From: Oncomelania hupensis
Lineage: Eukaryota; Mollusca; Gastropoda; Littorinimorpha; Pomatiopsidae
Assembly (NCBI GenBank): GCA_036898135.1
Contig: CM072522.1
Span: forward strand, 4,702,151-4,766,150
DNA: 64,000 bases
Reading direction: 5' to 3'
The notes under the pieces: generated by a model
The model's input: only the letters and a program-made list of their open reading frames with translations
What the model was told of the DNA's origin: nothing
Database searches by the model: none
Part shown: piece after piece, positions 1-64,000 of the stretch
Numbering within the stretch: position 1 is the stretch's first letter
Layout: each line of letters opens with the position of its first letter
Program-made: the position numbers and the translations under genes

Positions 1-262
1 TTCAAAAAAGCTGACCGAGTCTGCCATGCAGTTCTGTGGGCAACCATGAGAGTGTACAACATCAACCCTAACATTATTGGTCATCAAAAGCCTGCATGAC
101 ACGGCCACCAGTGCAGTCATCCACAACAGCACCATAGGGAACTGGTTCAGAACAACAATTGGCATGCGTCAAGAATGCCTACTCTCTCCAATACTCTTCA
201 ACATCTTCCTGGAGCGCATCAGGTCAGATGCCCTTGCAGATCAAGAAGGCACAGGCAGTTAA
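1..262 (+). pseudogene. RTE-like non-LTR reverse transcriptase fragment
   Basis: Shifting frames across this stretch encode a reverse transcriptase palm segment, including TTIGMRQECLLSP and LFNIFLERIRSDALA, which matches the same region of the longer copies at 46062-47123 (minus) and 50820-54395. The upstream part (DRVCHAVLWAT) is in another frame and the copy ends at ADQEGTGS just before the DIRS element. It is a dead fragment of an endonuclease/reverse transcriptase LINE. The clade (RTE-like) is judged from memory of these motifs. Confidence 0.75.
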
Positions 263-277
263 ATTTCGTAATTAATT

Positions 278-468
278 TCACATACTATACCATGACTCAC
301 AAGTGCAATGTTTATGGCGTTGCTAGGAGAGTGCCTCTCTAACGGAAGCTGACAAAAGATAAAACAGTCATAGAGTTGCTTCCCCTGAACCACTTTCCCC
401 GTGAGTCTCGTGTTAAACCACGCGTCCAAGCGCTCACGATAACGGACCGAATATCCATTCCTTTTTTG
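278..468 (+). repeat. Left inverted terminal repeat of the DIRS element
   Basis: The stretch beginning ACCATGACTCACAAGTGC is almost perfectly the reverse complement of 4467-4638. The outermost bases (TTCACATACTATACC) differ from the right outer edge (AAACATACTTACC), as expected for DIRS elements, whose two outer edges are both copied in the internal complementary region. Confidence 0.9.
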
Positions 469-820
469 GCACTCGCTGAGTGAGGTTGTGTCTACTCTAG
501 CTCTCTTTTTGCTGACTTTCTGCGTTCGCCCTGTAGTGTACTGTTACTACCGCCGGCGGAGTTTGGGTTTCCTTGTCTTGTCTCAACGTAGCTGTTCGTC
601 GGCTTCAACCCCGTCTATGCGCGTCCCCTTACTTCGATGGCCGTTCGTTCTACGGATTGTCGAGTTTCCTCTGTGCCTTCCTTCGTTTCCTCCCCTGCCG
701 ACATTACCTCTGTTTTGCTACGTTACGCTTCCGCTCCTGCGCCGCCTGCTTTGTCTTCTACCCTTCAGGTTTGTAGAGTGGTGGTGGTGAGGGGTGGAGT
801 GGCGGTAGTGAGGTGAGGGG

Positions 821-1226
821 TGGCTCCTTGGTCTTGCCAGAAGTGACCTTGGAGCCGTTTCTGGTCAAGGTTACGACCAGAAACATATAAGTGGTCGCCC
901 TAGTTTAGGACCACATAATTTTTCCGGCAGGGATGCCCCGGCTAGTCCGATCAGGCTACCTGCCGAAGCCTTCCCTTCTGCTTCCTGCGGGATTCAGACC
1001 GGGTCGGGACTTCTGGCTAATGTTGGCTCCTTGGTCTTGCCAGAAGTGACCTTGGAGCCGTTTCTGGTCAAGGTTACGACCAGAAACATATAAGTGGTCG
1101 CCCTAGTTTAGGACCACATAATTTTTCCGGCAGGGATGCCCCGGCTAGTCCGATCAGGCTACCTGCCGAAGCCTTCCCTTCTGCTTCCTGCGGGATTCAG
1201 ACCGGGTCGGGACTTCTGGCTAATGT
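821..1226 (+). repeat. Two tandem copies of a 203-bp unit
   Basis: 821-1023 and 1024-1226 are near-identical head-to-tail copies, each starting TGGCTCCTTGGTCTTGCC and ending GACTTCTGGCTAATGT. They lie in the 5' untranslated part of the DIRS element. The identity implies a recent duplication. Confidence 0.92.
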
Positions 1227-1900
1227 CGAGCTTGAGACATATAAAGCACTGCACGCAGTGTTACGTCCAGCTGCGACAGGGGGTGTGGCTTCCGGTTCGT
1301 CTGGTTTGTCCCTCACCGCCCCATTCCAGCCCCCATTGCACTCCACTTCCGCTTGCGGTCGTGGGGCGGGGCCTCTGGCTACTGTCGAGCTTGAGACATA
1401 TAAAGCACTGTTCGCAGTGTTACGTCCGGCTGCGACAGGGGGTATGGCTTCCGGTTCGCCGGTTTGTCCCTCACCTCCCCATTCCAGCCCCCTTTGCCCT
1501 CCACTCCCGCTTGCGGTCGTGGGGCGGGGCATCTGGTTTCCGGTACGGGGGTATGGGTCACTCGTTACATTCTCCCGTTCCTGGTTTGGCTTCTCCCTCC
1601 CATCCCCCTTTGTTTTCCACTTCCGCTTGCGGTCGTGGGGTGGGGGCTCTGGGTTCCGGTTCGGGAGGTACGGTACACCCGTTACCTTTCCCTGTGTCCG
1701 GTTTGGCACCTCCCTCCCATCCTCCTTTGTACTCCACTCCCTTTTGCGGTCGTGGGGCAGGGGCTCTGGTTTTCGGATCGGGGGTTACGGTTCATCCGTG
1801 GCCCCTTCAGTTTCCGGTTTGGGTCGAGCATTCCCTGTTCACCCTTCGGTCTCTGCCACTTCTGGGTTCAGTTGTGGATCGGGGGTACTGGCGTCCGGTT
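1225..1900 (+). repeat. GC-rich degenerate tandem repeat in the DIRS 5' region
   Basis: A unit of about 158 bp (TGTCGAGCTTGAGACATATA ... CTTGCGGTCGTGGGGC) is present at 1225-1382 and again from 1383. Shorter degenerate copies follow at roughly 116-bp spacing, each marked by CTTGCGGTCGTGGGG. Long overlapping ORFs on both strands here (such as 1136-2350 on plus) are Pro/Ser-rich products of the repeat and are not treated as genes. Confidence 0.8.
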
Positions 1901-2174
1901 CTGATGGTGCGGTTTTTTCGTTCGTTACCTACTTCCGGATCACATGCACATGTCAATTTGCCTTTCTGTGCGCCAACTTCTGGTTGGGGTGAGGTACACT
2001 TGGTTCCTCCTACCCTAGTTCCTGTTGTCACGGGTACGGGGGTGTTGTTATATCAGGCCCTTTCACCTGATGCTCTTTTGAAGACGCCGTTCAGCGCGCT
2101 GCGGCTTTGTCCTCAGGTGGTGGAGGAGGTTTCGGTGCCCCTCCCACCACTCCATTCCTTCCTAGGCGGGCCTC

Positions 2175-2732
2175 TTGCTTCTGCCGAGTCTGATGAGGCT
2201 TGCCTTGTATTCAGGGCGTCTCCTAGGTTTAACTTTTTTGGAGAATGGGCCTCTTCTACGGCTAGAGGACTTATCGAGGGCGAGGCCTCTTCCTCTTCGT
2301 TCGAGAAGATGCCTCGGTTCCCTAGAGCTTCCTCTGTGGGCTCTTTCTGAGTTCGTCCTCATTGCCCGGTGTTTCCGGGAAGTTCCTCTCTCGGTCAGTG
2401 GTCTGGCACAGATAGAGGGGTTTATTGTTAGGTCCCTTGAGTATGCTTCTCTCGCTGACGCGCTGCCTGCTGCGCTGTCTTCGGCTGGGCAGGTATTCTG
2501 GGATGACGTTTCGTTCTTTTCGGTGAGGTCCTTGTTACAGGCCCACTATACCTCCTTCGTTCTGGGTTGCGAATCACAGGCTTTTGCCTATGTCAACCTG
2601 CTCCTTGTGCATCGTGACGCTTTTCTTCAGTCAGCGTCCCTTTTGCCTCCGCTCTTGTCCTCCTCGCTTCGGGTGGGACCCTTGGTACCCGACTCTCCTT
2701 TTGGGTCCTTACATTCGCGCGCCTGTTCGTGA
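2175..2732 (+). CDS. DIRS Gag-like protein (about 185 aa, partial)
   Basis: This ORF sits where DIRS elements carry Gag, upstream of the reverse transcriptase. Its C-terminal part (VNLLLVHRDAFLQ, then LPPLLSSSLRVGPL) resembles the helical C-terminus of DIRS Gag proteins as I recall them. No zinc knuckle is visible. Gag would package the element RNA. The start is uncertain because the upstream repeat is open in several frames, and the end may be a frame break rather than a true stop. Assignment is by position plus weak similarity. Confidence 0.45.
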   Translation: MLLPSLMRLALYSGRLLGLTFLENGPLLRLEDLSRARPLPLRSRRCLGSLELPLWALSEFVLIARCFREVPLSVSGLAQIEGFIVRSLEYASLADALPAALSSAGQVFWDDVSFFSVRSLLQAHYTSFVLGCESQAFAYVNLLLVHRDAFLQSASLLPPLLSSSLRVGPLVPDSPFGSLHSRACS

Positions 2733-3194
2733 GGAGTCGGAGCGGTCCAAGTCGGATGGTTTCGCCTTCTGGGCTCGGACCATACCTTCGGCCCCGCCTT
2801 TCTTGGCTGACAGGGGTTCGAGGTCGCTCGGTCCGTGGTCGCTCTTCTCGGGGTGTACGGGGTGGTATCCCCTCTTCCCGTGGCAGGGTTGAGGTGAGCC
2901 GTAGGCGTTTGCGCAGTGGCGCGTTTTCCTCCAATCCTCTCCCTGCCTTTCCACCCCTAGGTGTTCTATCCCTCCGGGCGGGTGGCTTGGCTCGCCAGTT
3001 TCATGCTTGGCTCGGCCTCCCCTCCGCCAGCGGTTGGGATTAAGAGGTGTTTCGGTCGGGGTTCGACCTTCATTGGGGTTCCTCTCGGCCCCCTTTCCGT
3101 CGCTCCCCGCCTTTGTTCCGCCCCCTGTCTCCTGTTGAGGCTCAGACGCTTCTGGACTCGGAGGTCATAGCTCTTCTCCTTTTGGTTTGTTTTG

Positions 3195-3560
3195 CAGTCC
3201 TTGGGTTTCACAAGGATTGTCCTAGAACTCGCTACTGTAGTTCGCGGACTCAGGGTGCGGTTCTCTGCTTATCTTGATGACCGGTTGGTCAAGGCTAGTT
3301 CTCACGTTCTCTGTCTGGTGCACACCAGGCTCGTTCTCCTTTAAACGCGGCGCTTGGGGTTCTCTGTGAACCCTCTCAAGTCCGTGTTGTCTCCATCTCC
3401 GGTTTTCAACTACCTGGGGTTGTCGTTCGTCACTCGCAATTGGTCGGTCCGCCCTTTAGCTCGTCGGGTGCAGAGGCTTCAGTCCCTTCTGCTACCTTTG
3501 GAGAGTCAGGTGGTCGTCTCAGCCAGATTTATGGCCTCCCCTTTGGGGTCGTTTTGAGTC
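3195..3560 (+). pseudogene. DIRS reverse transcriptase remnant
   Basis: A frame around 3265-3290 encodes AYLDDRLVKAS, matching the YxDD catalytic motif of DIRS reverse transcriptases. It stops after about 20 residues. The next frame (3354-3557) then encodes LGFSVNPLKSVLSPSP and YLGLSFVTRNWSVRP, the characteristic post-catalytic segment of DIRS polymerases. At least one frame shift separates the two, so the enzyme is not functional. Confidence 0.8.
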
Positions 3561-3679
3561 GATGGTTTCTCTTGTTCCCCTCGCGGGAGTTCGCAAGCGG
3601 CCGATTCAACGTTAGAGCCTCCTTTTGTGGTTAGCTTTTTTTCGTTTGTACGCTTGTAGCCAAGCATACAGCGGCTATG

Positions 3680-4152
3680 TCATGTCTTAGCCGATCTTCT
3701 GAGTCGCCCTCTTTGTGTGTCCACTCGGTATGGACCCTATCCCTCTCTGTTCTTCATCCGGTTTGGGCGGAGTGGCTTAAACCTCTGATCGATCTTTTTG
3801 CCACTCGTTACTCTTCCAGGCTCCCCTGTTTGTGTCGCCGGTCACAGACTGCCTGGCTTGGGCGGTGGGCGTGTTGTCCATTTCTTGGGAGGGGTTGGAG
3901 GCTTCAGCCTTTCCGCCATTCTCCCTCCTTCCTCAGGTTCTCAGGGAAGCCGAGGAGGAGTCTCCTGTCATTCTCGTGGCTCCCCTTTGGCCAGCTCAGC
4001 CCTGGTTCCCCGATTTCCTTCGTCTTCCCCAGGGGCGGTGCATTCCTCTCGCTCTCAGGGCGAGATCGCTTCTGCAGCCTCGTTCCGGGATTCCACACGG
4101 CGACCCAAGCGTTCTCCGTCTTCACGCTTGGCTGTTGTCCGGCCTTCTATAA
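3680..4152 (+). pseudogene. DIRS RNase H domain remnant
   Basis: Two frames together give LKPLIDLFATRYSSRLP and then SPVTDCLAWAVGVLSISW, followed by EASAFPPFSLLPQVL and VILVAPLWPAQPWFP. This order (DLFAT, SP..D.A, FPP, AP.WP.Q.W) is the signature of the RNase H and adjoining region of DIRS elements. The frame changes near 3825, so the copy is broken. The tyrosine recombinase normally found here or downstream is not seen. Confidence 0.8.
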
Positions 4153-4336
4153 GAGGTTTCTGAGCTTCAAGAGGCCTCGGAAGGTTCCAGCATCCTGTTT
4201 CCTTATCATACTCAACGGGATGGCTTCTTGGTTTCGATTCTGTGGTCGCGGCCCTTCAATCTTGGTCCTCTTCTTCAGCCTGTTCATGGTAAAGTTGTTT
4301 CAATAGAGTTGCTTCCCTCCGTCCTTTTCGTGCTAA

Positions 4337-4425
4337 TCTGCACTTGTGAGTCATGGTATAGTATGTGAAATTAATATTAAAATTTTTTCTCTAAATTTAT
4401 TATTAATAAACATACTTACCATGAC
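4337..4425 (+). repeat. DIRS internal complementary region
   Basis: 4340-4370 is the reverse complement of the left outer edge (about 272-305). 4381-4425 is the reverse complement of the right outer edge (about 4630-4680). Joining the complements of both ends back to back is the template arrangement used by DIRS elements to complete their ends through a circular intermediate. Confidence 0.85.
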
Positions 4426-4466
4426 TCACTTTAATGTCCCTCCCACCTCCCCGCAGTTCCAAATAA

Positions 4467-4638
4467 GGAATGGATATTCGGTCCGTTATCGTGAGCGCTT
4501 GGACGCGTGTTTAACACGAGACTCACGGGAAAGTGGTTTCAGGGGAAGCAACTCTATGACTGTTTTATCTTTTGTCAGCTTCCGTTAGAGAGGCACTCTC
4601 CTAGCAATGCCATAAACATTGCACTTGTGAGTCATGGT
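4467..4638 (-). repeat. Right inverted terminal repeat of the DIRS element
   Basis: GGAATGGATATTCGGTCCG through CTTGTGAGTCATGG is the reverse complement of 290-468 with only a few differences (for example ATGCCATAAAC here against GTTTATGGCGT on the left). Confidence 0.9.
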
Positions 4639-4680
4639 AAGTATGTTTATTAATAATAAATTTAGAGAAAATTTTTTAAT

Positions 4681-4892
4681 ATTTTTAGTAATTTTGCATT
4701 TTCAAACATTATCTTTTAAATACATTGAAATAATTGGGAATCAGAACAATCCAAGTCTGTTGGTCGGTCTGTCGCACACCATATCTCAACAGATTTTGAC
4801 CAAACTTCATAGAAACATTATCTAGTTTAGTGGCCAACCTCCACTTGCCACTATGTTCTACCATGTGGCTAAACAAATTTTTACTGTGTTTC
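4681..4892. other. AT-rich flank, generic dispersed repeat
   Basis: No gene is seen. 4755-4860 (GTTGGTCGGTCTGTCGCACA, then GACCAAACTTCATAGAAAC) resembles a common dispersed mollusc repeat that also seems to occur near 22310-22400. Confidence 0.4.
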
Positions 4893-5925
4893 TCAGTTCA
4901 GTTCAGTTCAGTGGGTAGATTACTGTCCCCGGACACATAAGCGTATAGGGGACTTTGATGGATGGTAGCCGTTGTAAGAAGAAGTCGAGTTGAAGAAGGT
5001 GAAACACGATGAAGGAAGAAGTCATGATCCAGGAATGGGAAATCACTTGAGGATGGAGCGCGCGAAGCTGCTGCGACAATCGGAAGAAGAAGTCGTGATG
5101 AAGCAGAAGTGCAGCTGAAGAAGGCATGCCAAAGGAGGAGAGCGCATGGGTGCGCAGCAAGATGCCGTAAGGGTGCCAAGCAGGACGCGGGGCCGGTCCT
5201 GAGGAAGAGTGCCGATGTGGCTCCTGAAGGAAGTGCTGATAAGGCCGCAAGAAGGTGGCCAAGCGGAGGCCGCGTGAGGGTGTATAGGCGAACGCAGGGC
5301 GCCTCTGGCGGTGAAACACCTGTAGTCCGGAGGTCGCCACGCTCCACAGGGAACCCCACGTCGCCCAATCGTAGAAAAAGGTGGTGGGCAGCCGAAGACC
5401 AGACGGGCGCAGACGAAGCGAGGAGGGCCCTTCCGCGTGAAGTGTACGCCGCCAGGCCAGGGGAGCCCAAAAAGAAGAAAATGAAGGTTGAAGTGTGAAG
5501 CGGAGTGTCATGTCGGAATCACCCACAGGCAGGCACGGCGGTTTCGACTTCTGGACTGCCACCCAAGGGATGGTGCGTCCTCCTCATCTCCGCACGCCGC
5601 TGTGTCCATGGGTCAGAACGCATCTTCTAGAAGTATCCCCGCAGGAAGCAAAGCCGCCCTGCCATTGGACTACCGTACGTCTCGACCTCAGAATGGCAAG
5701 AACTGCGGTAGGTCCTCTGACAAAGTGGAAAGCGCCCCTGTGCAGAGCAGGACTGCCACCCCTGCTCAGACGACGAACGCCGCTTCTCAAAAATGGATTG
5801 TCAATTGTAGTACACAGGAACTTCAAACTCATGGCCAGTTATTCAGTAGCTGTCCAGTTGTTAGTCAGTTCAGTCCATTGCTCCGAATTTATTGTTTTTG
5901 TTTAAAGCATTGTTTATCTCAATAA
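4893..5925. other. Unidentified GC-rich segment with a pentanucleotide edge
   Basis: The left edge is four copies of TTCAG (4893-4912), like a retroposon tail read on the minus strand. Base composition is much richer in G+C than the flanks. Both strands are open: minus 4903-5562 (219 codons) and plus 5109-5498 (129 codons, very basic, with a nuclear-signal-like PKKKKMKVE end). Plus ORFs continue at 5488-5925. No motif of a known family is recognised in any frame. It may be a retroposon body, a decayed Gag-like ORF or a host pseudogene. Confidence 0.35.
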
Positions 5926-6372
5926 TGACTGGAAACATATTATCTTAAAAATGACTGGAAACACATTGTTTGTCCCAATGACTGGACTGATTTTGATTAT
6001 TTTTACCATGCAAATACTTTACTACTGCTAAGCATTAATGTTATTCATATTTGCACTTTCTCTTTCAAGGTCACTGTGGTTCATTATTTTCTAAACATGT
6101 TTTGCAGTATATCAAAATTGACTGAACCAATTTAAATTATTTGTGGCTTGCAGATGGTTCAGATAGTGGCCCATCATTACCTGTTTTCAGTTTACTTAAT
6201 AAACATATACTAGTGTTCTAAATGCTATTCCTAAATCAGACTCAAACTCAAAAGCACGGCAGTCTGTAACCAAAATACATGCTTGCATTTTACAGACACT
6301 CGTACACAAACACATTCATCACTCAAACATGTAATGTAAAAGGCATCACTATTACAAGAGAAATATATGTGC
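5926..6372. other. AT-rich spacer with a repeat fragment
   Basis: No coding signal. 5923-5995 repeats ATGACTGGA three times. 6285-6360 (CATTCATCACTCAAACATG) is a diverged copy of the repeat seen at about 18235-18300 and 25235-25270. Confidence 0.5.
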
Positions 6373-7548
6373 TGTGACGTGGGGTTTTATTGTTGCTGGG
6401 CTCTGCACAATGGAATGCTGTAACCCTATCTTATTCTATGGGGACCGCTAGTGAGTCACCCTGTGAATTACTTTAATACATTTATTAGTTTAGCTCGGTC
6501 TGTGTTAAGGCTGGGGTACAGAGATAGATATAAATATGGTAAAAAATCACTGTCACACTAGCTTTCACACGGCTATGAATCATAGTAGTCCAGCCACTTA
6601 ATAACAGTCAAAATCACACATTTATTTCCTCTACTCTATACACGATCTTCGAAGTACGAAACTAACTTAAAAGTTCAATGGTCAAGGCGAATGGTTCACT
6701 CGCTGATAATCTAGACAGCTACTTTTTCTTCATCGGGCACTGGCTACTAGCGTTCATGAAGAGTGGACTACTGTGGTCCGTTGGATACCGTTTTAGTGCA
6801 CTGTTTCCTGGGCACTTAACTGATTGTTTTCATGGTTGAAGCGCTGCGTTGAGGTAGCTTCTACAACACTCTGTGTTGTTGTTGCTTGTGTTCGACGGGT
6901 GGGCTATCTGCGCTCAATGCTGTAGATGCCTCGGCAGCCAACTCGAATCGTAGATTAGGTTCTATTCTTTGCTGAGTTGGGCTCACAATATCCCGCCTGC
7001 TCGTCTGTAACATATGAGACGAAATTCTGCACAACCCTGAATAATAGGTCTGTGCAGAGCGTCTCACTGAAAGCCAAAGTAGCCCTCAGTGATAGCTCCA
7101 CATCTCTGTACATAAGCGATGAACATTCTGCTAAGTCGGTGGTCCACTGGAATCTCCACTCAAATTTCCTGTACATACATAATTATAAATCGTGGCTAAC
7201 TATACACATAAAGAATTAATATTATAAACATTCACTGGTATAGCCACTGGTCTGCAAGCATACATATAGGTTAAACAACAGGCCAGTTGCTCCTTTGGAG
7301 ACGCAAGGAAAAAAGTTCTTGAAAGTAGGCCGGTTCTTAAAGAGAGGTCCTTTGCGTCTGTGGTGGGTTCCACATCTCATGTGGAACCTAGCGCACACCC
7401 GTAAATGGACACTGCTATGAATAAAATGACGCAGATCTTGGAAACATTGTGCAGATGGATGGATGCTCTAGAAAAAATGCTCACGTTGTTTGCTCAAAAG
7501 GGGGGTTCTCCAGCCCCACCGATTACACTGGAGAACGTGGCGACGGGC

Positions 7549-8183
7549 TGTTACGTTGAAACGCCAATGGTAGTGTGTCGGAAACGCGCACGATAGATCT
7601 AATGGTTTCGTTTTGCAAAGTATTCAATAATGGAGTTTATTTACCTTTGATTCGAGTTTGCATTGTTGTTAGGAGAGGCTTTGTATAACGTTGATGATTT
7701 GCGTTAGTCGATATTACTGTAGAATATTCTGGATCTGCGTGTTTACTCTCGATAGAAATTTCCCGATACATGTCGAAGCAAGAGGACGTTCGGGAAGGAG
7801 AAATAATAATGTATGACGTAAGTCAGTGATGACGATCTTTTATTCGATTGGTGGTAGTGCGTCATTTCTAATTTGTTCGAAATTGTTCGGGAAGAGAGAG
7901 AGATTATAAAATTGTGTGCCGCACTGTTGTAGGAGAGATTGTTGTTGATAGTGAAGCTGGAAAGTAAATTTGAAAGTTGTTGAGTTGAGTTGAGAATTGT
8001 ATGCAGTTGTTGATGTGTGCTGAATAAAAGTGGAAAACTTCATACGTCGACTTTGTGACTTGTATGCTGATTGAGCAGGCTGTGTGAATAAACGAATCTG
8101 AGTTACACCTTATCAGGACTTCAGCATCGGGGCTGAATCAAATACTGATAAAGAAAAACACCATCATCGATTTGAGTGTAACA
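7549..8183 (+). mobile_element. Solo LTR with a perfect 5-bp target duplication
   Basis: It starts TGTTACGTTG and ends GAGTGTAACA, and is flanked by CGGGC on both sides (7544-7548 and 8184-8188). A polyadenylation signal AATAAA lies at 8023-8028, as expected near the R/U5 boundary. It is homologous to 42673-45057. No internal retrotransposon sequence remains, so it is a recombination product. Confidence 0.88.
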
Positions 8184-8419
8184 CGGGCACGTCCCCAACC
8201 GTCACCCACAACACGCAGACAGCCGTGTCTAAAGCCTTCACACCTGCTGCAAAGGAGGCTATGCCTCAGGCCCAGCACCAGCAACAGGTTTTAGCGACTG
8301 GGTAGTTGCTGAGGCGGCTAAGATTCTAGTAGCTCAGCAGAGGAGCGTCAGAGGAGGAGAGGGAAAGGTTGGAAGGGGTGAAAGAGAGAAGGAAGATATA
8401 AAATCCGCCGTTGAAGACT

Positions 8420-9963
8420 GGGTTTTACAAATTGGTTTTAAATTTTCTGAAGCAAAAACTGAATGTATTCACTTTTCCAAGCACCGGGGAATTATTCAAG
8501 ATCCTAATATTACCCTCAATAAAACTCCAAAAAAGGCGGTCCAACAAGTCAAATTTTTGGGTGTTATTTTTTATCAAAGGCTATCCTTCCTTCCTCATCT
8601 GAAAAATTTGAAAACAAAATGTCAACAGGCCTGCAACTTGCTCAAGGTTATCAGTGGTACAGACTGGGGAGCTGACAAGAAAACTTTATTGCTGCTATAT
8701 CGTTCTTTAATTAGATCCAAGTTAGATTATGGTTGCATTGTTTATGGTTCTGCTAGAAAATCTTATCTTAAAATGTTAGATCCAGTTCTCATCAGGCATT
8801 ACGCTTTGCTTTGGGTGTGTTTCGCACCTCCCCTTGTGAAAGCCTTTACGTGGAAGCTAACGAACCCCCGCTGGAGCTGAGACGTACAAAATTGTCACTG
8901 AATTACTATTTAAAATTAAAAACTGATCCTATGAACCCTCCTTATGACTGTGTTTTGAACCCAGATTTTGTTAAGAAATTTGAAGCCAAACCTAACACAA
9001 TTCCTTCGTTTGGCATCAGAATGCAGGCTCATTTGGAAAAAGCAGGCATTGATGTTGCTTCCATCAACGACGATGAACTTCGGACTGAAGCTCCCCCATG
9101 GAAATTATGTACCCCAAACATTAATTGGCAATTGTCCGCTTTCCTCAAAAACAATACATCTGAAACCATCTATAACCAACTTTATTTAGAACAGTGTGCT
9201 TTATACCCAGGATATGAAAAACTTTTTACAGACGGGTCAAAGAAAGGAGATTCAGTTGCTGCTGCGTCAGTCTCTGGGAGACCAGCCTTTGCAACAGCGT
9301 TTACCTGATTTTTGTTCTGTTTATACAGCTGAGCTCAAGGCAACTCATCTAGCTCTGAAACAAGTGTATCAATCCAAAAGAACCTCGTTTTTAATCATGT
9401 CCGATTCACTGTCAGCACTCCAGGCTCTTTCCACGAGAAAGATATCACACCCTTTCCTGGCAGAGATCCATGGCCTCCATACACAACTTGTTTCTGAGGG
9501 TAAAAAGATAGCTTTTATGTGGGTCCCTGGTCACATGGGCATGTGCGGCAATATTGCAGTGGACAAAGCGGCTAAAGATGCTCTGCATCTCGATTTCCCT
9601 CCAGAGATTTTCCAGTTTGTGCCCTATTCTGACCTACGTTGTATGACTGGATCTTATTATAAACGACTGTGGCAGACTGACTGGTCTAACCATATCAACA
9701 ACAAATTATTTCAAATTCTTCCCGATTTGTCCGCTTCTTTGCCTAACTTTGCATTCACTCGCAAAGAAGAAACAGTGTTATCTCGCCTTCATATTGGGCA
9801 TACTTATGTCACCCACAGTTTCCTTTTAAAAGGAGAAGAACCACCATGGTGCTTTGCATGTGATCAATCCTTTTCCGTTCGCCATTTCATGTCTGAGTGT
9901 GCTGATCTGAAAGATGGAAGAGAAACATATTTTGGTTCAATACCTTTCAAAGAGATTTTTTAA
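8420..9963 (+). pseudogene. LINE reverse transcriptase C-terminus, RNase H and zinc knuckle
   Basis: Order: late reverse transcriptase (GFKFSEAKTECIHFS, VKFLGVIFYQRLSFLPHL, RSLIRSKLDYGCIVYGSA, then FRTSPCESLYVEANEPPL); RNase H with the four acidic positions visible (LFTDGS, YTAELKATHLAL, IMSDSLSALQ, WVPGHMGMCGNIAVDKAA); and a CFACDQSFSVRHFMSEC knuckle. Frame breaks near 8810 and 9295 make it non-functional. RNase H would remove template RNA during target-primed reverse transcription. Confidence 0.88.
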
Positions 9964-10869
9964 AGTATGTAATGGTCAACATCTGTTTCAATTTTTTCAT
10001 GATGTTGGTTTGTTTTATCGCATATAAATCATATCGACATGTTTTGTTTAGTTTGAATTTTATTGATTGGACTGAATTTAGTGATTTGATTGAAGAAAGA
10101 GAACATATTTTTAATACATCAGTTTTAAAGAAGACTTTTAAAGAGGTGTCATGTGAAAGTTTGTTTGAGTATTTAAGTGTAACAGGCTTGTTTTTTAAGA
10201 TTTGAAACATTTTATAATATTTTAAGATAACTTCTCTCTGGTCCTGATTTGGCTCGGAAGAGTCCGCTGGACCTAAAGCAATAATCTTGTATTGTATTGT
10301 ATTGCTCCACGTGGTAAGGCAAAATCGGACTAACAATTCAATTCTATTCATAGCAAATTCCACAAACATAATTTCAACAATAATATAAATACATCATGAT
10401 GAAACAGAAGTATGTTCATTTACCTGTTCGACAATGTCAGGCCTGTGGCTACTTGATTGAATTCAAATATTCAACAAGCACTGCTTCCCTGTTCTATCAG
10501 TGGAGATATTTCTCTGCTCGAGTGTAGCTGTGTACTGCTCAGAGCTTTCCACACAACTGACCCTATACTTGGCTTTGACTGAATCAGCCAGAACTGGTTC
10601 TAACCACTCTACCTGTGTCCTGATTGGCTGAAACAATCTAAGTGGATATAAAGTTCGAAACACCATCGGAGGCCGCGATGGTGTCACTAAACGGCTCGCG
10701 TCAGCTCGCGGTGTGTGTGTACACATCAATTATACCTTAATCGTCTGCTATAGACTACAGTAACCTTCTAAGTTTTACTACTGCTAAACAAGCAAAAGCT
10801 CAAATAGTGCGGGGTAAACGGGTCTGCTTGTTATACAAGTGCTTCCTTTAGGATAAAGACAAGTTGACA

Positions 10870-11092
10870 TTTTCTGGTTTATATTGCTGCTAGGAACTAT
10901 GAACTACTGCATCACACTTTTGTATTAAATGATATATGGCAGTACTTTTTTCAGCCAGCAACATTTGATACTGTTACAAAACAAGTGCAAAGAACAAGTG
11001 AACACAAAATGTTTTAGTCTGAATAATGTCAAATTTTTTAACCTGCATGTTCATTTGAAACTGACGTGTTTGTTTGTGAGCTTGTCATTTGG
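10870..11092. other. Unremarkable AT-rich spacer
   Basis: No gene or clear repeat is seen here. Confidence 0.4.
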
Positions 11093-11320
11093 GAACATGA
11101 TCATAGGGTGATGAGAGCATGATCATTGGGTGATGAGAGCATGATCATTGGGTGATGGGAGCATGATCATTGGGTGATGGGAGCATGATCATTGGGTGAT
11201 GGGAGCATGATCATTGGGTGATGAGAGCATGATCATTGGGTGATGGGAGCATGATCATTGGGTGATGGGAGCATGATCATTGGGTGATGGGAGCATGATC
11301 ATTGGGTGATGGGAGCATGC
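11093..11320 (+). repeat. 22-bp minisatellite, about ten copies
   Basis: The unit is GGGTGATGRGAGCATGATCATT, repeated head to tail with a single A/G variant site. Each unit contains the palindrome ATGATCAT. Variation among copies is almost absent, so expansion is recent. Confidence 0.95.
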
Positions 11321-12170
11321 ATGACCAAATCTGGCAAATAGTATACCTACCTCACAGCATGTTTGCTTTTGTGCGTGCCAAAGTTGGTTACAAAACAAAA
11401 TGTTTTTAATCGGATATGAATACGAATTAGTAAGAGTTTGCACTATCAAACTTTAGGTGTCCATGTTAAATTATTGCAAATTGTTAAAATAATGATAATT
11501 GCACCAGAAAAGTGGCACGCGGAGAAAGAAAAATCTAGATAGAATGCTTTTGGAAATTTCATTTAGTCCTTGAGTGTTTTTTGAGAAAAGTGGCACGCAG
11601 AAAAAGAAAAATAGAATGCTTTTGGAAATTTCATGTAGTCCTTGAGTGTTTTTTTTAGTTTTTTAAAGTTTTTTTAAATTATGAGAGAGTGTGACAAAGT
11701 GAAATAAACATAATGAATCTTGACAAAGAAACAAACTAATTTTTTAATATTAAAAGATCAAGCTGAAAGACTTTATTACTTTGGTGAACATCTCACAGTT
11801 CATTCTCTACATTGTAAGTACATTTTCATATTTTGTTTTTGTCTTTTCAATATCTATATATCGACATCAGCACTGTGAGTATGTACTTGTAACCACCCCC
11901 CCCACCCACCCCGAAAAAAAATAAAATTAAAAAAAAAAAAAATTAAAAAAAAAAAATAAATAAAAAAAAAAAAAAAAAAAAAAAAACAATAAAATAAAAA
12001 TTCCCCCCCCCCCCCCCCCCCCCCCCTGAAAATCATACTTTTGCAAATCTACTGCAGATAGTCCTAAATAGTTCGACAATTGACATAGTCTGACTCCTAT
12101 AAACATTGATAATCTATTAATAGTCTGACCATTCATTCATACACAATTCTAAACCTTTCATCTGTTTTAA
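11321..12170. repeat. Low-complexity A-rich and C-rich tracts
   Basis: 11500-11540 and 11585-11650 are an imperfect direct duplication (GAAAAGTGGCACGC ... TCCTTGAGTGTTTTTT). A-rich sequence at 11917-12000 abuts a run of about 24 C at 12003-12026. ORFs here are homopolymer artefacts. Confidence 0.8.
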
Positions 12171-12213
12171 CTCGTATGGCATATATAACCATGAGCTTGA
12201 AAATTACCCTATC

Positions 12214-12445
12214 CTATACTATCCCGTTACTCAAATGTTGTTGGGACATCACAGATGATCGTTTAACCAGCGTACCCCATCTTTCTCGGTTCTCAGCCAC
12301 CCTCATGGCTTCATGCAGTGTCAAGCCAGTCCATTCTCGAATGTTGTCCTCCCACCTCTTTTTCTGTCCCTCTTCTTCTGCCTCCTTGCACCGTGCCTTG
12401 CAGGATGGTCTTTGCAAGGCCTGATGCTCTGGTGATGTGGCCATA
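12214..12445 (-). pseudogene. RTE-like LINE C-terminal fragment
   Basis: The minus strand encodes KKRWEDNIREWTGLTLHEAM and RVAENRERWGTLVKRSS, the extreme C-terminus also seen at 46062-46343. The tail side (TATCCTATACTATCCCG) recalls the GGATA-repeat tail of this family. A 5'-truncated copy. Confidence 0.8.
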
Positions 12446-13200
12446 CAAAATTATCAGTAAATGATTAACTTGACTTCAAGTTCACATGGTAATAATAATA
12501 ACAAGATAGCAAACCATTTAAATATATTTCCAGAAACTCACACACTTATATTTTTTTGGCAGTGTTGTGACTTGGCTTTATCTTAACGAAGCAAAATGAA
12601 AACCTTGAATAATAAGCCACTATCTGAACTATCTGATGCAAACAATTATTAAAGTCCCCTAAGCTAATTTTTAGATACCGAGAAAAACATGTGTAGCAAT
12701 AAAATGTCTCCAGTGACTTTGATCTTTGAGAAAGAGCAAATAGGATGGCACAGGATGCAGGCCACTGACCTATGGCGTACGAACAGGGTCAAACGCGAGA
12801 TGAAAGTGCATCGATACTATTCTCATAAAGATCCATCCGTTTAGGAAAGTATCGATACTTTTCTCAAAAGGATCACACATTTTCTCAAATGGAACGCCAA
12901 TTGCGAAAGTATCGATGCTTTTTGAAAAGTGATTATAAATTAGGATTTTAAAAAAGTATCGATACTTTGCATCGATACTTTAGCTCGAGCAGTTTCATCG
13001 CGCAGTTCCGTAGTTTACTGAGGCGAAACACACTGTTTCTGCAAAACTGAAATCGGTCAAGCTAATGAAATAATATACATGTATTATGTAACATTCTGCA
13101 GTTCCAATTGTCCTTTGCAGAGCAAATTAATTAATAAATATAATTTTTAATTAAAATTATAATTAAATAATTAATTAATTGTCCATCTTCCCGCCTCAAG
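12446..13200. other. Non-coding stretch with a cluster of ATCGATAC palindromes
   Basis: Within 12806-12985 the motif (G/C)ATCGAT(A/G)C occurs five times (about 12810, 12850, 12908, 12956, 12972). Two are the full palindrome AAAGTATCGATACTTT, which contains the TATCGATA core known in insects as the DREF-binding DRE. It is followed by AT-rich sequence rich in TTAATTAA (13130-13185). No ORF. Confidence 0.6.
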
Positions 13201-15628
13201 TAACGCAAAACGAAAGGAAAGCAAGCAGATTGGCGCGATTGCCTGTTTTGTGTTCCGCTTTAGTTCCAATCAAATTTCTGGAAAATTTGCATACTGTGTA
13301 TTCGGAAGAACTCGGAAATGCGCGATGAAACTTTCATAACGCCATACTGACCTAGGAAACTTTCGTAGAAAGTTTAGTCAAAATCCGTTCAGTGGTTCTT
13401 GAAATATGGCATCCAAAGGACCGACCCACAGGCATTTGGCTCATTGTGATCCCTCCCCCAAACTCCAAACCCCAGAGGTTTGAAAGTATTTCCAGATGTC
13501 GTTAAGTTCCTTCAGATGAGAGTATAAATTGAGGTCTAGTCTGTGCATGTGCGCGTTCCATAGCATGGACTAAAGATTCTGACGCTCTTGTCCTAGAAAA
13601 GTGAGTGCTGGCTACACAAATACACTCAGCACACACTAGGTCTCTTCTCCCTCTCCCCGTTTACCCAGGATTGTGCTCAGTCGTTTAGGCGTTGGACTGT
13701 GTGCCCAAATATTGCAAATGGGTGCCTTTTTTCCGCTTACATTAGATTCTGTATCAGCCAGAACCTTGAGCAGCTCTCGATCTGGAAAAGCACTATTTAA
13801 GAATGATTAAATAAACAAATAATAAAAATACAATGTTGAATGTCAGATTCTTGAGATAAAACCAAAAGTGTGTTTTAAACAAAAAAGTGAAATTTTGAGT
13901 GACTGACAGCCGGACTGCTTCTGAAGGATGGCCCATGATTTGAAGTAGCTGTATTCCAAAACTCAACAAAATAGCTTCAGCTATTTTTTTTTTGAGGGGG
14001 GGGGGGGGAGTTTCAGCAAAACGTCTTCAGTAACAAAATGTCACTAGTGACCTTGACCTTTGCAATAGAGCAAATATAATACAGGTAACCTAGGTAATGT
14101 TCATATGACATTTGGTCAAAATCCATTCAGTGCTTCTTGAGGTATGGCTTTCAACAGACTGACAGATAGTCAGATTGACAGACAGACGGACCAACTGACA
14201 CTTCTAGTTCATTTCCCCCCAACTATTTCAGAGTATTTCCAAATAAAATAAGTCTGGAAATATAATAACAACAAAAAATAGTTCATAGATTGATCGACTC
14301 GCATGCTTCTTAGGAAACCAACATATTCAATATTCTACCTGAAAGTTTTAAAAACTTAAATGAAACAGTTGCAGTCAATTAAACAGAGCAATATTGAATT
14401 TGCTCTTGCAATGTTGACATTAAAATGGCCATGCCCTCTAGCTACCAATGAACACTAATGTACAATCAGATATAATACAAAAGTTTGGTTTATGTCCAAA
14501 AATAATTGTGACCTTGGGATGACCTTGACATAACATCTGATGCTCATGTATAATCAAATAACCCAATGTTATTGTGCACTGTAGGTCAGTTCAAATTTAG
14601 AGCCATGCCATTTTACGATTAAACATTTTTTACTTCATTTTTTTTCTTTCTGAAATGCAAGATTATTTAAGATCAATGCAAAAAGTATCACATGAAAGAT
14701 CAAGATATTATCTTCATACAAATTTGGACTGTGTCTCTGACACTTCAAGGCCACTTCAAATTACCAATCAATGAGAGACACATACTATATAAATTTGGCC
14801 AACCTCACTCAAAAGTCATAATGGGTTGGTATAGGTACTTTGAAGTGACCTTGACCCTAACCTATGAGAGATATAGTCCAAACTTGTTGTAAGGTAATTT
14901 TAGGCCTTGCAAACACATTTTTGCATGAGAGTATGTGAAGGTCAAGGTCATCCCAAAATCATCCCAAGGTCAAGGTCATCCAAAGGTAAGTTGTTTTTTT
15001 TGCGTAATTCAACTTTTGCTGTAGTTTATTTGATAGTATGTGAGTTTATTTGGAGCCTGAGGTCAAGGTCATCTCAATGTCAAGAGCATAGAAAAATCAA
15101 AGTCGGTATTACTTTGCATTTTAATGCCACCGTTTCATTTTGTTTTTTCTGGGCAGTTATTTTCATGTTAAATATTGAGAGTTCCACAAGAAGTATGTGA
15201 GTCATATGGGCTTTGCCCCTCTATTTTTTTTTTCAGGTTAATACATACATTGCTGCAAGGATGTGAGTCAATAAACTCATATTTTAAAAAAAACACCAGT
15301 AGAGCTGAAAGACTTCCCCAGAGTAAAATATTTTATGGTGAACACCTCCCTGTCAAATATATACTAAATACATTTTTACTTTTGCCAAACTCTTCCATGT
15401 CACTTCTGTTTATCAACTCTGAACTCCTTTGGTGGAAAGTGCATCACAAACTTTCACTTGAGCACGGTTTTCTAACTTTTTGCTATACCTACTTTGCTTT
15501 TAACTTGACAACTGTGGTGAAAAGACAAAGACCATTCATTGTTATTTTAACCCATTTTGGACCTCTGTGCTTTTGGGGTTTGGGTGTCTTGCACGTTGAA
15601 GGAGTCTTGCCCTCTTGTCTGTGTGTAG
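13201..15628. other. Intron-like repeat-rich sequence upstream of the TMED exon
   Basis: No exon can be recognised. 13540-13610 (GAGGTCTAGTCTGTGCATG ... GACGCTCTTGTCCTAG) is a fragment of the SINE described at 39726-40046. 13340-13500, 14030-14250 and 14470-15130 are members of a dispersed repeat with phrases such as TGACCTTGACC and AAGGTCAAGGTCATC. A G13 run lies at about 13997. If the last TMED exon is joined to upstream exons, this is its final intron. Confidence 0.55.
14930..15080 (+). repeat. Direct AGGTCA half-site repeats in a dispersed element
   Basis: AGGTCAAGGTCATC occurs at about 14939, 14969 and 15061, i.e. two AGGTCA hexamers with no spacer. Related copies of the parent repeat occur at 22610-22830, 48160-48400 and 54440-54620. 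The hexamer is the nuclear-receptor half-site. Whether anything binds is unknown. Confidence 0.6.
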
Positions 15629-15859
15629 ATCGAGACATCAGCCGTCACTCTGTTTGAGGAGCTGAACAAAGTCCTTGACCTTCAGACACACTTCAAACTG
15701 CGCGAGGCTCAAGGTCGCGGCTTTGCAGAGGATTTGAACGAGCGAGTGCTGCTGTGGTCCATTGGTGTGGCTGTCCTCATCATCATCATCGGCATTGGAC
15801 AGATCCTCGTCCTGCGCAGTTTCTTCACCTCCAAGCACAAAACGTCATCTGCAACGTGA
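15629..15859 (+). CDS. Last exon of a p24/TMED cargo receptor (TMED3/TMED7-type)
   Basis: This encodes the C-terminal 76 residues of an emp24/gp25L/p24 protein, which sorts cargo into COPII and COPI vesicles between ER and Golgi. A splice acceptor (CTGTGTGTAG) precedes ATC GAG ACA, and the frame is open to TGA at 15857-15859. Visible parts in order: a coiled-coil stalk (LFEELNKVLDLQTHFKLREA), the family hallmark REAQGRGFAEDLNERV before the membrane, a transmembrane segment (LLWSIGVAVLIIIIGIGQI) and a short cytosolic tail LRSFFTSKHKTSSAT. The FF pair of the tail is the known COPII-binding motif. A C-terminal KKXX is absent. The pattern REAQ.R..AEDLN.RV fits the gamma subfamily (TMED3/TMED7). 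The GOLD-domain exons must lie upstream and are not recognised in this window. It is the only clear host exon found. Confidence 0.88.
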   Translation: METSAVTLFEELNKVLDLQTHFKLREAQGRGFAEDLNERVLLWSIGVAVLIIIIGIGQILVLRSFFTSKHKTSSAT

Positions 15860-16647
15860 TGCTGGACTCTACTTCATTTCCTTTATTACTGTTTTCTCAT
15901 TCTGGTTTACATCATACTTTTTATGTTATGTTTGTATTATTGATTTTTCTTCTTGTTTGGCATTGGATGCACTGAAAGTAGCAAAGTTGTCATAAAGTTT
16001 GGAGTTTTATGTTTGTTTATTTTTTTGTATGCATATTTATAGAATAGTGTGTGTATGTGTCAAATATGATGAGTGTTGGTCAAGTGTTCATTTTGTATTT
16101 TCGTTTTGACTGTATGTGTGCATTTGTGTATAACTTTATATTCTTTTGACAATATGTTGTGTATGAGTTTTGTGTTAAGATTTTCCTATTGTCTGTGGCT
16201 ATGTTGTTGGTTGTTTATATTGTTTATTGTGTTCAGAATGTAAAAAGTCTAGAAAACAGTGTTTGCTTGTATTGTTTAGTGTTGATAACTAGAGCTAGCT
16301 GTTCCATATCTGTTCACTGGGATTGATATTTTAAATTGCAGCATTGCAGTCTATAGTAGTTTTTTAATATTAAGTTGAGAACAAAACAACAAAATATGTT
16401 TTTAAGTGTTTGTAAGAAATTATGTCAGAGTTTCTGTGTTCTTTTATGTGCAAATCTGCTCCTGTTTCTCCCATGCTTCCGTGCCTTCCCTCCACACTCT
16501 GCATTCCTCACCCTTTCCCCCCACCCTCCTCACCCCATGTCACCCACCTACTTCACATCCCAAACAAATACCATTAAAATTAATAGACACTTTCCCTCTC
16601 CTCTTACCCCCTCACCTCTCCTTGTTGATATGTTGACTACAGTAACA
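15860..16647 (+). other. Probable 3' UTR of the TMED-like gene
   Basis: T/G-rich sequence with no ORF of interest follows the TMED stop. No strong AATAAA is seen before the MITE. One lies at about 17201 (GAGTAATAAACATTCC), so the transcript may run through the MITE. This is inferred from position only. Confidence 0.4.
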
Positions 16648-17148
16648 CACAAGTATATCAACTAACAAGTTAGTATCTCGTATTGCCCCCAGTCGATGTG
16701 CGGTGGTCCCGTTTAGCCACAAGCTGAGACGGGGATATCCGAAACCTAAAAATAGAATAGAGAATTCTGGGAAATCTGTTCTCGCGAAGATGTGCTCGCT
16801 GAAATGAAACGAAAGTTGGGAGAGGAACTGCATATTTCTGGTAGTGAACAAAAGCAGAAACTTGTCAGCAGTATTATCAGCGATGGAGTTATAATGGACG
16901 AAGTGCTCCATACCCTATGAGGTTGCCTTTACTCGAGCAAAGAAACTAAAGAAGGATTTGGCCGACCTCATTTCAGAAAAGGATTTCTCTACCCATAATT
17001 CCCCTGGGTTTTGAAGTTTCTAAAAAGTTATTTCAGGCCGATGACGCTTTATGGAGCGCAAAGCATGTAAAGGGAAGCAACCGGTTGTACGTGCACGTCG
17101 ATAGAGACATAGAAGAGAGATACTAACTTGTTAGTTGATATACTTGTG
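16648..17148 (+). mobile_element. 501-bp MITE with long inverted repeats and 7-bp target duplication
   Basis: The left end CACAAGTATATCAACTAACA (continuing AGTTAGTATCTC) is the reverse complement of the right end (GAGATACTAACTTGT ... ATACTTGTG), about 32 bp of terminal inverted repeat. AGTAACA flanks both sides (16641-16647 and 17149-17155). No transposase is encoded. It lies downstream of the TMED exon, perhaps in its 3' UTR. Confidence 0.88.
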
Positions 17149-17155
17149 AGTAACA

Positions 17156-17660
17156 TAATTACAATTGAATAAGATGACATGTAATTCCTGTCCTGAGTAA
17201 TAAACATTCCTTGAGTTCAAGTCAAGTTTGAAACTGCAAGTTTGCCCCTTCAGTTACATCTTGATTTTGGCCAGCAAATTGAGCAACTTGTTCAGCTTAT
17301 AAGAGCAATTAGTTATGATCAAATATATTCTGAGCTAAAAGTAAAACACTACACTTTTCTCGTTCCTCTGTAATACTAGTTTAGCAGTACTATAATTGTT
17401 ATTATTATCATCATTAGCTACTATTATCCTTGTTACTGTTGCTGTTGTAATGTTCAGTTACATAGGTTCTCTCTATGCTGATACTGAGTTATTTTACGTT
17501 CAGATTATTTGTTTAGCGTACATGTCATTGTCCGTGTAACCGCTGTAGATTCACTGACCCTGTAGTTTGTACATGGGAAAGTTCAAAAGTTCCTATAAAT
17601 GTGACTGTGATGTGTAGTTGTGTCATTATGGCACATTAATTTTTTTGTATTGATTGTTCA
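17156..17660. other. AT-rich spacer
   Basis: AATAAA at about 17201 could end the TMED transcript. Otherwise no feature is recognised. Confidence 0.4.
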
Positions 17661-17667
17661 TTGTTGT

Positions 17668-17883
17668 TTCCCTTGGGGTCATGAGCAATCTTGCCATTGT
17701 AGATGACAGAAAGTGTCCAATATCCCCAAGTTGACCTAACAGATGAGTTTTTTGTTTTCAGGAAAAACGGTAGTTGAATGACATATTCAAGAGTAAATAC
17801 TGTAGACGACAGAAAAGAAAGGCTATGGCAGAAATACAGGGAGTGATAGAAAAGAGGAAATTTGAAGCACTACATTTACAGAA

Positions 17884-17927
<44 letters not shown>

Positions 17928-18622
17928 GTTTTCTTATTAAGCGCAATTCCCCTTGCGGGCTCAACGTGCATGCAAACAGCAGCCGCACGCCTTCATACAA
18001 AAACAATGCCGTACGGGAATAGGGGGAGGGAGGAGAAAGTACTGGATAGCATTAAAATGTCAACGGAGTAATGGTTCAACAGAGTGGGGGAACTATTAAT
18101 ACTACAATAATAATAATAATAATAATAATACAGGATGCTATATACGCGCCTTTCCCCAAATCAATCAGGCTCAAAGCGCGGCGATCTATACCAACATACA
18201 CGCTCACCTGTCTCATCCACCCTCACACACATCAAATACACATCCATCACTCAAACAGGTGGTGTAAAGGCAGGGAGATCGCTATTAGAAGACGGAAGAA
18301 CATCGAATATTTATTTTTGAAATTTTTATATTGACTGCGTCCTGTACCATTATTGAAGGGAGGGAGGAAACAAGATTCCCAGGTATCCCCACGGTGGGGA
18401 AAGAATACATGAGAATGACAGAAACATTGGTCATTTAAAGCACTAAATTTCCAGAAAATGGGGATACTATTTATACTGAAACCCCCGGCACTCCAACGGG
18501 GGTACTGTTGCCGCAGTGAATCAGTCATGCCTACAAAGGCAAGACAGGTTTTCAACTGGGGCTTTCTCTTTTCCCTTTATAGGTTAGAACAATCTAAAGT
18601 GGCAAGATTGCTCATGACCCCA
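17668..18622 (-). mobile_element. R1 retroposon variant, head-to-head inverted copy
   Basis: The high-coordinate end (18622 downward) is the R1 5' end CCCCTTGGGGTCATGAGCA on the minus strand. The low-coordinate end (17668-17700) is the same 5' end on the plus strand, so the block has R1 5' termini facing outwards at both sides. Its centre (17712-18470) is the inverted counterpart of 25036-25800 and holds two ATA microsatellites (17884-17925 and 18101-18130). Short ORFs are simple-repeat products. Confidence 0.65.
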
Positions 18623-18789
18623 AGGGGTGATATGGTAGGCCAAGTCGCGCGTTTTGACAATAAAAAATAAAAACGAACCCTTCTGATTGGTCGCGCACTG
18701 GCTGCATCATGTGCGATGGCTATAATACTATCAGAAGACCGGAAAAAGAATAAACCTATATGCATACAATTTTGTCCAATCAATGGTCG

Positions 18790-20477
18790 ATTCAATTCAA
18801 TTCAATTCAATAATTTTATTTAACATCTATTCACAGTTTGTGATATTAGACCATGCACGCAAGCATACACACAATCACACGCAAAATGCAAAAAGCACAT
18901 CCAAGGATCAGACAAAATAATCACAAAAATTTGCTCACTGGAGACTGGCTAATAATTTGTGCTATGGTAATAATTGTTGGATACTGCAGCAGTTCAACAG
19001 TGGAATGTTCACTTGTTTTAATATTTTTGTTTAAATATTGTGAAGTTAATATGGGGCAAGTTTTTAACAGATGTTCAACGGAAATTGGTTGAGAACATGG
19101 ACACATAGCATCAGCTAAAAATTTAGTATTCCATGAGTTGACTCTTAGCTTATTGATTATTCTACACAAGTTTCTAGAACATGAGTAATGATCTATTCCA
19201 GTACTTTGTGATAAGGTGGAGTACATTGATCTTTCTACCAACGAAATGAGTTCTGATGCAGATGGTCTAACAATGTTGTTGTCACTTACAGAGAATGACC
19301 CTTCCTTTGCTAAAGTATCCACAACTTCATTAAAATAAATGCCACAATGTGAAGGAACCCAACAAAAAGAAATTCCTACACCATTTGACATAATAGCATG
19401 AATTAATAATCTAATATCGAAAATAATGTCTGATCTAGTTTTACAATACCAATTTTGAAGGGCTTTGAGAACAGCTTTAGAATCAACACATAAAACTATG
19501 TTATAAAAGGCAATAGAGGCGTTGCTAATAGTGTCCAAAGCCATTAAAATGGCACACAATTCTGCTGTGAAAATTGATACATTCTTACCAACATAATACG
19601 ATTTTTTTATTTTTAGATCAGGAATGGTAAAACCGGCACCAGCAAGTAAAGTTTCAGACACAGATCCGTCTGTATAAATTTTAAATGATTACCATACGTT
19701 CTTTCCAAATGTTCTCGAACCTCAGCTGTTAAGACATTTACATTTTCACCTTTCTTAACCGAGGTATAATCAATATCAAAATTAGCACTTAAATGTTCCC
19801 ATTGTGGGATTTTCGGTACACTTGGTAAAACAGGAATATCAGAAATGTCAATGTTGCAATTGTCTAAAATGGCACTAACATAGTTTTTAATGGGTTGTAG
19901 ATACGGTATAGATTTTGCTCGTTTTGGATAATCTACATTGCTGTCGACAAAAATCTCATCATGAACAGAATTAGGAACGGCCAAACTCCGTATAACATAT
20001 CTAGCAACACTTAATTTTTGATTTTCTATAAAAGAGAGTTGACGAGCTTCCCTATATGATTTTAGTGTATTAGAGTGTACAGGTACACCTAAGGCTAATT
20101 TAAATGCTCTGCTATCTAAGCTTTGTATTTTCCTTAACAATGTTGCTGGAGCTGAAAAATACACTTCCTGACCGTATGTGAGTACCGATCTAACCAACGA
20201 CGTTGCTAAGTGAATTAATGTATATGTATCTTGACTCCATGGCTGAAAACATAACAATTTTAGAAAATTCAATCTTTTGGATGCTTTCTTGATTAAATAT
20301 TGTATATGGCAATTCCAGCTTAATTTAGACGTTAAAAATACACCCAAAAATTTTACCTGTTGAGTATATTTTAAAACATTACCCTCAAGTACCAACAATG
20401 GAAGAGCAGTGGGGTTTGCTCCGTTATTAAACAACAACAAACATGTTTTTTCGAATGAGAGTTGAAGCCCATTTTCT
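18790..20477 (-). mobile_element. 5'-truncated LINE with an 11-bp target duplication
   Basis: On the minus strand the element ends in a (TTGAA)n tail at 18790-18812. The 11-bp string ATCAATGGTCG occurs immediately outside the tail (18779-18789) and immediately outside the truncated 5' end (20478-20488). That fixes both boundaries. The body codes for late reverse transcriptase and RNase H. The flank 20489 onward is the hAT fragment, so the LINE inserted just in front of it. Confidence 0.88.
18921..20477 (-). pseudogene. LINE reverse transcriptase C-terminus plus RNase H
   Basis: Minus strand, in order: LSFEKTCLLLFNN, QVKFLGVFLTSKLSWNCHI, LVRSVLTYGQEVYFSA, then LDSRAFKLALGVPVHSN (post-palm reverse transcriptase). 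After a frame shift near 19680 comes RNase H with YTDGSVSE, FTAELCAILMAL, VLCVDSKAVLKAL and FCWVPSHCGIYFNEVVD, so all four catalytic acidic positions are present. A CPCSQPISVEHLLKTC knuckle-like segment follows. A longer ORF reaching to 20632 includes about 50 residues of flanking DNA and is not the natural N-terminus. The lineage differs from the LINE at 7279-10307 (different tail and sequence). Confidence 0.85.
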
Positions 20478-20542
20478 ATCAATGGTCGCGTTGATTTCCT
20501 GAACCACCAATGGTATACATTCTTTCTCAAGCAAAAAAAACC

Positions 20543-21085
20543 ATGGCGGGCAGAGGTAGGCCGCGGAAACGCACTAGTAAATCTCCTTCTGCTACTGCTG
20601 AAATCGCTTCTAAAAAACAGAGGAGGCAGCAAAACTTTCTTCCTTCTTACTCTAAGGATTATCCTTGCATCGTCGCATCAAAATTCAACAGCAAATACGC
20701 TCGATGCCGTGTCTGTGAGTTCGATTTTTCAGTCGCGCATGGCGGTTTTGATGATGTGAAAAAACATGTCCAGTCAAAGAGGCATATTGCAAAGGCTTCA
20801 GCATTGAAAAATGCTTCGTCAATCGCTAGCTATGTCTCAACGAAAGATGCAGACTTGAAAACAATTCGAAGTGAGGCATATTTTACTGCATTTCTGGTGA
20901 AACATAATGTGCCTATTTCGGCATCGGACCATGCTGGACAACTTTTGAAAAAAAATGTTCCCGACAGTGAAATTGCAAAGAGCTATGGTTCATCTAGAAG
21001 CAAGACGACTGCTATAATTAACGAATGTGCAGTTGGAAAAAGGAAGGGCCATGCTATGAGAGAGAATTTTCAGAACAGTTTCTGA
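20543..21085 (+). pseudogene. N-terminal part of a hAT-like transposase with BED-type zinc finger
   Basis: The best start is ATGGCGGGCAGAGG at 20543, giving MAGRGRPRKRTSKS (AT-hook-like GRGRPRK). A BED-like finger follows: KYARCRVCEFDFSVAHGG, then DVKKHVQSKRHI (C-x2-C ... H-x4-H). Next come SEAYFTAFLVKHNVPISASD and VPDSEIAKSYGSSRSKTTAI, typical of the region before the RNase H-like catalytic core in BED/hAT transposases. The frame then stops (FQNSF) and only unrelated sequence follows, so the catalytic domain is missing. A domesticated zinc-finger gene is less likely because the copy is truncated. Confidence 0.65.
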
Positions 21086-21301
21086 AAAAATGCAAGTCGG
21101 CTACCAAAATGCAGCAGAGTGCAGCTGCTACTTCAGCAACATGCTCCACCCCCACTTGTCCTTCTAGCAGTTGAAAAGCTTTATACATTGATTTTTTGTG
21201 GAACTAGTGTGAAGAACACTAAGTACTGGAAATAGACATGAATTGAGATACTGCAGCATTTAAGAGATACCATGTGAAGACTTTTAATTATTAAAAATAA
21301 A

Positions 21302-22010
21302 CCCCTTGGGGTCATGAGCAATCTTGCCACTGTAGATTGTTCTAACCTATAAAGGGAAAAGTGAAAGCCCCAGTTGAAAACCTGTCTTTCCTTTATAGGC
21401 ATGACCGATTCACTGCGGCAACAGTACCCCCGTTGGAGTGCCGGGGGTTTCAGTATAAATAGTATCCCCACTTTCTGGAAATTTAGTGCTTTAAATTCCC
21501 ACTGTCGCTGTCTTCCTTATTTGCTCATTCCCATTCCTGCTCTGTCCTATCACTCTGCTATACTATCTTCTTCTTCGCTAGATCAATGACCTACCTTTTT
21601 TCTGGAAAACTCTTCCTGGACAAGACACCTTGTTTGTGTATGACTCGAGGTCTGTTGGATCAGCTTGGGAGTATTGGACGCTTTCTGCCGGGTGGTCACT
21701 AGGGCTTCCTATGATGTTATTATTTAGCAATATAGGCATTTTATATGTATGTGTTTTGTTGATAATTTATAATGATGTTTGTATTCTATTTTGTTTTTGT
21801 AACCGGGGGTTCGATTAGTTGGGGTAAAGCCTCAGCCGTCCCCTGCGTGGGATGTCTATTGTAAAGTGACTGGCCGGTGGAGAGCATTCAGTTTTCCCAC
21901 TAGGGTTGTTTCAGCAGATCTTTTATGCGGATCGGGGGTTGTCCGGTCCTGATTTGGCTCGGAAAAGTCCGCTGGAGCTAAAGCAACAATCAATCAATCA
22001 ATCGATCAAT
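21302..22010 (+). mobile_element. Full-length R1 retroposon (709 bp) with 12-bp target duplication
   Basis: Perfect ATTAAAAATAAA flanks lie at 21290-21301 and 22011-22022. The element starts CCCCTTGGGGTCATGAGCA, contains the second GC-rich block CCCCCGTTGGAGTGCCGGGG and a TATA-like GTATAAATAGTATCCCC. It ends GTCCTGATTTGGCTCGG ... GCTAAAGCAA followed by a (CAAT)n tail. It has no meaningful ORF. The 3' end matches the LINE at 7279-10307, suggesting it borrows that LINE's machinery. Confidence 0.88.
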
Positions 22011-22022
22011 ATTAAAAATAAA

Positions 22023-23025
22023 GGTTTAGTTACACTCAAGGTGTAAATGACGTAAAACCGACGCCGCTTTGTAATTATGTTTTTCGTCGTTTTCAAAATA
22101 CTATTGTTTTATTAAAAATACTATCAAAATTTTATTTGAGTACTATCGAGTCCTTACTGGGGTTGGCAGGTCTGTTTCACTCTTTTGACTAACGCATAGT
22201 CTAGATATAAAAGTTTATGTACTCATCCCAAAAACTACATTTCTAGATTTTTGCAAAACTGGGCGGGATTTGTCCTAACTAGTCCAAAAATGACATTTAA
22301 AAAAAAGGGGTGTCCGTTTGTCTGTATGTTTGCCATCTGGACGTGCAATTTGCAAATAGATTAATATCTCAGAACCTTTTTCAACTATCACGACCAAACT
22401 AGATAAGATGGTGTTTATCAATGAGACCTCATAAATGATCAGTGAATTAATGACTTTAAAAAAATTAATTAATTGATTAAAAATTAATGACTTCACTTCA
22501 AGGTTAACAAATGTTAGTTAAAAAAATTACGATTTTTTTTTTACACATGTTCACTGTTTTTCTTTTGTTAATATTGAACATGATTTTTTTATGCATGACA
22601 GATATCAATGGGACACACATCCTATGCACATTTGGTCAACCTCATTCCAAGGTGAAGGTCGATGGAGCTGTTCAAAGTCGGTATAGGTACTTTGAAGTGA
22701 CCTTGACCATAAACTGTGAGAGATACGAAGTTCAGACCTTGTATTTAGACATAGATTGATCTTTGATACACCATTTTTGGCGTTGATCTTGAAGATAGGT
22801 AGTTTTTGGCCTTGCAAAAACATACAAAAAATGGCAGTAGAATGGCTCTATTTAACCCATATTATGCAACAAGACTTGCAAGAGCTGCCTACCGTTCCGG
22901 AATTTCCGTATTTTGTTACGGAAATTTGAAAAAATGATAGAGTGTTCCAAAAAATACGTAAATTGGTTATTGTGTTACGGAAATTAGGGACAATAAGCTT
23001 TGTTATGTCATATGAGCAAGACAAA
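22023..23025. other. Non-coding, dispersed-repeat sequence
   Basis: 22300-22830 carries the GTCCGTTTGTCTGT and TGAAGTGACCTTGACCA phrases of the AGGTCA-rich repeat. 22890-22985 repeats TTACGGAAATT three times in varied orientation. No gene. Confidence 0.5.
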
Positions 23026-23027
23026 TA

Positions 23028-23809
23028 CAGTGGAACCTCCGGTATCCGGCTCTCTGGTATACGACTCCCTCCGTTATGTCACCTGAAAACTTCTGACGGA
23101 TTCACTTCCAATAATAAATGACCTCTGGTATGTGACAACCTCGTTTATGCAACCAGCGTCTGTGTCTTAAGCCCTTTATACGACCTTCTTAGGGCAGTTT
23201 AAAAGAGATATCAGTTAATTTGCTGTCTGTACCTTTCGTTTTTTCTCTCATGTTAGTGTATGCCTGCTGTTGTCTGCTATTTCCGGTTCGCAAATAAGGG
23301 ACATTACTCGCCTACACTGGCTGTCAAAATGGCGTCGCGCAAGAGGAACGTTTTGAGTTTGGCAGAGAGAATGAAAGTGATTGAAAGAAGTGAAAATGGG
23401 GAGAGTTGTTTGTCTATTGCAAGAAGTTTAGACGTTGGGAAGACCCAAATTCAGCTCATCATAAAGGATAAGGAATCTGTGAAACTACGATGGGAGAGTG
23501 GAAAAAGTGGCGAAAAGGGAAACATCGAAACTGAGAGCTTCTGCACTGACAGACTTCGTCTGGCAGTGGTTCGACTGTTTTCTATTTTTGAAGTTGTGAA
23601 TAAAAGACAAGCTAAAAATGAAACATGTTTTACAGTTTCCTTTGTCAGAGAATACATGCTGGTGAGTGTGAAAATTATGACTACATATCTTTCCGAGCCT
23701 GACCCCCTTCCCCCCCCCACCCCACCCCTTGTTTCCGGTATAAGACCACCTCTATTATAAGACCGTTTTTTCTCAGATTTTGGACGGTCGTATACCGGAG
23801 GTTCCACTG
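23028..23809 (+). mobile_element. Tigger/pogo deletion derivative with intact ends
   Basis: Terminal inverted repeats CAGTGGAACCTCCGGTAT are identical at both ends (18 bp, similar beyond), flanked by TA on each side (23026-23027 and 23810-23811), the pogo/Tigger target. At 782 bp it keeps only the N-terminal DNA-binding part of the transposase, so it could move only in trans. Confidence 0.88.
23329..23760 (+). pseudogene. CENP-B-like N-terminal domain of a Tigger transposase
   Basis: From ATG at 23329: MASRKRNVLSLAERMKVIER, then GESCLSIARSLDVGKTQIQL, a psq/CENP-B-type helix-turn-helix. After about 75 residues the sequence loses similarity (Pro-rich end derived from the terminal repeat). The DDE catalytic domain is absent. 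Confidence 0.75.
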
Positions 23810-23811
23810 TA

Positions 23812-24473
23812 TTATAGCAGACGAAATGTGTCCAGGGAAATAACTTGTGATTGTCCCCTGAAAATGCAGGAGTTATTTCCCTTTCATCCTTTCATGTTGG
23901 AAAAAAAATGGCGACTAAACGAATGCGCGACGAACTTAGTACGAAAAATTCTAGCAAGACTCTGATTAAATCATTGGGGAGGAAGCTATGGTATTTCTTG
24001 GAAAACATGAAAACAAGCTAAAATCAACTATTGTTCAAGACTTCTACAATGATGTCATTTCGTTCTACCGAGCCAGTTGTTCATACTTACAAAGAAAACT
24101 TCCTCTGTCTGACCCTCTTCTTCGACATATGATTACGATCACTAAAGCAAATCAAACGGGGCACTATCAAATGCTTTTTGGATGTCAAGGTATATTGTAT
24201 CAACTGGCTTGCCAATCAGTTTCAACCATCCAGTCATTCAACGTTGGCTGCTGAACTTTTGGACAAAAAAAGGTTCAGGAACCTAGATTTGAGATATGAG
24301 AACCTCGATAAAAGTGTATGAACCTCTACGAACCTTCCAACTAAGACAGGCTATTATAAAGCCTTCAAATAGCTTATACACCACAGATGTTAGGCTTACA
24401 GGTCTATAGTTACCAGGCAACTTCCTGTTCCCCTTCTTAAAAATAGATCTTATCTCTACTGCCTACCCGGAGG
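23812..24473. other. Spacer without recognised gene
   Basis: Short ORFs only (23988-24254, 88 codons, no motif). 24390-24450 (GGCTTACAGGTCTATAGTTACCAGG ends aside) vaguely recalls LINE reverse transcriptase coding DNA read on one strand, but no frame can be supported. Confidence 0.3.
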
Positions 24474-25579
24474 GTGGTGTCGGGGTTTTCTGTATAAATA
24501 GTATCCCCACTTTGTGGAAATTTAGTGCTTTAAATTCCCACTGTTTATGTGGGTCTCATTTGTTCTTTTTTTTTCCTACTCTGTTCTATCAACCTGCTAT
24601 CTTCTTTGCTAGACATCGCCAACCTTTTTTCTTGAAAACTCCCAAAACTCCTCATTTGTGTATGAGATCTGTTGGGTAATCTTGGGGATATTGGATGATT
24701 TCTGCCAAATGGTCAGTAGGGCTTTCTGTGGTAATATTTAGCAATTTACGCATTTTATATGTGTATGTTTTGTTAATATTTTATAATGATGTTTATATTG
24801 TTTTCTTTTGTAAACGGGGTTTCGATATATTATTAGCATCCCCTGCATAAGATGCCTTTATTGTAAAGTGACTGGCTGGTGGAGTGCTTTCGATGTTACC
24901 ATTAGGGTTGTTTCAACAGATCTTTATGCGGATCGAGGGCGAGTCTTAAGGTTGTTTCAAGAGATCTTTTATATGCATCAAGGATGAGTCCTCTTTTAAC
25001 CAGGTTGTTGTCCTGATTCAGCTCTTTGCTGAACCATATAAATAGTATCCATTTTTTTGGAATTTAGTGCTTTAAATGACCAATGTTTCTGTCATTCTCA
25101 TGTATTCTTTCCCCACCGTGGGGATACCTGGGAATCTTGTTTCCTCCCTCCCTTCAATAATGGTACAGGACGCAGTCAATATAAAAATTTCAAAAATAAA
25201 TATTCGATGTTCTTCCGTCTTCTAATAGCGATCTCCCTGCCTTTACACCACCTGTTTGAGTGATGGATGTGTATTTGATGTGTGTGAGGGTGGATGAGAC
25301 AGGTGAGCGTGTATGTTGGTATAGATCGCCGCGCTTTGAGACTGATTGATTTGGGGAAAGGCGCGTATATAGCATCCTGTATTATTATTATTATTATTAT
25401 TGTAGCATTAATTGTTCCCCCACTCTGTTGAACCATTACTCCGTTGACATTTTAATGCTATCCAGTACTTTCTCCTCCCTCCCCCTATTCCCGTACGGCA
25501 TTGTTTTTGTATGAAGGCGTGCGGCTGCTGTTTGCATGCACGTTGAGCCCGCAAGGGGAATTGCGCTTAATAAGAAAAC

Positions 25580-25650
<71 letters not shown>

Positions 25651-26150
25651 TTCTGTAAATGTAGTGCTTCAAATTTCCTCTTTTCTATCACTCCCTGTAT
25701 TTCTGCCTTAGCCTTTCTTTTCTGTCGTCTACAGTATTTACTCTTTCAATATGTCATTCAACTACCGTTTTTCCTGAAAACAAAAAACTCATCTGTTAGG
25801 TCAACTTGGGGATATTGGACACTTTCTGCCAAATGGTCACTAGGGCTTTCTTTGGTATTATTATTTAGCAATATTGGCGTTTTTTACGTATGTTTTGTTA
25901 ATATTTTATAATGTTTATATTGTATTTTGTTTTTGTAAATGGGGATTCGCTAAATTAGAGTACAGCCTCGGCGTCCTTTGCATGGGGTGCCTTTATCGTA
26001 AAGTGACTGGCTTGTGGAGTGCCTTCAGTGTTACCATTAGGATTGTTCCAACAGATCGTTTATACGGATTGGGGGCGAGTCCTCTTTCTACCAAGTTGTG
26101 GTCCTGATTCGGCGGCTGGACCCTATAAACAATGACTAACTGCCAAGTTT
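24474..26150 (+). mobile_element. Two adjoining R1-family copies, the second with an internal insertion
   Basis: 24474-25034 runs from the TATA-like TGTATAAATAGTATCCCC block to CCTGATTCAGCTCTTTGC. 25035-26150 starts again at the same block (CATATAAATAGTATCC) and carries an extra 550-600 bp including a 70-bp TTA microsatellite (25580-25648). It then resumes the R1 body and ends CCTGATTCGG ... CCCTATAAACAATGACTAA. The extra part is the inverted counterpart of 17712-18470. Confidence 0.7.
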
Positions 26151-26252
26151 GAGGTATAACCGCTCTCTAATACTTCTTTTAAAAAGAATGCCAACTCCTG
26201 CTGTAGTTTATTTGATCATATGTAAGTGATCATATGGTGCTGAAGGTCGAGG

Positions 26253-26395
26253 TCATGTCGTTTCGGCAGATCTTTTATGCGGATCTGGGGTGAGTCCTCT
26301 TTCAGCGAAGTTGTGGTCTTGATTTTGTGGTCCTGATTTGGCTCTTTGCAGTCCGCTAGACCCTGTAAGCAATGAATAACTAACTAACAAATCAA
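26253..26395 (+). mobile_element. R1-family 3' fragment with ACTA-type tail
   Basis: TTTCGGCAGATCTTTTATGC through GGACC/AGACCCTGTAAGCAATG ends in AATAACTAACTAAC. This tail type (also 41640-41672, 45300-45335, 47645-47670) defines a second R1 subfamily. Confidence 0.7.
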
Positions 26396-26693
26396 ATTTA
26401 ATATTTGTTTTAATGCAAGTTTCGTTTAAGTTTTTAAAAGCACCCAGTACTGGGCACTAATTTTCATGTAGAATATTTTGAATAAGTTCCCTAAGGGGCT
26501 TGTGAGTCATATGGGCTTAGCCCTTCTAGTTGTTATAAACTTTTTTTTGTTTTGTTTTTTGTTGATAGGATGAATTATAAGTGTTGTGGTCTGATGATGG
26601 ATGTGTCATGTTCACAATACTCTGTGCATTGATTACTGATGGATAAAGTTACCTTTTATAACACAAGAAAAATTGGGGGTTTGCATTTTATAC

Positions 26694-26835
26694 AGTCAAA
26701 CACGCTTAAGCCGAACTCGCCCGGGGAATGAAAAATAATTTCGCTTATCCAAGTTTGTGCATATCCGAGTTCCGATAAGCCAAACTTTTCCCGAGAAATT
26801 ACCCTGGAGTTCGGCTTAAGCGAGGTTTTTTTTCA
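26694..26835 (+). repeat. Terminal region of a Tigger-type element with a subterminal palindrome
   Basis: TA then CAGTCAAACACGCTTAAGCC starts the block. CGCTTAAGCCGAACTC near the outer end and GAGTTCGGCTTAAGCG at 26810-26832 are exact inverse copies that can fold together. The element body would lie to the right, consistent with the leftward Tigger-like gene 27285-30785 ending here. The opposite terminus was not found. Confidence 0.6.
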
Positions 26836-26858
26836 GGATAAGTTGTAAAATCACTTGG

Positions 26859-26863
<5 letters not shown>

Positions 26864-26912
<49 letters not shown>

Positions 26913-26942
26913 CCTCTCTCTCTCTCTGCATGGTGTGTGTGT
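26864..26942 (+). repeat. CT microsatellite followed by GT
   Basis: About 30 CT repeats with a CCCT interruption, then GTGTGTGTG. Confidence 0.95.
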
Positions 26943-27284
26943 GTGTGTTTAAATGAATAAGATCAAAACAATGACAAGTTACAAGTGTTTTCTTCAGTGG
27001 GGCTTTATTAATACCTCAAAGCCAACTGTAAAAAAATAAATCGTGAAAACGGTGACACATCTCGGAAACAAAACCAAAAGATTCGATATGAAACTACGCT
27101 TTTGTTAAAATGATTCCAAGTAAATCATAATAAATGTAATATTTAATGAAACCCTCTCCATTAAAGAAAGAAAAGAAATAAAATGAGACAATTTGTCTCT
27201 GTTGTCATAAATTTTAATCTTTAATTTTAAGAAGAAATCTTCGTAAACATAGATAGTAGGCAAATGTTGTGTTTCGCTGCATGT

Positions 27285-30200
27285 TTATTGTGGTTCGATC
27301 TTCACCACTCGCTCAAAATGAGCACATACATTCCTCAGATAGATTTGCTCTTTACAAAGATCTCTTCCTTCGATTGAAAAAAGAGGTTTGTATGAGAGCC
27401 ACTCGTTTTTGAACACTGCAACAGTTCTTTGGAACATGGTGGCAGCCGCAAGGATTTCAATGTCGGATCCCCGAGAGTATGCTGGTGCCCACATAGCCTG
27501 AGAATGGTTTCTCGTTCTGCAGCATGAAGTTGATGAGTTTGGCCGTGGAGGTCCTGTGTGCCACACTAAGTGCACACCCGTTGGGGTGCACTCCTTATTT
27601 GTGTATGAGGTCTGTTGGATCAGCTTGGGAATATTGGACGCTTTCTGCCAGGTGGTCACTATGATGCTATTATTTAGCAATGACCCCCGTTGGGGTGCCG
27701 GGGGTTTCAGTATAAATAGTATCCCCACTTTCTGGAAATTTAGTGCTTTAAATTCCCACTGTCGCTGTCTTTCTCATTTGCTCTTTCTCATTCCTGCTCT
27801 GTTCTATCAATCTGCTATACTTCTTCGCTAGCCCAGTCTCCTACCTTTTTTCTTGAAAACTCTTCCGGGATGAGACTCCTTATTTGTGTATGAGGTCTGT
27901 TGGATCAGCTTGGGAGTATTGGACGCTTTCTGCCAGGTGGTCACTAGGGCTTCCTATGATGTTATTATTTAGCAATGTAGGCATTTTATATGTATGTGTT
28001 TTGTTGATAATTTATAATGATGTTTGTATTCTATTTTGTTTCCCCCGTTGGGGTGCCGGGGGTTTCAGTATTAATAGTATCCCCACTTTCTGGAAATGTA
28101 GTACTTTAAATTCCCACTGTCGCTCTTTCTCATTTGCTCTTTCTCATTCCTGCTCTGTTCTATCAATCTGCTATACTAACGTCTTCTTCGCTAGACCAGT
28201 CTTCTACCTTTTTTCTTGAAAACTCTTCCGAGACAAGACTCCTTGTTTGTGTATGAGGTCTGTTGGATCAGCTTGGGAATATTGGACGCTTTCTGCCAGG
28301 TGGTCACTAGGGCTTCCTATGATGTTATTATTTAGCAATGTAGGCATTTGTATGTGTTTTGTTGATAATTTATAATGATGTTTGTATTCTATTTTGTTTT
28401 TGTAAACGGGGGTTCGATAAGTTGGGGTGTAGCCTCAGCCGTCCCCTGCGTGGGATGTCTTTATTGTAAAGTGACTGGATGGTGGAGGGCATTCAGTTTT
28501 CCCACTAGGGTTGTTTCAGCAGATCTTTTATGTGGATTGGGGGTTGTCCGGTCCTGACTTGGCTCGGAAGAGTCCGCTGGACCTAAAGCAACAATTATCA
28601 TGTAATGTAATGTATTCTATTTTGTTTTTGTAAACGGGGGTTCGATAAGTTGGGGTGAAGCCTCAGCCGTCCCCTGCGTGGGATGTCTTTATTGTAAAGT
28701 GACTGGCTGGTGGAGAGCTTTCGGTTTTACCACTAGGTTTGTTTCAGCAGATCTTTTATGCGGATCGGGGGTTGTCTGGTCCTGATTTGGCTCGGAAGAG
28801 TCCGCAGGACCTAAAGCAATAATAATGTAATGTAATGTAATTTTGCAATGTAGGCATTTTATATGTATGTGTTTTGTTGATTATTTATAATGATGTTTGT
28901 ATTCTATTTTGTTTTGTAAACGGGGGTTCGATAAATTAGAGTACAGCCTCAGCCGTCCCCTGCGTGGGATGTCTTTATTGTAAAGTGACTGGATGGTGGA
29001 GGGCATTCAGTTTTACCACTAGGGTTGTTTCAGCAGATCTTTTATGCGGGTTAGGGGTTGTCTGGTCATGATTTGAAGAGTCCGCTGGACCTAAAGCAAT
29101 AATCATGTAATGTAATGTAATGTAACACTAAATGCACGATAAAAACAATTCCCGTCCCCAATCTGAAGTGGGTCGGTAAGCAGCCCAGAGCGAGATCTTT
29201 CAGGTAGATCTCTGTCGCATGGTGTCTCATCGAACTCATCCTCTTTCTTTACCTTTATCATCACAAAAGCGCCCATCACCTCGGTCTTGTTGGGTTTCAT
29301 CCGGCAAGTCTTTGGTTCAGTTTTCTGGAAGAATTGCGGGATAGTTGTCTGAGTCCCCAAATTAATTAGATGCTTGTGTAAGGTTTCTTTGAATGATGTC
29401 AGTGCCTTTGAGACAGGATCCCCCGGCACAAACACTTGCAGGCAGTAGAAATAAACTTTTTGGAGGGACTCCAGCAAGTCTTTCCGGCTGATGATGGGTG
29501 ATGAAGGGTCGTCACTGTTCTGCTCGGTTGTTTCTTCACCCAGGACAAGGACATGTCAGACCTCTGGACATCCTCGTGAACGTTGATATATTCTTCGACG
29601 TCTATGTCTAACTCTGCAAAAAATCTGTCTCGAGGTGATTTGGGGAAATGCGCTGTCATTATCCGAGTTGAACGAACTATCGTGACGTGGAGTCACTGGA
29701 TCGAAATTTGCTTTTCGAAAGCAGCTGGCTATGGTTCTTGTTGCTTGCTTCAGAGTAGTCAAAGCATCAAGAAGAGTGATTTGGAAGTCTCCACTTAATA
29801 GTCCAGAATCAATGTGCGCGATCAATTTCACCACCATCGCTGTTCGATATTGAACTTTTAGGTTTTTGATCTAAGGGCTGAAGTTTACTTGCAGCATTTG
29901 GGGCTATAACTAAAAGTTCGGTTGCTTTCAGTCGAGCTTGCACATTTCTGTCATGAGCAGAATAATTATCCAGCACAAGCAAGACTTTACAGAAGTCGAT
30001 AAGCCATTCAGTGAAGAGCTCAGCTGTCCTCCATGCTTTTGCGTGGCCGGCATATTTCACTGGTGCCCTTGAAGCATCTTGGGTTTTTCGAACGGCCGAT
30101 TGTGAAAACTGGCAATTTCTCAGTTCCGTCCATGTCAATCTTTCTTTCGATGTTTTGCCCCAAAGCATTTTTATGATTTGAAGGCAAGAGTTCTGTCTGG

Positions 30201-30785
30201 GAGTAGCTTCCAGAACAACCCGCTTTCGTCAACATTGAACACGTCTTTTGGGTGGTATGAAACGATTTTGGGTTTGAGAATCTCTTCTACCCATGTGTCG
30301 GTGACGTTTTCATCCACAGCTTTTCTTTCACCGGACATCGTTTTGCACACGATATCGTGTCTTCGTTTAAAGCGATGCAGCCAACCCTCGTTGCATTTCC
30401 AGTTTGCATGTCCTAGTTTTCTTGTTATTTCTGAGGCCTTTTCCATCAATATATGTGCCAGTCATTGGAACATTTGCCGCGCGAGCAACTGAAAACCATT
30501 CGAGAAGGGCCATGTCAATGCTTTCCTTCTGGCATTTCCGGTGTCGTCTCTGTTGGCCAGACACTTTCCAGAGAAAAAGACCCATTTATACTTCTCCCTA
30601 TCTCTCATGATACTGGACAGAGTGCTTTTGGGAATCTTGTGTTCTTCGGCAATTGTGGTCTTTTTCTTTGTCGGGTTTGATTCAACCTCATTGATGATGT
30701 CGATCTTTTGTTTTAGCGTAAGGGTTCTCGTTTTTGGTTTCTTTGACATTTCTGAATCAGCTTCGATACCTGAAAACACACACAC
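27285..30785 (-). pseudogene. Tigger-like DDE transposase reading into an OTU-like protease domain, broken
   Basis: Minus strand, in order: CENP-B N-terminal helix-turn-helix (LTLKQKIDIINEVES, IPKSTLSSIMRDREKYK); Tc5-type DNA-binding part (NEGWLHRFKRRHDIVCKTMS); DDE core (VFNVDESGLFWKLLP, then VLLVLDNYSAHD and APNAASKLQPLDQ); a C-terminal tail (LHKHLINLGTQTTIPQFFQ). The same uninterrupted ORF (29103-29477) goes on through an acidic linker into LQIGDGNCFYRAFSV, the catalytic-cysteine motif of OTU peptidases. The remainder lies beyond an R1 insertion, at 27285-27560: GSDIEILAAATMFQRTVAVF, then IYLRNVCAHFERVV with the expected catalytic His. Several frame shifts (near 30150, 29850, 29540, 27480) make this a pseudogene. 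A possible splice acceptor (GTTTTCAG) precedes the start methionine at about 30749. Confidence 0.72.
27576..29124 (+). mobile_element. Composite R1 insertion splitting the OTU coding region
   Basis: Flanked by a 13-bp duplication ACACTAARTGCAC (27563-27575 and 29125-29137, one mismatch). Inside, the R1 5' block (CCCCGTTGGGGTGC) occurs at 27579, 27684 and 28042. The 3' module (TTTTGTAAACGGGGGTTCG ... AAAGCAA + TGTAA tail) occurs three times head to tail, ending at about 28615, 28840 and 29124. One duplication flanks the whole array, so it arrived as one event or grew in place. Confidence 0.82.
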
Positions 30786-31754
30786 AGGAGCAAGTTATTG
30801 GCGTATGACATAACCTAATCACACACACACACAAAGGGAGACTGCATACTACACACTCTCCACCCCCCACCCTCCCTACACACTCCAAAAGAAACAATCG
30901 TGCACACACAAATCTAAGCTCGAGTTCACATCTTTTCGATTAGCCCATAAACCACGCCCATTGCATTTTATCTCCCAAGGTTACCTTTCGACCTGCCTTT
31001 CCCCTGTGCCCCTCCCTCACTAACCCTGAAATCACCACCTAAATCACGCAATCACGCAAGCAAACTTACCACTCTTTCTGTCCAAACAATGGCGCCTGCA
31101 AAATATGTGGCACATGTCATCAGTTTCCCCGCATAAACAGGTGACGTGTTCGTTTCCGTAGGATAATTATAGTCGTGACCCGACGTGTTGAAAAAAAAAA
31201 AATTTTTTTAAAATCTTCCCAACGTGTTTTTCAAGGAAAAAAACAACAAAACAACAGTGTTCAGAGTTTGGCTTTCTGTCAAAATCATGTTTGAGATGTC
31301 TGTGTTAGTGTTTGTGTTTCTTGCATGTTCTGATTAATTATCTTGGATATTTTTCTGGTGCAGTCCTAAACCATTTTCGGAGAACGATACCAGTTGCCCA
31401 GTTCAAAACATGTTGTGAGCAATTGTTTTGTCCCAGGGTTTTCATCTAAAGTCTATGCTTGGGACAGCTGGTTTCATGTCAAACTTTAAAATAACTTCAT
31501 AATGCGCATGTATTCTTGCTTTAGTAATTAACGGGTGACTGTGTCATGGGATGTTTTAGAAATTGAATTGAATTTCAGGAAACTTAAGTTATGTCTTCGT
31601 GTAAAGAAGTTGTTTACATTTGAGTTTGGCACCTTGAATTGATGCAGATTGTGTCTTTCCAGATATTGGGGTTCGTCGTAAACTCTTTAGAGCGAAATTG
31701 GCTAGTAGGAGGATTTCCCTTAGTGGGAGTGCCGGGGATTTGTGTATAAATATA
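30786..31754. other. Probable 5' part of the Tigger-like element and spacer
   Basis: CA-rich stretch at 30820-30850. No terminal repeat matching 26694 is found. 31722-31754 (AGTGGGAGTGCCGGGGATT, TGTATAAATA) is an R1 5' remnant interrupted by the Tc1 copy that follows. Confidence 0.4.
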
Positions 31755-32714
31755 CTACTCAAAATAATTGAAGGGCCACTCTCATATTTCATTTAGTTTA
31801 TTTTTTGCTGCTATCAATAATATCGCTTATATTGCTTATTTCAAAACTTATCCTGTACAGTAACATTCAAGACAATCTTATTCCTTTTGAACTTTCTGCA
31901 CTGAGTTGAAAAACCAACCCAATTTTTACAAAAAAATGACCCTAATTTACTGTTATCTTGCTAATAAAGCAAAATTTTCAACATTAATAAGTGATTAGCA
32001 CGCAAAAGGATTGCATTTTCTGAGTTCAGTTCAACAATCGGCGCTTTTTTCTGTGTATAAATGGCAGCGCTTTTGCTGCTTTTCTAACCATGTCCCCAAG
32101 GTGACGATTGACTGATGCGGATAGAGGCAGAGCTATTGCATGGCTTCAGGAAGGGGTGGGGGTGAGATAAGTTGGCAGACGGCTGGGAGTGTCCCACTCC
32201 GTTGGCCAAAGGCTGCGGGAGCGCTTTAACAACACTGGAAGCGTCCAAGAACCAAGAAGGTCCGGACGCCCCCGCGTTACCACTGCAAGACAAGACCATT
32301 TCATCACCCTGTCAGCTCTGAGGATGAGGTCCGCTACAGCAAACACCATCCGAAGACAGCATTACGCAGCCAGCAATGTTAACGTCAGCGACCAGACAAT
32401 TCGCAACCGTCTACACGAGGCAAACCTGCGATCAAGACGACCAGCTTTTGCTCACCCCAGCTCACCGTGCAGCGCGTTTGGCCTGGGCTCGGCGTCATTT
32501 GGTGTGGACTAGGCAACATTGGTCAAGGGTGCTCTTTACAGACGAGTCTCGGTTTCTCCTTGCCTTTCAACGACCGTCGAGTTAATGTTTGGAGGCGTCC
32601 ACAGGAGCGTTTTGCTGATGCGACGGTGCGCGAGCATGACCGCTTTGGTGGTGGATCTGTCATGATGTGGGGTGAAGCAGTGGTCATGCATTAAACTTCT
32701 GCTCCAAATTCATG
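31755..32714 (+). mobile_element. Tc1-like element, 3'-truncated
   Basis: It starts after TA with CTACTCAAAATAATTGAAGG, the same terminal repeat as the copy at 48956-50474. The transposase N-terminus (32189-32512 and following frames) reads SVGQRLRERFNNTGSVQEP, then VSDQTIRNRLHEANLRSRRP. After a frame change comes VLFTDESRF, the first catalytic Asp. Homology stops at CCAAATTCATG (32714), so the rest of the catalytic domain and the right end are lost. Confidence 0.85.
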
Positions 32715-33214
32715 TCAACTTTAATTATGACTTTGACGGTCTTTTTTTGAAGTAAAAACGCATATAAATTTCAAACACTGACAACATCCCCAAAACACAA
32801 CCTAGCCCAAATCTGTTTGTTGATTTGTAATCAGAATACTAATACAATTATGATGACAAAAGCAAATTTTGATTGTAATGAAAATACAAAAATAGAAGCA
32901 TCTAGATGTTGGTGCTCTGGTAAACACGCCAAAATGTAGGACCCCGGTCACACTATATTAATAAAGTAAAAATCCTCTTGTAGTCATGAAGAACAGGCAT
33001 CACATAGTATCTTTGCCAAATTTGAGGTTATAATTGTCAGTATTTCAGGTGAAACAAGTTTTTGTGGGCACTGATATATGCAAAAAGACCGGTTTGAGAA
33101 AACTGCAAAAGAAAACATGCAATGGAGTAAACACAACAGTACCTACATATCATGGCAACTTTATTTCTGCTGTCAATCCTGTATCATACCTGGACCATAA
33201 GTCTGGCCTTTTAA
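32715..33214. other. AT-rich spacer without recognised features
   Basis: No gene or repeat identified. A TTAA at 33211-33214 borders the next element. Confidence 0.4.
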
Positions 33215-33513
33215 GCTAGCGATACACGGTAAGACTAGATCTTATGATACCCGCGTATGCCGCTGCAGATCTGATGTCTTTGCTGATACACGGTATGTAT
33301 GAGTCATAAGCCTGTCGGTTTGTAGGTCGCGGTTTTTCAGTGACCTTCACCTCGGAGTTCAATCAAATAGCTGTTTCGATTGGCTGTCTGACCTCCACTG
33401 TCGTATCGCGCCGTGAAAAAATAGAACATGCTCTATCGATAAGACTTGACGACAATTCCTACCGATCCGGGAATTTCCGTAATCATATGCGGGTATCATA
33501 AGATCTAGTCTAA

Positions 33514-33600
33514 GGCTGCTGGGCCATAGAACCTCACGCCTCACGCCTCACGTCTCACGCCTCACGCCTCACGTGTCATGCTCTGGGCCATAGGACTTCA
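33514..33600 (+). repeat. Left Harbinger terminal repeat with CCTCACG heptamer array
   Basis: Perfect inverse match to 36913-36951 over the first 39 bp. At least six heptamers of type CCTCACG/TCTCACG follow, with the inner GGGCCATAGGACTT box at about 33586. Likely binding sites for the transposase or its Myb-like partner, by analogy with the superfamily. Confidence 0.85.
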
Positions 33601-33719
33601 TGCCACACGCTACACGCTTCACGTTTTATGCGTCAGTTTTGTGTTGACGGTACCACAATGCATTGCAGTTTCCTCAACTGATCACACACAATATTTGTGG
33701 TCTGTGACTTTTTGAGAAG

Positions 33720-34236
33720 ATGAATTCTTCTGATGAAGAAGAAATTTTATTATTGCTCTTGCTCAGAAGGAGGAGGAAGCGAAAGAGACAAAGCATATGG
33801 TGCCGAGAACATTTCTTTCTTAGAGAATCACGAGGAGAATTCCACCGTACATTCCGTCGTCTTCTTGAGAGTCTTGATGAAGAACTCTTTTTCAATTATA
33901 CAAGGATGTCGTACAATACTTACAATACCCTGAAGGCCCTCGTGCTGGAACGTCTGAAGCCAGATCAATCAAACTGGAGAAAACCAATTGGGGCGGAAGA
34001 AAAGCTCATCATTACTCTCAGGTAGGTGTTATCAGCCATTCTGTCGGTATTGTTTTTGTTTGTTTGTTTGTTTTTTTGTAATGTAATTGTCCTCTTTTAT
34101 AAATGTGTTTATGTTGATGAAATAATCATTTTGTTTGACTGGGCTACAAACTATAAATCAAAAATAGTTAAGTAAACGTACAAGGTTTGTTCGTCACATC
34201 ACTCAAGCACGCATTCATGAAAACACACAGACACAC

Positions 34237-34284
<48 letters not shown>

Positions 34285-36366
34285 ACATATATTCATGCAA
34301 AAGAAAATACAAACAGGGATACTGCAAATACGATGAATCAATTTTAATGAAGGAAAACATGAATTGAGCCTTACATTCAAAGCGCATTTCACTGAATATC
34401 GTAATTGCTGGGTCTAGGATTGCTCCGGCCAAATAGGGAGTAGTCCGCTGGACCTAGGGATCCCATGTCAACCTGAGAACATTCTGATGACAAGGAAGAG
34501 CTCTGCCAGGGTGGCATGGGAGACTGTCGGGATTCCCCAGACATATGACGCTGTGGATTTGTTTGACTCTGATAGTGAGCATTAGGAAGGTAGTGGGATG
34601 GTGATGGATATGATGATGACATGGAACTGCTTACGGTTGATGGAACTGGGGTATGATGGGAAGACAGGAAAGACTGTCCAGATTGCCCAGAGAAATGTGC
34701 CTGTTGAGTTTGTTGAGCATGAAGGTGTTTCAATAGCTGTAGTGTTTGGATCTGGAACTCCTGGAATAGATTCTCATCAAGAGTTTCTATCCTCGGCATG
34801 ATGGAGTGGAAAAAACCCATCCGTGAAGATTCAGGTTTCCTCTCAATTTTTTTTCTCAACAAGGACAGAATTTGATCTTCGTTGTCATCAACTTTCTGCT
34901 TCTTCTTTTGTTTTCTTCCCCCTTGCTCACTTTCTGTTCTTTTCTCCGCAACAGCAACTGCTTGCTCTGGATCATCGACCCCATCACTCTCATTCACAAT
35001 GTCAGCCTCTTCTATAGCAGTTTGTAAAATGTCGGCTTCCGTGTCAGTTTCCTCGTCACTCGCCTGCGGCAGGTTTCCCTTTGAATTCCTAATTTTCTTG
35101 ACAGGAATGAGAAATTCCATTTCTTTTATAAACTTCCATGGTTTGGTGTTGTCTGCTCCACTGCCCGATTTGTTCTTTGTCCTTGTCCTCAGCAGAGCGT
35201 TGTTGTGACAGCGCATGAGGGATTCCCATGTCTCCTTGGGAGTAGTTCCTGAAGAAAGAAAACAAAAGATTGAAAAATTGATGAATCATGACAAATTGTG
35301 AAGGACATTTATGCTTTTCTATTATAACAATGATAAGAAGAAGAAAAGGGGATAAAGATTGATATTGTTGAAGCTCGAGCTGTAATAAGTGTATTTTTAT
35401 TTCTGCTTTTTTTTCTTCAGATATCTGGCAACAGGAGCCTCATTCTCCTCTATGAGCGTTCCATTTCATATGTCCCGACGATCCATCAGCAGACATATTT
35501 TCAAGACGTGTCAAGTCCTGTGGGACGTTCTGCAACCACTCGAGTTGAAACTACCAACAGAAGATCAATGGATCCAGATAGCTAAACGTTTTGGTGATTT
35601 GTGGGATTATCCTTTCGCTGTCGGAGCCATAGATGGCAAACACATTGCTCTTGAGAATCCATCCAACAGCGGATCTATGTACTATTGCTACAAAGGATTT
35701 CCCAGTATAGTGCTCATGGCAGTGAGTGACGCGGATTCATGCTTCATTCTTGTAGACTGCGGTCAGTATGGCAGAATTAGTGACGCCGGAGTGTTCAAGA
35801 CATCCCAAATATCGAAGTTGCTGGCTCAAGGAAAACTCAATATCCCAAAAGCAGCGTTCAAGGTGGGAACCACAGAAACAACCATTCCATTCATGATTGT
35901 AGGAGACGAGGCATTTCCTCTGAAACCGTATTTAATGAAGCCATATGCAGCAAAGACTCTGGATCAGGAAAAGAGGATTTACAATTACCGGCATTCACGG
36001 GCACGACGAACGGTTGAATGCGCCTTCGGCATCCTTGCAAAGAAATTTGAAATATTTCAAAGGCCAATGAGAGTTGAACCTGACCAAGCGATCTTGTTGA
36101 CGAATGCTGCCGTGGTACTACACAATTTCATCCGCCGGCGCGACGGAAGAATCATTGACAGGACTTCTGACGTGACCTACGAGGTGGTGGAGGGAGAAGG
36201 CAGAGGCATGCTTCCCCTGGAAGTTTCCACCCATGAAGGACGACCTATTGCTGAAGCAATGGCCGTACGGGACAGTGTAAAGACATTTTTCAATGACCCG
36301 CAGGGAAGAGTTCATTGGCAACACGAACGTGTATTCCGAAATGTCATTGCAAATGAGATTGATTGA
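33720..36366 (+). CDS. Harbinger (PIF) DDE transposase, two exons, 415 aa
   Basis: Exon 1 is 33720-34021 and ends CTCAG before a GTAGGT donor. Exon 2 is 35421-36366 after a TTTTTTCTTCAG acceptor. The joint falls inside an Arg codon and restores the family phrase ITLR/YLATG. Exon 1 holds the N-terminal region (ESRGEFHRTFRRLLESLDEE, RMSYNTYNTLKALV). Exon 2 holds the DDE_4 core: AVGAIDGKHIAL (first Asp), LVDCGQYGRISDAGVF (second), IVGDEAFPLKPYLMKPY, and NYRHSRARRTVECAFGIL (catalytic Glu in VECAFG). Length is normal for HARBI1-like transposases and no stop interrupts it. It would cut and paste the element in the nucleus together with the MADF partner. The 1.4-kb intron contains most of that partner's coding sequence on the opposite strand. 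Confidence 0.9.
34235..34283 (+). repeat. CA microsatellite in the Harbinger transposase intron
   Basis: About 24 CA dinucleotides with one CG interruption. ORFs on the other strand are poly-Cys/Val artefacts. Confidence 0.95.
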
Positions 36367-36695
36367 GATTAATTGAGATTGAGAAATAAGATTAACAGAA
36401 ATGGAAAAGACAAGTTGTATTGAATTTTGTGTTGTTGAGATTAGATCTAGAAAATTGGATACATGTGTACAAGCCCTGAGATAAGTCTGCCACCTTTTCG
36501 TTGACTGTGCTATGAATTACAGTAAATAAATAAATAAATCGTATAAAAGTTACCTTTGGGTGTATTCACAAGTTTTTTCAAATCCTCCCAAACTTGTGCT
36601 CTCTGGTCTTTATCTTTGTAATCTGGAACATGTGGGTCCCAGAGAAGAGGCCTTGCCCGGACCAACTCGATTAAATTTACTCTAAAATCATCCAT
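34389..36695 (-). CDS. Harbinger second protein: MADF/Myb-like with BESS-like end, two exons, 333 aa
   Basis: Exon 1 is 36695-36554 on the minus strand (ATG GAT GAT), ending CCCAAAG before GTAACTT. Exon 2 is 35248-34389 after a TTTCTTTCTTCAG acceptor. Both are in phase (142 + 860 nt). Residues 5-60 form a MADF domain (LIELVRARPLLWDPHVPDYK, DQRAQVWEDLKKLV, then TWESLMRCHNNALLRTRT). An acidic and KQKKKQK-containing middle follows, then a BESS-like helix (FFHSIMPRIETLDENLFQEF) and a Ser/Gln/Pro-rich tail. In this superfamily the second protein binds the transposon ends and brings the transposase to the nucleus. The intron of this gene encloses transposase exon 2. Confidence 0.85.
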
Positions 36696-36973
36696 TTAGA
36701 TCTAATTTATCGTGTCTACTTTGAGTTGGTAGATTACCTCCCTTGCTAGAACGTGACAACACGCATCGAAAAAAGTGGGCATGCTCACTTTTCTCTCCAC
36801 ACGTGAGGCGTGAGGTGTGACGCATGTGGCGTGTGTGACGTTGTATGGCCCAGGCCAAGAGATACCATGACTGTTCATTTTTATCATCACGCGTGAGGCG
36901 TGAGACGTGACACGTGAGGCGTGAGGCGTGAGGTTCTATGGCCCAGCAGCCTTACCGTGTATCGCCGCCTTAA

Positions 36974-37124
36974 CAGCTTCTTGAGCACACTAATATTCTT
37001 TTTTTTTTTCTTTTTTTTTAAACTCTACTTTTATTAATGAAAATATTTCTTTCGAAGTTACGTTTATGACAATAATCCAACAATAATCAAGTTGTTAAAG
37101 TCGTTGTCATCGTCGTCATCGTTG

Positions 37125-37155
<31 letters not shown>

Positions 37156-37534
37156 ATTAGAATTAGAATTTATTTTATTTCCAAGAAAGGCCAACGCCCG
37201 TTATGGAACGGGGGCGTTTACAAAAACAAACAATACTACAAGTTAAATATTACGCACACAAAGTCAGATATGTACACAATCATTACAATCATGAGCTAGC
37301 GTGATCTAGTCGTCTTAAGGCTTTATACAAATATATTGCCAAATTACACAGAGTGTTCACGTACCTTGATGTCTTTTTTTTAAATATTGTTTTTGTTCTT
37401 TTGTGTCCGCTTCTGAGTAGGTTCTGCCTTGCGGTCAGCTTGTTATCACTGTTATCACCTATGTCAATAGGCTGTGCATTATCATCACCACCATCACTGT
37501 CACTGAAATCTGTATCCCTGTCACAGCCTCTGGA
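36974..37534. other. T-rich spacer with a probable retroposon 3' end
   Basis: T runs at 36998-37018 and 37128-37149, then AGAATTTATTAGAATT and CCAACGCCCGTTATGGAACG (37190-37212). On the minus strand this looks like a LINE or SINE end with an A-rich tail. No ORF. Confidence 0.4.
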
Positions 37535-38400
37535 TTATGCATCAATGTCACTATCGTTGAGATAAGTATCATCATCAATATCGCCATAGGCTTCACGCAA
37601 TGCACGAAGAGGCACACTCAAAACATTTGCAGTGACTTTTGTGTTGGCTGCGTCTACTTTCTTTGCCAAACATTTGTAAGTCTTTGTTGCCATTCCTGGA
37701 ATACCCATTATGGTTGAAAATTTTATCAGTGCTGCAGGGCCACACCCAAGTTCATGGAAACAAAGAATCATGGCGCTGTTCACAACAAAGCTAACAGTCA
37801 CTTGGTTACTCCCATCACAGCAGCCGCATGAGAACTGTTGGTGGCTGAAGGGGCAGTTCTGAAAAACAGAAGCAACAAATAATTATGACATATATATGTA
37901 TCCTCACATGTGTATACATGTGCGTAAGTGCATGATACACATGTATTTAGCTGCTATTCAATAATTTGTACTTAAAGACAAAAAAAAATTATCACTTACA
38001 TTTTTAGTTTCACAAAGGCATTCTGATCATGAATTTCTAACTGAAACTAGTGAAAGCTATCAAGGATTTAGTATCAACACCATGGCATTACTATTCCTCC
38101 ACAATCCTTAAAATAATATACCTAAAACAAAATAAAATTACCTTGCATTTATGTCTTGAATATTCCCATTTTGTTACCAAACATTATATCCAGGCTTCCA
38201 GTTTCCATACATTCACTGCAAGCCACAGTTGAAAACAATGAACGCAGTGCTCTCAGTTCAGCAAAACATTTCTGTTTATTCGAGTCATTGTCTACTGGAT
38301 CTGCTTCAGGCAAATGTCTTTGCATCAAATGTCTTCTCCTTGCAGTACATTCATTTTGCTGTACTTGTTGCTCATCTTCTTGGTGTTGCACTGCTTGCAA
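37535..38400 (-). pseudogene. Mutator-like transposase domain fragment, two pieces
   Basis: Minus strand. Piece 1 (38400-38149) encodes CFAELRALRSLFSTVACSEC, followed by METGSLDIMFGNKMG. Piece 2 (37858-37535, after a CTGTTTTTCAG acceptor) encodes NCPFSHQQFSCGC, then NSAMILCFHELGCGPAALIK, FSTIMGIPGMATKTYKCLA and a run to a stop after an acidic tail. The order (CxxC box, then a helical stretch with ELG.G and a TIM..P motif) recalls proteins annotated as Mutator-like transposase domain in cnidarians and molluscs. Piece 1 meets a stop before a usable donor in phase, so this is probably a pseudogene and lacks the catalytic half. Confidence 0.5.
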
Positions 38401-38439
38401 ATCTTAATTAAGGAGGCAAAATTTCAGCATCGCCACTTC

Positions 38440-38688
38440 CAACACGTGAATGATGAACATTGAGGTTTAACGTCTACACCCACCATTGGCGATATGGCAG
38501 ACGGGGATAACCATCCCAGGTAAAGAGGGGTAGGGAACTGAATCAACACTGAACCACCAAAGCAATCATACTGCTAAAATGGACAGTGAAAATGGCCACA
38601 TTTTATATCGCCCACCACGGGATTCGAACCTGGGTCATCTGTGTGCCAGGCAAAGGCTGTGCCAGGCGAACGCTCTACCAACACGTGC
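38440..38688 (-). mobile_element. tRNA-derived SINE with a duplicated anticodon-arm segment
   Basis: On the minus strand the head reads GTTGGTAGAGCG (A-box-like) and GGTTCGAATCCCG (B-box) with TGCCTGGCACA duplicated between them, so the tRNA fold is disrupted. The body continues to about 38440. The SINE at 38689-38886 inserted next to its head. Confidence 0.6.
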
Positions 38689-38886
38689 TGTTGTTTGTAG
38701 ATTATAGTCACACGACACTTTCGCATATAGGTGACTACTGGACCGATTTATACTGACACCAGCGGGCCAGTTGTTGGTAAAGGGGAAAATAATATGATCA
38801 CACGTTGACCAATCCGGGATTCGAACCAGCGACCTTTCGGTTACTAGCAAGACGCTCTTACCAACTGAGCTACCCGGCCCCACCAC
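38689..38886 (-). mobile_element. SINE-A, full-length tRNA-derived SINE (198 bp)
   Basis: The minus strand starts GGGGCCGGGTAGCTCAGTTG, with B-box GGTTCGAATCCCGG and a tRNA-like arm CTTGCTAGTAACCG. The CTAGTAA loop is that of tRNA-Thr(AGT). The tail part runs through ACCAACAACTGGCCCGCTGG to ACAAACAACA. CACGTGC flanks both sides (38682-38688 and 38887-38893). Pol III transcription from the A/B boxes is expected. Confidence 0.85.
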
Positions 38887-38893
38887 CACGTGC

Positions 38894-39206
38894 ACGCCAG
38901 CATCGCTATTTATACTACGCGATTCACAATTCCGCCGAGCTGCGCGAGCTTTTTGAAGTTGAGTCCGTCGGGATTTCTTTCCTCTACCCAATGGTGTTCT
39001 TTTAGAGTTCGCTTTTGGTGTATTTTCAGTCTTTTATTGCATTTTACAGGGATGGATTTAACCGGAAATTACCGGTATTTTACCGGTTTGAGAATAAAAA
39101 TACCGGTTGAAAAATCAGTAGCAGGTAGAGCCTACCGGTTCTTATTTTGTTTGACTGGTTTCAAAAATAAAGGAAAAGAGAAAGAAAAACAAGAGAAATG
39201 AAGAGA

Positions 39207-39294
<88 letters not shown>

Positions 39295-39725
39295 GACAGA
39301 GAGCCAGCCAGCCAGTGTTATTAGGAAGTGTAGACGAGAGGCCTGCGAATGCGTTCAGTAGCCTTGCCATATTCTTTGAGGTCATTAATACAGAATGATA
39401 TAACATTGGCGGGCGCAAGGCTATCGTGAATACGGATAAATTAAACTCGCGCACTTTTCGATTTTTTTCTTTCCTCGTGCTCGTCAGTATGTATTGCGAC
39501 AATGGCAGATAGGCAAAAATCTCTTTTTTTTTATTTTTTGCTAGGGGGGAGAGGGGCGATAAAAAAAGTTTATGTGAAGACGAAGATGTTTCTAATGAAA
39601 CAGAAAGTGCATTAACAGAGTCGCCATCTACTTGTACTAGCCTACGTTAATCAAGCCCAGACACTTCGAGTGCAAAATCGTTGAAATTGTCAAAATAGTG
39701 ACGCATTAAGCTTTGCTATGGGTCC
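38894..39725. other. Spacer with ACCGGT motifs and a GA microsatellite
   Basis: 39048-39145 begins CAGGGATGGATTTAACCGG and has five CCGG cores in 85 bp, three of them ACCGGT. Similar ACCGGT motifs recur at 40040-40110 ending TTGCAAATCCCT. These may be the two ends of a hAT-like element, but no target duplication supports it. 39205-39285 is a GA microsatellite. Confidence 0.4.
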
Positions 39726-40046
39726 TTCTTCTTCTTCTTCTTCGTAATACTGTGGATACCCCGTATTCGAGGAAAATGATCCCACAAGGTGCATGCTGGG
39801 TGTGTTCTTGTTACCGGCACTCACCCGTCTAGGACATGAGCGTCAGGATCTTTAAAGTCCGTTATGATGAAATGTATGTGACACAGACTAGACCTCGGTT
39901 TATACTCTCATCCGAAGGAGTAGGAAACGGGAGTAAAGTGCCTTTCCCAAGAACACAACACAATGCCCCGGCCTGGGCTCGAACCCGGGACCTTCAGATC
40001 CACAAGCCAAAGCTCTACCATTAGGCCACCGTGCTTCCCTCCCGGT
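39726..40046 (-). mobile_element. SINE-C, tRNA-derived SINE with GAA tail
   Basis: On the minus strand the head is GGTGGCCTAATGGTAGAGC and GGGTTCGAGCCCAGG with a TTGTGGA anticodon loop (GTG, His-like). The body includes CCGAGGTCTAGTCTGTG and AAAGATCCTGACGCTCATG, and it ends in (GAA)n read from TTCTTCTTCTTC at 39728-39742. Partial copies lie at 13540-13610 and 45470-45720. Confidence 0.78.
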
Positions 40047-40120
40047 TTCCGTGACTGGCCTACCGGTTTGCGTTCGAGTGGGTTTGTTTACTGTGACGTC
40101 GTACCGGTTTTGCAAATCCC

Positions 40121-40697
40121 TACATTACATTACATTACATGATTATTGCTTTAGGTACAGCGGACTCTTCCGAGCTAAATCAGGACCGGACAACCCCTGA
40201 TCCGCATAAAAGATCTGCTGAAACAACCCTTGTGGTAAAACTGAAAGCTCTCCACCAGCCAGTCACTTTACAATAAAGACATCCCACGCAGGGGACGCTG
40301 AGGCTGTACTCTAATTTATCGAACCCTCGTTTACAAAAACAAAATAGAATACAAACATCATTATAAATTATCAACAAAACACATACATATATAAAATGCC
40401 TACATTGCTAAATAATAACATCATAGGAAGCCCTAGCGACCACATGGCAGAAAGCATCCAATATTCCTAAGCTGATCCAGCAGACCTCATACACAAAGAA
40501 GGAGTTTTGTCCCATAAGAGTTTTCAAGAAAAAAGGTAGATGACTGGTCTAGCGAAGAAGAAGATAGTATAGGAGATTGATAGAACTGAGCAGGAATGAG
40601 AAAGAGCAAATGAGAAAGACAGCGACAGTGGGAATTTAAAGCACTACATTTCCAGAAAGTGGGGATACTATTTAAACCCCCGGCACCCCAACGGGGG
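40121..40697 (-). mobile_element. R1 retroposon, complete shorter form (577 bp), 11-bp target duplication
   Basis: Flanks TTGCAAAYCCC(C) at 40110-40120 and 40698-40708 differ at one base. On the minus strand it starts ACCCCCGTTGGGGTGCCGGG and ends with the GTCCTGATTTAGCTCGG block and an (ATGTA)n tail. It lacks the extra 5' block of the 709-bp copy at 21302. Confidence 0.87.
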
Positions 40698-40708
40698 TTG
40701 CAAACCCC

Positions 40709-41166
40709 TAGGACGATCACTGTTTTACTAGCATTGGTAATCAATCCACACGTGTCCGCCATTGCTGTTGTTGCTTGGGCCATGCCGGTGCAGAGGTCAA
40801 AGCTAGCCAGTCGCGTTGCTCGTTTAGATCACGTTACCTTTCACAGATCACGTGACACCCATATATGGAAGTTTATGCCGGGAATCCTTGAAACCGGTTA
40901 GTCAGAAACGGCTTTCTGTTTCCGTTTGAACCCGGTGTAGCAGGCCAGATTATACCCCGCCTCAAGTATACCCAGGGTATAAACTGGCCTAGCCCAGACT
41001 ATGCCCCCGCATAAACTGGTCTAGCCAAGACTATATCCCTGGGTATTATCTGGCCTAGGCTCGTTTAACCCTCTCCTGCCCATTATAACCCCCCCCCCCT
41101 CCCCCTCTACGAAGACCTTTTCCTTCACGTTGCTCTTTAATTTATGTGTTGTAATTGTTCGGATGC
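40709..41166. other. Non-coding spacer with a short phrase repeat
   Basis: 40940-41070 repeats variants of CCAGACTATACCCC and GGTATAAACTGGCCTAG four to five times in both orientations, plus a C9 run at 41090. No gene. Confidence 0.5.
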
Positions 41167-41170
41167 ACTC

Positions 41171-41240
<70 letters not shown>
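41167..41240 (+). repeat. GATA tetranucleotide microsatellite
   Basis: About 18 uninterrupted GATA units, directly joined to telomere-type repeats. Confidence 0.96.
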
Positions 41241-41265
41241 GGTTAGGGTTAGGGTTAGGGTTAGT
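41238..41265 (+). repeat. Interstitial telomere-type repeat (TTAGGG)n
   Basis: Four GGGTTA units fused to the GATA array. TTAGGG is the telomere repeat of molluscs and vertebrates. Confidence 0.9.
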
Positions 41266-41589
41266 TTTTTTAGTTTCTTTTTTTTCTATTCCTGCACAAA
41301 TTGAGGATATGTGGCTTCAAAAACAACATTATTTGCATAAAAAACACAATTTTCCAAACTTGGTTATACTTAGATACCAAAACTGGGTGGTCCATATATT
41401 TTGAAATGGGAATCAAAGGTAAAAAAAGACAAACATTCACAAATTTTAAATTCGGGAATGAACTTAAATAACACACTCAATGTTGGCATGCCTTCCCTTT
41501 GATTTCCATCCAGGTGTTTTCACTACAGAACATACTGCACTGAGGTGGACAGTCACTCTTGCAGTGGTGAAAAGAGGTGTATACTGACG
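41266..41589. other. AT-rich spacer
   Basis: No gene recognised. 41345-41420 (CTTGGTTATACTTAGATACC) shows no link to other repeats here. Confidence 0.35.
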
Positions 41590-41861
41590 AGTAATTTGAC
41601 TTGATTTTGTGGTCCTGATTCAGCCCTTTGCAGTCTGCTGGACCCTGTAAGCAATGAATAACTAACTAACTAGTGTTAAATTCCCATTGTCGCTGTCTTT
41701 CTCCTTGTTCTTTCTCATTCTCATCCCAACTCTGTTCTATAAATCGCTAGACGTCACCTACCTTTTTTCTTGAAAACTCTCCCAAAACTCTTCAATTGTG
41801 TATGGGGTCTGTTGGGTCAGCTTGGGGATATTGAATGCTTTCTGTCAAATGGCCACTAGGG

Positions 41862-42573
41862 AACGAGAGGAATTCCCTTCACTGGCTTCCTGTGCAAGCA
41901 CGCATAGAGTACAAACTCTGTTCTCTGTCACAACTTCTTCACAGATTCTTGTCCTTCCTACCTTGCGGATCTACTGTCTGTCTACTCCCCTTCACGCACT
42001 TTAAGATCTTCTGCTGACACTCGCACACTCAAGGTTCCCGTCACCCGCACTAAGACATACGGCCAACGTGCATTCGCTTACTCCGCACCTAAGCAGTGGA
42101 ATTCACTTCCCTCCCATATCCGCAACATACAATCAACACAAGCATTCAAAAGGGCCCTCAAAACCCACCTCTTCAAACTGCATTATTCAGATTGATTTGT
42201 ATCCCGCTGCCATTCTCTCATCTTTTGTCTATGTCTGATCCGTAAGTTTATACACGGCTGTAAATATTTATACTCTTTTTCTTCCTGGCCCTAACCAGGC
42301 ATATAGATAGCTGTGAATAGGTTTTTGCTATTCTATTTCTGTCTTTTTTGTCATTTGTGCACATAGTTGTAAATAGTCTCTCTCGGTCTTTTTTTTGTAA
42401 TTTATGTACATAGTTGTAAATAGTCTGTACCTTTACTGTTCCGTCTTTGGTGTATTGTAGTAAAAGTGATGTTTTATCGAGTGCATGTATTTATATGTAA
42501 TGATTATATGTAATGACTATGTAAAGCGTGGTGAGTCTGGTCATAGGCTGGAGTACCCGCTATATAAAAATCC

Positions 42574-42639
<66 letters not shown>
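41862..42639 (+). mobile_element. 5'-truncated L2-like LINE
   Basis: Homologous to the 3' part of 51385-52543: coding remnants of the reverse transcriptase tail (CTTCACTGGCTTCCTGTGCA is the LHWLPV codons), then a 3' UTR ending CGTGGTGAGTCTGG ... ATCCGTTATTATT and a TTA microsatellite of about 22 units. A stop and frame shifts in the coding remnant rule out function. It interrupts the R1 copy at AGGG. Confidence 0.85.
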
Positions 42640-42640
<1 letters not shown>

Positions 42641-43066
42641 GGTCTTTCTATGGTATTTAGCAATGTAGACATTGTTACATTGAAACGCGCCCGATAGTTC
42701 GTGTGTGACGCGCATGATAGATCCGATCGTTTTATTTTGCAAAGCATGCAACAACAGAGTGTATTTACCTTTGATTTGAGTTTGCGTTGTTGTTAGAAAA
42801 AGCTTTGTAGCTTTGTAACGTTGATAATTTTAGTTTTATTTGAGAATTTTCTAGAGTTGGTTGTTTACTATCGATCGAAGCGTATGGATAATTCTAGTGG
42901 TACCTAAAGAAGCTTCCATCCCAAATAAGCTTGTATGACGCGAGACAGTGATGACGAAGTTAATTCTGATTGTGTCTTAATTATAATTGTGTCTTGCCCG
43001 AATATTATTTTTTTTTCTCTGGAGTTAGAGAGACTATATTGGTGTCGCACTGTGATAAAAGAGGGG

Positions 43067-44798
43067 TGAGGGGCCGGGTAGCTCAGTTGGTAAGAGCGTC
43101 TTGCTAGTAACCGAAAGGTCGCTGGTTCGAATCCCGGATTGGTCAACGTGTGATCATTGTCATGAATTGGCTAGTTTAACTCTGCTTGTTGACTATTTAG
43201 CCATGTGTAGTCTTTGTAACAGTAGAGAAGTTAGACTATTACACAGCAGCAAGTAAATTACACAGCAGACCACACACGGCGAGCGAGCCACCCACATCGC
43301 AGTGAGTCAGCACTTGAGCTTTGAATCGGACCGTTTTAACCAATCAGAAGCAGGCTCAGTGGGTAGAGCAGTTTTGACTGTGTCAGAGCCTAACACAGTT
43401 TGAATCAGTCGTGTGTGAGACGAGGTAGAGAAAACATCTCCACAGCTAGAGAGATCTCTTCACTCATAGACCAGGAAGCAGGATTTGAAATCTTAGAATT
43501 CTCTCAAGTCATCACGGGCCTGAACTTGTCAAACAGGTAAATGAACACCCTTCTGTTTCATCGTGATATATTTGTATTATTGTTGAAATTATGTTTGAAG
43601 AATTTGCTATGCATAAATGTGAATTGTTAATCCGAATTTGCCGTACCACGTGAAAGAGCCGACCACGAGGCGAAACACGACCGGTTGCGCCGCCATGTTG
43701 TATACCATACGGAACCACTGTTGTTTAACTTATATGTATGTTTGCAGACCAGTGGCTGTACCACTGAATGTTTATATTATTATTAATTCTGTATGTGTAT
43801 AGTTAGACACGATTTATATTTATGTATGTATAGGAATTTAGAGTGAGATTCCAGTGGAACCCGGAAGTAGCAGAATGTTCGTCGCTTATGTATAGAGATG
43901 TGGAGCTATCACTGAGGGCTACTTGGCTTTCAGTGAGACGCTCTGCACAAACCGATTATTCAGGGTTGTGCAGAATTTCGTCTCTTATATTACAGACGAG
44001 CAGGCGAGCTATCCCGAGCTATCCTGTGCGTCCCACTCCACAGAAACGACTATAGTTGGTTGAGGAGACTCTACCGCACAAGACGGAAAGAGATACCTTG
44101 AAAAACACCCTGTCAGACCCCACAGCGTGGCAAGGGAACCCAACTACACAACAACAAAGGTGTACCAGAAGCTACCTCACAGAAGGACTTCGAACACCCC
44201 ACACATGAGTTAAGTGCATAAGGCGAAGGTGCACTTAAACTGATCATAACAGGACCACAGTAGTCCAACTCTTCAGAAACTGTAAAACGGACAACAGTAG
44301 TCCAAATCTACATGAAATATTATAGCAAGTGCCCGAGGAAGATATAACAGCTGCCTAGACTATCAGCGATCGAACTATTTGCATTGAAAGAGACTTTTTA
44401 AGTTAGATTAGTACTTAGAGAATTTTGTAGAGAGTAGAAGAAATAAATGTGTGATTTTAACTGTTATCAAGTGGCTGGACTACATATGATTCATAGCCGT
44501 GTGAAAGCTAGTGTGACAGTATTCTTTTACCATTTTTCTATCTATTTCTGTACCCCAACCGTAACACAGAACGAGCTAAACAAATAAATTTATTAAAGTA
44601 ATTCATAGGGTGACTTACTAGCAGTTCCCACCGAATAAACGTGAGGGTCCATAATTCCATTGTGCAGAGCCCATAAACCCCACGTGACAATCATATTATT
44701 TTCCCCTTTACCAACAACTGGCCCGCTGGTGTCAGTTTAAATCGGTCCAGTAGTCACCTATATGCGAAAGTGTCGTGTGACTATAATCTACAAACAAC
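43067..44798 (+). mobile_element. SINE-A copy interrupted by another solo LTR
   Basis: Head 43067-43157 (GGCCGGGTAGCTCAGTTGG, B-box GGTTCGAATCCCGG) and tail 44690-44798 (ATTATTTTCCCCTTTACC ... CTACAAACAACA) together equal the uninterrupted copy at 38689-38886. Imperfect flanks AAAAGAGGGG (43057-43066) and AAAAGAAAGG (44799-44808) suggest its own target duplication. Confidence 0.83.
43158..44689 (+). mobile_element. Solo LTR (1532 bp), TGTCA...TGACA, innermost of the nest
   Basis: It starts TGTCATGAATTGG and ends CCCCACGTGACA, flanked by ATCAT (43153-43157 and 44690-44694). The pre-insertion site is confirmed by the intact SINE at 38689-38886. AATAAA at 44442-44447 fits an LTR polyadenylation signal. 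It is homologous to the reversed, split copy at 6373-10869. No internal coding region remains. Confidence 0.9.
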
Positions 44799-45340
44799 AA
44801 AAGAAAGGTAGTGTTGAAAGTAGAGAGAGAATTGTAAAGTGTTCAAAGTGAAAAGTTGAGAGTGGAAAAAGCGATTGTATGCAGTTGTTGATGTTCGCTG
44901 AATAAAGTTGGAAAACTACATTCGACGACTTCTGCCTTGTTGCTGTGTGAGCAGGCTGGGTGGATAAACGAATCTGAGTTACACTTATCAGGAGGATTCA
45001 AGCATTGGGGCTGAATTAACTACTGATAAAGATAAAACCAACATCGAGTCTGTTACAGACATTTTATGTTTTGTTAATATTTTATCATGCTGTTAATGTT
45101 CTATTTTTATTTTTGTAAACAAGGGTTCAATAAATTTAAGTACAGCCTCAGCGTCTCCTGCATTGGATGCCTTTATTGTAAAGTGACACTGGTGGAGTGT
45201 TCAGTGTTACCATTAGGGTTGTTTCAGCAGTCTTTTATATGGATTGGGGGTGAGCCCTCTTTGAACCAAGTTATGGTCCTGGTTCATCTCTTTGCAGTCC
45301 GCTGGATCCTATAAACAATGACTAAACTAACTAACCTATT

Positions 45341-45956
45341 TCAAGAGGATTATTATAGATAAAATTAAACTATTCTTATTCCATATATCTATAATTATGA
45401 TGATGATGTCCATTTATAACGCGCATGTCTCCATGCATTGTTGAATCCAGGATACAGGATCTAACTCATTCTGCTAGAAGTGCCCACGTGCAGCATCTGG
45501 GCACATAGACTGACGCTCAGATGACTGAGCACAATCCTGTGCAACTGGGGGGTGGGGGGAAGGGGCCTTGTGCGTGCTGGGTGTATTTGTGTAGGCACTC
45601 TCCCGTGTAGTACATGAGCATCAGGATCCTTAAAGTCCATGCAATAAAAGGCGTGGATGCACAGACTAGACCTCGGTTTGTACTTGCATCCGAAAGAGTA
45701 GGAGCGCAGTGTCTCGGTTTTTTTTTCTCCCAACTCCGCTAATTGAATTACTGCCTTTACAGTGCTTCAGATGATTTTGTTGTTCAGTTCATTCACTAAA
45801 AGTACTTGAAATTCTATGAAGTTTGGTAAAAATCCTTTCAGTTGATGGATTCCCGACTATTTTAAAGTATTCTTAGATATTATGTGGAATTTATTTATTT
45901 GGTTTTGTATTTCTATATTTCTTTATTTTTGTATTTCCATATGGAAATATGCCTCG
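45341..45956. other. Spacer with a SINE-C fragment
   Basis: 45395-45440 (GATGATGATGTCCATTTATA ACGCG boundary) looks like another SINE end. 45590-45720 carries the SINE-C body on the minus strand (CATGAGCATCAGGATCC, AGACTAGACCTCGG). No gene. Confidence 0.5.
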
Positions 45957-46055
45957 AGTGGGGGTGCCGGAGTTTCAGTATAAATAGTATCCCCACTTCC
46001 TGGAAATGTAATGCTTTAAATTTCCACTGTCGCTGCCTTTCTCCTTTGTTCTTTT
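45957..46055 (+). mobile_element. R1 5' fragment
   Basis: GGGTGCCGGAGTTTCAGTAT, then AATAGTATCCCCACTTCC and the following R1 block, cut off by the RTE copy. Confidence 0.75.
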
Positions 46056-46061
46056 TCATTC

Positions 46062-47150
46062 CTACTCTACTACTCCGTACTTTGTTCCGGAAAATTTACA
46101 AAAACAGGCTGTGTTATACCTATCCGGAGGTCGCAGGGACACCACAGATGATCGTTTAACCAGCATACTCCATCTTTCTCTGTCCTCAGCAGCCCTGATT
46201 GCTTCGCTCAGTGTCAAAGCAGTCCATTCTCGAATGTTGTCCTCCCACCTCTTTTTCGGTCTCCCTCTACTTCTACCTCCTTGCACTGTGCCTGCAGAAT
46301 GGTCTTTGCAAGGCCTGATGATCTGGTGACGTGGCCATACCATCGGAGTTTCCGTTTCTTCACCACTGTGAGCACATCATCGTGCTGTCCATTGGCTTGT
46401 GTGATGGTCTGTCGGACTTCGTCGTTGGTGATGTGATAGGAAATGCCCAGAAGTCTTCTGTAGCACCTCATCTCCATTCTTCGTTGCAGATCTGCTGTGA
46501 GGGTTCATGCTTCGCAAGCATATAGGAAGATGGAGATGACAAGGGAGCGCAGCAGTTTTACTTTGGAATGTAGTCCTGTCTTTCCAAATGGGCTTCAACC
46601 TTGTCATGGCAGCAGTTGTTTGTGCGATCCTGGAGAGGACTTCTTTGTGGGACCCATTGTCTGATACAATGGCTCCTAAATATTTGAAGTTATGCACTGT
46701 TTTTAGGGATTGGCCTTGGACTTTGATGTCCGTGTTGATGCCATTGGAATTGTTGGTCATCATTTTGGTTTTCTATGCACTTATTTCCATTTAATAAGCT
46801 CTGGAGGTGGTGTCAAGCCTCTGAACCAGCTGTTCAAGTTCTTGTTCCCCTCCAGCCAATCCAATGTCATCAGCAAAACGAAGATTGGAGATTGCTCTAC
46901 CCCCTATGCTGACTGTGCCTTCGTGATCTGCAAGAGCATCTGACATGATGCGCTCTAGGAAGATGTTGAAGAGTGTTGGAGAGAGTAAGCATCCTTGACG
47001 CACACCGATTGTTGTTCTGAACCAGTTCCAGATGACGCTGTTATGGAGGACTGCACTGGTTGCCTTGTCATACAGGCATTTGATGACTTCAATAATTTTA
47101 GGGCTGATGTTGTACACTTTCATTGTTGCTCATAGAGCTGCATGCCAGAC
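46062..47150 (-). pseudogene. RTE-like LINE, reverse transcriptase to C-terminus
   Basis: Minus strand: ATSAVLHNSVIWNWFRTTIG, VRQGCLLSPTLFNIFLERIM, NLRFADDIGLAGGEQELEQL (FADD is the catalytic YxDD equivalent), MEISAEKTKMMTNN, HNFKYLGAIVSDNGSHKEVL, then after frame shifts MEMRCYRRLLGISYHITNDE, VKKRKLRWYGHVTRSSGLAK and RWEDNIREWTALTLSEAIRA. At least three frame shifts. The 5' endonuclease domain is truncated away at about 47150. Confidence 0.85.
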
Positions 47151-47361
47151 TTGGTCAAACGCCTTCTTGATGCAGGTATATGTTTATGTATGATTGTGTT
47201 TGTCATGCGGGATTGCTTGCTTTTATTGTGTGCTTTTTCTTCTGTATAAATATAAGCGATTTACATATAATATTATAGGCCTACACAACTGAGTACCTCA
47301 TGCGCACCAAGATTTCTTCGATGTAAAAGTTCAAGCGAAATAAAATGTCTTATGTCTTATG
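47151..47361. other. Short AT-rich spacer
   Basis: Contains AATAAAATGTCTTATGTCTT and no gene. Confidence 0.35.
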
Positions 47362-47675
47362 TTGATATTTGGTAATGTAGCCAATTTATAAGTATGTGTT
47401 TTGTTGATATTTTATAATGATGTTTGTATTCTTTTTAGTTTTTGTAAATGGTTGTTCGATTAATTAGAGTATGGCCTCAGTGTCCCTTGCTTGGGATGTC
47501 TTTATTGTAAAGTCTGTGGAGTGCCTTCAGTGTTACCACTAGGGTTGTTTCGGCAGGTCTTTTATGCGTATGAGGGGTGAGTCCTCCTTCAGCAAAGTTG
47601 TGGTCTTGATTTTGTGGTACTAATTCGGCTCTTTGCAGTTCACTGGACCCTGTAAGAAATGAATAACTAACAAAT
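47362..47675 (+). mobile_element. R1-family 3' fragment
   Basis: From GATATTTGGTAATGTAGCC through GGTTGTTCGATTAATTAGAG to CACTGGACCCTGTAAG and an AACTAAC-type tail. Confidence 0.78.
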
Positions 47676-48424
47676 ATGGAAATACAAAATAAAGAAATAA
47701 ATTGAAAACAAAACAAAAATTGGTAATAAAATAAAACATATGACTACTTTGTCTATGACAGATGGACGTGACGTCAGCAAACATACATGGCAGCCTGGCC
47801 CGAGCGCACAGCTTCCAAATCTTTTTTAGGAACCATGAAGTAAGTTTACAAAGTGTGTCTGAAACTATGTTTGTCTCTGTGTTTATGTTTGTGTGAATGA
47901 TTGTGTGGACAGGTTGGTGTTTCAAGAGAACGAGCATATCTCTGCGCTTTGTGTACATGTTGGTGCGGCTGATTTCCAAATTTTCTTAAATAGCATAGAC
48001 ATATTAAAATTGTATTACTGCATTTTAATGCCACCATTTCATTTTTTTTCTGGCCACTCATTTTTATGTTAAATATTGCAAGATCCATAAGGATTATGTG
48101 TCACATGGGCTTTGCACTTTTAGTGTGCAAATTTATTAATATTAAACATGATTATTTGACGCATGATAGATATCAATAAGATACATTCTATGCAAATTTG
48201 GACACTTCACATCAAAGTGAAGGTCATGTGGAGTTTGTATAGGGACTTTGAAGTGAACTTGACACTAAACTATGAGAGATATAGTCCCAACGTTTGTATT
48301 TAGAGATAATTGATTGATTTTTTTCATTTATATATATTTTATTTTTGTGTTCATCTTGAAGGTTAAGGTCATTTTAGGCCTTAAAAAAACATTTCATGAT
48401 TTTAATTGCACTACATTTTCCGGC
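47676..48424. other. Repeat-rich spacer
   Basis: 48015-48120 and 48160-48400 belong to the dispersed AGGTCA-rich repeat (GGGCTTTGC, AAGTGAAGGTCATGTGG, GGTTAAGGTCATTTTAGG). No gene supported in 47720-48090. Confidence 0.5.
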
Positions 48425-48640
48425 TCGACTCCTAGAGAGTAAACAAAGCCAAGTGCACCAGACCGAAGTTGGACCTGGACAAACTGCAAGACCCGGAGGC
48501 GCCAGAAATATTCCAAGCCACAATTGGATGGAAATTTGCTCCGCTGCTTATTTGGGGAGCTGGTAAAGTAGATGTCAACACCATGACCACCACCTTCAAC
48601 TCAGCTGTGACAGAAGATGCAACTTTTGGACCTGTGTGAC
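48425..48640 (+). pseudogene. RTE-like LINE linker fragment
   Basis: The plus frame reads KPKLDLDKLQDPEAPEIFQA, TIGWKFAPLLIWGAG and VDVNTMTTTFNSAVTEDA, the linker between endonuclease and reverse transcriptase in RTE-like proteins as I recall it. A stop and divergence follow. Confidence 0.6.
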
Positions 48641-48955
48641 AAACGAAGAGAGATGAAAAAGAAAAACAACACATCACAGGGAGCTGATACCTAAAAATTA
48701 ATAGTGACATCTGAAAAAAAGCATGAGCACAGCAAAGGAGAACTTGATAGAAGATCAATGCTTGGAAATGAAGAACAATCTAAACAAGAACAACAGCAAG
48801 AAAACCTACCAGACAAGTGTTAAACAGCCCAAAGTATCCCTCATAACAAAGCAAGTTGTATCAATTTTTATTCATCAGATTAACATTAGTTGTACTGTTC
48901 AACCTTATTGTAAGATTGTACCTTATAGAAGAACAAGAAGTCTTGAATATATATA
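48641..48955. other. AT-rich spacer
   Basis: A small ORF (48723-48968) with KNNLNKNNSKKTY is low complexity and is not called. Confidence 0.35.
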
Positions 48956-50783
<1,828 letters not shown>

Positions 50784-50819
50784 TACACTGCTCTAACCTT
50801 TACAACCACACATCAAACG

Positions 50820-51384
50820 GAGACCCATTAGTTTTAATGTACCCAGAAAAGAGAAAAGGAAGATATCCTCCCAATTCTCCGAGAAGGTTGAGGCAGCAGT
50901 GCAATCACTGAAGAAAGGGAAGTCAGCGGGAGAGGACAACATAACCACGGAATTGCTTCAAGCAGAAGGAGAAGCGATGATTGATGCCTTCACCATTATC
51001 TGCAACAAGATCTGGCAGGGGAGCGGCGTACACCATAGACCCAGTTGCGTGTCATCACTCTTCCCAAAATGGGTAACCATGAGGCTGATAATGCAGTTTC
51101 ACACTCCTGACCGCATCATCAGCCTCATCAGCCGTCCCAGCAAGGTCCTCCTGAAAATTATACACCTCTGAATAATCTGCGAGAAATACCTACAGAACCA
51201 TTTATATCATGTGTTTGTAGACTTCAATAAAGCGTTTGACCGAGTCTGGCATGCAGCTCTGTGGACAACCAACCATCAGCCCTATAATTATTGAAGTCAT
51301 CAGAAGCCTGTATGACAAGGCCACCAGTGCAGTGCTCCACAACGGCGCCATCGGGAACTGGTTCCGAACAACAACCTGTTTGCC
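50820..51384 (+). pseudogene. RTE-like LINE fragment, 5' half of a copy split by an L2-like LINE
   Basis: EKVEAAVQSLKKGKSAGEDN, TELLQAEGEAMIDAFTIICN, VFVDFNKAFDRVWHAALW (motif with the first catalytic Asp region) and ATSAVLHNGAIGNWFRTTT-type codons in several frames. It stops at GCCTACTC (about 51384). The copy resumes at 52544 (TACTCTCTCC). Confidence 0.8.
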
Positions 51385-52543
51385 TACTCATGGATGACAC
51401 TCAACAAGCTTAAGCTTAATGACGATAAAACCGAAGCCCTCCTCATTCACAAGCACAACACCTCCTCCTCACTCTCGCCTCTCCCAACATCGCTTACAGT
51501 AGGGACAACAAACACTCAGTTCTCATCCTCAGCAAGAAATCTCGGCTACATTCTCTCCGATGACCTGTCCCTCAACAACCACATCTCCAACGTCTGTCGC
51601 TCTGCATACACGGCCATACGCCAAATCAGCTCCTTTCGCCACTATCTTACAGTCCCGGCCACCAAAACCCTAGTCTGCGCTCTCGTCCTTTCTCGTCTTG
51701 ACTATTGCAACTCTCTCCTTGTTGGCTCCCCAAAACACATCATTGACAAACTACAAAAGGTTCAGAACTCAGCAGCTAGACTAGTATTCCGAGCTAAGAA
51801 ACGTGATCACATCACACCTCTACTACATTCCCTTCACTGGCTTCCTGTGCAAGCACGCATAGAGTACAAACTCTCTGTTCTCTGTCACAACTTCTTCACA
51901 GATTCTTGTCCTTCCTACCTTGCTGATCTATTGTCTGTCTACTCCCCTTCACGCACTTTAAGATCTTCTGCTGACACTCGCACACTCAAGGTTCCTGTCA
52001 CCCGCACTAAGACATACGGCCAACGTGCATTCGCCTACTCCGCACCTAAGCAGTGGAATTCCCTTCCCTCCCATATCCGCAACATACAATCAACACAAGC
52101 ATTCAAAAAGGCCCTCAAAACCCACCTCTTCAAACTGCATTATTCAGATTGATTTGTATCCCGCTGCCATTCTCTCATCTCTTGTCTATGTGAGTATGTC
52201 TGTTCCGTAAGTGTATACACGGCTGTAAATATTTAACTGTTTTCCTTCCTGGGCCTAACCGGGCATATAAATAGCTGTAAATAGGTTTTTGCTATTCTAT
52301 TTTCTGTCTTTTTTGTCATTTGTGTACATAGTTGTAAATAGTATATCTTTGTCTTTTTTTAATTTATGTACATAATTGTAAATAGTCTGTACCTTTACTG
52401 TCCCGTCTCTTGGTGTATTGTAGCAAAAGTAATGTTTCATCGAGTGCACGTATTTATATGTTATGACTATGTAAAGCGTGGTGAGTCTGGTCATAGGCTG
52501 GAGTACCCGCTATATAAAAATCCGTTATTATTATTATTATTAC
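51385..52543 (+). mobile_element. L2-like LINE, 5'-truncated, inserted in the RTE copy
   Basis: TACTC at the left junction and TACTCTCTCC just after the TTA tail at the right suggest a short target duplication. The 3' UTR ends CGCTATATAAAAATCCG plus (TTA)n, identical to 41862-42639. Confidence 0.82.
51394..52152 (+). CDS. L2-like reverse transcriptase C-terminal part (252 aa)
   Basis: Open frame covering the end of the palm and the thumb: KLNDDKTEALLIHKH, SARNLGYILSDDLSLNNHIS, VLSRLDYCNSLLVGSP, LQKVQNSAARLVFRAKKRDH, ITPLLHSLHWLPVQARIEYK, QWNSLPSHIRNIQSTQAFKK and LKTHLFKLHYSD before the stop. LDYCNSLL and LHWLPV are hallmarks of the L2/CR1 group. The polymerase active site is missing through 5' truncation, so it is an inactive but well-preserved tail. 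Confidence 0.85.
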   Translation: MTLNKLKLNDDKTEALLIHKHNTSSSLSPLPTSLTVGTTNTQFSSSARNLGYILSDDLSLNNHISNVCRSAYTAIRQISSFRHYLTVPATKTLVCALVLSRLDYCNSLLVGSPKHIIDKLQKVQNSAARLVFRAKKRDHITPLLHSLHWLPVQARIEYKLSVLCHNFFTDSCPSYLADLLSVYSPSRTLRSSADTRTLKVPVTRTKTYGQRAFAYSAPKQWNSLPSHIRNIQSTQAFKKALKTHLFKLHYSD

Positions 52544-54395
52544 TCTCTCCAAAAACTCTTCAACATCTTCCTAGAGCGCATCATGTCAGATGCCCTTGCA
52601 GATCACGAAGGCACCATCAGCTTAGGGGGTAGAGTAATCTCCAACTGTTTTGCGGATGACATTGATGGCTTGGCTGGAAAGGTACAAGAACTTGAACATC
52701 TGGTACAAAGGCTTGACACCACCTCCAGAGGCTATGGAATGGAAATAAGTGCAGAAAAGACCAAAATGATGACCAACCATGGCATCAATATGGACATCAA
52801 AGTCCAAAGTCAACCACAGTGCATAACTTCAAATATTTAGGAGCCATTGTTTCAGACAATGGGTCCCAATAGGAAGTCCACTCCTGGATCGCACAAGCAA
52901 CTGCTGCCCTGACAAGGTTGAAGCCCATTTTGAAAGACAGGACCATCAGTCTACATTTCAAGGTAAGGCTGCTGCGCTCCCTTGTCATCCCCATCTTCCT
53001 ATACGCTTGCAAAACATGGATCCTCACAGCAGATCTACAACGAATACAAAGCATGAAAAAAATGACCGAAAAAGAGGTGGGAGGACAACAGTCGAGAATG
53101 GACTGGTTTGAACCTGAGCGAAACAATCAGGGTTGCTGAGGACAGGGAAAGATGAAGTACGCTGGTTAAACGATCACCTGCGGTGCCCATACAACCTCCG
53201 AATTATGGGGATAGGATAGGATAGGAGATGAGGTGCTACAGAAGACTTCTAGGCATTTCCTATACCCAGCACGTCACCAACAATGGTCCAACAGACAATC
53301 ACACAAGCAATTGGACAACACGATGACATGCTCACAGTGGTGAAGAAACGGAAACTCTGATGGTATGGCCACGTCACCACAGCATCAGGGCTTGCAAAGA
53401 TAATCCTGAAAGGCACGGTGCAAGGAGGCAGAAGAAGAAAAGATCAGAAAAAGAGGTGGGAGGACAACATTCAACTGGCTTGACACTGAGCGAAGCCATG
53501 AGGGTTGCTGAGGACAGAGAGAGATGGAGTACGCTGGTTAAACAATCATCTGTGGTGCCCCAACGACCTTCGATTTACGGAATAGGATCGGATATGAGAA
53601 GAACAAGAACAAACAGCTGGCTCAGAGGCTTGAGACCTTTGGAATGGAAGTAAGTTCAGAGGTGACCAAAATGATGACAAATAACACTAGTGGGGTCAAC
53701 AGACTTCAAAGTCCCTGAACATAGCTTCAAATATTTAGGAGTGGTATCAGGCATTGTTTCCCGACAAGAAGTCCTTTCCAAGATCGGAAATTTGGAAAAA
53801 GAGGACCATCAGTCTACATTCCCAAGATAAGACTGCTGCGTTCCCTTGCACATGCAACTGCAGCCCTGACAAGGTTGAAGCATATTTGGAAAGGCAGAAC
53901 CATCAGTCTGCAATTCCAAGGTAAGGCTGCTGCGCTCCCTTGTCATCTCCATCTTCCTATACGCTTGCAAAACATTGACCCTTACAGCAGACCTACAACT
54001 AAGAATACAAAGCATGGAGATGAAGTGCTACAGAGTACTTCTGGGCATTTCCTATGGCCAAGCACATCACCAATGATGAAGTCCGACAGACCATCACACA
54101 AGCCATTGGACAGCACGATGTTCACAGTGTTGAAGAAACAGAAACTCCGATGGTATGGCCATGTCACCAGAGAATCAGGCCTTGCAAAGACCATCATGCA
54201 AGGCGCAGTGCAAGGAGATAGAATAGAGGAGACAGTAAAAGAGATGGGAGGACAATATTTGAGAATGGACTGGTTTGACACTGAGCGATGCCCTGAGGGT
54301 TGACGAGGACAGAGAAAGATGGAGTACGCTGATTAAACGAACATCATTGGTGCCACAACGACCTTCTAGTTATGGGATAGGATAGATAGGATAGA
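52544..54395 (+). pseudogene. RTE-like LINE copies, three partial 3' ends in tandem
   Basis: 52544-53225: reverse transcriptase from LFNIFLERIMSDALADHEGT (in part frame-shifted) through NCFADDIDGLAGKVQELEHL, MEISAEKTKMMTN, ILKDRTISLHFKVRLLRSLV and a GGATA tail. 53226 to about 53590: a second partial 3' end (CTACAGAAGACTTCTAGGC ... GAGTACGCTGGTTAAAC). About 53591-54395: a third, again from the reverse transcriptase to RWYGHVTRESGLAKTIMQG and a GGATA tail. All are riddled with stops. Confidence 0.8.
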
Positions 54396-55332
54396 CATTT
54401 AACCCATAGTATGCAACAGTGGTTTATTTTATAATACATGAGCATCAAGGGTTATGTAAAGGGCAAGATCACTAAAGGTCGGTCATCCCAAAGTTACTTT
54501 TGGGGGGCATAATGCTTTTGCTGTATCTGATCGTACGTGAGTGTATTTGGAGCCAGAGGTCAAGGTTACTTCAAGGTCAAGATCAAAGTCTGTATTACTT
54601 TGAATTTTATTGCCACCATTTTATTTAGTTTTTTTTTTAAGTACTAATTTTCATGGTAAATCTTGCAGAGATAGCAATAATGGGCTCTGAGCGCCAAAGC
54701 TCATAGAGTTACTAAAGGAGGCCTTTTATTGCAATTTATGGCTGTTTTATGAGCTTTTTAAAAAGCGCTCCAAAGCACTCTGGGAATCCGCAATTTGCTA
54801 AATATAATACATATTCGTATATCTTGCGTCTTTGGTTAAAACAAAAAAAAATTACAACCCTTCTTCAATTATTTGAGGCATATCAGACTGATATCAAACA
54901 CTTCAAAAAAAGCATTCATTCCCTGCACAACACCAAGCACGCACAAGCCCACATTAAGCTGGGTTTGTAGTAGGCCCTAAATAAAATACTGTATGCGTTT
55001 ACTATTTTCTCACGCACTAAGCTAGCCTTGACACACAAAGTATTTAACAGTATTTGTGAGCATGCGCACTGCTGTTGCACTATAAATAATCAGTATATAC
55101 ATTCACCCAGACACATAAACACATATTTCCTCATGCACCCAGGTAACCTTGAAATGCATTCTTGGTGATGCACTCTCCTGTAGCACTATAAATAATCTGT
55201 TTTTCTTTTTATTATCTATACATTATTTACCTAAACACACAAACACAGGATAGTGGTATTGTCTATTTTAGTTCCAACACGGTAATTGTAATCCTAGCCC
55301 TATTTGTTAGTCCGTATATTTATCGCCTATTG
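54396..55332. other. Repeat-bearing spacer before the polB element
   Basis: 54440-54700 is the AGGTCA-rich dispersed repeat. 54850-54900 (AAAAATTACAACCCTTCTTC) is repeated in diverged form at 55672-55710, hinting that the polB element or its terminal repeats may begin in this region. No gene. Confidence 0.45.
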
Positions 55333-55675
55333 TGTGCAGGTGGTTGGAATGTAAATATAATATATTCTTTTTTTAAACATCGAAATAAATGTAAATGTAT
55401 AAACTATTTGCGCACAAACACACTCGCACACACATACAAACACACATGCAAGTAAATTAATTTTACAACATGAAAAAAAATTAAGGCACAACACAGAATC
55501 GAACCCACGCCTTCTCAATTACAAGTCCGCTGTACTACCACGCAGCCATTAACGCTTGATGTTTGTACTGCGAAAATTAATCTATATAATCCCAAACAAC
55601 TATACCAGACCAATTGTGCTACATGCCGCAGGTGGTTGGAATGTAAATATAATATATTCTTTTTAAACATCGAAA
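55333..55675 (+). repeat. Direct repeat of about 50 bp flanking a tRNA-like segment
   Basis: CAGGTGGTTGGAATGTAAAT through AAACATCGAAA occurs at 55333-55386 and 55627-55675 with few changes, about 290 bp apart. Between them, the minus strand at 55493-55560 reads GGCTGCGTGGTAGTACAGCG and GTGGGTTCGATTC, i.e. A- and B-box-like elements. The anticodon stem does not pair well, so it is a tRNA-derived remnant and not a tRNA gene. CATGCAAGTAAATTAATTTT at 55446 recurs at 56747. Confidence 0.6.
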
Positions 55676-55840
55676 AAATTACACCCTTCTTTAATCATTT
55701 TAGGCGAAATCACAGTATTCAAACACGAAGGGTTTTGTTGCAATCCTGCCACGTCACGATTGTGCCGCCATGTTAACATTGACAGCGCAAAGGTGACATT
55801 GCAGTGAGGTGTGAAGAACCGCACGGAGTGTATTTATGAC

Positions 55841-56689
55841 ATGTCTTATTCTCGTGTGATTGAAAACGTTGACGAAAGCATTAATATATTACAAGACATT
55901 GTTGTTGATTTAACATTATCAGACGATGAAAACGAAGACAGCGCAAACAGTGGTTGTGTTACTGTTAAACGAGAACTTGAAGTTGAAGCGACTGATGCCA
56001 TCAGTGATGAATGTGAATTAGAAAAAATAAACAATATTGATGCCAACATTGAGTATTACTCTAAACACCTTAAGTATTACCAAAACTTAAGAAAAACATA
56101 TAGAGAAAAGGGATACTTAGCTGCTGTTGGGTTTGAAACAACAGAACAAAAGAAACTACCAAAGAAGCCAAAAGAAGTACAATTTGTTCAATCTACAAAA
56201 CCAGCCGCAAAACGAAAAGTGTCTGAAAAAGAGAAAGAAAAAGATATTACTAAATTGAGAGGTCGCGAGCTGCTTGACAGATTGGAAAAACATGTTGTAA
56301 AAATAATTACCCCTGGTGTAAAACGGCCTGAAATTCCCGAGTTTGACGAAAATGAACAAAATGTAGACAAGATTGAAAATATATTAATAAATGGTGAAAA
56401 ATGTATTAAGCATAAACATTCTATGATTTTATCTGACGCTGTTAAATTTGGGTTGTGGATTGAAAAGTACCAAGAGTTAGACAAACAAACATTTGTAACC
56501 TTTGTTCAAAACACGTTAACCTTTAGTGTAAGTTATGCATATGGACTAAAACGAGTGGCTTATGTGTTTTCAACGTATAAAAAACTGCAAAGGTTAAACA
56601 TAAGTTTGGACATTGCTATGAAAATAGCTGAAAGAATAAAAAAGGCTATGCAGTCTTATCCAGCACGAGCAAGAACTTGGATGAAATAA
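55841..56689 (+). CDS. polB-element gene 1, unknown function, 282 aa
   Basis: The natural start is ATG at 55841 (MSYSRVIENVDESINIL). The frame is open 30 nt further upstream only through a GTG. It has an acidic N-terminus (LTLSDDENEDSA), a helical middle with LRKTYREKGYLAAVGFE, a lysine-rich stretch (KRKVSEKEKEKDITKLRGRE) and a C-terminal helical domain: LSDAVKFGLWIEKYQEL, FVTFVQNTLTFSVSYAYGLK, then RLNISLDIAMKIAERIKKAM. The KFG.W ... SYA..L pattern reminds me of an unnamed protein seen beside similar polymerases in cnidarian genomes. This is memory only. Nuclear, DNA-associated roles are plausible from charge but unproven. Confidence 0.7.
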   Translation: MSYSRVIENVDESINILQDIVVDLTLSDDENEDSANSGCVTVKRELEVEATDAISDECELEKINNIDANIEYYSKHLKYYQNLRKTYREKGYLAAVGFETTEQKKLPKKPKEVQFVQSTKPAAKRKVSEKEKEKDITKLRGRELLDRLEKHVVKIITPGVKRPEIPEFDENEQNVDKIENILINGEKCIKHKHSMILSDAVKFGLWIEKYQELDKQTFVTFVQNTLTFSVSYAYGLKRVAYVFSTYKKLQRLNISLDIAMKIAERIKKAMQSYPARARTWMK

Positions 56690-57152
56690 GGTGAGTTTTT
56701 GTTTTTATGCAATCGCCGGCAATGGGATTAAAGGGGAAGCTTTACACATGCAAGTAAATTAATTTTATTGTCGCTGTGCCTGACTGTCTGTCTGTCCGTC
56801 TTTCCGTCTTTCTCTCGTCAATTGTCACCCCCAACCAGCCCATGGGTTTCCCCTTAATAGGTTGCAAGCAGAGTTGACAGCACAGTCATTTTTCTCTGCC
56901 CCAATGGTTTATTGATTGAAAGGCCGCGTTAATGTTTACACAGTGGTAAAGCGTGTAGTGACGGCAATGCAGCGAGGCATGACAAGTTTGAGATATAAAA
57001 ACGCTATTACGCATTCATAAATAAAGTTGCGGTTGCTTCCCTTTGACTGTATTGGTCCGCGCGAATGAAATTCCCTAGTTAATTGTTTGTTTTTTTTAAA
57101 GTCAGTTTTTAATTAATTATTTTTTAATTTAAAGTTTTGCGTCAGTATAAAA
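56690..57152. promoter_or_regulatory. Intergenic region and likely polymerase promoter
   Basis: 463 bp without an ORF. It holds a repeat of the CATGCAAGTAAATTAATTTT sequence (about 56747). The last 75 bp are very A/T-rich and end CAGTATAAAAATG, placing a TATA-like box only a few bases from the start codon, so transcription must start very close to or within the ORF, or the box is coincidental. Confidence 0.45.
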
Positions 57153-60100
57153 ATGACGGACACAAAAAGTCTTTCACAATCTCCTTTGTTTAAAGACATC
57201 TTTCAAACTTTACAAATCCCTATTCTTGACAGTCAAAATGTTATTAAATCTGTTTATAATAATTACGAATTTGTACTTAACAATTTTACTTTCAAATCCC
57301 CTGTTAAAATACGCATTCACGCTCAAATAACTTTTATTAAACCCGGCAGTATTGATGAAACGATGACTGTGTGGATTTCTTCAAGTCAAATTGAAGTGTT
57401 AAAATCTTCAGACCTAGACAATGCTTATAACAACATCTTAATCAATCAGTTACAAGACAGTATTGAGCCTGCAACTATGAAAGGGTCCGGATGGGCAGAA
57501 GGAAATTTAGAATCATTAGAACTGAACATTGCAAAGTATAATCCAATCAAAGGAAAATCTTATATCCCTCTTCCCAAAGAAATTCTTGACAAAAAGGCTG
57601 TATTGAATATTAAGAACACTGACGACAAATGTTTTTGGCGCTATACAAAGATAAAGTAACGAACTTAAATCTTAAAGACATTAATTTCCCTGTTAGCCTT
57701 GACGCCATTGACAAATTTGAATCCCAGAACTCTCCTATAACAGTCAATGTATATGTTTGGGACCCTGAATCAAAACTTATGCCTTTACGAATCTCTCCTA
57801 ATGCCCCATCGTTTTCAGACCTCAATCACCACGTCGATCTTTTACTAATAACAGACCCGCAAGATCCTAGCATGCAACATTATACACTGATACGAAACAT
57901 ATCTAGATTATTAGGACACACTTCAAAACATCATTGCAAACAATATTTGTGCAGGCGCTGTTTAACTAGAGTCTCTAATCTCCAAGTGGCTGACAAGCAC
58001 AGTAAAATATGCAAAACCATGACAGATAATCAAACCCGCCTTGTGTTACCAAAGCCAGGTTCTCAAGTATATTTTAAAAACATCAACAAACAATTCAAAC
58101 AGCCTTATATAGTTTATGCCGACTTCGAATCATTGATTTTAAAATACCAAGGCCCACAAGGATTTTGTACGCCTAATTCATTCCTTACACACCTTCACGA
58201 AGTCTGCAGTTTCGGGTATGTAGTTGTTAGAGCCGACGGACAACATACAGAGCCGGTAATTTACAGAGGGCCTGACGCAGCTCGAAAGTTCTTAGATGAG
58301 ATGAACAAAATATACAAATTGTGTTTACTGCAGCTAGATAATCCAGCGCCCATGATATTTACTGAATCTGACTCCCATAATTTTAAAGCAGCTACACATT
58401 GCCACATTTGTAATAAAGAGTTTGACCCGAAGGACGCAAAGACCCAAAGGGTGAGAGATCATTGTCACATAACAGGGGCATTTAGAGGTGCAGCTCATCA
58501 GAAATGCAACTTGGAATATGGAATCAAACATTTCTCTCTCCCTATTTTCATTCACAATCTTCGAAATTACGACTCCCATTTAATCATGCAGGCAGTGACG
58601 AAAGCATACAAAGTGTCATGTATTGCCGAGACAGAAGAAAAATATAAAACTTTCACTCTGAATAAATTAAAGTTTTATGACAGCTTTCAACATTTGTCTT
58701 CCAGTTTAGAAACACTAGCTAAGAACTTACCCAGCTATCCTATTACTAGTAATTATTTTCCAGACGTTACACTTATTCGGAAAGGTGTGTATCCTTATGA
58801 ATACATGGATTCTTGGGAAGTGTTTGAAGAACTAGAATTGCCACCTAAAGAGAACTTCTATTCTTCACTCAATAAAAGTTTCATAACTGTTACCGATTAT
58901 GAACACGCCCAGAATGTCTGGAATGCACTCAGCTGTAAAAACCTTGGTGACTACCACGACATATATTTGAAAGCCGACGTCTGTTTGTTGGCTGATGTGT
59001 TTGAAAAATACAGAGAAACGAGTTTACATCATTACTCCCTCGACCCTTCTCATTACATTTCTTCACCAGGAATGAGTTGGGATGCTTTCTTAACACTTAG
59101 TGGTTCTAAAATCGATCTCATAACTGACCAGGTAATGATGACAATGATTGAGTTAGGCATTCGTGGAGGAATAAGCGTGGCAGCTCATAATTATTGCAAA
59201 GCCAACAATAAATACCTGAAGCACTATGACCCCTCGCAGAAATCTAATTATATAATGTTTTTTGACGCCAACAATTTATACGGTTGGGCAATGAGTGAGC
59301 TTTTACCGGTTTCAGATTTCAAATTACTTGTTAATCCAAACCCCCCGCAAACTTTACTTGGTTAAACAGTATTTTAAATCACCCTAAAGATCATACTATA
59401 CGGCTTATTGTCGAAGTTGACCTAGAGTATCCCAATGCTTTACACGACCTACATAATGATTACCCATTAGCACCAGAAAGATTGCATGGTACAGACAAGC
59501 AACTTAAACTTATTCCCAACCTCTATAATAAATCTAATTACGTCTGCCACTACAGAAACCTGCAGTTCTACATCAGACACGGCATGAAGTGCACAGCGAT
59601 TCACAAGCTTTTATTCTTTAAACAAACGAATGTCTTGGCCGGGTACATCAATAAAAACACAGAGCTCAGAAAACAAGCGCAATCTACGTTTGAAAAAGAT
59701 TTCTTTAAGCTGCTGAATAACAGCTGTTTTGGTAAAACTATGGAGAACCCATACAAGCGAAAAGACGTCAGGCTAATTACATCACCCAATCAAGCAATTA
59801 AATTAACATCTAAACCTCAATACCTTGGTTACAAAGAGTTTCATGACTCCCTGTATGCAGTTACCATGAAAACCACGCAAGTTAATCTAGACAAACCAGT
59901 GTTTATGGGGATGACTATTCTTGACCTTTCTAAATTACTAATGTTCGAATTTTACTACGATTACTTTAAACCTAAATACCCGGAGGCCAGAGTTTTATAC
60001 ACAGACACAGACTCCCTTATACTAGACATCCCTACTGAAGACATTTATAAAGACTTAGAATCGGAACTACAACATTACGATACTAGTGACTACCCTGAAA

Positions 60101-60546
60101 CTCACCCTTTGTACAGCAAAGCAAACCAAAAGAAAATCGGTTTGATGAAAGATGAAATGAACGGGAAACTAATAGAAGAATACGCAGGACTGCGATCTAA
60201 GCAGTACAGTATTAAACACGAATCGGGGGAATCTTCAAAAGCAAAAGGCACCCAAAAAGCTGCAATAAAAAACAGAGATATCAGACACGAAAACTACCTG
60301 GAAGCCTTAGATGGAAAAGAAGTTAAACCATACCCTAACACAACTATAAAGTCTAAAAACCATATAGTGTCCACTGCTGTGACGACCAAAAAAACATTAT
60401 GCGCTAATGACACAAAGAGAATAAGAGTAACTAAGGAGTTCGCATACGCTCTAGGCCACTATAAATTACAGGTAGAAACTGCGACTACGACTACGACTGT
60501 GACTATGAGTAAGAAGGAGGGCCTGGAAGGCTTGAGTAAATGTTAA
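57153..60546 (+). CDS. polB: Protein-primed family B DNA polymerase (DNA_pol_B_2 type), two frame breaks
   Basis: It replicates the element, by family using a terminal protein as primer. Three ORFs follow each other. 57153-57659 is the N-terminal part, ending at IPLPKEILDKKAVLNIKN. 57629-59365 carries a zinc finger (HHCKQYLCRRC...HSKIC), ExoI YADFESLI, an endonuclease VII-like zinc motif (CHICNKEF ... VRDHCHITGAFRGAAHQKCN), ExoII HNLRNYDSHLI, ExoIII YLKADVCLLADVFEKY and polymerase motif A FFDANNLYGWAM. The frame open from about 59346 to 60546 carries motif B (NNSCFGKTMEN) and motif C (LYTDTDSLI). All exonuclease and polymerase catalytic residues are present. The frame changes at a T run (57632-57636) and a C run (59340-59347). 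Both sites are homopolymers, so assembly error and true decay are equally possible. Total length across frames is about 1,130 residues, normal for the family. Confidence 0.9.
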
Positions 60547-60626
60547 CTGTATTTATTCTGAAGCGCCAAGCTTTTTCTTCAAAGCATCTAGCTGCTCTTT
60601 CCTTCCCAGTAGTCTCCCTTCCTCTA
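60547..60626. terminator. Convergent gene junction
   Basis: 80 bp separate the plus-strand polymerase stop from the minus-strand stop at 60627. No canonical AATAAA is obvious on either strand within it. Confidence 0.3.
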
Positions 60627-61220
60627 TTAATTTTTTTTAATTTCTTCAACATTAACAGGTGCAGACCTAGATTTAGATTGTATGTCGTGCTTCAACTTTT
60701 TATATTCTTCAAAATCTCGCTGGATAATTACAAACTCTTGGTCTGTAATCTGAGTGTCTTCTAGAGCTTTTGAAATTATTAAGTTCATGCTAGTAAGTTT
60801 AGCTATCGCCAGGCTAGAAATGAGGTCGTGTTTTTCTAGTTTCTTAGATACTTTAGTATTAATTACGCCAAGTAAAACTGACATTACTGAAGATAATCCG
60901 GCAGCCACTCCTAATCCAATACTAATTGGTATACCAATTCCAGTCACCAATAATCCCACGCTGATAGCAGCTTCCGCTGCATTAATAACATTTAGACCAG
61001 TAGACACGTAATTTATTCCGCTATAAGCGCCGGAATACCTTCGTCTGCATCTAGAGTACTTTTGGATATCTGATTCAATTTGAGTCCTAACTTTTCTTAT
61101 TTCTTCCAACCTGAACGTTTGAACATTACTTAAGTCTAACGTTGGAGCACTGGGTTGCATTGGTTGTTCATCCACTAGGCCTACTTCTTCCACTATAGCA
61201 GGATACAATTTTGTCGTCAT
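60627..61220 (-). CDS. polB-element small protein with two-hydrophobic-segment core, 197 aa
   Basis: The N-terminus is acidic and Pro-rich (1-30). A helix follows (33-53) and then a basic patch KYSRCRRRYS (54-63). About 78-120 is strongly hydrophobic (AISVGLLVTGIGIPISIGLG, VAAGLSSVMSVLLGVI), enough for two membrane passes. The C-terminal half is helical: KKLEKHDLISSLAIAKLTSM, SKALEDTQITDQEFVIIQRD, FEEYKKLKHDIQSKSR. The layout (basic helix, double hydrophobic segment, KH..I..LA..KL, S.AL.D..I.D.EF) matches an unnamed family that I recall from cnidarian and mollusc genomes beside such polymerases. It superficially resembles SLATT-type effectors, but there is no evidence for that function. A virion membrane or scaffold protein is another option. 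Confidence 0.75.
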   Translation of the reverse strand: MTTKLYPAIVEEVGLVDEQPMQPSAPTLDLSNVQTFRLEEIRKVRTQIESDIQKYSRCRRRYSGAYSGINYVSTGLNVINAAEAAISVGLLVTGIGIPISIGLGVAAGLSSVMSVLLGVINTKVSKKLEKHDLISSLAIAKLTSMNLIISKALEDTQITDQEFVIIQRDFEEYKKLKHDIQSKSRSAPVNVEEIKKN

Positions 61221-61252
61221 ATTTTTAGTGTGAAAAAAAGGGTTAACAATAA

Positions 61253-62125
61253 TTAACTTGATTTTAGTTTATTAGCAAAATATTCTATTTGACTATCAGA
61301 AAATATCTGATCGCTGAAATAAAATGCTAACAGATCTACGTTGTCTAGGCTAATTTGCGCTATTCTGTCAATAGGATTTGGAACAGGGACAAAAGTTATC
61401 TTGGGTGATGAAGTAAATACGGAATACTGATCTTCGCTTTCTCTTTTCTTCATAAATACTGTAATTCGTCTGGGATTCTCATCTAAATCAGCCCAACTTA
61501 GAGACACTTGCGGAATTACATTAACATTTCTCTGCGTAGGCCTGTGAGCAATTATGTCCAGTGCTATCATGGCTGCACTACCTATCTGTAAAGGAGGCTG
61601 CAGAACAACTCTGACATTTTTCCCTGCGGTTTCACGCTTATGTAAAACATAGCTGCTTTTTTTGTAGGCTTTGACTTCTATGTTTTCTCGGTTGTTTTCA
61701 TCCGGCACTAGACTAACTAACATAGGCCCGGCGTTAATAATTTTCTTAAATTTATTGTCTGGTCCCATAAAAGTGTAAGGGCTTTCGCACTTGAATTTAA
61801 TAAGCCAATCTAATTCCGTGTCTACAGGTGTTAAAGACCAGATATTTTCTCGTTTAGTAATAGCATACTTAAAATCGGGATCTACTTTACCGGCATTAAA
61901 GTCCTTTAGCTGATCGATAGACGGTTTTTCTGGCGGTACTGGCGGCGGCACTTGCGGCACTTCAGGCACTGCCGGCACTAGCGCTCGTTTATAATATCCA
62001 TTTTGTGTAAATTCGAAACCGTAAATAGACCCAACAATAGCATTCGCATCAAAGTCAATTGTGTCTGCTAAGTCTTTCAGTTCAATGGTAGGACAGGTTA
62101 CTGGAATTTGAGGGCCGATTGACAT
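61253..62125 (-). CDS. polB-element proline-rich structural-type protein, 290 aa
   Basis: Starts MSIGPQIPVTCPTIELKD, an N-terminal domain to about residue 48. A Pro/Val linker follows at 49-68 (VPAVPEVPQVPPPVPPEKP), then a beta-rich remainder (YAITKRENIWSLTPVDTELD, VRVVLQPPLQIGSAAMIALD, RITVFMKKRESEDQYSVFT). No catalytic motif or membrane segment. It is placed between the hydrophobic protein and the capsid-like gene with 32- and 19-bp gaps, so the three are probably co-expressed. A coat-associated or fibre-like protein is my guess. The family is not recognised. Confidence 0.7.
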   Translation of the reverse strand: MSIGPQIPVTCPTIELKDLADTIDFDANAIVGSIYGFEFTQNGYYKRALVPAVPEVPQVPPPVPPEKPSIDQLKDFNAGKVDPDFKYAITKRENIWSLTPVDTELDWLIKFKCESPYTFMGPDNKFKKIINAGPMLVSLVPDENNRENIEVKAYKKSSYVLHKRETAGKNVRVVLQPPLQIGSAAMIALDIIAHRPTQRNVNVIPQVSLSWADLDENPRRITVFMKKRESEDQYSVFTSSPKITFVPVPNPIDRIAQISLDNVDLLAFYFSDQIFSDSQIEYFANKLKSS

Positions 62126-62144
62126 TGTATTTTAAAATTAAACT

Positions 62145-62843
62145 TTATTTTATCTCAAGAATAATTGTAAGATCTTCAAAGTCTACAATTTCGTTGTTTT
62201 GGTTAGTTATTTTGAAGCAGAAACTAGTATGATAGTCCTGACTTAAGGGGCGTTTTTGAGGCAGAAATTTTAATGAAACTGGATCGCAGTAAGATTCTCT
62301 CTGAGTTGAGATTATCCTTAGCAATGTACTAGGAGTTCCGTTTACTAAGTTTTCCGATGTCTTCAGTTGATGAAGGTGCACAAACAATCTATTATTAATT
62401 AACAAATTCATAGGTTTTGATCCAATAAATCTTATAGAACTGCCGACGGTGCTGGAGCTGTCAGATAAAGATAATTCATGGCCACGGAAACCTAATATTT
62501 CTGCCAGCTTTGGCGCAAGTGTAACGCTGGTAATGTCTTTATGCTGGTTTCTATGGAAAGTTAAAGTTACTATCAAGTTTGCAGGGTTCATTTTTGCTTC
62601 AATCGAATGAGGTTTAAACAATTCTTCAGTAAGTCTGCAGAAGTCATAATAGCCGGCATGAATAAAGTGCCTTTTTTTATTAATCATTATCCAGTTGTTG
62701 TTTAGATCATGACTAATATTTAACCATTTAACCGTGTAGAATATTTCGTGAAGGATTACGTTAAGGTCCCTGTTTTTGTTGTCAATAGGATGCTGAAGTT
62801 CAATGGGCACACCTGATTTTACGAATTCGAAAGTTACAAACAT
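62145..62843 (-). CDS. polB-element capsid-like (jelly-roll type) protein, 232 aa
   Basis: No signal peptide. Beta-strand-rich throughout. The C-terminal third has the order LAEILGFRGHELSL, NLLINNRLFVHLHQL, STLLRIISTQ and FCFKITNQNNEIVDFED followed by LTIILEIK. This LGF ... INN..FV...L ... LLRII ... (I/F)..ITN.N...VDF....I.LEI pattern is the one I associate with the C-terminus of Polinton/adintovirus capsid proteins. The protein is shorter than a double jelly-roll major capsid protein and closer to the minor (penton-like) one. The start at 62843 is set by the 20-bp divergent spacer. Confidence 0.65.
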   Translation of the reverse strand: MFVTFEFVKSGVPIELQHPIDNKNRDLNVILHEIFYTVKWLNISHDLNNNWIMINKKRHFIHAGYYDFCRLTEELFKPHSIEAKMNPANLIVTLTFHRNQHKDITSVTLAPKLAEILGFRGHELSLSDSSSTVGSSIRFIGSKPMNLLINNRLFVHLHQLKTSENLVNGTPSTLLRIISTQRESYCDPVSLKFLPQKRPLSQDYHTSFCFKITNQNNEIVDFEDLTIILEIK

Positions 62844-62863
62844 ATTTTTTTAATATAATAAAA
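62844..62863. promoter_or_regulatory. 20-bp divergent promoter gap
   Basis: Only ATTTTTTTAATATAATAAAA separates the start codons of the capsid-like gene (minus) and the next gene (plus). It is entirely A/T. Transcripts must begin at or very near both ATGs, or each gene uses a promoter inside the other. Confidence 0.6.
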
Positions 62864-64000
62864 ATGTACGCGCCTTATAAATATAACAAAGCTGCAAAGT
62901 ATACTACAGGGCCTTATTATTACGAAAAAGCAGTCGACCTAACCAAGCTGACAATAGCTGTGGCAGCCAACGTCCATTTCGAAACTATCCCCCATAATAT
63001 TTTTGATCATTACCTCAACCCAGACATTACGAGCGACTTTTTAGCTAACCAATGGCTAAACAACGGGGGTATGCAGTTCTTTCAGAATCAAATTAATTTT
63101 GCCGTGTCATGCGCTACAACTGGTTGCGGAGTTTCTTACGTTCATCACCTTAATCACCCAGATCCCATGTTGAAGTCTATTTATCTGTTCCATTTGTATT
63201 ATCAAGTGAGGCGGGTGTTGTCTGAACTTCAGGCTCCGTTACCTACTGACAAAAACTTTAATCCCTTTAACAACGGCTTTGACAAAAAAGCGTATCAAAG
63301 GTTGTGCAATGAATTCGGAATTGATACTAAAACAGACTTCAGACAAAAACTAGACCTCAATCATGGGATGGGAACTTTATTTAGATACGCTGTAGGTAAT
63401 TTATACACGGGGCCTTACGTACCTGGATTCACATCATTTAACCACAACAGCCAGGTTCCTTTACTGTATATCAGACAAAAACAAAGTGCAGCATACAGCA
63501 CTTTTATATTAGACACATCAAACGGATTTACCCAAAGTGGGGTGGAAAGGCTGAATGAATCTATTCGTACGTATGCGTGGTGCATTTTGGGGTCTCAAGC
63601 AGAAACACGAAGTAATATCATTGGGGAAGGAACTAGCTTCGATGCACAAAAGCAGTTTCTAGCCAACATAGAAGATTCTATTAATTCGGCAGTAGATTTG
63701 CCCGCGAGTATTAAAAGATATCAGGACACTTTAAAGTATGCTAGATCGAAAGTAGATTACGTAATAGGTTTAGGACTGTATATGTTGCCTTCAGACCTTC
63801 AGCTTAGGATAGGAACTATATCAAACTACAACAACAATATAGTGATTGCCGACCCTCAATTTCATATAGGCTACAATCCTACAATAAATACAGTGAACAC
63901 AGTGAATACATTGAATACGGTGAACACAGTGAATACGGCGAATACGGTATTTACTGCTAGGCCTAATAATGAACCTTTAAGTTCGCCACCACTTCCGAGC
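62864..64000 (+). CDS. polB-element large structural-type protein, N-terminal 379 residues, runs off the window
   Basis: Open from ATG 62864 (MYAPYKYNKAAKYTTGPYYY) to the last base with no stop. Recognisable blocks: KLTIAVAANVHFETIPHNIF, NNGGMQFFQNQINFAVSCA, HPDPMLKSIYLFHLYYQVRR, GFTQSGVERLNESIRTYAWC, GSQAETRSNIIGEGTSFDAQ, DYVIGLGLYMLPSDLQLRIG and NNNIVIADPQFHIGYNP. They are followed by a tandem NTV tripeptide repeat (INTVNTVNTLNTVNTVNTA) and a Pro-rich end. I recall close relatives as unnamed proteins in corals and sea anemones, always of unknown function. No enzymatic motif. Size and position fit a virion protein. It is not a canonical double jelly-roll capsid by eye. Confidence 0.8.
   Translation, partial: MYAPYKYNKAAKYTTGPYYYEKAVDLTKLTIAVAANVHFETIPHNIFDHYLNPDITSDFLANQWLNNGGMQFFQNQINFAVSCATTGCGVSYVHHLNHPDPMLKSIYLFHLYYQVRRVLSELQAPLPTDKNFNPFNNGFDKKAYQRLCNEFGIDTKTDFRQKLDLNHGMGTLFRYAVGNLYTGPYVPGFTSFNHNSQVPLLYIRQKQSAAYSTFILDTSNGFTQSGVERLNESIRTYAWCILGSQAETRSNIIGEGTSFDAQKQFLANIEDSINSAVDLPASIKRYQDTLKYARSKVDYVIGLGLYMLPSDLQLRIGTISNYNNNIVIADPQFHIGYNPTINTVNTVNTLNTVNTVNTANTVFTARPNNEPLSSPPLPS

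What the first reader, a model, noticed from the sequence alone, without database searches (positions are those of the whole stretch)
55333..64000. Candidate undescribed polB-carrying virus-like element
A compact cluster joins a protein-primed family B polymerase with five other genes. Only one of these (capsid-like, 62145-62843) resembles a Polinton or adintovirus product. Gene 1, the hydrophobic 197-aa protein, the proline-rich 290-aa protein and the 379+-residue protein match families I know only as unnamed companions of such polymerases in cnidarians and molluscs. No integrase, FtsK-type ATPase or adenain-like protease is seen in about 8.6 kb. The combination suggests a lineage distinct from standard Polintons.
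Basis: partly seen in the sequence, partly recalled or inferred. Interest (0 to 1): 0.9.

Follow-up and report, generated by a model that had tools for sequence, protein, structure and literature searches.

The report
Polinton element cut by window edge
The gene cluster is the left half of a virus-like jumping element of a well-known type (Polinton/Maverick) that sits in hundreds of young copies in this animal's genome; two of the three genes that seemed to be missing lie just past the edge of the window.

Summary
The genes are real, but the window stops inside the element. The next 7 kb of the chromosome encode an rve-type integrase, a Pox_A32-type ATPase and a candidate 425-aa capsid protein. 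The whole, 16,281 bp, is bounded by ~206-bp terminal inverted repeats (first 180 bp identical) and a 5-bp target-site duplication. By signature genes and ends it is a Polinton/Maverick. The finding's own refutation test is met for integrase and ATPase; no adenain-type protease was recognised, and the gene order differs from that published for vertebrate Mavericks. The small ORF at 57153 is the polymerase's N-terminal part; the polymerase is broken into three frames here. The family is young and large: one exact polymerase 24-mer occurs 341 times in the 1.45-Gb genome, and seven other copies are 96.5-98.2% identical over 3.0-3.5 kb. Six genes tested between copies, including the capsid candidate and ATPase, show dN/dS 0.08-0.20, so they stayed functional while the element spread. 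The hydrophobic 197-aa 'companion' also occurs in a different integrase-bearing Polinton-type contig. New member of a known kind, of modest interest.

The parts
54662..54666 (.). left copy of the 5-bp target-site duplication; the right copy is L028:6948-6952
   Evidence: by symmetric ends 5 bp; a 6-bp reading is possible here if one terminal base is given to the duplication
54667..54872 (+). left terminal inverted repeat; the right arm is L028:6744-6947 (C12:4772894-4773097)
   Evidence: 98.5% over 206 columns, first 180 bp identical
55811..56689 (+). gene 1, 292 aa (GTG start), unknown function
   Evidence: ORF; only chance-level family matches
57153..57659 (+). N-terminal part of PolB (terminal-protein / OTU-like region by position), a separate frame in this copy
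   Evidence: in-frame with the polymerase in 10 of 10 relatives that reach it; the domain names are by position and from the abstract of PMC11071308
57629..59365 (+). middle part of PolB with endonuclease-VII-like zinc domain and DANNLYGW motif
59482..60546 (+). C-terminal part of PolB with the YTDTDS motif, third frame
60627..61220 (-). 197-aa helical hydrophobic protein, probably membrane-active
   Evidence: relative in L012 (27.5%, E 1e-7); low-to-medium confidence model with long helices; dN/dS 0.11
61253..62125 (-). proline-rich 290-aa protein, unknown
   Evidence: conserved between copies, dN/dS 0.17; no family match
62145..62843 (-). 232-aa protein; minor-capsid role possible but not shown
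   Evidence: ORF; piece-wise conserved in an older copy; capsid nature not confirmed
62864..64000 (+). window part of a 420-aa protein that ends at L028:126; hydrophobic stretch near its end (by eye)
   Evidence: conserved in an older copy

Best explanation
This is one insertion (C12:4756817-4773097, 16,281 bp) of a young, high-copy Polinton/Maverick family. Inferred cycle: PolB, primed by its own terminal-protein part, copies the linear element from the inverted repeats; the A32-type ATPase would package it into a capsid made of the 425-aa protein and companions; the rve integrase inserts the DNA at new sites with a 5-bp duplication. Shown here: gene complement, ends, target-site duplications, copy number, and purifying selection on polymerase, integrase, ATPase, capsid candidate and two companions. 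Inferred: protein priming, the capsid protein's fold, and whether particles form. This copy's polymerase is broken. At the break between its middle and last part, the frame is open in 7 of 7 other copies examined; the whole fetched polymerase stretch is open in 4 of 7, two of these being identical.
For: rve integrase 40.3 bits against a cut-off of 32.6, Pox_A32 ATPase 53.6 against 22.8. Inverted repeats and duplication. Duplications with symmetric 5-bp ends in 4 of 4 copies with both ends in hand. 341 exact 24-mers, reversed control 0. 7 copies at 96.5-98.2% identity. Open polymerase frames in other copies. dN/dS 0.08-0.20 for six genes. Integrase 52% identical to that of L011, which also carries a related PolB.
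Against: No adenain-type protease recognised. The 425-aa protein has no family match and no meaningful PDB match, so the capsid is inferred. Duplication is 5 bp, not the 6 bp of vertebrate Mavericks, and gene order differs from theirs (PMC8097293, passages). No named Polinton sequence was available for the tree, and support there is low.
Confidence: 0.93

Rival explanations
1. A new lineage of PolB-carrying virus-like elements, distinct from Polintons, that lacks integrase, ATPase and protease.
For: No integrase, ATPase or protease in the window part; protease not recognised in the rest either; unusual gene order; unresolved tree.
Against: Integrase and ATPase are inside the same inverted repeats and recur at matching offsets in other copies: ATPase full-length in 11 of 16, integrase at 95% or more in 8 of 16.
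Confidence: 0.02
2. A Polinton-type chimera ('meldvirus'): Polinton PolB and integrase joined to a virion module related to large DNA viruses, like Meld23486 of PMC11071296. This is a sub-case of the best explanation rather than its opposite.
For: Strong Pox_A32 match of the ATPase, no recognised adenain, unrecognised capsid candidate; Foldseek matches of the 197-aa model led by iridovirus proteins.
Against: The 197-aa model has low-to-medium confidence and the matched helices superpose badly (rmsd up to 36 A in the listed rows). A32-type matches, weaker, also occur in other PolB contigs (L002, L010). No Meld sequence was available to compare.
Confidence: 0.25
3. A transposon whose virion genes are dead weight.
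For: No particle evidence here; in PMC4028283 (passage) nine Polintons without capsid genes also lacked protease and ATPase, so a purely transposon life exists.
Against: dN/dS of the 425-aa protein is 0.083 and of the ATPase 0.16 between copies.
Confidence: 0.2
4. An exogenous virus or contaminant contig.
For: None found.
Against: It lies in a 62.8-Mb contig with host flanks and a duplication; 32 distinct repeat ends each have different outside sequence; 341 dispersed occurrences.
Confidence: 0.01

Closest known systems
Polintons / Mavericks (polintoviruses)
   Same: PolB plus rve integrase, packaging ATPase, terminal inverted repeats beginning AG, target-site duplication, 15-20 kb size
   Different: No protease recognised (74% of Polintons have one, PMC4028283 passage); 5-bp rather than 6-bp duplication and another gene order than vertebrate Mavericks (PMC8097293 passages); capsid candidate not recognisable by sequence
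Meldvirus Meld23486 (PMC11071296, section 16 and figure 7 legend)
   Same: Polinton-type PolB and integrase; ATPase closest to poxvirus A32
   Different: Not comparable here: no sequence of it was available; capsid fold of the present element unknown
Contig L012 (CALZFZ010000048.1, in a Muriicola genome bin)
   Same: Related PolB, rve integrase, relative of the 197-aa protein
   Different: Other gene order; integrase fused to a phospholipase A2-like domain and only 23% identical; has an Adeno_PX protein and a sub-threshold Peptidase_C5 match
Contig L011 (JANQFH010000027.1, in an Oligoflexia genome bin)
   Same: Related PolB and an integrase 52% identical
   Different: Only 5.1 kb, so the rest cannot be compared

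Membership tests
[quoted passage not shown]
   family membership is shown, priming itself is inferred
Polinton/Maverick | retrovirus-type (rve) integrase in the same element | tested here: met
   L028:4133-5107, 40.3 bits against 32.6
Polinton/Maverick | packaging ATPase | tested here: met
   L028:2709-3320, Pox_A32 53.6 bits against 22.8
Polinton/Maverick | terminal inverted repeats and target-site duplication | tested here: met
   duplication 5 bp in 4 of 4 copies, while 6 bp is reported for vertebrate Mavericks
Polinton/Maverick | adenovirus-like protease (in most, not all) | tested here: not met
   no Peptidase_C5 match in 17 ORFs or pieces (8 at E up to 1, 9 at E up to 0.5); a diverged one could be missed; 74% of Polintons have it (PMC4028283 passage)
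[quoted passage not shown]
Adintovirus | PolB with OTU-like domain and Hexon recognisable by BLASTp among adintoviruses (PMC11071296, section 16) | not testable with these tools
   no adintovirus sequence was at hand
Adintovirus | integrase with C-terminal chromodomain | tested here: not met
   one search reports only rve for the integrase at E up to 0.5; a diverged chromodomain could be missed
Polinton-like viruses (PLV) | no rve integrase, as a rule (PMC4642659 passages) | tested here: not met
   rve integrase present
Bidnaviridae | parvovirus-type superfamily-3 helicase and parvovirus capsid beside PolB (PMC11071296, section 13) | tested here: not met
   no such Pfam match in the 17 ORFs or pieces

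The most novel reading that the evidence does not exclude
A recently amplifying endogenous animal virus of a chimeric Polinton type: PolB and rve integrase with a protease-free virion module (A32-type ATPase, 425-aa capsid protein, helical membrane-active protein) kept under purifying selection while more than 300 copies accumulated, so that particle formation is part of how it spreads.
Probability: 0.3. Interest if true: 0.5.

Novelty: new member of a known kind. Interest (0 to 1): 0.25.

Why it matters
It removes a false new lineage from the list. Beyond that, a young Polinton family with hundreds of copies and strong constraint on virion-type genes is a good place to ask whether animal Polintons still travel in particles. 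High Maverick content in a bivalve genome paper is already on record (1.69% and 1.93% in the two columns of a table in PMC8905726; column headings not seen), so copy number alone is not new.

Tried and rejected
Structure of the 379-residue window part of the 420-aa protein, single sequence: mean pLDDT 32.7, useless. Structure of the 197-aa protein with one relative: mean pLDDT 61, three long helices; Foldseek against viral models: 6 matches at E 0.001 or better, three of them invertebrate iridovirus proteins, with rmsd up to 36 A, a lead only. In viral contigs, four single-protein searches and one alignment search gave no relative (110), nor did a motif search; the PolB alignment gave two, L018 and L019. 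tblastn of the PolB middle part against phages and its PDB search: none. Single-sequence profile comparison of the element's other proteins with ORFs of ten of the loci: besides integrase, ATPase and the 197-aa protein nothing above 26% probability. Two copies 14.5 kb apart on C116 looked like a tandem array; the flanking pieces do not support one. Of five end pieces fetched, one held a repeat end. Of two sites chosen as possible older families, one matched and one (L106) did not. Host not identified. Literature: five answered searches; no listed title is about this family, but many papers and Repbase are not in the library, so I make no claim that it is unpublished. My note says 15 PolB relatives; the right count is 14 of 17.
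Full report
Observation. Of the eight ORFs or pieces in the window, only the polymerase is recognised by Pfam and PHROGs beyond chance level, through an endonuclease-VII-like zinc domain and a weak DNA-polymerase match. A degenerate pattern for its DANNLYGW motif matched 17 contigs of prokaryotic genome bins; 14 of 17, all contigs of 3.1-7.2 kb, encode a relative of the polymerase, and the three that do not lie on contigs of 40 kb to 1.7 Mb. In all 10 relatives whose contig reaches upstream, the counterpart of the ORF at 57153 lies in the same ORF as the start of the polymerase domain; so do L018 and L019. That ORF is therefore the polymerase's N-terminal part, and in the window's copy the polymerase lies in three frames.

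The window's edge is not the element's edge. The window is C12:4702151-4766150 of a 1.45-Gb genome. Of the 16 ORFs of at least 70 aa listed in the next 10 kb (L028) I take nine as the element's: 431 aa (100-1395, -), 425 aa (1428-2705, +), 203 aa (2709-3320, +), 142 aa (3684-4112, -), 324 aa (4133-5107, -), 140 aa (5111-5533, -), 175 aa (5570-6097, +), 148 aa (6015-6461, +), 78 aa (6495-6731, +). The 203-aa protein is a Pox_A32-type ATPase and the 324-aa protein an rve integrase, both above cut-off. Window 54667-54872 and L028 6744-6947 form an inverted repeat (98.5% over 206 columns), identical over the first 180 bp, flanked by the same 5 bases. The element measures 16,281 bp.

Copies. A 501-bp PolB piece gave 755 unscored candidates; the 40 scored are 99-100% identical. 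The repeat gave 931 candidates; the 40 scored are 98-100%. These listings show the best matches only. The firm number is 341 exact occurrences of a polymerase 24-mer, control 0. Seven other copies are 96.5-98.2% identical to the window's over 3.0-3.5 kb, and one is 97.1% identical over the right-hand 6.6 kb. One search examined 34 end loci; 33 gave rows starting at the first base of the repeat (32 distinct ends), L041 did not. The query itself began there, but the outside sequence differs at every end, which places the boundary. All four copies with both ends in hand have a duplication: CTTGC, ACTTC, TGAAC and GGGTG. Five bases with symmetric element ends fits all four; three of the four could also be read as 6 bp if one terminal base is given to the duplication, the fourth could not. 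Within-copy repeat differences are 0/180, 2/180, 4/180 and 2/98. Lengths are 16.3, 17.7, 15.6 and 24.1 kb (positions).

State of the genes. At the break between the middle and last polymerase parts of the window's copy, the frame is open in 7 of 7 other copies. The whole fetched polymerase stretch is open in 4 of 7 (L022-L025, the last two identical), broken elsewhere in 2 (L026, L027), and one (L021) lacks the upstream part. The first break, near 57640, was not examined in other copies. In core pieces fetched from 16 copies at fixed offsets, the 425-aa protein is full-length in 12, the ATPase in 11, the integrase at 95% or more in 8, and the cysteine-rich 142-aa ORF in 5. One piece (L066) matched nothing; some absences may come from the fixed offsets. 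In the three copies that have the integrase but not the 142-aa ORF, about 540 bases are missing.

Selection. Against the window's copy dN/dS is 0.16 (PolB last part), 0.11 (197-aa), 0.17 (290-aa; 6 of 6 copies each, one of the two identical copies dropped beforehand), 0.083 (425-aa; 16 of 17), 0.16 (ATPase; 14 of 17) and 0.20 (integrase; 10 of 17); copies with less than half the gene were dropped. The comparisons share one reference and skip stops and gaps, so they are not independent. Even so, ratios this low mean that these genes, including the virion-type ones, were maintained while the family spread. The 232-aa and 420-aa proteins were not tested between young copies. An older, decayed copy (L105, L107) keeps the same order of polymerase, 197-, 290-, 232-, 420-, 431- and 425-aa genes, with pieces at 36-89% identity, most between 59 and 76%; against it dN/dS is 0.06-0.36.

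Relatives. L012 carries PolB, an rve integrase fused to a phospholipase A2-like domain, an Adeno_PX protein, a sub-threshold Peptidase_C5 match and a relative of the 197-aa protein (27.5%, E 1e-7). L010 has a Peptidase_C5 above cut-off and L002 an ATPase above the Adeno_IVa2 cut-off. The element's integrase is 52% identical to that of L011 and 35% to that of L008. In a tree of 15 polymerase segments (L010 and L015 left out as fragments) the window falls near L005, L011 and L008 with 41-45% support, so the tree does not settle its place.

Mechanism. By comparison with published Polintons (passages of PMC4028283, PMC4642659, PMC8097293; abstract and outline of PMC11071308), PolB would carry its own priming protein and copy the linear element, and the integrase would insert it. 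The ATPase and capsid candidate imply packaging, which nothing here demonstrates.

Comparison. PMC4642659 (passages) calls DNA polymerase and rve integrase universal Polinton signatures; both are met. Against a standard Polinton stand the missing protease (present in 74%, PMC4028283 passage), the 5-bp duplication and a gene order unlike the two inward-facing modules of vertebrate Mavericks (PMC8097293 passages), and capsid proteins not recognisable by sequence. The A32-type ATPase and missing adenain recall Meld23486 of PMC11071296 (sections 13-16 and 25 and passages read), which could not be compared. Mavericks are reported in all molluscs analysed in PMC10294476 (passages) and are abundant in PMC8905726 (table passage); PMC3671162 and PMC6431247 were seen in passages. 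Whether the present host is a mollusc was not tested.

Verdict. The window's edge created the apparent absence. It is a new family of a known kind, with modest interest for its youth, its maintained virion-type genes and its small departures from the standard.

Noticed in passing
L028:3606-4144 (C12, right of the window): A stretch of about 540 bp with a cysteine-rich 142-aa ORF is present in the window's copy and in 5 of 16 other copies, and cleanly absent in three that have the integrase: variable cargo or a subfamily deletion.
   Followed up: partly
L012:912-2120: An rve integrase fused to a phospholipase A2-like domain in one ORF, in a Polinton-type contig.
   Followed up: no
L001-L006, L008-L015: Fourteen short contigs filed in bacterial or archaeal genome bins carry Polinton-type polymerases; they are probably misbinned eukaryotic or viral DNA.
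   Followed up: partly
window 54667-60000 and other copies: The distance from the left repeat to the PolB piece differs between copies (about 4.7, 5.3, 5.3 and 6.7 kb), and the region holds internal repeats such as the exact 37-bp pair at 55336 and 55628.
   Followed up: no
G000 C116:13000-47000: Two copies 14.5 kb apart that give the same alignment to the window over 3.5 kb, with part of a further copy in the other orientation nearby: duplication or assembly artefact.
   Followed up: partly
window 821-1226: Two exact tandem copies of a 203-bp unit in a G+C-richer part of the window.
   Followed up: no
window 52700-54380: Diverged direct repeats spaced about 790-960 bp; the ORFs look like LINE fragments by eye, not tested.
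   Followed up: no
window 49487-50113 and 35389-36366: ORFs that look by eye like Tc1/mariner and Harbinger transposases; no family search was run on them.
   Followed up: no
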